A DNA stretch of 39,619 bases from a bacterium. GTDB taxonomy: Bacteria; Sysuimicrobiota; Sysuimicrobiia; Sysuimicrobiales; Segetimicrobiaceae. The translations under genes were made by a program, and so were the position numbers. The stretch is taken from the NCBI GenBank assembly GCA_035295165.1, contig DATGJN010000070.1:1-39619 (forward strand), given 5' to 3'. This document shows, piece after piece, positions 1 through 39,619 of the stretch. A model generated the notes under the pieces. It saw nothing but the letters and a program-made list of their open reading frames with translations. It ran no database searches and was not told the DNA's origin. Every line of letters begins with the position of its first letter. Within the stretch, counting starts at the first letter, position 1.

Positions 1-3000
1 GCCGCCCTGGCCACCCGTGTTGCTGTTGCCGCCAAGACCGCCCGCGCCGCCGTTGCCGCCGTTGCCGTTCAGGCCGCCACCGGTGGCCGAGCCGCCGTTG
101 GACGATGCGTTTCCGTTATGGTTCCCGCCGTCTCCAGCGCTGCCGCCCTCGCCGCCCGTGCCTGCGTCGCCGCCGTCGCCACCGTAGCCGTTACCACCGG
201 ACTTGCCGGGATCGAGATTGCCGTCACCGCCGGTGCCCGCGCCGCCGGCTCCACCCTTGTTGCTGCTACCGCCCGCGCCACCAGCACCGCCGTTGCCGCC
301 GTTGCCGTTGCCGCTGCCAGCGGTCGCCGTGCCGCCAGAGGCCGAGCCGTTTCCGTTGTCGTACCCACCGTCGCCGGCGTAGCCGCCGGAGCCGCCTGTG
401 CCTGCGTCACCGCCGTCGCCGCCGTACCCGTTACCACCATGGGCCGTACCGTCGTCGCCCGTACCACCGGCAACACCGTTCCCGATGCCCTGGCCGCCCT
501 GGCCGGCACCACCCTTGTTGCTGCTACCACCCGCGCCGCCAGCACCGCCGTTTCCGCCGTTGCCGTTACCCGCACCACCGGTGCCTGTGCCACCGCTGGT
601 ACCGTAGCCGTTACCGTTCCAACTGCCACCCTCGCCGCCGCCGCCGCCCTTGCCGCCGTTACCTGCCTGGCCACCGTCACCGCCGACTCCGTTGCCGCCC
701 GTGCCGTTGCCGTCCATCGTGTCGGACGTGCCGCCAGAGCCCGCCCCGCCGGTGCCACTACCGCCGTTGCCGCCGGTGTTGTTGCTGCCACCCGCGCCGC
801 CTGCACCGCCGTTGCCGCCGTTGCCGTTCCCGTTGTTGGTCGTACCGGTGCCACCGCTACCGCCCTCGCCGCCGCCACTGCCGCCGGCCGAGGAGGTACC
901 GCCGCCGATGCCCGTGCCGTTGACCCCGACGCCGTTGCCGTTGAAGTCGCCACCGGAACCACCGTGCCCGCCACTACCACCGTTGCCCGCGCCGCCGCCG
1001 TCGCCGCCGTAACCGTTGCCACCGGTGCCCTGGCCGTCATCGCCAGCGGACGCGCCCGACCCGACTCCGCCGGTCCCAGCGCCGCCGTTCCCGCCGCTGT
1101 TGCTGCTACCGGTGCTTCCGCCAGCGCCACCGTTCCCGCCGTTGCCGTTATTGCTGCCGCCGGTGCCGACTCCGGTGCCCGACGCGCCGTTCGCGCCGTT
1201 CTCACTCCCACCGTCGCCGCCCGTGCCTACACCAATTCCGTTGCCGTTGAAGTTGCCGCCCTCGCCGCCGCTACCGCCCTTGCCCGCGTTCCCGGCATCG
1301 CCACCGTCGCCACCGTGGCCGTTGCCACCATCGCCTCCACTGACATCCGCGCCGCCGGTCCCGGTGCCACCGTTGCCGCCGGTGTTGCTGCTGCCGCTCG
1401 TGCCGCCAGCGCCGCCGTTCCCGCCGTTGCCGTTGTTGCTGCCGCCGGTGCCGGTACCCGTGCCAGCGCCACCGTTCCCGTTGCCGGTCGCCTCTGAGCC
1501 GCCATCGCCGCCGATGCCGACGCCGATGCCGTTGCCGTTGAAGCTGCCGCCCTCGCCACCCTTGCCACCCTTGCCCGCGTTCCCGGCATCGCCGCCGTCG
1601 CCGCCGTACCCGTTGCCGCCGTCGCTGCCTGCGCCGCCAACGCCGTTCCCGCCGTTACCTGCCGTGTTGCTGCTTCCGCTCGCGCCGCCGGCGCCACCCT
1701 TGCCGCCGTCGCCGTTGTTGCTGCCGCCGGTGCCGGTGCCTGTGCCAGCGCCACCGTTGCCACCGGCAGAGTTCTCATCACCACCGCCGCCGCCGATGCC
1801 GACGCCGATGCCGTTGCCGTTAAAGTTGCCACCCTCGCCGCCCTTGCCGCCATTACCGGCGTTCCCGGCATCGCCGCCGTCGCCGCCGTGACCGTTACCT
1901 GCGTCCTCACTACCGGCGTAGCCGTTGCCGCCACTACCGCCGGTGTTGCTGTTGCCGCTTGCGCCGCCGGCGCCGCCAGCGCCACCGTTGCCGTTGTTGC
2001 TGCCCGCGGTGCCGGTGCCTGTGCCAGCGCCACCGCTACCGCCGCCGCTGTTCTCGGTACCGCCGTCGCCACCAATGCCGACGCCGATGCCGTTGCCGTT
2101 GAAGTTACCGCCCTCGCCGCCCTTGCCACCGTCGCCGCCGTTGCCAGCGCTGCCAGCCTCGCCGCCACCGTAACCCGCTCCGTCCACACCGGTACTGTTG
2201 CTGTTGCCGCTTGCGCCGCCGGCCCCACCTGCGCCACCGTCGCCGTTGTTGCTGCCGCCGGTGCCCGAGCCGGTGCCGTTACCACCACTGCCGCCGCCGG
2301 TGTTCTCGTCGCCGCCTTCGCCGCCGACGCCCACACCAACGCCGTTGCCGTTCACGAGGCCGCCGTTGCTGCCCTTACCGCCGTCCCCGGCGTTGCCCGC
2401 TTGCGTGTCCTCTTCGAACGACGAGTTGCTGCTCCCAGCGTTGCCGCCGTTCCCGCCGGCGCCGCCGTTGCCATTGCTGTTGCCGCCGGTGCCGGTGCCC
2501 GTACCCGTGCCCCCGGTCCCGCCGCCGCTACCGTTGAAGCTCCCGCCGTCGCCCCCGACGCCGACGCCGACGCCGTTGCCGTTCAGGTCTTCGCCGGAGC
2601 CACCGTTGCCGCCAGCGCCGCCGTTACCAGCGGAGCCGCCGTCTGTGGCCTCGCTGGAACTCCCGCCGTTGCCGCCGCTACCACCGGCCGCGCCGTTGCC
2701 GTTCGTGCTACCGCCGTTGCCGGTGCCGCTTCCGTTGCCGCCGGCTCCCGCGTTGTTCCCTGTGTTGGTGTTGCTGTTCCCCTGATCGCCACCGGCGCCG
2801 ATCCCGACGCCGTTGCCGTTGCCACCATCGCCAGAACCACCGTTGCCGCCGGTGCCGCCGTTGCCGGCGTCCGGACCGGAGTTCTGACCGCCACCGTTAC
2901 CGCCGCTACCGCCGGCGCCACCGTTGCCGCTGCCGCCGCCGCCGGTCGCGTTGCCGCTGCCCGCGGAACCCGTGTTGCCGAAGTTACCCGTCCCCTTGGC

Positions 3001-3165
3001 ACCGTTTGACCCGACCGCGATCCCGTTGCCGTTGGGAAGAGCGTGTGCCGCCGGTACCATCGCGCCGATATAGAACATCGGGACGGTCAGTGCGAGTAGC
3101 ACCGTCACCAGGAAGTACGCGCGATGCCGGATCGATCGCCGCTGACGCTTGCGACCATTACCCAT
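1..3165 (-). CDS. Secreted giant Gly/Asn-rich repeat protein (PGRS-like), C-terminus beyond window
   Basis: One reading frame stays open from the ATG at 3165 to the left edge, giving at least 1055 codons with no stop. Residues 1-15 are basic (GRKRQRR, then RHR). Residues 16-36 are hydrophobic, and an AHA site near 40-42 fits signal peptidase I cleavage before LPNGNG. The rest is almost only Gly, Asn, Ala, Ser, Thr and Asp in GGX triplets. It is organised as imperfect tandem units containing G(H/Y)GGDGGDAG, then NFNGNGIGVG and GGDGG. This resembles the PGRS part of mycobacterial PE-PGRS proteins, but with an ordinary signal peptide instead of a PE domain. GGX repeats are known to form polyglycine-II helices in other proteins. 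A surface, matrix, adhesive or hydration role is inference. The other frames are long Ala- or Pro-rich shadows caused by the GC-rich repeat. Confidence is high for a real secreted repeat protein and low for function. Confidence 0.85.
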   Translation of the reverse strand, partial: MGNGRKRQRRSIRHRAYFLVTVLLALTVPMFYIGAMVPAAHALPNGNGIAVGSNGAKGTGNFGNTGSAGSGNATGGGGSGNGGAGGSGGNGGGQNSGPDAGNGGTGGNGGSGDGGNGNGVGIGAGGDQGNSNTNTGNNAGAGGNGSGTGNGGSTNGNGAAGGSGGNGGSSSEATDGGSAGNGGAGGNGGSGEDLNGNGVGVGVGGDGGSFNGSGGGTGGTGTGTGTGGNSNGNGGAGGNGGNAGSSNSSFEEDTQAGNAGDGGKGSNGGLVNGNGVGVGVGGEGGDENTGGGSGGNGTGSGTGGSNNGDGGAGGAGGASGNSNSTGVDGAGYGGGEAGSAGNGGDGGKGGEGGNFNGNGIGVGIGGDGGTENSGGGSGGAGTGTGTAGSNNGNGGAGGAGGASGNSNTGGSGGNGYAGSEDAGNGHGGDGGDAGNAGNGGKGGEGGNFNGNGIGVGIGGGGGDENSAGGNGGAGTGTGTGGSNNGDGGKGGAGGASGSSNTAGNGGNGVGGAGSDGGNGYGGDGGDAGNAGKGGKGGEGGSFNGNGIGVGIGGDGGSEATGNGNGGAGTGTGTGGSNNGNGGNGGAGGTSGSSNTGGNGGTGTGGADVSGGDGGNGHGGDGGDAGNAGKGGSGGEGGNFNGNGIGVGTGGDGGSENGANGASGTGVGTGGSNNGNGGNGGAGGSTGSSNSGGNGGAGTGGVGSGASAGDDGQGTGGNGYGGDGGGAGNGGSGGHGGSGGDFNGNGVGVNGTGIGGGTSSAGGSGGGEGGSGGTGTTNNGNGNGGNGGAGGAGGSNNTGGNGGSGTGGAGSGGTSDTMDGNGTGGNGVGGDGGQAGNGGKGGGGGEGGSWNGNGYGTSGGTGTGGAGNGNGGNGGAGGAGGSSNKGGAGQGGQGIGNGVAGGTGDDGTAHGGNGYGGDGGDAGTGGSGGYAGDGGYDNGNGSASGGTATAGSGNGNGGNGGAGGAGGSSNKGGAGGAGTGGDGNLDPGKSGGNGYGGDGGDAGTGGEGGSAGDGGNHNGNASSNGGSATGGGLNGNGGNGGAGGLGGNSNTGGQGG
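106..3036 (-). repeat. Tandem coding repeat with NGNG anchors, about 71-108 residues per unit
   Basis: The anchor N-G-N-G (or N-G-N-A) recurs in frame with its left codon at 106, 346, 607, 931, 1237, 1528, 1810, 2089, 2341, 2572, 2809 and 3022. From the N-terminus, spacings are 71, 79, 77, 84, 93, 94, 97, 102, 108, 87 and 80 residues. Every spacing is a multiple of three, so unit changes have kept the frame. Each unit has a neutral block (NGNGGNGGAGG, then SN(T/K)GG), an Asp-bearing block (GYGGDGGDAG) and the anchor block (FNGNGIGVG, GGDGG). Confidence 0.85.
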
Positions 3166-3173
3166 AAGAACAC

Positions 3174-3184
3174 ATCACCCCCTC
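3174..3184 (-). promoter_or_regulatory. Strong Shine-Dalgarno site of the Gly-rich protein
   Basis: On the minus strand this reads GAGGGGGTGAT, nearly the full anti-SD complement, 8 nt before the ATG at 3165. It fixes the start and so the signal peptide. Confidence 0.75.
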
Positions 3185-3406
3185 AGCTTCCCGAACCACT
3201 ACCGTGCCGAACCACACTGCAACATGCGGTAGCAACCACGAGTGCGTCCATCGTGAGGCGAACTCTTCTTCCGGACACCCGGGGATCGCGCAACCTGCGC
3301 GGTCACGTATCCTGCCAGCCCGGTGCGCCCTCACCCCCTTCCCGCGTGGTCCACGCGACCGCAGTCACACTCCACGTGCGGTTCCAGTATTGTGTTCATG
3401 TAGCGC

Positions 3407-3442
3407 AAACCCCGCTATCTCTTGAAGAATCCTGCGGGGTTT
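3407..3442 (+). terminator. Terminator-like hairpin with T tract, no plus-strand gene upstream
   Basis: Nine-base arms AAACCCCGC (3407-3415) and GCGGGGTTT (3434-3442) enclose an 18-nt loop. T runs from 3440 to 3444 on the plus strand. The shape is that of an intrinsic terminator, yet no protein gene precedes it on that strand. Read on the minus strand it would be a stem-loop in the leader of the repeat-protein mRNA, without a U tract. Confidence 0.4.
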
Positions 3443-3508
3443 TTCGAATTAAGCACTCATCCAATCTGAATTATATGGGCGGCTGCTGAAGATTGATCTT
3501 TGCTGCCT

Positions 3509-3560
3509 GAATACGAATGGGGAATTAATGAGATAGTGATGGCGAGTGAATTTCGTATTC
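3509..3560. repeat. Perfect 9-bp inverted repeat upstream of the repeat-protein gene
   Basis: GAATACGAA (3509-3517) and TTCGTATTC (3552-3560) are exact inverted copies separated by 34 nt, inside the AT-rich patch. The distance suits paired half-sites for a dimeric DNA-binding protein better than a stable hairpin. Confidence 0.5.
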
Positions 3561-3700
3561 GAACGAGACCTTGATGTCTCTTTATTGCCTATCACCACAT
3601 CTTTATTTCGATCCGCCAACCTCTCTGGCGCACACGACAACCGTAGCCGCACGCGACCGGTCCTCACCCGCGGCGCGGCTCGACTGGGCCGTCGCAGGAA

Positions 3701-4858
3701 TCAATTCGGTTGTCGGACGATCACCATCACCGGCGACGATCGCAGAACGGTATCGCCTACCTTAACGACCGCATACACCCTGAAGATGTAAAACGGGGTC
3801 GCATCCTTCGCGATGTTGAACCAGACGTTGTTGAGAGTGTTGTCGCCCTGCGTCGGCGTTACGCGAACGAATTTGGCGTACGTCGGCTCTTGCCCCTGGC
3901 CCTGCCAACCCACGGTCACATCCACCGCATCGACGTTCCCCTGGACCTTGAAGCTCAGCGCGAAGGTCACGCGTCCGCCGGGCGCGACGTGCGTGTCGGA
4001 GGTCGGCACGAGCTGCACATCGGACACGCCGAGACTCGGCGCCGCAGCGGGACTCGGCGTGCCCGGCGCTGCCGGCGTCTGCTGTGCAGTACTGGGCGTA
4101 GCCGGCGCTGCTGGCCTCTGCTGCTGTGCGGGAGCTGGCTGCGCAGATGGGGACTGCCCCGGAGCGGGCTGCCCTGACGGTGCAGGGGCGCCTTGGCCGG
4201 TGGCCGGCGAGTTGGGCGTCGGGGGCGTGGGGGCGGGCGTGGCCGCCGGGGCGGAAGACGACCCTGCAGGCGGCGTGGCCGGCGCGGTGGACCCCGGTGC
4301 GGAGGAAGATGCGGGAGCGGTCACGGACCCCGATTGCGACGGGTTGCTCGAGCCGGATGCATTTGTCCGCGAAACGGTAGTGACACCATCGGGGGTATCC
4401 AGCCGCACTGCGGAAACAGCCAACGCCCGAATCAGCCCTTGGGCGAGCCGGGCCCCCCACTGCTCCGCCATGACGACCGGCGGCACCGACACAGCCGCAG
4501 CATCGGCCTGGGTAATCGTGATGATGAGGTGGGACGCTACTGAGATGACCGCGTCGTTGCCCGCGGGGCGCACCGTCACGGTCACGGCGCCCCCCCGCAA
4601 GGTGGGATCGCTCACCAACTCAGTCAGGCGGCGCGTGACCGCCGTCGCGCGATCGGCCGCGCTTATCCCCTGTGAATCTTGGTCGATGTGTCCGATCCAC
4701 ACGCCGCCGAGCGACACATCACGGGCATCCGCGACCGCGCGCATCGGGAGTGCGAGCGCCGACGCGGCCACCAGCACCGCTGTCGCTAACCCCGCCACCC
4801 GACGGGCGAAACGGTTGAACGATCCAGGACCGCGTACACACCGCATCCGTCCTCGCAT
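3701..4858 (-). CDS. Secreted protein: N-terminal domain, Pro/Ala/Ser linker, C-terminal beta domain
   Basis: 385 aa. The start is the ATG at 4858, preceded by GGGGGGGTAAGCTG; the frame stays open for 530 bp further upstream but that stretch does not read like protein. Residues 15-45 form a signal peptide (RFARR, hydrophobic core, AVADA). Residues 48-155 are a compact alpha/beta domain with TITQADAAAVSVPPVVMAEQW. It recalls a periplasmic segment seen at the N-terminus of some cyanobacterial-type mechanosensitive channels; this is from memory and weak. Residues 165-275 are a low-complexity P/A/S/Q linker. Residues 276-385 look like an Ig- or CARDB-like beta sandwich ending VMVIVRQPN. It lies upstream of, and in the same direction as, the repeat protein, so both may be cell-surface components. 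Function unknown. Confidence 0.8.
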   Translation of the reverse strand: MRGRMRCVRGPGSFNRFARRVAGLATAVLVAASALALPMRAVADARDVSLGGVWIGHIDQDSQGISAADRATAVTRRLTELVSDPTLRGGAVTVTVRPAGNDAVISVASHLIITITQADAAAVSVPPVVMAEQWGARLAQGLIRALAVSAVRLDTPDGVTTVSRTNASGSSNPSQSGSVTAPASSSAPGSTAPATPPAGSSSAPAATPAPTPPTPNSPATGQGAPAPSGQPAPGQSPSAQPAPAQQQRPAAPATPSTAQQTPAAPGTPSPAAAPSLGVSDVQLVPTSDTHVAPGGRVTFALSFKVQGNVDAVDVTVGWQGQGQEPTYAKFVRVTPTQGDNTLNNVWFNIAKDATPFYIFRVYAVVKVGDTVLRSSPVMVIVRQPN

Positions 4859-5327
4859 CAGCTTACCCCCCCGGGTGACACCGTGAAACGTGGCCTGCGC
4901 AAAGACCACCGATGATGTTTCGGACTCCTGCGGATTCGACGGGTGAGGACCACGAAGGTAACGGCTGCGATGCCAGCATGGTGGGAGTCCGCCCAGCAAG
5001 ACGATACATCCGTTCGGCACGGCACGCACTCGGCAAAACGAATACTCCTGCCGCCTCCGCCGCGTGGTGCTCACGTGCACCACCGGGATTGACCGACATA
5101 CCCCGATCGATCCGGTTCCGCCCACATTTGCACCCGAACGATACGGCCGGCTGGGGCCCGTGATGCCTGAACGACGCTGATTGCTGCGCGATCGCCGCCT
5201 GCCGTCCCATCTCGTGCGCAAAACTCGGCGCGCTCGCACGCCACAGAGTGGTCGTCCCGGGTCGTCAACACCAGTCGTCTCGATCGTATCGCCCACGGGA
5301 GAAACACGACGCGCCGATGGAAGCGAA
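4859..5327. other. 469-bp intergenic region with a perfect short inverted repeat
   Basis: No credible gene; the overlapping frames are arginine-rich noise. At 5064-5083 GTGGTGC and GCACCAC are perfect 7-bp arms around TCACGT. That is either an operator or a hairpin in the leader of the secreted protein's mRNA. I do not recognise a riboswitch class. Confidence 0.4.
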
Positions 5328-6110
5328 TCACGTGCGTTGCGGCACGGCCTCGATCGACTGAACAACGACCGCGCCGTCGTCCAGTCCATTCGTCGCCGCG
5401 TAGACCGCTGCTTGGGCGCGAGTGCGAATTCCCAACTTCCGGTACACGGATCGCAAGTGAATCCGCACGGTGCCGGGCGCCACCAGCAGTCGCGCCGCGA
5501 TCTGTTTGTCGGTGAGTCCCTCCGCGAGTCTCCGCAACACGTCGCGTTCTCGCGCCGTCAACGTCACGGTCTCTTTCACCGGCCGCTGTCGCTGCGCGAG
5601 ATGAGTCAGCAACGCGCGCATCAGATGTTCGGGCACGACGGTCTCGCCCTTCTCCACCGCGTGCACCGTCCTGCGAAGATACTCGGGCTCCACGGAAGCT
5701 GGCAGGTATCCGGACACTCCCATGCGCACCGCGTCGAGACACGCCTCCTCGCTTGACCGTGCCGCGATCGCGAGCACGCGAATCCCGGCCATGATGCGGC
5801 CGGCGATCGCGAGCGGTTCGAGATCCTGTCGCACGAACTCGACCCCGTCGACGACAACGACGTCGGCTTGAACACGTCCCAACTGCGCAGCGCACTCGCG
5901 CGACGTCTCCGCCGTCGCCACAATCTTGATGCGGACGTCACCCTCCAGCGTCGATTGCAGGACGCTGCGCGACAACGAAAACCGGCTGACAAGAAACACA
6001 CGAACGACCCGCGCGCTGGCGTTCTCAGCGGCCGCGAGTGTACGACGATCGTCACGCTCGTGCTTAACGGACCACAACGTTCTGGACGACCTCCTCGACC
6101 ACGGCTGCAC
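5328..6110 (-). CDS. LuxR/NarL-family regulator with a degenerate receiver domain
   Basis: About 260 aa from the outermost start; the true start is uncertain. The receiver-like fold begins at VVRVFLVSRF (residues 35-44), and an in-frame TTG follows an AGGAGG near residue 12. Residues 184-242 are a clear LuxR helix-turn-helix (LTARERDVLRRLAEGLTDKQ, then GTVRIHLRSVYRKLGIRTR). The receiver (35-155) keeps an Asp in VVVVDG at residue 88, the usual phosphoacceptor place. However, the paired acidic residues after the first strand (normally V-D-D) are VSRF, and the conserved Lys (normally GYLLK) is GYLPAS. Standard Mg-dependent phosphorylation is therefore unlikely, and it probably acts as a phosphorylation-independent regulator. 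No histidine kinase is nearby. It may control the two secreted proteins downstream; that is inference. Confidence 0.85.
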   Translation of the reverse strand: MQPWSRRSSRTLWSVKHERDDRRTLAAAENASARVVRVFLVSRFSLSRSVLQSTLEGDVRIKIVATAETSRECAAQLGRVQADVVVVDGVEFVRQDLEPLAIAGRIMAGIRVLAIAARSSEEACLDAVRMGVSGYLPASVEPEYLRRTVHAVEKGETVVPEHLMRALLTHLAQRQRPVKETVTLTARERDVLRRLAEGLTDKQIAARLLVAPGTVRIHLRSVYRKLGIRTRAQAAVYAATNGLDDGAVVVQSIEAVPQRT

Positions 6111-6578
6111 ATGCCCCCGCTACGGCCGGGCGCCGCGCGCTCGAACGTCTGCGGTGTTGCGAGAGGACGCCAGTCCGACCCGGCAGGAGGGAGTCTCCTG
6201 TCCACACGCCTGCCTCAAGCGGCTCCCTGTCAGGGAGCCGCTCTGTTGTGTCGGGGCGATCGCTGTGTTGGGTTCTCGTACGGAATCCCCCCGAACCACA
6301 TTGTAGATTCGGGGCTCTCGCATGGTAACTAACCCGAATGATTAGATCCTGGTATCCAAACGGACGAAGTACGACGCCCGAACCCATAGCGATTCCCGAT
6401 CAAATCGCGGTTCATGGCCCGCAAGTATTGCCGCCAAAAACCCGGACACAGACTCGTCGGCCACGGCCCGGCCATCGGAGGCGCCGCCCAGGAATCGCGT
6501 ATGACAACGGTTCTGGGCGCACGCGGGATGCACGGTAAATCGGTCGTGCGGCACGACGAGCCCATGTGACACCGATTC
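6111..6578. other. 468-bp intergenic region with hairpins
   Basis: No gene that I can support. It holds the strong hairpin at 6218-6242 and a weaker CCCCGAA / TTCGGGG pair (6289-6295 with 6308-6314). The 70-80-residue frames at 6329-6572 match nothing I know. Confidence 0.4.
6218..6242. terminator. Perfect 11-bp stem, 3-nt loop
   Basis: AGCGGCTCCCT and AGGGAGCCGCT are exact inverted copies around GTC. Plus-strand flank is CTGTTGTG, minus-strand flank is TTGAGG, so neither side has a full T tract. It lies past the end of the polymerase gene and before the LuxR gene, both on the minus strand, so it may act as a transcription barrier between them. Confidence 0.45.
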
Positions 6579-7475
6579 CTAGCCGCCGGCGAGATCCGCC
6601 AAACTCGGGAGCGGTCGAGCCAGCCTAAAGAACCCCCGCCAGGGGTCAGGAGCCTCTAAGCGCTTCAATACGCTACGCAGATTGAATACCGCCGGCTTCA
6701 GACTCGGCGCGACCTCGGACCAGTCGAGCGGCGTTGACACGGGCGCCTTCGGACGGTGCCGCACGGAGTATGGAGCGACCACGGTCTGCGCAAACCCGTT
6801 CCGAAACGGATCGAGGTATACGCGGCGCCGCCGCGCCGCGATCCGCGCGTCGACGGTCAAGGTCTTCGGATGTTTTGCGGCAAGCGCACGCACGAACGCT
6901 TCCGCGAACGCGAGCACGGTGGCAGTATCCGGTCCCGGGGAGATGGGCACGAACACGTGAAGCCCGCGGTTGCCGGACGTCTTCGGAAACGACGCGAGCC
7001 CGAGCGCGTCCAGTGCTTGTTTCACACGCAGTCCCGCGCGGGCCGCGTCGGCAAACTCACCTGACGTGGGATCGACGTCGACGCACACCCAGTCCGGCCG
7101 ACGCGGCGCACGCGCCCGGCTGTTCCACACGTGCACCGCGATGCAGCCGAGGTTCACGAGTTCCAGCTGCGTGGCGAGCCGCCCGCCCACCACGTAGACC
7201 GTGCTCCCCGTCTTGTCCCGCACGCGCTTGGTCGGAGTGCCTACCGGCAGGCTCGACGGCGCTTGCCGCTGGTAGAAACAATCGCCCCGCATGCCGTCGG
7301 GGCACCGCTCCAGCGTCAGCAGGCGATCGCGGACAAACGACCTGAGACACGGGAACACACGCACGTAGAATTCGGCGAGGTCCCGCTTCGTGTACCCCTC
7401 GTCCGGCCAGAACACCTTGTCCGGGTGCACGAGGGCCCGTTCGACTTGGCGAGACCGCCGGACGGACCGCGTCAT
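6579..7475 (-). CDS. NHEJ DNA polymerase/primase (LigD polymerase-domain family), stand-alone
   Basis: 298 aa, the usual length of a LigD polymerase domain. This primase-polymerase fold fills gaps and adds (ribo)nucleotides at broken ends in bacterial non-homologous end joining. Catalytic features are visible: the metal-binding pair in CVDVDP (D133, D135), the nucleotide-binding SGNRGLHVFVP with H173, the third Asp in VYLDPFRN (D222), and the family block APYSVRHRPKAPVSTPLDW. The ATG at 7475 starts 2 nt after the stop of the ligase gene, so the two are translationally coupled. The open frame extends further upstream, but that part overlaps the ligase gene and is not needed. It is a separate protein, unlike the fused Mycobacterium and Pseudomonas LigD. 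No ku gene is in the window. Confidence 0.92.
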   Translation of the reverse strand: MTRSVRRSRQVERALVHPDKVFWPDEGYTKRDLAEFYVRVFPCLRSFVRDRLLTLERCPDGMRGDCFYQRQAPSSLPVGTPTKRVRDKTGSTVYVVGGRLATQLELVNLGCIAVHVWNSRARAPRRPDWVCVDVDPTSGEFADAARAGLRVKQALDALGLASFPKTSGNRGLHVFVPISPGPDTATVLAFAEAFVRALAAKHPKTLTVDARIAARRRRVYLDPFRNGFAQTVVAPYSVRHRPKAPVSTPLDWSEVAPSLKPAVFNLRSVLKRLEAPDPWRGFFRLARPLPSLADLAGG

Positions 7476-7477
7476 GT

Positions 7478-8392
7478 CTACGCCTCCGGCAACGCGACCG
7501 CGGAGGGAGTCTTGTCGTCGCGCAACCCCAGGAACGCGGGCTGCCGCAGCCGGCGGTCTGCCGTCCACTCGTCGAAGGCGACCTGTGCAACGAGGCGCGG
7601 GGCAAGATGGGTGACCCCGCGCTCGCGCGGCGCATCGACGACCGCCGGCGTCTTCCGAATCAACGAATGGAATCGGCGGTGCAGCGCGGCGAGCGTGCTC
7701 GCGTCGAAGCCCGTGCCCACCTTCCCCACGTAGCGCAACGTCCCGTGATCGTACGCAGCGAGGAGCAGCGACCCGAAGTATGCGCGCGATCCCCTGGGTG
7801 CCGTGTAGCCGACCACGACGAACTCGTCCTCGTGACGCACTTTCACCTTCAGCCACTCGCGCGACCGACCCTCCACGTAGGCGGCGTGGAGATCCTTGGC
7901 GACGAGCCCTTCGTAACCGCGGCGCCGCGCCACCCGGTAGGCGGCGTACCCGTCGCGGGCAAGCCTGCGGGCCGGCATCAGGACACCCCCTCCGCGCACC
8001 ACCGATTCCAGCGCGGCCCGCCGCGCGGAAAGGGATTGTCGCCGGAGATCCTGCCCGTCCTTGTACAGACAGTCAAAGACGGCGTACGTCGGCGCGGCGC
8101 CGCGTTGGAGCAATTGGAACCGCGACACACCCCGTCGGTCGAACGCCACGATCTCGCCGTCGAGCACGAGTGTCCGGTACGGCAGCGCGCTGACGGCCCG
8201 GGCCACGTTGGCATACTGCGCGGTACGGTCCAGGGCGTTCCGCGACAAGAGGCGCACGCGGTTTCCTTCCTTATAGGCCAGGATCCGGTAGCCGTCGTAC
8301 TTCTCCTCGTAGGCCCAGTTCGGCCGGCTGAACGGCGCGCCCGCGAGCGTGGCGAGCATCGGGCGAACTCGAAATGGAATCCGGTCTGTCAC
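7478..8392 (-). CDS. ATP-dependent DNA ligase (LigD ligase-domain family)
   Basis: 304 aa from a GTG at 8392 preceded by AGGGGAG at 6-nt spacing; an upstream GTG at 8512 lacks such a site. Nucleotidyltransferase motifs appear in order: motif I EEKYDGYR with K31 as the AMP-accepting lysine, LSRNA, LDGEIVAFD, FDCLYKDG, YEGLVAKD, and motif V WLKVKVRHEDEFVVVGY. The C-terminal OB-fold region follows (LRYVGKVGTGF, then APRLVAQVAFDEWT). No phosphoesterase domain is attached. It seals breaks, presumably after end processing by the coupled polymerase. The separate ligase-then-polymerase order is seen in several Gram-positive and uncultured lineages. Confidence 0.93.
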   Translation of the reverse strand: MTDRIPFRVRPMLATLAGAPFSRPNWAYEEKYDGYRILAYKEGNRVRLLSRNALDRTAQYANVARAVSALPYRTLVLDGEIVAFDRRGVSRFQLLQRGAAPTYAVFDCLYKDGQDLRRQSLSARRAALESVVRGGGVLMPARRLARDGYAAYRVARRRGYEGLVAKDLHAAYVEGRSREWLKVKVRHEDEFVVVGYTAPRGSRAYFGSLLLAAYDHGTLRYVGKVGTGFDASTLAALHRRFHSLIRKTPAVVDAPRERGVTHLAPRLVAQVAFDEWTADRRLRQPAFLGLRDDKTPSAVALPEA

Positions 8393-8938
8393 GCGCGTCT
8401 CCCCTGATTTGCGCGTACGTTCGACACCCCCAAGTTGGTTTCCCGTCATGCCGCGGATGGTACACGCGGGGCACCGGATCGGAAATAGCGTACCCATCAC
8501 GATCAACCGCACCCGCTAGAGCGTCCAGCGTGGACGAGGTAGTGACAGTTTGCCCTCCAATCGAGCCCAGCGGCGTGGGTTAGCTGGCTTAGCTGACATT
8601 TCTGCCAGCGAACAGCGTTGCCGGCGTGCAGCCCTGCAGGCGATACCCTTGATGCAAAAGCCCCGGATGGGGAAAAGCCGGGTGGGCACCTTTGGTGGGA
8701 GGAGTACAGGCGCCCAACTGGAACCCCCCCTGTCAATATCGTCTGTGCGATTCTGCTACAAAGATACCGGCGGCGTCGGGGAACTGATCGCAATTGCCGC
8801 CCGCGGGGAGCCGTGGCGCATGCATGGCGGTGTGAATACGAGGGAGTCACGCGGGCACGGCGACGATCGCTTTTGTGGATCGTTTGATGTTGGTACGGGG
8901 TTGCCCCATGCCGCCGATGATCACTGGATACAGGCCGC
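8393..8938. other. 546-bp non-coding region with a candidate structured leader
   Basis: No believable gene. Read on the plus strand, toward the glycosyltransferase, it has stacked short stems: GCTGGC...GCCAGC (about 8584-8609), CCCGG...CCGGG (about 8662-8681) and CACC-TTT-GGTG (about 8688-8698). The text GATGCAAAAGCC followed by AGCCGGGT loosely recalls the second half of a GEMM-I (c-di-GMP) aptamer, but the defining GGCAAACC half is missing. I therefore do not call a riboswitch. Confidence 0.35.
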
Positions 8939-9359
8939 ATGACGGACGCCGGGCGCTGCGTGAGCGTGATCATTCCCGTCTTCAACAGTGAGCCGTACCT
9001 GGCCGAGGCGGTTGACAGCGTCAGGCGTCAGGATTGTGCCCACCTCGAACTAATCATCGCCGACGATGGATCGGCCGATGACACCGTTGGAGTTGTACCG
9101 CGGCTCCAGGACGGCCTTCGCTACGTGTACTACGTGAACCAGGGAAACGGCAGTCCCGCACGCGCGCGATCCTGCGGGCCGGCGCTGGCGCGCGGCGGCG
9201 TGATTGTGTTCCTTGATGCCGACGACCTCTGGCCGCCGCGCCAGGTCGGCGCGGCCCCGCTTCCCGACCAGTCTCACGGGGACCGGCGCGCAGCGGACGG
9301 GCGCGAATCCCGCCGGCTTCCTAAGAATGGGTGATGTAATGGAGCCGGCCCTCTCATGA
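8939..9359 (+). pseudogene. Family 2 glycosyltransferase, frameshifted and shortened
   Basis: The first 100 residues are a normal GT-A start: CVSVIIPVFNSEPYLAEAVD, the nucleotide-binding IIADDGSADDT, and the metal-binding FLDADDLWPP. After this the reading becomes unrelated and stops at 9334. The frame shifted by +1 instead reads on to LTGTGAQRTGANPAGFLRMG and ends at a TGA (9357-9359). That TGA overlaps the ATG of the next gene as ATGA. Such coupling suggests the ancestral frame ended there and that an indel lies near 9235-9250. Even so the protein would be about 140 residues, short for this family, so an internal deletion is likely too. It would have added a sugar to a surface glycan. An assembly error cannot be excluded for the frameshift. 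Confidence 0.7.
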
Positions 9360-10603
9360 GGGCTCCGCTGCGCAACGAGCTGGAGGCGGAACTGCGCCGC
9401 CTCATGGGAGTCTGGTTCCCGCGCTGCGTCGATCGGGAACACGGCGGGTTCCTCTGCGATTTCGACTACCGATGGAAACCCTCGGGATCGCAAGTCAAGA
9501 TGCTAGAGTATCAGGCGCGGCAGACTCTTGCGGCGGCGCGAGGCGCGGCCCACGCCCCCGATCATTCACCGCTACGCGAGGCGGCCGCGCACGGTTTTCG
9601 GTACCTCAAGGAGACGATGTGGGATCGTCGGATGGGCGGTTGGTACAGGCAGCTCGATCGGGTCGGAGCGCCCCTAGAAGGATCGACGAAGCATGGGCAC
9701 GGCATGAGCTACGCGATCTCCGCGTGTGTGGCGTGCTATCAACTGACACGGGACCCCGACTGTTTGGAACTGGCGAAAGCGGCCTTCAGCTGGCTGGACC
9801 GGCACGCCCACGATGGCCGGCACGGCGGTTACTTCGGGTTCTACCGGCAGGACGGGACGCCGATTGTGTCGGCGGACCAAGGGGCGGCTCCGGACCGGCA
9901 CAGGGACGCGATTGGGACACCGATCGGATTCAAGGACGCCAACACCACCTGCGATCTCCTCAGGGGATTCGCCGATCTGTACCGGGCATGGCCCGACGCG
10001 CTGCTGAGGGCGCGCGTGGAGGAACTGCTGTGCATCGCGCGCGACCGCCTCGTCGTCGCCCCTGGAGTGATGCACATGTACGCACACCCGGACTGGACGC
10101 CGATCCCCGACTTCGCCCGTTACGCGCAGGTTCTCCGTGCCGCGAATCACATGTTGCCGGCGGCGGAAGCTCTCGCCGGAACTGTCGACCGGGACACGGC
10201 ACGGGTCGCCAAATCGATGCTCGACACGATGCTGCGCGTCGCCTGGGACGCCGAAAAGGCCGGGTTCCACCTCGCAGGGTCCAGTTTCGGTCCTGCGTAT
10301 ATTGAGGACAGTGTCGTGTTTGTGCGCAGCAAGTGCTGGTGGGCTCAGGCCGAGGGAATGAGGCTGCTGATGGCGGTGGCGCGGCTTCACCCCGCCGATG
10401 CGGTCACGTACGAAGAGCATTTTGTGCGCCTGTGGGAGTACGTCAAGAGGTACCTGATCGACGCGAGGCACGGCGGCTGGCTCGCCGCCGGCCTCGACAC
10501 GAACCCCGAAGCGCGCAAAAAGCCAAAGGCCACGCGATGGAAGGACTGCTCGCACGAAGCCGAAGGGTTGCTGGAGTGTCTCCCGCTATTGGACGCTTCT
10601 TGA
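9356..10603 (+). CDS. AGE-family epimerase/isomerase (N-acylglucosamine 2-epimerase-like)
   Basis: 415 aa, the normal length for the (alpha/alpha)6-barrel AGE superfamily (N-acylglucosamine 2-epimerase, cellobiose 2-epimerase, mannose isomerase). Recognisable segments are VDREHGGFLCDFDYRW near residue 25, KMLEYQARQTL, HDGRHGGYFGFY near 155, the internal DANTTCDLL, RSKCWWAQAEG near 325, and the C-terminal KDCSHEAEGLL. The conserved His/Glu in that last segment match the catalytic HE region of the family. Enzymes here reversibly epimerise C2 of a sugar or isomerise aldose and ketose; the exact sugar cannot be told. It overlaps the broken glycosyltransferase frame by ATGA, and its stop is 1 nt from the acetyltransferase start, so the three form one unit. 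A role in making or editing a surface sugar is likely. Confidence 0.88.
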   Translation: MRAPLRNELEAELRRLMGVWFPRCVDREHGGFLCDFDYRWKPSGSQVKMLEYQARQTLAAARGAAHAPDHSPLREAAAHGFRYLKETMWDRRMGGWYRQLDRVGAPLEGSTKHGHGMSYAISACVACYQLTRDPDCLELAKAAFSWLDRHAHDGRHGGYFGFYRQDGTPIVSADQGAAPDRHRDAIGTPIGFKDANTTCDLLRGFADLYRAWPDALLRARVEELLCIARDRLVVAPGVMHMYAHPDWTPIPDFARYAQVLRAANHMLPAAEALAGTVDRDTARVAKSMLDTMLRVAWDAEKAGFHLAGSSFGPAYIEDSVVFVRSKCWWAQAEGMRLLMAVARLHPADAVTYEEHFVRLWEYVKRYLIDARHGGWLAAGLDTNPEARKKPKATRWKDCSHEAEGLLECLPLLDAS

Positions 10604-10604
10604 G

Positions 10605-11219
10605 ATGAGCGGCATTCCTTCACTGCTTGCGAGGATTCGGCGCCAGATTCGGCTGCGCCGGCTGAACGCCACGCCCGGTATCCGAATCGCTCCCTCCGCC
10701 CATATCGGTGAGGGCGCCATGATACAGACGGACTCCGACGGTTATTCACTCGGCGGACACATTCTGATCTCGGAGTGGGTCATCATTTCCGACGGGGTCA
10801 TCCTCGCAGCGTATGGCGGCTCCATCGAGATCGGCGCGCACGCGTACGTCGGACCGTACTGCGTCCTCTACGGCCACGGCGGCCTCGCGATCGGCCGCGA
10901 TACCATGATTGGCGCGCACACCGTCGTTATCCCGGCCAACCACGGCTTCGCACGAATCGACGTGCCGATGAGCGCGCAGCCGCTGACACAGGAAGGCATC
11001 GAGATCGGCGAGGACGTCTGGATCGGATCCGGCTGCAGGGTGCTGGATGGTGTGCGCATCGGCCGCGGGGCCGTGATCGGCGCCGGATCCGTCGTCACCC
11101 AGGACGTCGAGTCATACGGGGTCGCGTACGGCGTCCCGGCGAGGGTGGCCTGGAACCGGGCCGCGGCGGTCAGAGCCCGTGACGCAGGCGCTGCCACAGG
11201 CGGTGCGTCCTCGCCTTGA
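10605..11219 (+). CDS. Left-handed beta-helix acyltransferase (WbbJ/maltose acetyltransferase type)
   Basis: 204 aa. Hexapeptide repeats of the form [I/V]-G-x-x-x-x run from about residue 30 to 175: IRIAPSAHIGEGAMI, SIEIGAHAYVGPYCVLYG, GLAIGRDTMIGAHTVVIP, IEIGEDVWIGSGCRVLDGV, RIGRGAVIGAGSVVT. The loop after VVIPANHGF carries the conserved N-H, with His as the likely general base. The end VAYGVPARVAWNR is typical of sugar O-acetyltransferases using acetyl-CoA. Its place after the epimerase suggests it decorates the same glycan. Its 3' end overlaps the convergent reductase gene by 50 bp. Confidence 0.9.
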   Translation: MSGIPSLLARIRRQIRLRRLNATPGIRIAPSAHIGEGAMIQTDSDGYSLGGHILISEWVIISDGVILAAYGGSIEIGAHAYVGPYCVLYGHGGLAIGRDTMIGAHTVVIPANHGFARIDVPMSAQPLTQEGIEIGEDVWIGSGCRVLDGVRIGRGAVIGAGSVVTQDVESYGVAYGVPARVAWNRAAAVRARDAGAATGGASSP

Positions 11220-12120
11220 CGCCTCGCAGGCGCTGCCACCAGCGCGGTTTCGTCCTGGCGACTCCGCTCATGCGCTCTAGAAAGCGACGCTCCTCGACGG
11301 TCAGCGGTCCCCGGGCCACGCTTTCGAGGTTGCGCGTCACCCACTCCGCCTTCCTCATCGCCACGATCACGCGATCAACGTCGCGCTGAAACAGCGAGAA
11401 CCGCAGCATCAGGTCCGCCACGACGGGCCGCAGACTCTCGTTGTCGCCGTGCCCGCGGTCCGACGCCTGGGTGACGATCCTGTCGAGCTCCCATCCCCGA
11501 AAGAACGGGGACGTAGCAATCGTCTCCCACCCAGCCGCCTTATAGGCTGCGAAGGCTGGGGCGGCGTCGTCCGTCGTGACGTTGAAGGGCCTGATCGCGA
11601 AGCGAAACGCCTCGCGAGTCTCCTGGCTCCCGATGGGCGCCTGCTCCCCGACCCAGATTCCTAGGGAGCGCGTGTAGCCTTTCCGCCGCCACTCGACCAT
11701 GAGCTCCATCTGCCGGCGGTTCTGCTCGGCATCGTCCAGCGGCACGACGACCAGACAGTCGACGTAGGAGGTACGCAACTGCTCTAGGATCAGATCAATG
11801 TGCTCGGGGCGGTAGTACTCCGGCGGCCCGCAGTCATCGCCTCGCGAGAAGTCCCGGAAGAAATTCCAGGCCAGGATCTTGGCTTCGTCGCGCCTGCCGA
11901 GGGCGTGCAGGATGTCTCCCAGGGCGACGCGCTCGGGCTGATAGGTCGTGTCGAACCATCGAATCCCGTGATCGAGGCATGCTTCGACGATCCGGACCTG
12001 TTCGCGCTCTGACGCGCGCGGGTCGTTGCCCAGCTGACTGATGAAGGAATGCCCTCCCAGAATGAGCCGCGTCTCGGCCGCTCGACTCATCGTGTTCCGC
12101 ACATGATTCGCATCCGCCAC
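11170..12120 (-). CDS. Aldo/keto reductase-like protein with a damaged catalytic tetrad
   Basis: 316 aa from a GTG at 12120 with GAGGG at good spacing; an ATG 10 codons later is an alternative. The (beta/alpha)8 AKR pattern is present: LILGGHSF, HGIRWFDTTYQPERVALGDIL, KILAWNFF (the usual K), the strand YVDCLVVVP, and the SLGIWVGEQAP region. The normal D-x4-Y spacing is lost (FDTTYQPER is too short), and the catalytic His after Y-x-D-L is replaced, reading VVVPLDD. Classic NADPH-dependent carbonyl reduction is therefore doubtful. It may be a divergent AKR with another chemistry or a binding role. The C-terminus is Arg/Trp-rich. It faces the acetyltransferase tail to tail and overlaps it by 50 bp. 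Confidence 0.75.
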   Translation of the reverse strand: MADANHVRNTMSRAAETRLILGGHSFISQLGNDPRASEREQVRIVEACLDHGIRWFDTTYQPERVALGDILHALGRRDEAKILAWNFFRDFSRGDDCGPPEYYRPEHIDLILEQLRTSYVDCLVVVPLDDAEQNRRQMELMVEWRRKGYTRSLGIWVGEQAPIGSQETREAFRFAIRPFNVTTDDAAPAFAAYKAAGWETIATSPFFRGWELDRIVTQASDRGHGDNESLRPVVADLMLRFSLFQRDVDRVIVAMRKAEWVTRNLESVARGPLTVEERRFLERMSGVARTKPRWWQRLRGVKARTHRLWQRLRHGL

Positions 12121-12515
12121 TATACGCCCTCGCGCCTCATCCGTTCATCGTTCCGGGCTGAGCGCCCGGGACTTTCGGAAACGAGACATGCCCCATTTAG
12201 GATTTGAAACACAATAACACCTCACAAACCCTCGGTGGTCAAGGACTCATCGCAACCGAGGAGTTGGGTGAGATGTCCCCTCCGAACTATTGGGACAATG
12301 CGATTCACCGTCGGATCGGGAGAAATCGCGTTACGGTTTCAGCGTGCTTCTCGCCAAAGGTGAGTTGGAGCGTCATAAACCCCGCTTCTTCTCTTCTTCT
12401 CCTATTCCTTCGGCTCGCGGGAACGTGAACCCCCAGGTCTGTGGTCAGGTCGGCCAGCGAGACGCCGCGATACCTCAGCCCGTCGGCGGCGCCGGTCACG
12501 CCGTGGACGCGTGCC
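12121..12515. other. 395-bp region upstream of the reductase gene and past the broken binding-protein gene
   Basis: No gene I can support. A 64-residue minus-strand frame at 12305-12499 (YRGVSLADLTTDLGVHV) is not recognised and may be debris. Bases 12180-12420 are more AT-rich than both neighbours and may include the reductase promoter, but I see no good -35/-10 pair. Confidence 0.35.
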
Positions 12516-14040
12516 TCACGCCGCCATCCACGTCCGCTTGAGGAAGATGCGGCGGCCGGTGAACGACTGCTGATACCCGTGGAACCTTGTCGACAGCGCC
12601 TCGATGTTGTACTTGGCGTACCACCACCAGTACGGCGAGTCCTGCAGCAGCGCCCGCTGGATCGTCACGTAGAGGCTGCGCCGCTGGTCGGCGTTCGTGA
12701 TCGACCGGGCCTCGTCCATCAGACGGTCCAGCGCGGGATTGGCGTAGACGCCGATGTTGTACGATCCCTTGCTGGAGAAGCAGGGGTACACGTACCCGTC
12801 CGGGCCCGGGCGGAAGGTCAGCGCCGTCGCGAAGACCTGCCCGCCCTCGCGGCCGCCGGTCTGCACCGCCTGGGTGATCGCGGCCGAAAACGCGCCCCAC
12901 TCCATCTGGACGACGTTCACGGTCACGTTGAGGGTGCGCAGGGACTGCTGGATCACAAGCGCGCTCGCCACGAATTCGGGGTAGTGGGGCGAACAGCGGA
13001 TCTCGATCGTGAATCCGCCATTTGGATAGCCCGCCTCGGCGAGCAGCCGCTTCGCGCCGTCGACGTCCGGCGTGTTGAAGGGAAGCGTCCGCGGATCGAG
13101 CGCCCAGTTGGCGAAGCCGGTGTTGATGGGGCCGGACAGCACGCCGCCGCCGAAGATCGCCTTGTCGATGATCTCCCGCGTGTCGACGGCCATGCGGAGC
13201 GCGCGGCGTACCCTGGCGTCGTTCAGCGGCTTCTGCGCCACGTTGATCTCGTGGCAGCCGAGCCAGGCGTAGGGCGACTTCAGGACGCTGATGCCTGGCA
13301 GTGCGCCGCGCCCTGCGCGCTGAGCTCGGCGTACTGGATCTGGCCGGCGTGCAGGACGGCGAGGCACGCCGCCTCCTCGCTAAGGATCTTGAATGTCATC
13401 TCGTCGAGGTACGGGAGCGGCTGGTCCCAATAGTCCGGGTTGCGCGTGTAGGTGATGTGATCCTGGGGCACGTACTCCACTAAGTTGAAGGGTCCGGTCC
13501 CGACGGCGTTCGTCGTCAGATTGGTCGCGTCGGCATACCCCTTCGGCATGATCGCCGACGCGCGCAGCGCGGCGAACGCGCTGAGCAGCTCGGGGTAGGG
13601 GGCGTCGAGGTTCAGCTGGACGGTCAACGGGTCCAGGACCTTGAATCTCCTTGATCGCGTCGAACCAGCTGCGCAGTGGCGCGACGGTCTTCGGATCCAG
13701 GACGCGGCCGATGCTGTACTGCACGTCGTCGCCCGTCATCGGCTGCCCGTTGTGGAACTTCACGTTGGGTGGCAGGTGGAACCGTGTAGGTCTTCCCGTC
13801 GTTGGTGATCTCCCACCGCTGCGCGAGGGCCGGCACGACGTTCGTGTGCTCGTCGTATCCGGTCAGGCTCTCGTAGATGCCGTCGTAGCCCTGCAGTACC
13901 GAGAAGTTCGAGTTCTTGCTCCACCTCCCGCTGATGCCGCCCGCGGGCGGCTAGGCGCCCGCCCGCGCCCCGGACGGTGCGAACGCCGGCGCGATGAGCT
14001 GCGCCAAGCCGCGCAGATCGACGGAGCCAAACCGGCGCCA
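12516..14040 (-). pseudogene. Peptide/nickel-type ABC substrate-binding protein (SBP_bac_5), several frameshifts
   Basis: Pieces in three frames join into one family 5 binding protein: SNFSVLQGYDGIYESLTGYD, VPALAQRWEITNDGKTYT, FHNGQPMTGDDVQYSIGRVL, LNLDAPYPELLSAF, VGTGPFNLVEYVPQDHITYT, VAQKPLNDARVRRALRMAVD, LDRLMDEARS, and the C-terminus ending RIFLKRTWMAA. One-base changes are needed near 13783, 13645 and 13300. A TAG (13953-13951) stands in frame before the first recognisable segment, and no signal peptide is visible. Intact members bind peptides, nickel or sugars outside the membrane for a DppBCDF-type importer, none of which is nearby. Four lesions make decay more likely than sequencing error. 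Confidence 0.85.
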
Positions 14041-14057
14041 TTGAAATTGGACCTGCG

Positions 14058-14132
14058 GTCGAATAACCGTCGAATCACGTAGCATATTCGACAAAACTAG
14101 CAACCACCCATCGACGAATTCTCCTATTCGAC
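14058..14132. repeat. Cluster of four GTCGAAT/ATTCGAC heptamers
   Basis: GTCGAAT occurs at 14058-14064 and 14069-14075 (11-bp period). Its inverse ATTCGAC occurs at 14086-14092 and 14126-14132. The inner pair forms perfect 7-bp arms with a 10-nt gap. The last copy overlaps the stop codon of the DUF4387 gene. The cluster sits between the decayed binding-protein gene and the intact nine-gene run. Confidence 0.6.
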
Positions 14133-14432
14133 GAGAAGGTCGACTAGTGGCGCATACTGTTGGCCAGCGAGCACATCACCGTCTGCCAGGTCACCTGATG
14201 CCACCGGCCGCGGGAAGGTGACCTTTATTGCATTTGCCGGCGCGTACGGGAAGATCTTTACGTCCTCCTCTCTCAAATGGTAGATCGAGCCGATTCGAGC
14301 TCGACTTAATACGCCACTTTGTACCACACGGTCGTAGGTGGCTCGATCACCAAACATGATGTCGATCGTCAACGTGAACGGACCGGCATTCTTACTTCGG
14401 ATCAGCGTCGCCAGTTCAGCCAAGCGTGCCAT
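14124..14432 (-). CDS. DUF4387 family protein
   Basis: 102 aa, full length for the family. The block LAELATLIRSKNAGPFTLTI near the N-terminus and the closing GDVLAGQQYAPLVDLLVE are diagnostic, as is KVTFPRPVASGDLADGD. No biochemical function is established for this family. It is commonly encoded next to a DUF1446/AtuA-like protein, as here (18-nt gap), and the two may form a complex. AGGAG precedes the ATG at 14432. It is the last gene of the minus-strand run. Confidence 0.92.
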   Translation of the reverse strand: MARLAELATLIRSKNAGPFTLTIDIMFGDRATYDRVVQSGVLSRARIGSIYHLREEDVKIFPYAPANAIKVTFPRPVASGDLADGDVLAGQQYAPLVDLLVE

Positions 14433-14450
14433 TGGGGGCTCACTCCTATC

Positions 14451-15818
14451 TTAGATGTTCAACGTTTCAATCGAGAACGGCTCGAGTGGATCCTCAAGTT
14501 CGAGCACGTGGTTGAAGTTGAATCGGTAGACGGGGCCCCGGTTCAGCTCCGTTGGCGAGTGTGGAAAGGCGAGCGCACTGATCAAGCCAGACCACTCGGG
14601 AACCGCATAGTGACTCGCAATGTGAGTCACGGCCTTGGCTGCTGAAGTAGCGAGGTCTTGGCTATGAGCGGTCACCTCGAACACCAAGGCCACTTCATGT
14701 GAAATGCGGGGATCTGGCTCAAGCTTGCCCAACGTCCCATTAACCCCATACCGGCGTACGCCGATCTGGATTGATGCCGCGTCGTCGGTACCGAAAATCT
14801 CCTCTAAGCGCTGCCGAGCAGTACCCTGCATGCCTTCCAACCATGATTCCAATTGACGGAGGATCACGGGATCCCGAATGGATCCAATGACCACGGTTTG
14901 GTATCCCACGAGTTCTGCGCCTTCCAGCTTCACCGTATATGTATCTGACGATTCAAAACGACTACCGCTTACCTTCACGGCGCGCTCGTTGATCGCCTCA
15001 TAGGTGACACGATCGAGGTAGAGCGTCCCAGAGGGTTCTACGAGTTCAGTGGGGGAGCCATTCTCATAGAGTGAATGCGAGGCGACGCTGAGCGGGGTAC
15101 AACGATAGTCTGGATTGGGCGGCTCAATCACAAAGTGATCATCGCGAATCCAGGCGACTAGCGGGTCGGAATATTTGCGATTCACCACCGCCGCAGCGCC
15201 ACACTCAAGTACCTTGGCGGCGTGCCAAACAGGACCTGGCGCCAAACCGGCACGCGTCGGGATGGCGGCGAAAATCGATGCGTCGGTGCTCCGCCCGCTG
15301 ATTACGACGTCGGCTCCAAGGTCCAAGGCCGCCTGAAACGGCTCTACTCCAGCTACTGCAACGATGTGCGCACTTCGATCAAAAACACTTTCATCGATGC
15401 TGGGAGCAGTACCCAACGGGCGAATCTTCTTATTATGATACTTCTCTCGCAGGTAATCTCTCGCGGGCTCCGAATGGATGACTCCCAAGCGGAAATGCTG
15501 GCCGGCCTGCTTAGCAATATCCTCCGCCATACCGACAACCACAGATAGCTGATTATCTGCTCCTCCGGTCGCAGCGGAGCCAATTAACAGTGGAATGCGA
15601 GCATTGCGCGCTGCCGCCAGCATGTGTTGGAGGTCCCGACGCATGGCCGCCTCCGAGAAGTGGAGGGCACCTGACCCCAGGTAGTAGGGGCCGCTATCGG
15701 TCGACCCTGCATCGCAACCGATGAAGTCCGGCTTCCAGGCCATCGCCCGTCGAAGGGACTCGAGCCGGTATCCGGCCCCCAGCGAGCCCGTTGGCGCCAG
15801 GACGCACATTTCAGTCAT
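14451..15818 (-). CDS. AtuA family protein (DUF1446, acyclic terpene utilisation)
   Basis: 455 aa. I choose the ATG at 15818 because AAGGAGGG lies 8 nt before it; it overlaps the end of hyuB. Recognisable family segments are GSLGAGYRLESLRRAM, FIGCDAGSTDSGPYYLGSG, LLIGSAATGGADNQL, DLGADVVISGRSTDASIF, VIEPPNPDYRCTPLSVASHS and LYLDRVTYEAIN. AtuA was named from the citronellol/geranyl catabolic cluster of Pseudomonas, but its reaction is not settled. The neighbours here (HyuA/HyuB, DUF4387, LIV transporter) do not include the biotin-dependent geranyl-CoA carboxylase of that cluster. The substrate may therefore not be a terpene. Confidence 0.9.
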   Translation of the reverse strand: MTEMCVLAPTGSLGAGYRLESLRRAMAWKPDFIGCDAGSTDSGPYYLGSGALHFSEAAMRRDLQHMLAAARNARIPLLIGSAATGGADNQLSVVVGMAEDIAKQAGQHFRLGVIHSEPARDYLREKYHNKKIRPLGTAPSIDESVFDRSAHIVAVAGVEPFQAALDLGADVVISGRSTDASIFAAIPTRAGLAPGPVWHAAKVLECGAAAVVNRKYSDPLVAWIRDDHFVIEPPNPDYRCTPLSVASHSLYENGSPTELVEPSGTLYLDRVTYEAINERAVKVSGSRFESSDTYTVKLEGAELVGYQTVVIGSIRDPVILRQLESWLEGMQGTARQRLEEIFGTDDAASIQIGVRRYGVNGTLGKLEPDPRISHEVALVFEVTAHSQDLATSAAKAVTHIASHYAVPEWSGLISALAFPHSPTELNRGPVYRFNFNHVLELEDPLEPFSIETLNI

Positions 15819-17544
15819 CACCAACACCCTCCTTGACGGCACCTTTCTCGAGCTGCGCGCCGTACAATGCTACCGCCTTCTCGCTCGACACATATCCATT
15901 TTGCACGTCCTCCGTGACCAGATCCCTAGCACGACTCGTCGGCGTGCCATACCCGCCGCCCCCAGGTGAATGGATTGCGATCGTGTCGCCCTTTCGTAGT
16001 CGAATCTTGCGCAAAGGGCTGTAGACCGCCTTGCCGTTGACAATGATCGCCGCGAGACCCCCCGGCCGACCGCCTAGTATGCCCTTCGCCGGCCGTCGTA
16101 AACGCTGCGCACGGACGAATGCCTCCGCGTGGTCGGCAAGACACTCCACGACGACCCTCTGCCCCAGACCACCCCGGAACAAGCCAGCACCGCCTGAGTC
16201 AGTAATGAGCTCCTTCTCTCGGAACAACACCGGCGCAGTTGCTTCTATCATCTCTATCGGTGCGCACTCAGTATTGGTGGGGAACGCCAAGCATGACGGG
16301 CCATCCTTCGTGGAACGCGCTCCGAAGCCGCCAGCCGCGATTATGAGTGGTGAGAACGCACCCCGATCTGTGTCGGTACCCCGCAGGTTCAGGAGCGGTC
16401 TCGGCGCCCCGCACTCTGCAATGCAGTCGTGGGGCACGACCTCGGCAAGGGCGTCAAACAATAGCGTCGGAATAAAGTGCCCAACGGAACTGCGTGCAGA
16501 ACCTGCCGCCGGAAACCTACTATTCACTATCGAGCCCGCAGGAGCTATCACCTGGATTGGAGCAAAGATTCCTTCATTGAGCGGCAAAGCAGGTGCCAAA
16601 AGACACTTCAGGCCGTAGACCGTATATGCAGTCGTGAAGGAGAGGGCAACATTCACGCCGGCCGGCACTTGCGGTGACGACCCAGCGAAATCCACTAGGA
16701 CCCTATCGCCTTCAATGGTCACGTGCAACTTGACAGTAAAACTGAGGTGACCTATGCGCTCGGCCGCGAGGATCGACTGATATGTGCCATCTGGAATAGT
16801 TAGGATCGCGTTACGCATGTATGCCTCAGTCCGCTTGGCCAACTCGCGACACGTGTAGTGAAACCGTTCAATTGTTATTTCAGCACAGAGACTGGCCAGA
16901 CGCTCCGCGATTTTCCCGAGAGAGTTCAGCAGCGCGCTAATGTCCCCCATTACCTGTTCTGGGAGTCTGACGTTTGCCTGGATAAGACGAGACAGAGCAA
17001 CGTCTAGCCCTTGGTTGCTTGCAAACCTGATCGGCGGCACGCGCAGACCCTCTTCGAAAATCTCTGCAGCCGCGGCATCTCGACCGCGCCCACCGACATC
17101 AGGTAGATGCGCTACGACACCGGCAAGCGCGACAATCTTGCCATCGACGAAGACCGGAGCGAATAGGGTGAGGTCGAATAGGTGCCCGGTCCCCAGCCAC
17201 GGATCATTAGTGCCAATAATGTCTCCTGGCTTCCACTCAGCCAACGAGTATTGAGTCAGGATCTCGCGGGCAGTGTGGGTGATGGTTCCGAGAAAGGCGG
17301 GGATGCTCTGGGCGGATTGAACGACTGTACCGCCATCAATAGTGAGAATCGCACAGGTAAAGTCCTTTGACTCTCGTACGATGGTGGAGAAAGCGGTGCG
17401 CATCAGTACCACACCCGCTTCATCCACTATCGCCTGGAGGCGACCTCTGTCGATTTCGAGTTCGATAAAGGCTCCGGCCCCACTGGTGTCGCCATCAGAT
17501 TGGACCAATGCTCGCTCGGGAGCGAAGCCGCCTTCAGTGGCCAT
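15811..17544 (-). CDS. hyuB: Hydantoinase B/oxoprolinase family subunit (HyuB-like)
   Basis: 577 aa, normal for HyuB. Family blocks are LQAIVDEAGVVLMRTAFSTI and RESKDFTCAIL near the N-terminus, PGDIIGTNDPWLGTGHL around 105, AHLPDVGGRG, the middle PAGVNVALSFTTAYTVYGLK, and the glycine-rich end DSGGAGLFRGGLGQRVVVE and HSPGGGGYGTPTSR. With HyuA it forms the ATP-dependent N-methylhydantoinase, oxoprolinase or acetone-carboxylase-type core, in which HyuA activates by phosphorylation and HyuB completes the reaction. It starts inside the last codons of hyuA (11-bp overlap) and overlaps the AtuA-family start by 8 bp, so co-translation is expected. No acetone carboxylase gamma subunit is present, which argues against acetone carboxylation. 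Confidence 0.92.
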   Translation of the reverse strand: MATEGGFAPERALVQSDGDTSGAGAFIELEIDRGRLQAIVDEAGVVLMRTAFSTIVRESKDFTCAILTIDGGTVVQSAQSIPAFLGTITHTAREILTQYSLAEWKPGDIIGTNDPWLGTGHLFDLTLFAPVFVDGKIVALAGVVAHLPDVGGRGRDAAAAEIFEEGLRVPPIRFASNQGLDVALSRLIQANVRLPEQVMGDISALLNSLGKIAERLASLCAEITIERFHYTCRELAKRTEAYMRNAILTIPDGTYQSILAAERIGHLSFTVKLHVTIEGDRVLVDFAGSSPQVPAGVNVALSFTTAYTVYGLKCLLAPALPLNEGIFAPIQVIAPAGSIVNSRFPAAGSARSSVGHFIPTLLFDALAEVVPHDCIAECGAPRPLLNLRGTDTDRGAFSPLIIAAGGFGARSTKDGPSCLAFPTNTECAPIEMIEATAPVLFREKELITDSGGAGLFRGGLGQRVVVECLADHAEAFVRAQRLRRPAKGILGGRPGGLAAIIVNGKAVYSPLRKIRLRKGDTIAIHSPGGGGYGTPTSRARDLVTEDVQNGYVSSEKAVALYGAQLEKGAVKEGVGDD

Positions 17545-19615
17545 GGAGGTGAGCTCCGCTAACGGAATGAATCACGACATTTCCCTCCGGATCCACGGAC
17601 ATGCGATGTGCAGGTCCGACGACGATTGTCGATGCTTCATCCTGAATCAATATCGGACCCGCACCGGTCATTCCTGGAGACAAGGACGCACGATCGAGCA
17701 GCTTGGCCTCCATCCACGACAGGCGTGGTCCGAAATAGGCGCGTCGGGTTGTAGCGGATCGAGGCCGGGAAGTCGTGAGCCTCTTGTGCCGAGGCATGGC
17801 AGATGGAGCTTGAGTCAGCCGCACACTCCAGCCTACGATCTCTAGCTTACCAGGCCACGGTGGCCTCCCAAACCGAGCCTCGTATTCCTTTCGAAAGGCG
17901 GAAGCCAACCCGTCGAGTGGCGCTTCCGGAGCAACGAGTAGGTCTACATCGTACGCTTGCCCCTGGACTCTCACATTCAGGTGGCAAGTCGCCGTCATCC
18001 CGGTTCCGTTTTCGGTGTGCCTGGAACGTAAGTCCCGCTCCACTGCCAGCAGACGGCGCCGCAGCTCCTCGGACGTGAGGCCTTCAAGCGGTACGATCTG
18101 GGCCACGGATTGATCGACGGTCCGAGGTGCCAGCAACAATCCGATCGCCGAGCCAACCCCCGCGTCCACCGGGCAGATCACGCGAACGGCTCCAAGTCTG
18201 GACATGATCCCTGAGGCGTGCACCGGCCCGGCGCCTCCGGTGGCAATCAGCGTAACGGCGCCTGGATCGATGCCATGCTCCAGACAATGCAAGCGTACGG
18301 CTCTGCTCATGTTCTCATTTACTACATCGTAGATGCCCCAAGCTGCGACAATCGGGTCCCGGGTGCCGGTCCTGCTGAGTATGTGTGCCTCTATCGCGTG
18401 CTGGGCGCGTGCCACGTCCAATTGGAGGTCGCCCCCCGCAAAGTCGGCAGCACCCAAATAGCCTAGAACCGCGTCCGCATCAGTAACTGTCGGCAACTCG
18501 CCCCCGAGCGCATAACAGGCCGGGCCAGGGTTCGCGCCCGCACTGGAAGGGCCAACTTGAAGCAACCCAAGGTTGTTGATCGAGGCGATGCTGCCACCAC
18601 CAGCACCGATTTCAATCAAATCAAGGCTCGGAAGCCGCAAGGGGAGACCGCTCCCATCGACGAGTCTGTGAAGCCGTGCGACCCGCAGCTCCTCCGTCAG
18701 GGCTGGCACGCCATCTCTTATCAAGCACGCTTTGGCAGTCGTCCCCCCGATGTCCAACGCCACACTTAACGGCTCTCCACACCGCTGGGCAACGGCGCTT
18801 GCGGCGATGATCCCGGCCGCCGGCCCCGATTCGAGGATGCGCGCTGGGTAGCGGCTAGCCTCCTCCGGAGAACACATTCCCCCATCGGATTTCATGATTC
18901 CTACGCGGCCGTTGAACCCCCGTCGGATCAGCGATTCCGACAAGTCCCGCAAGTAAGAAGAGATGCGCGGACCGACATACGCATTGATCACGGTGGCGAT
19001 GAACCTTTCATACTCGCGTACAATCGGGGCGACCTCCGACGATACGCTGAAGTACGTCTCGGGGCATTCACGGGCGACCATCTCGGCCGCTTGCTTTTCG
19101 TGTTCATCATTAGCGTACGAGTTCAAAAAGCAAATGGCGATGGCGTCCCTATCACGTAACTGTTGAGTCGCTGCGAGCACCGACTGACCGTCCAATTGAC
19201 TATGAACTTGACCTTGAGCGGTCATCCGTTCAAGGATTCCGCAGCGCCACTGACGCGGCACTAAGACTGAGGGGAGGTCGATCTGAAGATCGTACAGGTC
19301 ATACCGATCTTCCTGGCCGATTTCGATGATGTCGCGAAATCCGGCCGTTGTCATGAGGCCGACTTTCGCGCCAGTTCGCTCGATCAGCGTATTCGATGCC
19401 AGCGTAGTTGCATGGACGAAAAACTCAGCCTCAGTCAATTCGATTTCCGCCTTGGTGCGAATCGCTTCGAGGGCGTTAAAAACACCATCGAGCGGGTGCA
19501 CCGTCGTCAGCACCTTTCCTGTCACGTAAGTTCCGTCGGAGCCATCCACCGCTACGATGTCTGTGAAGGTGCCGCCGATGTCTACACCGATTAGCCAGCT
19601 GCCTGCCGACCTCAC
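17534..19615 (-). CDS. hyuA: Hydantoinase A/oxoprolinase family subunit (HyuA-like)
   Basis: 693 aa from a GTG at 19615 with GGAGGA 9 nt upstream. The open frame runs 234 bp further up, but that part is low-quality sequence. It is an ASKHA-fold ATPase: first phosphate loop GVDIGGTFTDIVAVDG (residues 10-25), HATTLASNTLIERTG, second phosphate motif ALDIGGTTAKACLI near 290, IGAGGGSIA, the cysteine segment SSAGANPGPACYALGG, and adenosine motif ATGGAGPVHASG near 510. It should activate the substrate by ATP-dependent phosphorylation for HyuB. Bases 19616-19889 between it and the binding-protein gene show no gene and no clear terminator, so read-through from the transporter genes is likely. Confidence 0.92.
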   Translation of the reverse strand: MRSAGSWLIGVDIGGTFTDIVAVDGSDGTYVTGKVLTTVHPLDGVFNALEAIRTKAEIELTEAEFFVHATTLASNTLIERTGAKVGLMTTAGFRDIIEIGQEDRYDLYDLQIDLPSVLVPRQWRCGILERMTAQGQVHSQLDGQSVLAATQQLRDRDAIAICFLNSYANDEHEKQAAEMVARECPETYFSVSSEVAPIVREYERFIATVINAYVGPRISSYLRDLSESLIRRGFNGRVGIMKSDGGMCSPEEASRYPARILESGPAAGIIAASAVAQRCGEPLSVALDIGGTTAKACLIRDGVPALTEELRVARLHRLVDGSGLPLRLPSLDLIEIGAGGGSIASINNLGLLQVGPSSAGANPGPACYALGGELPTVTDADAVLGYLGAADFAGGDLQLDVARAQHAIEAHILSRTGTRDPIVAAWGIYDVVNENMSRAVRLHCLEHGIDPGAVTLIATGGAGPVHASGIMSRLGAVRVICPVDAGVGSAIGLLLAPRTVDQSVAQIVPLEGLTSEELRRRLLAVERDLRSRHTENGTGMTATCHLNVRVQGQAYDVDLLVAPEAPLDGLASAFRKEYEARFGRPPWPGKLEIVGWSVRLTQAPSAMPRHKRLTTSRPRSATTRRAYFGPRLSWMEAKLLDRASLSPGMTGAGPILIQDEASTIVVGPAHRMSVDPEGNVVIHSVSGAHLHGH

Positions 19616-19889
19616 TTCAGGGTCTCCTCCCTGCAGTGTGCCGTGGTGGCCCGTCGCATCCGGCTCCTGCAGCAGTTCGATGAATTGGGCACTGCCGTGC
19701 CGCGCCCGCAGACTACCGTGCGCACAGCCGTCCACGAACTCGAGTGCCCAGCAGGGCGCTGCCGGCCTCAGTGCCAGCTTCGCCCCCGCCGACGCCGCTC
19801 CACGTGCACACGCCTCCGTGGCCAATACGACGCGCCGAGGCCACGGCACGACCGACTACGCGACAGATCTCCTCGTTGAGCAATGGAGT

Positions 19890-21122
19890 TCAGAATGTCG
19901 ACATCGCGGAGGCCGGCACCGTCATTATTTGTACGCGCTGTCCGCTGGCAGTCCACCCCTCAATGCTCCACGTACCGAAGATATTATGGTACTGGTTGTA
20001 GCCCGTACTGCCAGTGGCCCCCTGGTAGCTGATCTTCTTCCCCGCGCTCAGCAGCTGGATGCATTGCGAGTAAAAGTAACATACCGTCCCCGGAGGGTTT
20101 GCCACGTCCAGAATCTTCTCATTGAAGACCGCCGGATTGGTCGACTTGGCGTCGGTCATCGCGAGCGATGCGATCACAACCGCGTCGTACATATTCTCTG
20201 ACAGCGTATCGGGCTGACTCTTTCCCAACACTTTCTGATACATGGCCGTGTAATGCTGCCATGCGGGTCCGGAGGGCGGCGCGCCGCTCGCACCGACGAG
20301 ATACTTGCTCGCGGCATCGAGGCCCATAGCTTGCGCAAACTCAAGGCCGTTGCTGTTGTCGGTGATGAACGGAACGTTGAGATGCCCGAGCTGCCCGAGT
20401 TCAGTAAACACGGTGTTGGCGGTCGCCACTGAGACAGCAATAAAGACGACCTGAGGTGGCGTCGCAAACGCCTTCTGTATCTCCGTTCTGTAGGAACTCT
20501 GACCTGGCGCTAACTTCTCAATGTCGAGTACCGTGCCACCATGCCTCTTGTACGCGGCAACGAGGTCAGGCACCTCGCCGAACGCGTTGGGGGTTGATTC
20601 AAAGAGGAGGGATGCCGTCATGTAGTGCTTGGCGATCGCATAGTATGCCATGGAAATGCTCAGGGTGGAGTCCGACGGATTGGCACGATAGACATATTTG
20701 TAAGTCATGTGGTCAAATGCATTAGATCCCGCCTCCGTGAATTCCACGAGCTGGGCGGGATCGTATAACGCTGCTACGCCGTCGAAATCGGGCATGGCCG
20801 GGCCGACCTCAAATGCCGGGTGCTGCAGATACAGCGTATGCCACGCCGTCACTGCATCCGTCGGATCTCCGCCAGTGTCAGCCGTTATGACGCTTAACTG
20901 CCGCCCCAGTACGCCACCGTTCCCATTCACATCGGCCACGGCCACCTGTACCCCATGAACAAACCACTGACCGACATGGGCGTGGAGACCCGTGAGTGGA
21001 AAGAGCTCTGCCACTACTATGGGTGGGGTGGCCCCCGTAGCTCCGCCGCACGTGGCGATCAAAGCACCCGCGGCGATGACCGTCAACACCACCATTGCGC
21101 CGCTGAATCGACTCCGTCGCAT
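19890..21122 (-). CDS. LIV-type ABC transporter substrate-binding protein
   Basis: 410 aa from the ATG at 21122, with AGGGGGT 7 nt upstream. The N-terminus RRSRFSGAMVVLTVIAAGAL leads to LIATC (Cys near residue 25). This is lipobox-like but has Thr before the Cys, so lipid anchoring is uncertain. The mature part is the two-lobed periplasmic-binding fold of the branched-chain amino acid family: VAELFPLTGLHAHVGQWFVH, VAVADVNGNGGVLGRQLSVI, YVYRANPSDSTLSISMAYYA, and LSENMYDAVVIASLAM. It captures the unknown substrate for LivHMGF, encoded just upstream in the transcript. Family members bind amino acids, amides, urea or aromatic acids. Confidence 0.93.
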   Translation of the reverse strand: MRRSRFSGAMVVLTVIAAGALIATCGGATGATPPIVVAELFPLTGLHAHVGQWFVHGVQVAVADVNGNGGVLGRQLSVITADTGGDPTDAVTAWHTLYLQHPAFEVGPAMPDFDGVAALYDPAQLVEFTEAGSNAFDHMTYKYVYRANPSDSTLSISMAYYAIAKHYMTASLLFESTPNAFGEVPDLVAAYKRHGGTVLDIEKLAPGQSSYRTEIQKAFATPPQVVFIAVSVATANTVFTELGQLGHLNVPFITDNSNGLEFAQAMGLDAASKYLVGASGAPPSGPAWQHYTAMYQKVLGKSQPDTLSENMYDAVVIASLAMTDAKSTNPAVFNEKILDVANPPGTVCYFYSQCIQLLSAGKKISYQGATGSTGYNQYHNIFGTWSIEGWTASGQRVQIMTVPASAMSTF

Positions 21123-21214
21123 GTGCATGACCCCCTGGGTGATCATTCTCGTTAGCACGATCCAGGCTAGGGACTGGAAGGACATCGGATGTTTCCTGGG
21201 CGTCAAGGATACAC

Positions 21215-22039
21215 TCAGTCGTGTTGCTGTCCCACCCCCTTTGCCAGGAACAACGCCGCGAGATCGTGCTGCCCAATCCTGTCAGCTGGGCCGTCAATCG
21301 CGTTCTGACCAGCGGTCATCACGTACACCCAGTGTGCATTGGCAATCGCAAGATCCACATTCTGCTCCACCACGAACACGGCTGTCCCTTCCGCGGCGAT
21401 GCGCTGAACCTGCCTCCAAACAACAGCCACGTTAGGGGGCGAAAGCCCCGCAGTCGGTTCATCGAGCAGCAGCACCTTCGGATCCAACATTAGGCCGCGC
21501 GCCATCGCAAGCATGGTTCGCTGGCCGCCGCTCAGTGTAATTGCCTTGCGCCCCCTGGCCGCCGCTAAGTCAGGGAACATCGAGAACACGGTATCGATTC
21601 GCGGCCGGATATCTCCTCGGCGCATGAAGGCCCCCATCTCTAAGTTCTCGACGATCGTCATCGAAGGGAACACATTGTCCACCTGCGGAACATAGGCCAT
21701 GCCGCACTGCGCGATCCGATATGGCGGCCATCCAGTCACATCTTGCGCACCGATCATGACAGTGCCCTCAGTGGCGCGAATCAATCCGAACATGGCCTTC
21801 AGCAGTGTCGACTTGCCTGCACCGTTCGGGCCAACGACCGCCACAATGGAGCCAGCATCCGCACGAACCGATACATCGCTGATGACTGGCACCGATCCAT
21901 ACCCAGCAGTGAGGTGATCCGCACAGACAGCAGGCAATTCACGCACCTCGTGGATCGCAGCGACGGGGGCAAGGTCGCGTCTTGGAATCTCGCCCCCTTC
22001 CCCTGAGTGAACAACGCAGCCGACTGGATCGCCCGCCAC
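21215..22039 (-). CDS. livF: LIV-type ABC transporter ATPase, LivF
   Basis: 274 aa from a GTG at 22039. The first 30 residues do not look like the family, so the real start may be the in-frame GTG before RELPAVCADHL. ATPase motifs are complete: Walker A VGPNGAGKST, Q-loop segment YVPQVDNVFPSMTIVENLEM, signature LSGGQRTMLAMARGL, Walker B KVLLLDEPTAGLSP, and the LivF-type switch VFVVEQNVDLA. It hydrolyses ATP with LivG at the inner face of the membrane to drive uptake. Confidence 0.92.
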   Translation of the reverse strand: MAGDPVGCVVHSGEGGEIPRRDLAPVAAIHEVRELPAVCADHLTAGYGSVPVISDVSVRADAGSIVAVVGPNGAGKSTLLKAMFGLIRATEGTVMIGAQDVTGWPPYRIAQCGMAYVPQVDNVFPSMTIVENLEMGAFMRRGDIRPRIDTVFSMFPDLAAARGRKAITLSGGQRTMLAMARGLMLDPKVLLLDEPTAGLSPPNVAVVWRQVQRIAAEGTAVFVVEQNVDLAIANAHWVYVMTAGQNAIDGPADRIGQHDLAALFLAKGVGQQHD

Positions 22040-22096
22040 TCCACGGACGCGCTTCAGTGCCCAAGAACCCGCGGTTATGCATCCGGAGCGCGCGCC

Positions 22097-22870
22097 TCAC
22101 GCCTCGACACTCCCGCCTAGGTACGCTTTAACTACCTCGGGATCGTTGCGCAACTCCGCCATTTGTCCGATCGCTAGCGTCCGGCCGTAGGCCATTACGA
22201 TCACCTGATCACAAATCCGGTCCACGACGCGCAGATTGTGCTCAACCAACAGCAAGGTGATCCCGGATTCGCGGAGCCTCAGAATATGTTCACACAGTCG
22301 CTCCACGAGTGCGGGATTGACACCCGCCATGGGCTCATCAAGTACGAGCAGCTTCGGTTCCGCCATCACCGCGCGGGCCAACTCCAAGAGCCGCTTCTCA
22401 CCGCCGCTCAGGTTTCTTGCGTACTGATCGCGCAGAACATACAAACCAAATGTGTTGAGGACGTCCAGAGCCTTACTCACGTGGCGGCGATCTTCGCGTC
22501 GGCCCAAGCTTGGGCGGAACAAGACGTTCCGCAGACGCTCCCCCGGTTGGTCGGGAGGGGGGACCAACATGTTCTCGAGCACACTTAGACCGCCAAATTC
22601 TCTCGATAGTTGAAATGTCCGAATCAGTCCCCGCCGTGCAATACGATACATCGGCCAACGACTAATGTCGCCGCCGTCAAACACAATGCGGCCTTGCTGC
22701 AGTGGGAGAGCTCCTGCAAGCAGGTTGACGACGGTCGACTTACCAGCACCATTAGGCCCGATCAGCGCGCCCACTCGCCCAGCATCAAGACTGAAGGCGC
22801 AGCCGGCAACCGCTCTAACTCCACCAAATGCATGGCTCAAACCTTCAACTTCGAGAATGCCTCTTGTCAT
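22097..22870 (-). CDS. livG: LIV-type ABC transporter ATPase, LivG
   Basis: 257 aa from the ATG at 22870, which overlaps the livM stop as ATGA; the longer frame upstream is a shadow of livM. Walker A IGPNGAGKST, the LivG-specific LIRTFQLSREFGGLSVLENM, signature LSGGEKRLLELARAVM, Walker B KLLVLDEPMAGVNP, and the H-loop LLLVEHNLRVVDRICD are all intact. It partners LivF. The very short ends and overlaps support one operon. Confidence 0.95.
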   Translation of the reverse strand: MTRGILEVEGLSHAFGGVRAVAGCAFSLDAGRVGALIGPNGAGKSTVVNLLAGALPLQQGRIVFDGGDISRWPMYRIARRGLIRTFQLSREFGGLSVLENMLVPPPDQPGERLRNVLFRPSLGRREDRRHVSKALDVLNTFGLYVLRDQYARNLSGGEKRLLELARAVMAEPKLLVLDEPMAGVNPALVERLCEHILRLRESGITLLLVEHNLRVVDRICDQVIVMAYGRTLAIGQMAELRNDPEVVKAYLGGSVEA

Positions 22871-23889
22871 CGTCCCGCTCCAGAGTTGTTGCTCAGCGAT
22901 GACGCCGGCATTTGGGCACCTGGCATGTGCAAACCTCGTGGGAAACGCGCCCTGCGTTCCGGAACCAGACCTTGCGGGTGGAATCGCAGAGTGACAATCA
23001 AGAGTATTCCAATCACAATGTTCCGAGCTGCAGCGATCAGCAGCGGGTGCCCTGGCACCGGGGGGAGGAAACGTGTGCCCTCTATGAACACCACCGTTAC
23101 AATCAACGTCCCTACCGCCGCACCAAGGTTGTTGCCTTGCCCACCGATAATCATTGCAGCCCAGACAATGAACGTCTCCGCGGTGGTCCATGAGTCCGGA
23201 GCAATCCCACCTATAAACTCAATCAATAACCCTCCAGCGATACCTGCATATACACAGCCGATGCCCATGGCAAGCATTCGAACCTTCACCGTGTCCTTGC
23301 CAAATGTCGCCGCGACGTCGACATCTTCTCTTATTGCCCGCATGGTTCGGCCCAGCGCTGAGTGATAGATGCGATGCGCCACGAACCACAGCGCCAGCAT
23401 GATCACGACGCAAACGCCCAAGAAAAACAGCGTGTAGTCATTCGGGCTGAGATTCAGTAAACGGTTGAGCGGCTGCGGGATTCCCCGTAGTCCGAACCAT
23501 CCGTTAAACAAGGGCGTGAGGTTCCCAACCAAGTCATAACAGATTGTAGCGAACGCCACCGTGACAATGCCGAGGTAGTCGCTACGTAGATTCCAGCGTG
23601 AGAGGATCGTTCCACCAACCGCAATCCCCAACACACCCGCAACGATCGCACCTAATGCGAGTGTAAGCGGGAAGGGCCACCCCAACCCCAAGATGTATTC
23701 TTGATCTGTTCCGGCCGCTGGCGGCAGCGCACTGACTCCAGCGAAATAGGCACCGGCCGCCAAAAATGTGATGTAGGCGAAGTCCAAGATGCCCGTGTAT
23801 CCAAACTGAATATTGAGACCCAGGGTTAAGATATTGTAGATGCAAAACAACACGGCCATCGTCGCCAAGTAGTAGACGATGTCGTTCAT
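22867..23889 (-). CDS. livM: LIV-type ABC transporter permease, LivM
   Basis: 340 aa inner-membrane protein with about 8-10 hydrophobic segments. Family blocks: LGLNIQFGYTGILDFAYITF, RSDYLGIVTVAFATI, LGRTMRAIREDVDVAATFGK (the EAA-type cytoplasmic loop), VYAGIAGGLLIEFIGGI, AAMIIGGQGNNLGAAVGTLI, and RFHPQGLVPERR at the end. It forms the channel with LivH, whose stop lies 3 nt before this start. Confidence 0.95.
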   Translation of the reverse strand: MNDIVYYLATMAVLFCIYNILTLGLNIQFGYTGILDFAYITFLAAGAYFAGVSALPPAAGTDQEYILGLGWPFPLTLALGAIVAGVLGIAVGGTILSRWNLRSDYLGIVTVAFATICYDLVGNLTPLFNGWFGLRGIPQPLNRLLNLSPNDYTLFFLGVCVVIMLALWFVAHRIYHSALGRTMRAIREDVDVAATFGKDTVKVRMLAMGIGCVYAGIAGGLLIEFIGGIAPDSWTTAETFIVWAAMIIGGQGNNLGAAVGTLIVTVVFIEGTRFLPPVPGHPLLIAAARNIVIGILLIVTLRFHPQGLVPERRARFPRGLHMPGAQMPASSLSNNSGAGR

Positions 23890-23892
23890 CGC

Positions 23893-24768
23893 TTACGCCT
23901 TCCCTTGGGTGGGAATGAGCCCCTGCGGCCGGATCAGTATCATCACGATCAGCACAAGGAAGGCAACATCGCTCTTCAGGGCCGAGTTGAGTACGGCCGC
24001 GGACATCTCCGTAACACTGCCAATCGTCAACGCCCCCAGCATCGCACCGTAGGGTTGGCCTACGCCCCCGACAATCACAGCAGCGAAGATAACGAACAAG
24101 AACTCCTCACCAAACGAAGGTTGGAATCCCCCAGCACTCAAAGCCAGCATCACCCCGGCCAAGCCAGCCAAACACCCGCTGATGAACCAGGTCCATAGCG
24201 TTACGCGATCTGTGTCTACGCCACCTACGCGCGCCAAGTTCAAGTTATCAGACATGGCACGCATTGCCTTACCCAATTTGGTGTATTTGAGCAACCAGTG
24301 GATCGCTAGCATGGCCCCCAAACCGATCGCCATAATGATTACCTGGTTCGGCGTGAAAATGAGAGGGCCGACGGAAAATACCTGTTGATTGGGAATGTCG
24401 AACTTTCGAAAGTCAGTGCCCCAAAGTATTTGAAAGATGTTGGCCAGTATCAACGACATGCCGAGGGTAACGATTAGCAAGAAAAGTAGTCGCGCACCAC
24501 GCCGGACAAAAGGCTTGAGGACGAACTCGCTGATGACCACGGCGCCCACGCCCGTAGCCACCGCACCACCAACCGCCGCAAGCCAAAAATCGACATGGAG
24601 CTGAACGTTGAGGATCCAACTCAAGTATGCTCCGAGTGTAAGGTACTCGCCGTACGCGAAGTTGACGTAGTTAGTGACTCCAAACTGCAAAGTCACGCCG
24701 ACAGCTGCCAACGCAAGGACTGATGCGGTCACCAAACCAAAGCCGAACGAATTGAGAATCAGATGCAT
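23893..24768 (-). CDS. livH: LIV-type ABC transporter permease, LivH
   Basis: 291 aa inner-membrane protein. Typical blocks: AAVGVTLQFGVTNYVNFAYG, GAYLSWILNVQL, LLIVTLGMSLILANIFQILW, LGKAMRAMSDNLNLARVGGV (coupling loop), GCLAGLAGVMLALSAGGFQP, VIVGGVGQPYGAMLGALTIG, and the end ILIRPQGLIPTQGKA. AAGGGGTGA stands upstream of the ATG at 24768. It is the first gene of the nine-gene run that ends with DUF4387. Confidence 0.95.
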   Translation of the reverse strand: MHLILNSFGFGLVTASVLALAAVGVTLQFGVTNYVNFAYGEYLTLGAYLSWILNVQLHVDFWLAAVGGAVATGVGAVVISEFVLKPFVRRGARLLFLLIVTLGMSLILANIFQILWGTDFRKFDIPNQQVFSVGPLIFTPNQVIIMAIGLGAMLAIHWLLKYTKLGKAMRAMSDNLNLARVGGVDTDRVTLWTWFISGCLAGLAGVMLALSAGGFQPSFGEEFLFVIFAAVIVGGVGQPYGAMLGALTIGSVTEMSAAVLNSALKSDVAFLVLIVMILIRPQGLIPTQGKA

Positions 24769-25155
24769 GCTCGGTCACCCCTTCTCGGCGAGCAGCCGGT
24801 TCCAGCCGGGCGTCTCAAACTGATCGCTGGTACCTCGGGATGGTTTCTCCTTGGCTGACGCCAGGGCTTCGGAGCTCCCTTCCAGTGCTCCGGATATCGG
24901 AGAGGGCGTCCGATGTCGAGGTTCCTCGGCACGACGCTTCGCGCGTGATGACACCACCGCGACTGCGTCTCTGTCATTCACTTCTTTGTGGTACACTGCG
25001 CCCAACTGCGGTAAAGCGTGATACCCGCGCATCGCCGCAGGGCGAGGCACGATGTGTAGCGAGTCGCGGCCCACCCTCGTTGCTTTTGGGGGCTGTTGCA
25101 TCATCGGTCGACCCGCGTTTCCCGCTCGTCACGCAACTGACGCACCCCCGACTGG
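24769..25155. other. 387-bp gap before the LIV run
   Basis: Expected to hold the promoter of the livH run, but I see no good -35/-10 pair on the minus strand. A 109-residue minus-strand frame at 24775-25104 ends 6 nt before livH with SDQFETPGWNRLLAEKG. It matches nothing I know and may be chance or a gene remnant. Read-through from the AceE-like gene is possible. Confidence 0.35.
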
Positions 25156-27501
25156 TTAGCCGCCCTGCAATGCGAGACAACACGCTTCGTAAATCGACTC
25201 CCAGTCGATTCGGCACGCTCTGTAGAGATCCGCGGGCATTCCCGACTCTCCAAAGCGCGTGACCCCAAGCGGGTACGCTTTCCGCCCCACCATGCTCCCG
25301 ACCCACGCCAGCGTGGAGGGATGACCATCGAGAACGGTCACGATCGGGGCATCCACAGCTACCGCAAGCAGCTCGGGGCCAAGCGTCTCAAGACCGCGGG
25401 TCACGCCGCGCTGCCACGCATGGTACACGAGATCGGGGCTCGTGCAGTTGACGACGTTCGCATAAACTCCGTCCTGCATGAGCTCTTCCGACGCGCGCAC
25501 GGCCTCCGGGACCACGGCGCCGGTCGCCCAGATCTGCACGAGGTTCCGGCTCGGCACGCACCCCGGCTCCTCCATCCTGTCAACCAGCCGGTAGGCGCCC
25601 GAGAGAACCTTGGCGCGGAGGTTGTCACGGTCACGGGCGTTGAGGAGCCGCTGGTCGATCAGGGCCGTGCTCAGCCGCAGGTACGCGGACATCGGATTGC
25701 ACTCGCGATGCAAGGCGCGTAACGACTCGAGGAGAATCCACTCAAGCTCAAGCGCGAAGCACGGCTCATAGTACACGACCCCTGGCAGCGAGAGTCCAAT
25801 CGCTGGTGTAATGACCGATTGGTGCGCACCTCCTTCGGTAGAAAGGGTAACGCCTGATGGGGTGCCCACCAAAATGAACTTGCTACCGGAGTACAAAGCA
25901 TACACAAGAGCGTCGAGGCCTCGTGCCACGAACGGATCGTACAGGGTACCGATCGGGAGAAGCGGTTCCCCGTTCACCTCCGCGGACAGGCCTAACTGCC
26001 CCAAGGCCATGAACAGGTTGGTTTCGGAAATGCCAAGTTCTAAATGCTGACCATCCGGCGTGCGCTCCCACTTAATGAGCCGAGGGCCGAGCACGGTAAA
26101 CCGGTCTCGCTCCTCTTGGTGACTCCAAACCCCCACCTGATTGATCCACCCGCCGAGATTTGTCGACGTGGCAACATCCGGGCTAACCGTCATGACGCGC
26201 CGTCCGGCCTCTGGCGCGGTCCTGCGAAGGGTTGTCAGAATCTGTCCAAACGCGCGCTGCGTGGAGTTCTCCGGGCCGTAGTCGCGACCGAGATCTGTTG
26301 GGAGCTCGAGGCTCGGCCTAGACTGACGGGGAGGACGTGCCAGTACGCGCCGGCGCTCCGCGCATAGCTCTGCCTCTGCGCTCCGTTCCGTGAATCCGGC
26401 CCACATGTCATCCTGCCGGATCCCAAGGCGGACCATCAGGTCCTCCATCTGCTCCGCGGACAGTAATGCTGAATGATTCAGCGGGTCGCCAGCGATCGGG
26501 AGTCCCCACCCTTTGATCGTATAGGCAAAGATCACTGAGGGCCCTGGAGCGGCGTCGGCCTCCGCAAAGACTTTAGGAAGCACGTCGAGATCATGCCCAC
26601 CCAAGTCGGCCAACAGGGTCTTGACGTCTTCATCGGTCCGGCTGACAAGAAGCGTCTCCCCAAGCGCCCGGCGAACCGTAGCGGCGTCCGAGCGGAGCAA
26701 GAATTGATACTCCTCATTCGGCATCTCGTCGATGCGCCGCTTCAGATGTTCTCCGCCGGGTTCGGAGAAGGCGGCCTGTAGCTGCCGACCGTACTTCGCC
26801 TCAAACACGGCCCACCTGTTCGCTCGAAACATGTCCTCCAATTGGCGGACCCGCATGCCCGGAACCACACGATCCAACGACTGCCGGTTCACGTCTACTA
26901 TCCACACGATATTGTCAAGGTGCGCAAGCGCCGGTTCGGCCACCGCCTCCCACACTGATCCCTCGTCCAGCTCGGCATCCCCGATGAGCGCAATGAAGCG
27001 CCGTCCAGAACAGTCTGTGGCGCCGAATCGTGACTGGACGTAGCGGTCAACCAACGCGGCGAAATTGGGCGCCACCGCGCCGATGCCCACCGACCCTGTC
27101 GAGAAATCGACCGGATATGGATCTTTCGTCCGGCTAGGATACGCCTGCAAGCCTTGGAACTCCCGCAGCGTGGTGAGATGACTCTGTTCCAGATTGCCTA
27201 GCAGATAATGAATCGCATGCAACACCGGCGACGCATGCGGCTTGACAGAGATCCGGTCCCCGGGACGCATGAAATCGAAGAATAACGCCGTCATAATCGA
27301 GACCACCGATGCACTCGACGCTTGGTGGCCGCCCACCTTCAGGCCACTGAGGTTGGGCCTAACCTTGTTGGCGTGGTGGACGATCAGCGTGCTCAGCCAG
27401 AGGATCCGGCGCTGGATAGCCTGCAGCGTCTCGAGTCGCATCAAGCGTTGTGCGTAGTTGCACGAGACGCTGACATTTGCCTCGGACGCCACCTGCTTCA
27501 C
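25156..27501 (-). CDS. AceE-like thiamine-diphosphate enzyme (homodimeric pyruvate dehydrogenase E1/transketolase family)
   Basis: 781 aa from a GTG at 27501 with AGGAG 7 nt upstream. The ThDP motif is clear: IGDAELDEGSVWEAVAEPAL with D175/E177 and the paired N205 in VDVNRQSLD. GGHQASSASVVSIMTALFFD and DFSTGSVGIGAVAPNFAAL match the GHIGSFASSA and VSMGLG regions of AceE. ELGISETNLFMALGQLGLSA carries the activating Glu, and GVTLSTEGGAHQS matches the AceE RTTLNGEG-type block. E. coli AceE is about 100 residues longer. No E2 or E3 subunit gene is nearby, so it may act as a stand-alone 2-keto acid decarboxylase or ketol-transferring enzyme. It is divergent from the IclR gene and shares its control region. 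Pyruvate from the adjacent sugar route is a possible substrate, by inference. Confidence 0.82.
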   Translation of the reverse strand: MKQVASEANVSVSCNYAQRLMRLETLQAIQRRILWLSTLIVHHANKVRPNLSGLKVGGHQASSASVVSIMTALFFDFMRPGDRISVKPHASPVLHAIHYLLGNLEQSHLTTLREFQGLQAYPSRTKDPYPVDFSTGSVGIGAVAPNFAALVDRYVQSRFGATDCSGRRFIALIGDAELDEGSVWEAVAEPALAHLDNIVWIVDVNRQSLDRVVPGMRVRQLEDMFRANRWAVFEAKYGRQLQAAFSEPGGEHLKRRIDEMPNEEYQFLLRSDAATVRRALGETLLVSRTDEDVKTLLADLGGHDLDVLPKVFAEADAAPGPSVIFAYTIKGWGLPIAGDPLNHSALLSAEQMEDLMVRLGIRQDDMWAGFTERSAEAELCAERRRVLARPPRQSRPSLELPTDLGRDYGPENSTQRAFGQILTTLRRTAPEAGRRVMTVSPDVATSTNLGGWINQVGVWSHQEERDRFTVLGPRLIKWERTPDGQHLELGISETNLFMALGQLGLSAEVNGEPLLPIGTLYDPFVARGLDALVYALYSGSKFILVGTPSGVTLSTEGGAHQSVITPAIGLSLPGVVYYEPCFALELEWILLESLRALHRECNPMSAYLRLSTALIDQRLLNARDRDNLRAKVLSGAYRLVDRMEEPGCVPSRNLVQIWATGAVVPEAVRASEELMQDGVYANVVNCTSPDLVYHAWQRGVTRGLETLGPELLAVAVDAPIVTVLDGHPSTLAWVGSMVGRKAYPLGVTRFGESGMPADLYRACRIDWESIYEACCLALQGG

Positions 27502-27577
27502 GCGCCGACTCCTGGCGCGGAACGACAGGACGGACCCGCCGGAGTGTCGAGGGACCAGCTCGAGTCGATGGCTAGGG

Positions 27578-27606
27578 TTGCCAAATTCGCCCCCATAGAG
27601 TAAAAT
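27578..27606 (+). promoter_or_regulatory. Sigma-70-type promoter for the IclR gene
   Basis: TTGCCA (27578-27583), a 17-nt spacer, then TAAAAT (27601-27606). Both hexamers match the consensus at five of six positions. It drives the plus strand toward the ATG at 27726. Confidence 0.7.
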
Positions 27607-27620
27607 GGGACAAGTGTCTC
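27607..27620. promoter_or_regulatory. Imperfect palindrome, candidate IclR operator
   Basis: GGGACA-AG-TGTCTC is symmetric at all but one pair. It lies directly after the -10 box of the IclR promoter, covering the start point, and within the shared region of the divergent AceE-like gene. That position fits autorepression and co-control. Confidence 0.55.
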
Positions 27621-27725
27621 ATTTCGCTATGGAAGATGATAGAGAATGAGCCGTGACGCTGTCAAGGGATCCGGCGCGAACCGACGGCCCTCCCATTCCG
27701 CCGGCCGCTCGGAGAAGAACGCCGA

Positions 27726-28625
27726 ATGACCTCGCGATACCGGAGACCCAAGCTCAAGCCGATGGCACGGTGGCTCTTGATCATCGAGGCGTTCGCCGCG
27801 GCAGGTGAGTGGGGGGTGCGCGACCTTACGGCTGCCACTCGCTTGCCAAGGAGTGCCGTTCACCGAATCCTGCATGAAATGCACCAGTACGATATGTTGA
27901 CTTTGGCTGAACGCCCGGGCCGCTTCACGGTTGGCCCGTCCCTCATCCGCGTAGCGGCTCTCCTTCTTGACAGCCTGGACGTGACTCGGCACGCACGGGT
28001 TGTGCTGGAGGAGGCTGCGCGCATCTCCGGCGAGACGGTGATCCTAACGCTGTACGATCCGAAACGTCGTCAATTCTTCGCGGTCGATGCTGTGGAGTCG
28101 GCTCAGACTGTCCGCTACATCTGGCGCTCGCTCCGCGAATGGAACGACCTACACATAGGCTCGAGCGGGAAAGGCATCCTGGCTTTCCTCCCGAGGGAGG
28201 AACGGGATGCAGTAGTGGATGCTCTTCCGGATCCAATCCCCGGCCTCAGGCAGATTTCGAAGGCACAGCTCCGACAGCAACTCGAACGGGCGCGACGCCA
28301 GGGCTACGTTCTGACCCACGGCGAACGGTACCCGGGAGCATTCGGCGCCTCCGCGCCGGTTCGCAACGCGGTTCGGCTGATCGGTGATCTCATCATCACA
28401 TGGCCTGACAATCGCAATCGCGGACGTGAGCGCACGCTGGCCGCGCTGGCGGCCACAGCTGCCTCCAAGCTCTCCGTGTCGTTAGGGTATCGAGCTCCTG
28501 GCGACGCGCCGCGCGGTCTTGCGCCCGTCGATGCATACCAGGAAGATGATCAACTGTCACTCCGCCGGGGTGGAACCGATGCTTCATCGCGTCATGGAAC
28601 AAGAGCGAGTGATTCGAAGGAATGA
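27726..28625 (+). CDS. IclR-family transcriptional regulator
   Basis: 299 aa. Residues 12-70 are the winged helix-turn-helix (WLLIIEAFAAAGEWGVRDLT, then RLPRSAVHRILHEMHQYDML and RFTVGPSLIRVA). Residues 85-265 are the effector-binding GAF-like domain: ISGETVILTLYDP, LHIGSSGKGILAFLPREERD, LERARRQGYVLTHGERYPGA and FGASAPVRNAV. IclR regulators usually control catabolic genes in response to small acids or aromatics. It is divergent from the AceE-like gene with a palindrome over its own start point. It also converges on the sugar-transport operon (42-nt gap), so it may serve either or both catabolic runs. Confidence 0.93.
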   Translation: MTSRYRRPKLKPMARWLLIIEAFAAAGEWGVRDLTAATRLPRSAVHRILHEMHQYDMLTLAERPGRFTVGPSLIRVAALLLDSLDVTRHARVVLEEAARISGETVILTLYDPKRRQFFAVDAVESAQTVRYIWRSLREWNDLHIGSSGKGILAFLPREERDAVVDALPDPIPGLRQISKAQLRQQLERARRQGYVLTHGERYPGAFGASAPVRNAVRLIGDLIITWPDNRNRGRERTLAALAATAASKLSVSLGYRAPGDAPRGLAPVDAYQEDDQLSLRRGGTDASSRHGTRASDSKE

Positions 28626-28667
28626 ACTCGACCCGACCCTTCCCTCGACCGGTGGATTGCAGTCCGA

Positions 28668-29426
28668 TTATGCCTGTGCCGTGAACCCGTGAGCAACGAA
28701 GTGCATCAATTCTTCAACGGTTACGTCACTCTTGACCAGGCTCGCCGCGACGCGTCCATGCTCAATGATGGTAATCCGATCCGCGACAGGATGAACGTGA
28801 GCCAGGTTGTGGTCGATGTAGATGATGCCAAGACCCCGCTCCCGAACCGCTTCGATAGCTCGGAAAACGCGTCGAGTCTCCCGGACTGATAGTGCTGCGG
28901 TCGGCTCGTCCAGCAGCAACACACGCGCGCCGAAGTACATAGCCCGCATGATCGCGAGCGACTGGCGTTCACCGCCAGAAAGGACCGCAGCGGGTTGATC
29001 GGCAGACTGAATGTGCGTGAGTCCGATCTCATACAACTGGTCTGCACAGATCCTCCGCATCGCGCCCGTTTTCAAGATAGGCAACGGGGTTCGCAGCCAG
29101 GTCAGTTCCTTCCCGAGGAAGAAATTCCGCCAAAGGCTCATCTGGTCTATCAAGGCGAGGTCTTGGTAAACGGTCTCAATGCCGAGCCGGCGAGCATCGG
29201 ATGGTGACCGGAATCGCACCTCAGTCCCCTCGAACCGAATGCTGCCGCTTGTCGGCTGATGATACCCGGTGATGATCTTGAGGAGCGTCGACTTACCGGC
29301 GCCGTTATCGCCGACGAGGCCGACCACCTCGCCAGCCCGAAGTGCAAAGTTCACGTCGGCGAGCGCCCGCACGCTGCCAAACTGCATCCCAATTCCGTCA
29401 AGTTCAAGGAGTGGAGGCCCAGTCAC
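28668..29426 (-). CDS. Ribose-type sugar ABC transporter ATPase (single-domain, FrcA-like)
   Basis: 252 aa with one nucleotide-binding domain, unlike the two-domain RbsA. Walker A VGDNGAGKSTLLKIITG, Q-loop VYQDLALIDQMSL, signature LSGGERQSLAIMRAM, Walker B VLLLDEPTAALSVRE, and H-loop IIYIDHNLAHVHPVAD are complete. HVHPVADR and the IIEHGR ending are typical of carbohydrate uptake class 2 ATPases. It overlaps the permease gene by ATGA and is the last gene of the seven-gene run. Confidence 0.94.
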   Translation of the reverse strand: MTGPPLLELDGIGMQFGSVRALADVNFALRAGEVVGLVGDNGAGKSTLLKIITGYHQPTSGSIRFEGTEVRFRSPSDARRLGIETVYQDLALIDQMSLWRNFFLGKELTWLRTPLPILKTGAMRRICADQLYEIGLTHIQSADQPAAVLSGGERQSLAIMRAMYFGARVLLLDEPTAALSVRETRRVFRAIEAVRERGLGIIYIDHNLAHVHPVADRITIIEHGRVAASLVKSDVTVEELMHFVAHGFTAQA

Positions 29427-30478
29427 CGGCTCATCGGCCCTCTGCGCAGACGAAGCCCGAGTTTGTCGAGTTGGTCATTAAGAAAGGCCGCGACAAGAAG
29501 GATGATCCCAATAATTGCTGTGTACCAGGAACCTGGAGCGCCCACGAGGACCAGCCCTGTAGATAGAGAGCCCAATACCAACGCCCCGAACACAGTCCCG
29601 GCGATCGAACCCTCGACTCCGAACAGCGACGTCCCACCTAGCACCGCCGCAACAATGGCCAGGAGATTGGCGTCTGTACCGAAGCTCGCGTCGACGGAGC
29701 CCAGTTGCGCGAATGCTGCACATCCAGCGAACCCAGCCAGCATCGCACAGAGTGCGAAGTTAATAGTCTTCACGGTCGCGACAGGTACACCGAGCGCGCG
29801 TGCCGCACCGCCCCGGGCGCCCGCTGCCGTTGTCCAATTCCCGTATTGAGTGAACCCATGAATGAACCAAAACGTGACCCCGAACACAAACATCCAAACG
29901 AAAGGAGCGGCCAACGCAGCGTTGCCCAAGTTACCGCCAAGCAGAGATCGAAACGCCGTCTGCTGGAAGTAGCCTACCGGGAGTCCCGAGGTGATGAGAA
30001 AACTCAGCCCCGTAAGTACAAAAAGCGTTGCCAGCGTGGTGATGAAAGATGGGATACCCAACCGAGTGGTGATCAACCCGTGCACCACACCTACGGCAGC
30101 AGCCATGGCGAGAACGAGGACAAATGCGATCCAGACGTTCCACTGCGCCGCGATCAGTTCGCCCAAAACGATTGGGACAAAGGCAAACATCGCACCGACC
30201 GAAAGATCGAACTCGCCGGCGATCATGAGAAATGAAACGCCGACACCAATCGTACCGACTTCGCTCGCAACCAGGCTCATCCCGCGCAACTCGCCGCCGG
30301 TAAAGAAGCGCCCCGAAAGACCTTGAAAGACACCAGCGAGCAAGATCCATCCGGCAAAGGCCCCAAAACCGCGGGATCGGAAGATGCCCCAGCCAATGTG
30401 CACCGCGGCTTCGTACTTCGAGGGCCTTAACACGCCGGCGTCCCGCCGCGCTGTTTCGTCTGACGCCATTTGTGTCAC
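29423..30478 (-). CDS. Ribose-type sugar ABC transporter permease (RbsC/FrcC family)
   Basis: 351 aa with an N-terminal cytoplasmic stretch of about 35 residues and about 9-10 membrane segments. Family blocks: GVGVSFLMIAGEFDLSVGAM, VHGLITTRLGIPSFITTLAT, ARALGVPVATVKTINFALCA, and AIVAAVLGGTSLFGVEGSIA. It forms the membrane channel for the sugar delivered by the binding protein encoded 35 nt upstream. Confidence 0.94.
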   Translation of the reverse strand: MTQMASDETARRDAGVLRPSKYEAAVHIGWGIFRSRGFGAFAGWILLAGVFQGLSGRFFTGGELRGMSLVASEVGTIGVGVSFLMIAGEFDLSVGAMFAFVPIVLGELIAAQWNVWIAFVLVLAMAAAVGVVHGLITTRLGIPSFITTLATLFVLTGLSFLITSGLPVGYFQQTAFRSLLGGNLGNAALAAPFVWMFVFGVTFWFIHGFTQYGNWTTAAGARGGAARALGVPVATVKTINFALCAMLAGFAGCAAFAQLGSVDASFGTDANLLAIVAAVLGGTSLFGVEGSIAGTVFGALVLGSLSTGLVLVGAPGSWYTAIIGIILLVAAFLNDQLDKLGLRLRRGPMSR

Positions 30479-30513
30479 CGGTGAGAGCGCACACGACTGC
30501 GAGGCATCGGCCT

Positions 30514-31506
30514 TCAGTCGAGTCCTTGCTTTATAAGCTGCTCGACCCTGCCAGAATTATCGTAATCGACGATCAAGCTGCCCGTGTTGATGTTCACAGG
30601 AGCGAACCCGTGTTGAAGTTCTAGCACGAGGTTCTCAACCGTCAGGTAGCCTTGCAGATAGGGCTGTTGATCAAGAAGGATTTTCAGTGCACCCGCACTT
30701 CTGAGTTGCTGGAAGACGACATCGTTGATGTCGAACCCGGCGACGGGCACTTTCAGCTTCTGCTGGGCAACATATTGGACGGCGGGGGCAATTCCATTGA
30801 CGTTCAAAGACAAGATACCAACGGTATCAGGATGAGCTTGAAGGTACGCGCCAGTAGTTTGCTGATTCTGCGTTGCGTCCGCCGACTCCACCAACACATC
30901 GGGCTTGTATCCACGCGCGGTAAGTAACCCTTTGACCGCGTCCTGCCGAAGGCCAAGAACCAGCGATTTCGGGTTGGGGTTGATGACCAAGACTCTGCCG
31001 CCCCCGGACGGAAGGTACTTGAGAAACGCAGACGCTAGCACTTCGCCAGAGTGATGCTCGTCCTGACCGACGAATGCGAGACTGACGATGCGAGGATCTA
31101 TTGTCGCAGGCGTACTACCTGCAGCTTCAAACCGATTATTGTTGAAGAGCACGACTTTGATTCCTGCCGCAAGCGCCCGAAGCGTGATCTCCTGCATGTC
31201 CCTGCCAGCGTACTCAATAGCGATCCCATTCGGCCTGGCCGCTACGGCAGCGTCAAGTAACGAGATCATGTCGGCGTCGCTGCCGGTGCCCGCTGGCGCC
31301 TCGTATTTGACCGTCGCGCCGAAGTCCTTGCCCGCCTGCTCAGCCCCATGCTGCACCGCGTGCCAGAATGCCTGTTGCTGGGTGAACCCGACCATATAGA
31401 TCGTCAGGGGCTTACTGGCACCATTACTTATCCGTGGCATCGCACTGGCAGCGAGCAGCATCATCGACACGACGGCCAGCGCCGCGATGAACCGGGCCTT
31501 CCGCAT
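30514..31506 (-). CDS. Sugar ABC transporter substrate-binding protein (RbsB-type)
   Basis: 330 aa from the ATG at 31506, with GGGGGGTGGG before it. Residues 1-30 are a signal peptide (RKARFIAALAVVSMMLLAAS, then AMPRISNGA). The type I periplasmic fold is shown by TIYMVGFTQQQAFWHAVQHG, AARPNGIAIEYAGRDMQEIT, GGGRVLVINPNPKS, HPDTVGILSLNVNG, VPVAGFDINDVVFQQLRSAG and LDQQPYLQGYLTVENLVLEL; the last is the RbsB hinge region. It delivers a monosaccharide to the adjacent permease. The sugar is unknown. Confidence 0.94.
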   Translation of the reverse strand: MRKARFIAALAVVSMMLLAASAMPRISNGASKPLTIYMVGFTQQQAFWHAVQHGAEQAGKDFGATVKYEAPAGTGSDADMISLLDAAVAARPNGIAIEYAGRDMQEITLRALAAGIKVVLFNNNRFEAAGSTPATIDPRIVSLAFVGQDEHHSGEVLASAFLKYLPSGGGRVLVINPNPKSLVLGLRQDAVKGLLTARGYKPDVLVESADATQNQQTTGAYLQAHPDTVGILSLNVNGIAPAVQYVAQQKLKVPVAGFDINDVVFQQLRSAGALKILLDQQPYLQGYLTVENLVLELQHGFAPVNINTGSLIVDYDNSGRVEQLIKQGLD

Positions 31507-31643
31507 CTATTCCCACCCCCCTAAGAACATCATACGGGTCGTGCTTGACCGGAACGCAGTTCGCACACAACTGTCGTCGAACACTGCGGACACGTCGGTT
31601 TTCGGTCATTCGTGCCGATAGTCCACGTCTCCTTGTGGCCTTA

Positions 31644-32507
31644 CTAGTTTGTCTGGGCAGCGGTCCTTCCTAGTTCCAGTGCAGAGAACGACAGCACCGG
31701 ACTGAGCATAAGCCAACGGAAACCCCGGTCAAGCAGCATCTCCACGTTGCTTGCATCCACGTGAGGATGGCCGCAAGGTATCTCGTGGTCTTTGCAGATC
31801 GCCAGAATGTCGTTGATCGCAGTTGCGACGCTCGGATGATCGTATTGCCGCGGGAATCCCAAGTCTTGAGAAAGGTCGCCCTCTCCGATGAGCACGACGC
31901 CTATCCCTGGCACGTCTTCAAGCATCTTGGGAAGGTTTTTGATCGCACGCGCCTCTTCACACATGATGACCACGAGAAGCTCGCCGTGGGGATCCAGAGG
32001 CCAGACGTCCGCCCGATGATAATATTCAGCAGGCGTCAGCCCCCAATACCGCGAGGCACTTCGAGGCCCATCGCCCCTTACGCCCGCCGGGTTAAAACGG
32101 GGCGCCGCCGCCGGACGTGGATACCTGCACGCCGCGACAGCATTGCGGGCTTCTTCCACAGTGCTTACGTGAGGCCAAACGATGCCATAAACACCCGCAT
32201 CAAGTGCTTGCTTCGCAATCCACTGGTTCAGTTCTCCTCCGTTCGGCGGGATGCGGACAAACGGGGTAACAGCCGGCGCAAGAGTGGCAGACCGAACCAG
32301 TTCTCGACGGTCAAGCATGTATTGCAGACAGTCGCGCAAGCGCGCGATGTCGAGTGGGTTGTGTTCCATCTCGAACACTACGCCATCATAGGGCGCAGCA
32401 CTTATCGTCTGTGCCATGGTGACGTCGGCACCGGCGAAAGTAACGAAAGCGGGATTGCCTTTCGCAAGGGCCCGGATAACACCATTCAATCGGGGGATCT
32501 CAGTCAT
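31644..32507 (-). CDS. HpcH/HpaI-type aldolase (2-keto-3-deoxy acid aldolase)
   Basis: 287 aa from the ATG at 32507, preceded by GGGAGGT. This metal-dependent class II pyruvate aldolase family cleaves 2-keto-3-deoxy sugar acids or 4-hydroxy-2-oxo acids to pyruvate plus an aldehyde. Visible blocks: NPAFVTFAGADVTMAQTISA, GVVFEMEHNPLD (usually D-x-E-H), TPFVRIPPNGGELNQW with the catalytic Arg, AGVYGIVWPHVSTVEEARNA, IMCEEARAIKNL (usual metal-binding E region), and GVVLIGEGDLSQDLGFPRQY. A charged loop replaces the usual GP-x-DLS glycine-proline. It fits the last step of the oxidative sugar route encoded by its neighbours. Confidence 0.9.
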   Translation of the reverse strand: MTEIPRLNGVIRALAKGNPAFVTFAGADVTMAQTISAAPYDGVVFEMEHNPLDIARLRDCLQYMLDRRELVRSATLAPAVTPFVRIPPNGGELNQWIAKQALDAGVYGIVWPHVSTVEEARNAVAACRYPRPAAAPRFNPAGVRGDGPRSASRYWGLTPAEYYHRADVWPLDPHGELLVVIMCEEARAIKNLPKMLEDVPGIGVVLIGEGDLSQDLGFPRQYDHPSVATAINDILAICKDHEIPCGHPHVDASNVEMLLDRGFRWLMLSPVLSFSALELGRTAAQTN

Positions 32508-32688
32508 GTCGACCTCCCTGTCGGTGCCTGCACCGCGTTCGCAGACAAGAAGGGCCGGTTCCTCGGCGGCCAAGCTGAGTATTTCTTGCGGCTCCGTGGC
32601 TCCAGCGGTCGCGGCATTGATGCCTAAGACGCAGCGCAGTCCGCGACCAGCGGACTACTCTGCTGTGCTTCCGGTCGCACCGAGCCCA

Positions 32689-33435
32689 TTATAATCTCTT
32701 GATTCCCTCGTAGTAACTCTCGGGTAGATGCGGTCGGCGGAATTGCTGGACGGCCATGTCGAGGTGGAGCTGTGCTCCCTTCAATACGAAGATTCCGTGC
32801 CCGGGAAAGAGCTGGTCAACGTTCAGATCACCGAGCTTCTGGATATCAGCACGGTAGTGACCAAGGTTACAGCCCGGAAGATTGAGCAGCCCAACCATCC
32901 CATTGAAGAAGACGACGTCGCCCGTGAAGATTGCCCGAGAATCGTCTGAGTCCACCACGTAGCAAACGGAGTCCTCAGTATGCCCGCGCACATGCACTGC
33001 TCGCACGCGAAACCTTCCGATGCTCGTCGTCCAACCATCGTCGATGACAACGTCAGGACTCACAGTCGGAAACTCATACCCAGGAGGGACAGCCCCGTAG
33101 GCACGCATGAACTCCCGGTCTGAGTTCGCCCCTGTCGCGAGAGACGGCGCGCTGTTTCGATGTGCGACCAGCTTGGCCCCAAACTGATCCTTAAATCGGG
33201 CACATCCCTCCGAGTGGCCCGTATGTTCATGCGTTAAGAAGATTGTACTGACGCGGGCGGGATCGTACCCTGAGGCTCGGACATTTGCTATCATGTCGTC
33301 AAAACTGCTCAGGCGGCCGACGTCTACGATTGCAAGCGCGGTGCCTCCGTCGAGCAGGTAGATGTTGGAATCGTTGGGAGCCGTGAGACCGAATTGATCG
33401 CTACCAACCAGATGGACCCAGGGGTGGATCTGCAT
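32689..33435 (-). CDS. MBL-fold metallo-hydrolase, possible sugar lactonase
   Basis: 248 aa, compact metallo-beta-lactamase fold. The first metal motif reads THEHTGHSEG, so the two histidines and the last histidine of H-x-H-x-D-H are present, but the Asp is Gly. The later ligands are intact: H in VHVRGHTEDS, D in IFTGDVVF, and H in LFPGHG. The Asp-to-Gly change removes a second-metal ligand, so a one-metal site is likely. In this operon the expected job is opening a sugar lactone to its acid, between the dehydrogenase and the dehydratase. Other hydrolase roles are possible. Confidence 0.85.
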   Translation of the reverse strand: MQIHPWVHLVGSDQFGLTAPNDSNIYLLDGGTALAIVDVGRLSSFDDMIANVRASGYDPARVSTIFLTHEHTGHSEGCARFKDQFGAKLVAHRNSAPSLATGANSDREFMRAYGAVPPGYEFPTVSPDVVIDDGWTTSIGRFRVRAVHVRGHTEDSVCYVVDSDDSRAIFTGDVVFFNGMVGLLNLPGCNLGHYRADIQKLGDLNVDQLFPGHGIFVLKGAQLHLDMAVQQFRRPHLPESYYEGIKRL

Positions 33436-33450
33436 CGTTTACGCCCCTCC

Positions 33451-34635
33451 TCAACGCGCGGGTCCTGACGTGGATTGCTGCCAAGCGCGAACGGTGCCGG
33501 ATGTCGCCACCCGATCGAGGAGGCGGGCAATGACCAGCCCGTCTTCGAAGCTAGGCGCAGCGACTTCGCCGCCAGCGATGGCGTTCAAGAATGCCCGCTG
33601 CTCGAGCACTTTCAATTCGACGAACCCGATCCCCAAGCCCCCTACTGGCAGGAAATCGCTGAAAAACGGATGCCCCGGACCCATCTGAATGCGCGTGAAC
33701 CCGTCCAAGTATGGCGACGCGCCAGGCAGGTACACCTCGAGTTCGTTCATGCGGTTCAGGTTCCAGCGCAACGCTCCCTTGCTGCCGCTGACGTCGACCG
33801 TGAATCGAACCCGTGTCCCCGCCGCGACCCGGCTCCCCTCGGCGATTCCGGTGCCCCCATTCGCGAGCTTGAAGAGCGCGCCCCAAGAGTCATCATTAGT
33901 CACGGGAAGCATCGAGATGTCCTTCTCTGCCTCCTGGCGCTCCGTTGGACGTTCGCGGACAACAACGTCCGTGTACCCCGTGATCTCGTTGATTTCCCCG
34001 ACCAACATGCGCACCATATCGAACAAATGAGATCCCAGATCAGAAAGCGCACCATGCCCCGCTCGCTCGCGACTATAGCGCCATCGCCACGGGCTTGACG
34101 GGTCTGCCGCGGCCCCAGTGTTGTAGGTGGCATGCACATGCCAAATCTCACCCACGGCGCCCTGTGCAATAAGCTCGCGCGCATACTGGACAGCAGGAGC
34201 CCACCGGTAATTGAACGCCACAAAACTCGCTACGCCCCGTTGCGTTACCGCATCACACAACGCAGTCGTCTCCGCGCTGTTTCTGCCGAGGGGCTTTTCG
34301 CAATAGACATGCTTGCCAGCGGCCGCGCCAGCCGTCCCGATGGGCACGTGAAGATCTGGAGGCGTACAGATATCGACGATATCGATCTCATCATCCTCCA
34401 GGACCGTCGCCCAGTCGCTTGTCCATCGCGGAATCCCCCAACTACGAGCGGCCCGCTCGGCCAGATCGTCGCTAACGTCCGCGACGATCTCCACGGAGGG
34501 AAGTACCTCGTTGGGATAGATATGCGGGATAAAGCGATAAGCACGATTGTGCAGCATGCCCATAAAGCCAGTGCCTATGAGCGCGATGCGAAGACTTTTC
34601 TTGCCATAACCCCTCCAGCTCCGGTGGGAGTGCAT
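33451..34635 (-). CDS. Gfo/Idh/MocA-family NAD(P)-dependent sugar dehydrogenase (first copy)
   Basis: 394 aa from the ATG at 34635 with GAGGAAA before it. Rossmann motif IALIGTGFMG at residues 17-26, VDICTPPDLHVPIG, HVYCEKPLGRNSAETTALCD with the conserved E-K-P, VAFNYRWAPAVQYARELIAQ and GALSDLGSHLFDMVRMLVGE. It likely oxidises the imported sugar at C1 or a ring hydroxyl using NAD(P). Its gene is 15 nt upstream of the MBL-hydrolase gene in the same transcript, which fits sugar-to-lactone chemistry. Confidence 0.93.
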   Translation of the reverse strand: MHSHRSWRGYGKKSLRIALIGTGFMGMLHNRAYRFIPHIYPNEVLPSVEIVADVSDDLAERAARSWGIPRWTSDWATVLEDDEIDIVDICTPPDLHVPIGTAGAAAGKHVYCEKPLGRNSAETTALCDAVTQRGVASFVAFNYRWAPAVQYARELIAQGAVGEIWHVHATYNTGAAADPSSPWRWRYSRERAGHGALSDLGSHLFDMVRMLVGEINEITGYTDVVVRERPTERQEAEKDISMLPVTNDDSWGALFKLANGGTGIAEGSRVAAGTRVRFTVDVSGSKGALRWNLNRMNELEVYLPGASPYLDGFTRIQMGPGHPFFSDFLPVGGLGIGFVELKVLEQRAFLNAIAGGEVAAPSFEDGLVIARLLDRVATSGTVRAWQQSTSGPAR

Positions 34636-34723
34636 ATCTTTCCTCGCTCTCCTATCCCTCAAGAGTGAGTGGCATCATGCGGGACGGTGACAAACAAGGC
34701 ACATTGAGGCTCCCAAGTTCGGA

Positions 34724-35815
34724 TCAAACCTGATATCTCGCGACGCGATCCCAGTCGAAGCTGAGACCTATGCCAGGCTTTTCAGATGGCCGGAAAACTC
34801 CCCGCCGGGGCACATACGGTTCGTCGAATAGCTCGTCGATGTTCACGATCTTATGGTTGGGGACGTATTCGACCCAACGCACGGCTTGCCCCGCGTACGA
34901 GCAGGACAGGTGAATGTGGACAAACGGGAACCAGTGTGGAAAGACGGTCTTGCCAAAACACGCCGCCAACCCAGCTACCCGCAGCCACTCGGTGATGCCG
35001 CCGACGACAGTGACGTCTGGCTGCAGGATATCCACGATGCCGGTTGCAGCCCACTGCGCGAATGCATAACCAAAGGACTCCGACTCACCAGTGGAAATGG
35101 GAACCGAGCTAATGGTGGACAACTTGCGAAAGTTCTCAAACGCCTCGGCGTGGAACGGGTCCTCAAACCATGCGATATCGCAATCTTCCACGGCATCGAG
35201 AAACCGTTTCGCGTCGTCCCAGGCCTGTAACGTTGCGTTCGCATCGATCCCGAGCCGAACCCGAGGGCCAAGCGCTTGCCGCACGACGCGCACCCGTTCA
35301 ACATCCTCGGCGAACGCGAGGCCGCCGATGCGGACTTTCGCCGCTTGAAATCCCGCCTCGGCATATTGTTCATACTCTCTAGCAAGCTCCGTCACGCCCT
35401 CGCCGTCGACGTAAACCCCGCCGCTGGCGTAAGCGTGAACCTCCGTGCGCGCGACGCCAAGCAACCTATAGAGAGGTAACCCCGCGACCTTCGCGCGCAA
35501 ATCCCACAGTGCGTTGTCAAGCAATGACAGGGCAAACATCGGAGCTCCACGCCGCCCGTGTCGTGTCGCGAAGACGAGATCGTTCCAGATCCGCGGTGCC
35601 TCTTCCGGGTCCCGTCCGATAATCAGTGGAGCGAACTCGTTGACGTGAGCGGGGACGGTCCCCGCGCCGATGCAAATGCTGTTGCCTTCCACCCCTTCCG
35701 CGGTGACCATGCGGACAATGGTGTATTCACGTTCAGTAAATCTTCGGTTGGCAATGGCCGCCGGTTTCAGTAACGGCACGCGCACCACCAGCGGCTCGAT
35801 TTTTGTTACCTTCAA
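34724..35815 (-). CDS. Enolase-superfamily sugar acid dehydratase (mandelate racemase subgroup)
   Basis: 363 aa from a TTG at 35815 with GAGGAGG 9 nt upstream; the longer frame above it is not protein-like. Residues line up with mandelate racemase almost one to one: K160 and R162 in AAKVRIGG (K164/K166 there), metal ligands D191 (GIDAN), E218 (WFEDP) and E244 (STGES), and the dyad D267 (LQPD) with H294 (FPHWF). The His-Asp dyad places it with sugar acid dehydratases. The second Lys is Arg, so the base set differs from the racemase. Dehydration of an aldonic acid to a 2-keto-3-deoxy acid fits the operon. It is the first gene of the seven-gene run. Confidence 0.92.
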   Translation of the reverse strand: MKVTKIEPLVVRVPLLKPAAIANRRFTEREYTIVRMVTAEGVEGNSICIGAGTVPAHVNEFAPLIIGRDPEEAPRIWNDLVFATRHGRRGAPMFALSLLDNALWDLRAKVAGLPLYRLLGVARTEVHAYASGGVYVDGEGVTELAREYEQYAEAGFQAAKVRIGGLAFAEDVERVRVVRQALGPRVRLGIDANATLQAWDDAKRFLDAVEDCDIAWFEDPFHAEAFENFRKLSTISSVPISTGESESFGYAFAQWAATGIVDILQPDVTVVGGITEWLRVAGLAACFGKTVFPHWFPFVHIHLSCSYAGQAVRWVEYVPNHKIVNIDELFDEPYVPRRGVFRPSEKPGIGLSFDWDRVARYQV

Positions 35816-36094
35816 CGGCACATCCCTCCTCGTTGGAGTCGCAGCGGCACCACGGACGAAACACAGATTCGGCCGACACTTCAGCATACCCCGCCCGAAA
35901 TCCCGCTTCACGCCTCCGTGCCACGCAGACTCAAGCGTCACGTACACCGTGCTTCGCGGGGCATCAATCCGTGACCGCACGGCGCATATGTTGTGTTCCG
36001 GCGGATTGGATGCGGCACCGCCGCAGCAGGAGAACCAGATCTCGGCGGTATAGTGAGGTAGTAGCGCTCAAGGATCGGTACTGCCCCTGGAATC

Positions 36095-36111
36095 TCGCTT
36101 GCGCGAAGCGA
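36095..36111. promoter_or_regulatory. Palindrome TCGCTT-N5-AAGCGA in the divergent control region
   Basis: Perfect 6-bp arms around GCGCG, between the dehydratase gene (minus) and the second dehydrogenase gene (plus). A related pair, AAGCG at 36181-36185 and CGCTT at 36194-36198, overlaps the -35 box at 36187. The rest of 35816-36262 shows no gene. Confidence 0.45.
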
Positions 36112-36186
36112 AACAAAGTCGCGCCCACCGTCGCCGCGACCCTGTGGTATTGTGCTCAGACGCACGAAATGGACAAACAGAAGCGT

Positions 36187-36216
36187 TTGAAACCGCTTGC
36201 AGGACTGTACCATACT
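36187..36216 (+). promoter_or_regulatory. Candidate promoter of the second dehydrogenase gene
   Basis: TTGAAA (36187-36192), an 18-nt spacer, then CATACT (36211-36216). The -35 matches five of six consensus bases and the -10 four of six. Confidence 0.4.
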
Positions 36217-36262
36217 GCCACCATGCAGGTCGTGGCTTGGCGCGTTAGGAGGGGAGGCTATA

Positions 36263-37279
36263 ATGGCGAAGGACCCGCTGCGGTGGGGCATTCTCGGTGC
36301 GGCCGCAATCGCCCGACGGGCGATCGTGCCAGCCATCCAATCAGCTGGTGATATGGTCGTCGCGGTTGGCACGACTCACGTAGAGAAAGGTAATACCTTT
36401 GCACGGGACTTTGGGATCGAGACGGTCTACGATTCCTACCAAGCCGTGGTTGATGACCCTCGGATCGAAGCCGTCTACATTCCCTTGCCTAATCACCTTC
36501 ATTACCCGTGGACGGTTGCAGCGGCTCGTGCAGGAAAGCACATCTTATGCGAAAAGCCACTGGCACTCAACGTCGCTCAGGCCGAAGAAATGCTGACAAA
36601 GTGTCGGGGAGCGGGTGTCGTACTCGCTGAAGCAGTCTTCTTCAGACATCATCCGCGCCTCGCGCTGCTTAAGCAAATGCTTGACGAAGGGATGATTGGT
36701 TCCGTCAGGCACCTGAGTTTCAGTTTCTCATTCCACCTTCCCGACGGGCCGAACATCCGTTGGGAACCTGGCCTTGGTGGAGGAGTTCTCTACGATACCG
36801 GCTCCCATGGTATTAGTCTAATCCGGTTTCTGCTGGACAAGGAGCCTCTTCAAGTATCCGCGGTGATGCACAAGCGACACGGCGTCGACGTAACTACCGC
36901 GGCGAGCCTCCTGTTTCCCGATGACGCAACGGCGAGTGTCTACGTTAGCTTCAACGCTGGTGATCAGCAGTCTCTCACTCTGATTGGCACCACTGGGCTC
37001 ATGAGAGTGCCTCGACCGATCGCCACCTGGATGGTGGGAGGTCCCGTCCCGGGGCCGGCGCGCCCGTTCATTCTTGAACGGAATGGGGAAGAAACGGTAA
37101 TGCCAACGCCGGCCCCTATTAACGCCTACGAAGAGATGGTGAAGTCTTTCAAGCGGTCGGTCCGCAGCGGCGATCCCGTATTCTTGCGCGCGGAAGACGG
37201 AATCGCAAATCTCCGAGTAATCGAAGCGTGTCAGACTTCGTCATCGAGCGGACGCCCGGAAGTGCTATCTTCGCCGTGA
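36263..37279 (+). CDS. Gfo/Idh/MocA-family dehydrogenase (second copy)
   Basis: 338 aa from the ATG at 36263, with GGAGG 5-6 nt before it; an earlier in-frame start at 36197 has no such site. N-terminal WGILGAAAIARRAIVPAIQS uses G-x-A-x-x-A in place of G-x-G-x-x-G. Then VYIPLPNHLHYPWTVAAARA, HILCEKPLALNVAQAEEML with E-K-P, EAVFFRHHPRLALLKQMLDE and GGGVLYDTGSHGISLIRFLL. The EAVFFRHHP form is that of dimeric dihydrodiol, xylose or glucose-fructose dehydrogenase-like members. It is divergent from the seven-gene run and probably handles a related sugar or the lactone-forming step. Confidence 0.93.
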   Translation: MAKDPLRWGILGAAAIARRAIVPAIQSAGDMVVAVGTTHVEKGNTFARDFGIETVYDSYQAVVDDPRIEAVYIPLPNHLHYPWTVAAARAGKHILCEKPLALNVAQAEEMLTKCRGAGVVLAEAVFFRHHPRLALLKQMLDEGMIGSVRHLSFSFSFHLPDGPNIRWEPGLGGGVLYDTGSHGISLIRFLLDKEPLQVSAVMHKRHGVDVTTAASLLFPDDATASVYVSFNAGDQQSLTLIGTTGLMRVPRPIATWMVGGPVPGPARPFILERNGEETVMPTPAPINAYEEMVKSFKRSVRSGDPVFLRAEDGIANLRVIEACQTSSSSGRPEVLSSP

Positions 37280-37503
37280 TATCGAGATCGTGCGCGATTC
37301 GCCAATCCTGAGACGCCCGTCGACTCAGTCGCCAAAGGCGGAAGCTGCGGTGATCCGCGCCACTTGCTGAACAGGGAACGCGGCCGCGACACACTGTCGT
37401 CCTGCACCTTGTCAGGTGACGCGGGCCCTCTTCGGCCCAGACTACGGATTCACATCGCGCGGAAAGCCGTGCGCAGTAACGGTTGGGCGGGCGGTGCAGG
37501 CCA

Positions 37504-39131
37504 CTATTCGCGCGACCCTGCCCGGATCACCGGCCAGGGGTTGGGCATCTCGCCGAGCGGCACTTCGATCAGCCCGGGGCGATCGCGGCCGAGCGCATCC
37601 TGAAGCGCGGCCTGGAGCGCCCTTGGACTCTCTGCACGCCGCCCCTCGACGCCAAACAACTCCGCCAGGCGGGCGAAATCCGGGTTCCGAAGGTCCGACG
37701 CAACCTCTCGCCCGCCAAAAGACTCTTTTTGGCTGCGGCGGACGTTGCCGAAAGCATTGTCGTTGAAGACAATCGCCACCACATTGAGCCCGTGCCGGAC
37801 CATCGTGGACATCTCTTGCACGTTGTACATGAAGCCGCCGTCCCCGCTGATCGAGACGACCTTCTTCTCCGGCGCGCCGACTCGCGCGCCGAGCGCGGTC
37901 GGAAACGCAAACCCCAGCGTCCCTTGGTACCCTGACGTGATCAAGGTCCGAGGTTCGTAGACGGGAAACCCGCCAAAACACGACCAATAGCCGACCTGGG
38001 TGAGGTCGGTAACCACGACGCCGTCGTCCGGCACCGCTTCACGGATCGCGAGCGCGTATGACCGCAGCGGCTCCAGCGTGGCTAGGCGCGTGTCTGCCTT
38101 CTGCTTCGCGTCCGCGAGTTCGTCTCTGCGGGAGGACCGACTGCCGTTGTGACGCGGGGCACGCTTGAGCAGTTCGGTGAGGCCCCAAAGGGCATCGGCA
38201 ACAATCCCGATCGCTACAGGGCTGTTCCGCCCGATCTCTTCGGGATCGACATCGATCTGGATGAGCGTCTGTCCGTCGCGGGGTCCCCACGTCGAGAACG
38301 CCGGTTGGAGAAACCGGGTGCCCACGATGAGCACGACGTCCGCCGCCGGCAGCAGATCCTCGGCCGCCACCATGCTCTGGGCCAGTCGGTGACGGTCCGA
38401 GATCGCACCCTTGCCGCTGCTGGACATGATGACCGGAGCCTCGAGCATCTCGGCGAGGTGCAGAAGCGGCTCCGACGCGCCCGATCGCAGAACCCCGCCG
38501 CCGACGAAGATGCTCGGCCGCTTGGCGCGCCCGAGCACCTTAGCGGCCCGTTCGACGACTTCGGGATCACCTTCCTGCCGCGCAACTTCCACGCGGGCCA
38601 CGGACGCGACATCCGCCGACGCCTGGAGCACGTCCGGTGCGACCTCGATCGCCACCGGGCGCGCGCGGCCGGTCCGCAGCTGCCGGAACGCCTCGCGAAC
38701 GACCGCCGGGATATCTTCGGGGCGCTCGCTGCGGCCGCCCACTTGGTCACCGAGCGCACCGCCTGCAGCTGATCCTTGATCTCGTGCAGCAGCCCTCGAC
38801 CCTTCCCGATGTGCCGGGTCGGAATCTGGCCGGTGATACACAGGACCGGCGACGAACACGCATAGGCGGTCGCGAGACCCGCCATCGCGTTCAGCAGTCC
38901 CGGTCCGGGAACCGTCAGGCAGACACCGACGCGGTCGGTGGTTCGAGCATACCCGTCGGCCATGTAGGATACCGCCTGCTCGTGCCTAGTGTGATAGACT
39001 GTGATCGCGTCACGCTCAAGGTACAGCGCGTCGAACGCCCAGTCGAGCTGAACGCCCGGCAGGCCGAATACTACATCGACCCCTTGGGCCTCGAGGGATT
39101 GCACTAGCGCCTGGCCCCCGGTCAGACGCAT
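37504..39131 (-). pseudogene. Acetolactate-synthase-like ThDP enzyme, split by one frameshift
   Basis: Two overlapping frames together give about 542 aa, normal for this family. N-terminal part (from ATG 39131): FGLPGVQLDWAFDALY and the catalytic Glu at E51 in YHTRHEQAVSYMADGYART, then VCLTVPGPGLLNAMAGLATA. The second part continues with RPEDIPAVVREAFRQLRTGR, VFVGGGVLRSGASEPLL, GTRFLQPAFSTWG, and the ThDP motif ISGDGGFMYNVQEMSTMVRH ending IVFNDNAFGNVRR. The frame changes after SVTKWA near 38740, where a lost base in a GGCGGCC run would restore KWA-x-RSERPEDIP. All else is intact, so a recent mutation or an assembly error is plausible. Likely a decarboxylase or carboligase on pyruvate or another 2-keto acid. 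It converges with the second dehydrogenase gene. Confidence 0.82.
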
Positions 39132-39619
39132 CGCCGGCGCCAGATTCCTCTATCTGACTCGCCGCACAACGCGTCAAGCCGTCGGCAAAAAAGCGCATCA
39201 AGCCTCTCCATCGACATGGGTGCAGGTCATCCTTTCCGTTGGATCGATCGCCCGCCTATCACGCGTCGCCTGGATTCGTGCGGTCCCGTGATTCAGATAT
39301 CCACTGGAAAATGGTTCCCGAGACCTCTGCAGAGAGACACGTCCCGGATACCAAAGTTAGGGGTCACCCTCCGCGATGGTAGCCTGGGGCGGTGACCTGC
39401 CAAATGCGGATCCTCGAGAAACGCTCCCAATCAATTGTATCACTGAACCAGATCGTCGACGCGAAGGTGGGTTCCTTCAGCCCGTACTCCCGGCCCAACA
39501 CTTCTCTCGTCGTCGCGAGCCCCGCAACACCCAACTATTTGTTGGAGACTGAGGCGGCGGCCTCGGTATGCGCCTGATCCCCGGGCTTTGCGATTGTAGG
39601 TTACATCGTATGGAAGCCC
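39132..39619. other. 488-bp right-edge region without a clear gene
   Basis: Upstream of the split ThDP enzyme gene on the minus strand, so its promoter should be here, though no clear boxes are visible. A 61-residue plus-strand frame at 39392-39577 is not recognised. A short GAGGC-N4-GCCTC hairpin lies near 39551-39564. Confidence 0.35.

Follow-up and report, generated by a model that had tools for sequence, protein, structure and literature searches.

What would a bacterium do with an importer of the LIV type, an ATP-dependent HyuA/HyuB pair, an AtuA-like protein and a DUF4387 protein encoded in a single run of genes? A sequence-only reading of the window (the whole stretch of DNA analyzed, 39,619 nucleotides) had described nine such genes at 14124–24768 and taken them as probably defining a catabolic route. 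Profile matches confirmed all nine on the minus strand, at the coordinates given and in the families named. The end at 24768 did not hold, because an E1-like gene (25156–27501) and an IclR-family gene (27726–28625) lie within the conserved block. The unit is thus larger than first reported, comprising eleven genes (14124–28625), ten of them co-directional and the eleventh a divergent IclR regulator. The co-directional genes run in the order E1-like thiamine-diphosphate (ThDP) enzyme, LivH, LivM, LivG, LivF, binding protein, HyuA, HyuB, AtuA-like and DUF4387, and the features are as follows.

14124..14432, minus strand: DUF4387 protein, putative CmlB-like small lyase subunit, 102 aa (PF14330, 114 bits, 4.4e-33)
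14451..15818, minus strand: AtuA-like protein, large subunit of a putative CmlA-like lyase; refined start, ATG 15818 (PF07287, 73 bits)
15811..17544, minus strand: HyuB, predicted metal-site subunit of an ATP-dependent amidohydrolase (Hydantoinase_B PF02538, 465 bits)
17534..19615, minus strand: HyuA, predicted ASKHA-type ATPase subunit (Hydantoinase_A PF01968/PF05378, 262/154 bits)
19890..21122, minus strand: LIV/HAAT-type substrate-binding protein; start refined (Peripla_BP_6, 98 bits)
21215..22039, minus strand: LivF-type ABC ATPase (ABC_tran; UrtE/LivF models)
22097..22870, minus strand: LivG-type ABC ATPase; refined start, ATG 22870 (ABC_tran, BCA_ABC_TP_C)
22867..23889, minus strand: LivM-type permease (BPD_transp_2)
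23893..24768, minus strand: LivH-type permease (BPD_transp_2)
25156..27501, minus strand: E1-like (AceE/transketolase) thiamine-diphosphate enzyme, whose gene opens the block (Transketolase_N, PDH_E1_M)
27604..27623, no strand: palindrome AATGGGACA-AG-TGTCTCATT between the E1-like and IclR genes, a putative operator for IclR
27726..28625, plus strand: divergent IclR-family regulator, kept in G007 (HTH_IclR, IclR_C)

The cassette recurs with the same order and the same ends in a second genus (genome G007, locus G007:C20) at 76–92% protein identity, the nine genes originally noted sharing 85–92% and the E1-like enzyme 83%. Differences between the two copies amount to ∼0.08, 0.05 and 0.34 at the three codon positions, indicating purifying selection. 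GC content of the cassette is low both in G007 and in the window genome (G000), and the cassette is movable-looking. We rejected the idea that the GC step near 14 kb marks a chimeric contig, because the same block, ends and GC drop are found in an otherwise unrelated contig of the other genus. Gene overlaps had been thought to link the importer to HyuAB; however, they occur in two blocks only (LivM/LivG, 4 bp; HyuA/HyuB, 11 bp, and HyuB/AtuA, 8 bp). With the HyuA start refined from GTG 19849 to GTG 19615, which is supported by orthologs and preceded by a Shine-Dalgarno-like GGAGGAG, 274 bp separate the binding protein gene from HyuA (∼122 bp in G007), so the overlaps do not join the two. Rather, the importer is tied to the enzymes by synteny and strand.

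The palindrome between the E1-like and IclR genes is also conserved in G007, and it is flanked by the two best promoter-like sites of that region, on both strands. The window has two matches to it where 0.02 would be expected, and these are a single site read on each strand; no match with fewer than two mismatches was found elsewhere in the genome. Further IclR operators were rejected, the only other candidates being weak two-mismatch sites.

The importer has the two permeases, two ATPases and type I binding protein of a LIV/HAAT ABC importer. Among solved structures the binding protein has only remote relatives (LIV/AmiC-type; best 4mlc, 2.7e-11), and these give no basis for naming a ligand.

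More can be said of HyuAB. HyuA keeps the ASKHA phosphate and adenosine motifs (DxGGTxTD as DIGGTFTD, DxGGT as DIGGT, and GANPGP), and HyuB keeps the Asp-His-Asp-His metal tetrad of CapB (D61, NDP..GTGH..D, AHLPDVGG). Judged by these motifs, HyuAB is a member of the hydantoinase/oxoprolinase superfamily with intact predicted ATP and metal sites. It could be assigned to no named enzyme, its scores falling far short of the curated thresholds for the caprolactamase family (HyuA 399 and HyuB 211 bits against NCBIfam equivalog cut-offs of 1000 bits) and for the acetone/acetophenone carboxylase equivalogs (242, 150 and 112 bits against 1250–1500), and sequence does not establish it as a plain oxoprolinase. 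Were HyuAB instead an ATP-dependent carboxylase of the acetone/acetophenone type, it would build a carboxyl group that the lyase later releases. HyuA and HyuB are indeed homologous to carboxylase subunits (5l9w, 5svb), with which the metal tetrad is shared, but carboxylase models score much below hydrolase models, acetophenone and acetone carboxylases rank under N-methylhydantoinase and caprolactamase, and no ORF for a third (gamma) subunit was present among the 30 window ORFs scanned; we regard this account as very unlikely. The same scan bore out the earlier statement that biotin carboxylase and terpene acyl-CoA genes are also missing and that neither acetone carboxylation nor terpene use is a fitting label for the cassette. 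A lead to isatin hydrolase proved to be a spurious match in the text.

HyuAB might also be an ordinary ATP-dependent hydantoinase or oxoprolinase, with the lyase pair a chance neighbor belonging to another pathway. The HyuAB family is common and expanded in the phylum (15 HyuB copies in the window genome), and among solved structures HyuA is nearest to N-methylhydantoinase (7hk5, 1.9e-104). HyuAB usually lies away from AtuA/DUF4387: it was the operon partner of these genes in none of 80 GTDB loci and stood beside no AtuA match in 250 genomes of Zwartia's order, and we reject general co-occurrence as a rule. Because DUF4387/AtuA normally occur without HyuAB and HyuB is present in so many copies, we keep the route as a proposal instead of taking the set to define it. 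However, chance adjacency fits poorly with the overlap of HyuB and AtuA, with a gene order conserved in two genera together with one regulator site, and with the recurrence of the linkage on independent AtuA branches, HyuAB and the lyase pair also being found in Cupriavidus oxalaticus, Variovorax paradoxus, V. boronicumulans and genome G017. The linkage is rare, yet it arose on at least three AtuA branches, and we consider a chance neighbor unlikely.

The AtuA-like and DUF4387 proteins had been described as of unsettled function, a description now superseded, as they are full-length homologs of both subunits of a solved "citramalate lyase" (CmlA/CmlB; PDB 9ERQ and 9EVF, the latter with ADP and pyruvate bound; released 2025-10-08). 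Residues 13–458 of the AtuA-like protein match CmlA (9erq_A, E = 1.5e-86) at ∼36% identity, and the predicted structure (AF2 pLDDT 95.4) has 9evf_A as its sole significant Foldseek match (TM 0.87/0.88). The DUF4387 protein matches CmlB (9erq_B, E = 8.8e-21), and its model (pLDDT 95.9) likewise has a sole significant match, 9evf_B (TM 0.85/0.83). All 19 invariant columns of the AtuA family are kept in the window protein and in 9erq_A alike. DUF4387 adjoins the AtuA-like gene in 79 of 81 loci, which supports the earlier suggestion of a functional pair. No paper describing CmlAB was found in the literature searched, nor any mention of DUF4387 in the PMC literature searched.

Is the pair, then, a true citramalate lyase? 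If so, citramalate (or its amide) would be taken up or made, HyuAB would at most release it, CmlAB would yield acetate and pyruvate, and the E1-like enzyme would oxidize the pyruvate, a substrate that suits it. The full-length homology, the shared fold and the identical catalytic-type residues are all consistent with this account. However, a 100/100 split in the AtuA tree parts the window protein from the methylaspartate-linked clade (E. coli and Vallitalea/Defluviitalea genes), placing it outside the branch that holds the sequences from E. coli, L110 and L117; just past the conserved Arg184 the residues diverge (RSTDAS in the window protein, RAYDPA in CmlA); and glutamate mutase, ammonia-lyase and mesaconase genes were not found in the window. 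We thus think a true citramalate lyase rather unlikely. The separate branch suggests that the substrate is probably other than citramalate, and given the split and the modest identity to CmlA, we infer even the reaction class from homology.

The neighborhood of the lyase points to its product. The E1-like enzyme is, by its scores, related to AceE (best PDB match 1l8a, 8.6e-43) rather than that equivalog itself (TIGR00759, 208 bits against a cut-off of 859.9). A ThDP enzyme lies nearby in 8 of 11 loci of the window AtuA branch and in 6 of 104 elsewhere, a comparison made after the pattern had been noticed and on loci that are not independent, with p = 0.007 when each enzyme kind is counted once. 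They belong to three unrelated kinds (E1-like; benzoylformate-decarboxylase-like; and sulfopyruvate-decarboxylase-like, with an aldehyde dehydrogenase), which, as ThDP (2-oxoacid) enzymes, point to a 2-oxoacid as the lyase product.

We give an even chance to the reading that the cassette is a self-contained, IclR-controlled catabolic unit combining import, ATP-driven hydrolysis by HyuAB, a CmlAB-type lyase and an E1-like step. The analysis shows what the genes are, that the block is conserved, that the lyase pair is homologous to CmlAB and shares its predicted fold, that residues of the catalytic type are intact and that 2-oxo-acid enzymes repeatedly lie nearby; how the steps follow one another, what kind of compound is used and what is produced we infer as follows. 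The importer would take up a small amide- or acid-like compound, and HyuAB would hydrolyze a lactam-, imide- or hydantoin-type cyclic amide, or a related carbonyl group, drawing on ATP at the HyuA ASKHA site and on the metal site of HyuB. The AtuA-like/DUF4387 heteromer may then cut a tertiary or secondary 3-hydroxy-acid unit at its C-C bond, yielding a 2-oxo acid, which the E1-like enzyme would consume, and a short free carboxylic acid. More tentatively, we suggest that this is an undescribed pathway, in which a HyuAB amidohydrolase and then a nucleotide-binding CmlAB-type C-C lyase of new specificity would act on one imported compound, a dedicated ThDP enzyme would handle the 2-oxo acid, and the coupling of HyuAB to the lyase would have been assembled several times independently. 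No description of this gene combination and substrate was found in the searchable literature; the parts themselves are known.

DUF4387 and short AtuA-like proteins are widespread, with at least 594 pattern matches in GTDB contigs, of which at least 568 were confirmed. Annotations still call them "DUF" or "terpene utilisation". Their tie to a solved citramalate lyase, together with a branch accompanied by ThDP enzymes and sometimes HyuAB, makes a mis-annotated family testable as lyases that release acetate or a carboxylate from 3-hydroxy acids and vary in substrate, and caution is warranted with the "terpene" label of AtuA.

Among known systems, citramalate lyase shares with the window pair both subunits, full-length homology, the predicted fold and the invariant residues. 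As a check of the CmlAB context, an E. coli plasmid has the gene order GlmS-GlmL-GlmE-methylaspartate ammonia-lyase-DUF1446-DUF4387-symporter-fumarase, whereas in the window the pair is linked to HyuAB, to a LIV importer and to an E1-like enzyme, and methylaspartate-pathway genes are absent. AtuA of acyclic terpene utilization has the PF07287 domain in common with the window protein, and both would be expected to cleave a 3-hydroxy acid and liberate a short free acid. Unlike terpene AtuA, the window ORF (463 aa) carries PF07287 only and is accompanied by a separate DUF4387 protein instead of a C-terminal PF23544, a domain not found in the whole window genome; no atu partners (geranyl-CoA carboxylase, acyl-CoA dehydrogenase or CoA ligase genes) were found among the window ORFs. 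The order of elements is similar in DUF4387 and PF23544, and hhalign aligns them in register. We do not claim that DUF4387 is a split-off counterpart of PF23544 (hhalign probability 2.3%; 2 of 30 column shuffles score higher).

Caprolactamase CapAB (6YRA) and N-methylhydantoinase (7HK5) resemble HyuAB in HyuA/HyuB architecture and ATP motifs, and CapB also in the metal tetrad. However, the window proteins score far under the caprolactamase cut-offs and HyuB has no Cys pair at the place aligned with the vicinal Cys410-Cys411 of CapB, while N-methylhydantoinase differs in being a fused chain without the last metal His. The plasmid loci of Cupriavidus and Variovorax have a D-2-hydroxyacid dehydrogenase and MFS or tripartite transporters rather than the LIV and E1-like genes, and their AtuA belongs to another branch; like the window, they bring HyuA, HyuB, AtuA and DUF4387 together, with a HyuB of the same clade.

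The gene block is transcribed on the minus strand and begins one gene earlier than the sequence-only reading had placed it, with an E1-like ThDP enzyme, and it has its own regulator; the nine genes that were named in that reading were all correct. The window is the whole of contig C70 (39,619 bp), one of 121 contigs in a genome of 4.79 Mb, and the block contains:

27501 to 14124, minus strand, in transcription order: E1-like ThDP enzyme, LivH, LivM, LivG, LivF, type I binding protein, HyuA, HyuB, AtuA-like protein, DUF4387 protein
From 27726, diverging from the minus-strand block: IclR-family gene

Gene overlaps exist inside the Liv block and inside HyuA-HyuB-AtuA, but the binding protein and HyuA genes are 274 bp apart, so a second promoter is possible in this gap.

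The AtuA-like and DUF4387 proteins each had a single confident relative among PDB sequences, 9erq_A (CmlA, 1.5e-86) and 9erq_B (CmlB, 8.8e-21), which carry the names citramalate lyase subunits A and B. High-confidence AlphaFold2 models of the two proteins (pLDDT 95.4 and 95.9, respectively) both matched only 9EVF ("citramalate lyase - ADP - pyruvate complex") below the search threshold of E = 0.001, and CmlA retains 19 of the 19 invariant columns in an alignment of 75 AtuA sequences. We are nearly certain that the pair is a homolog of CmlAB, and it probably acts as a lyase. The chemistry in common would be a retro-aldol/Claisen-type reaction in which a 3-hydroxy acid is cleaved and a short acid leaves in free form; one possible role of ADP is that the carboxylate would be activated as an acyl phosphate. 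AtuA-like genes are also found on Klebsiella, Salmonella, and E. coli plasmids. The E. coli plasmid gene that we examined lies in a methylaspartate-pathway context, which fits both citramalate cleavage and the described position of a DUF1446 gene beside mal (PMC4682846). Some loci (L129, L132, L135, and others) encode the PF23544 domain of AtuA as a small ORF of its own; the domain's order of elements is like that of DUF4387, but the profile comparison between them was not significant.

A maximum-likelihood tree built from 89 AtuA-like proteins split the window protein and its ortholog in G007 (a genome from a different genus within the family) from the methylaspartate-linked clade with 100/100 support, and their nearest relatives (about 54-56% identity) were mostly beta-proteobacterial. 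Because ThDP enzymes of several kinds neighbour members of this branch (E1-like in the window and G007; benzoylformate-decarboxylase-like at L055 and L058; and sulfopyruvate-decarboxylase-like, made of two subunits and accompanied by an aldehyde dehydrogenase, at L226-L229), the evidence points to a 2-oxo acid as the lyase product. Per locus, a ThDP neighbour was present in 8 of 11 cases in the branch versus 6 of 104 elsewhere (p = 7e-7), and in 3 of 6 when each kind was counted once (p = 0.007); as this comparison was chosen post hoc and the loci are related, the association is supportive but short of proof. Other AtuA-DUF4387 pairs, from further genomes of the phylum (L017-L024), have Dpp/Opp-type peptide importers instead of HyuAB and LIV genes, and the L024 locus also has an M81/MlrC metallopeptidase.

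Eleven genes in identical order, with 76-92% protein identity, make up the corresponding block in G007 (contig C20). Nucleotide similarity ends just past DUF4387 at one edge and close to the IclR end at the other, and the flanks beyond differ. Differences per codon position (∼0.08/0.05/0.34) show purifying selection on the block genes. In the window the block has 59.2% GC and the sequence left of it 67.0%; in G007 the block has 62.3% and its two flanks 70.1 and 70.9%. These values suggest that the cassette is mobile or recently gained; past the block in the window, low GC (60.1%) runs on to the contig end. DUF4387 was not found in G001, a genome of the same genus, and is present in G002 only as a different paralog. 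Of the promoter-like sites in the region, the best two both lie between the E1-like and IclR genes, one per strand, adjoining a palindrome (AATGGGACAAGTGTCTCATT) that is kept in G007 with small changes and is matched elsewhere in the genome only at two mismatches. The E1-like ORF of G007 (L028, 12376-14526, plus strand) is without about 65 N-terminal residues while its upstream DNA is still similar, possibly owing to a frameshift.

Next to the block lie low-GC genes resembling a sugar-acid catabolic set and, further on, an acetolactate-synthase-like ThDP enzyme (37504-39131, minus strand) split into two overlapping ORFs in different frames, which suggests a frameshift or sequencing error:

28668-37279: ribose-type ABC importer, HpcH/HpaI aldolase, MR/MLE dehydratase, two GFO/IDH/MocA proteins, metallo-beta-lactamase fold protein
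38214-39131, minus strand: N domain of the acetolactate-synthase-like enzyme
37504-38859, minus strand: its middle and C domains

The co-occurrence survey that the sequence-only reading had proposed bore out one partnership as a general rule and not the other: in 79 of 81 loci (80 named GTDB loci and the window), AtuA-like and DUF4387 genes are same-strand neighbours, but AtuA had no HyuB as operon partner in any of the 80 GTDB loci (in three, the flank contained a HyuB-like ORF at some position) or at any of the AtuA hits from 250 genomes of one order. HyuAB, AtuA, and DUF4387 do occur together in Cupriavidus oxalaticus, Variovorax paradoxus, V. boronicumulans (here within 7 kb), and G017, another genome that we compared. 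The HyuAB-linked AtuA genes occupy three separate branches of the tree, and the plasmid HyuBs, which were picked by similarity, share one clade with the window HyuB (support 95/82). Hydantoinase_B is unusually expanded (15 copies in the window genome, 23 in G017), and because HyuB is expanded in the phylum, the HyuAB neighbourhood taken alone is weak evidence.

The cassette most likely serves to take up a single compound and to break it down step by step: once imported, the compound would be opened by HyuAB in an ATP-dependent step and then undergo C-C cleavage by the CmlAB-type pair, and the ThDP enzyme would use the resulting 2-oxo acid. That HyuAB and the lyase share one compound as substrate is moderately probable. 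HyuA keeps the motifs DxGGTxTD, DxGGT, and GxxPGP, and HyuAB scores far under the cut-offs curated for the caprolactamase and acetophenone carboxylase families. The nearest solved structures are N-methylhydantoinase first and caprolactamase second. The Cys pair of the caprolactamase subunit CapB is absent from the window HyuB. The metal site described for caprolactamase, Asp-His-Asp-His (PMC8453981), is retained in HyuB.
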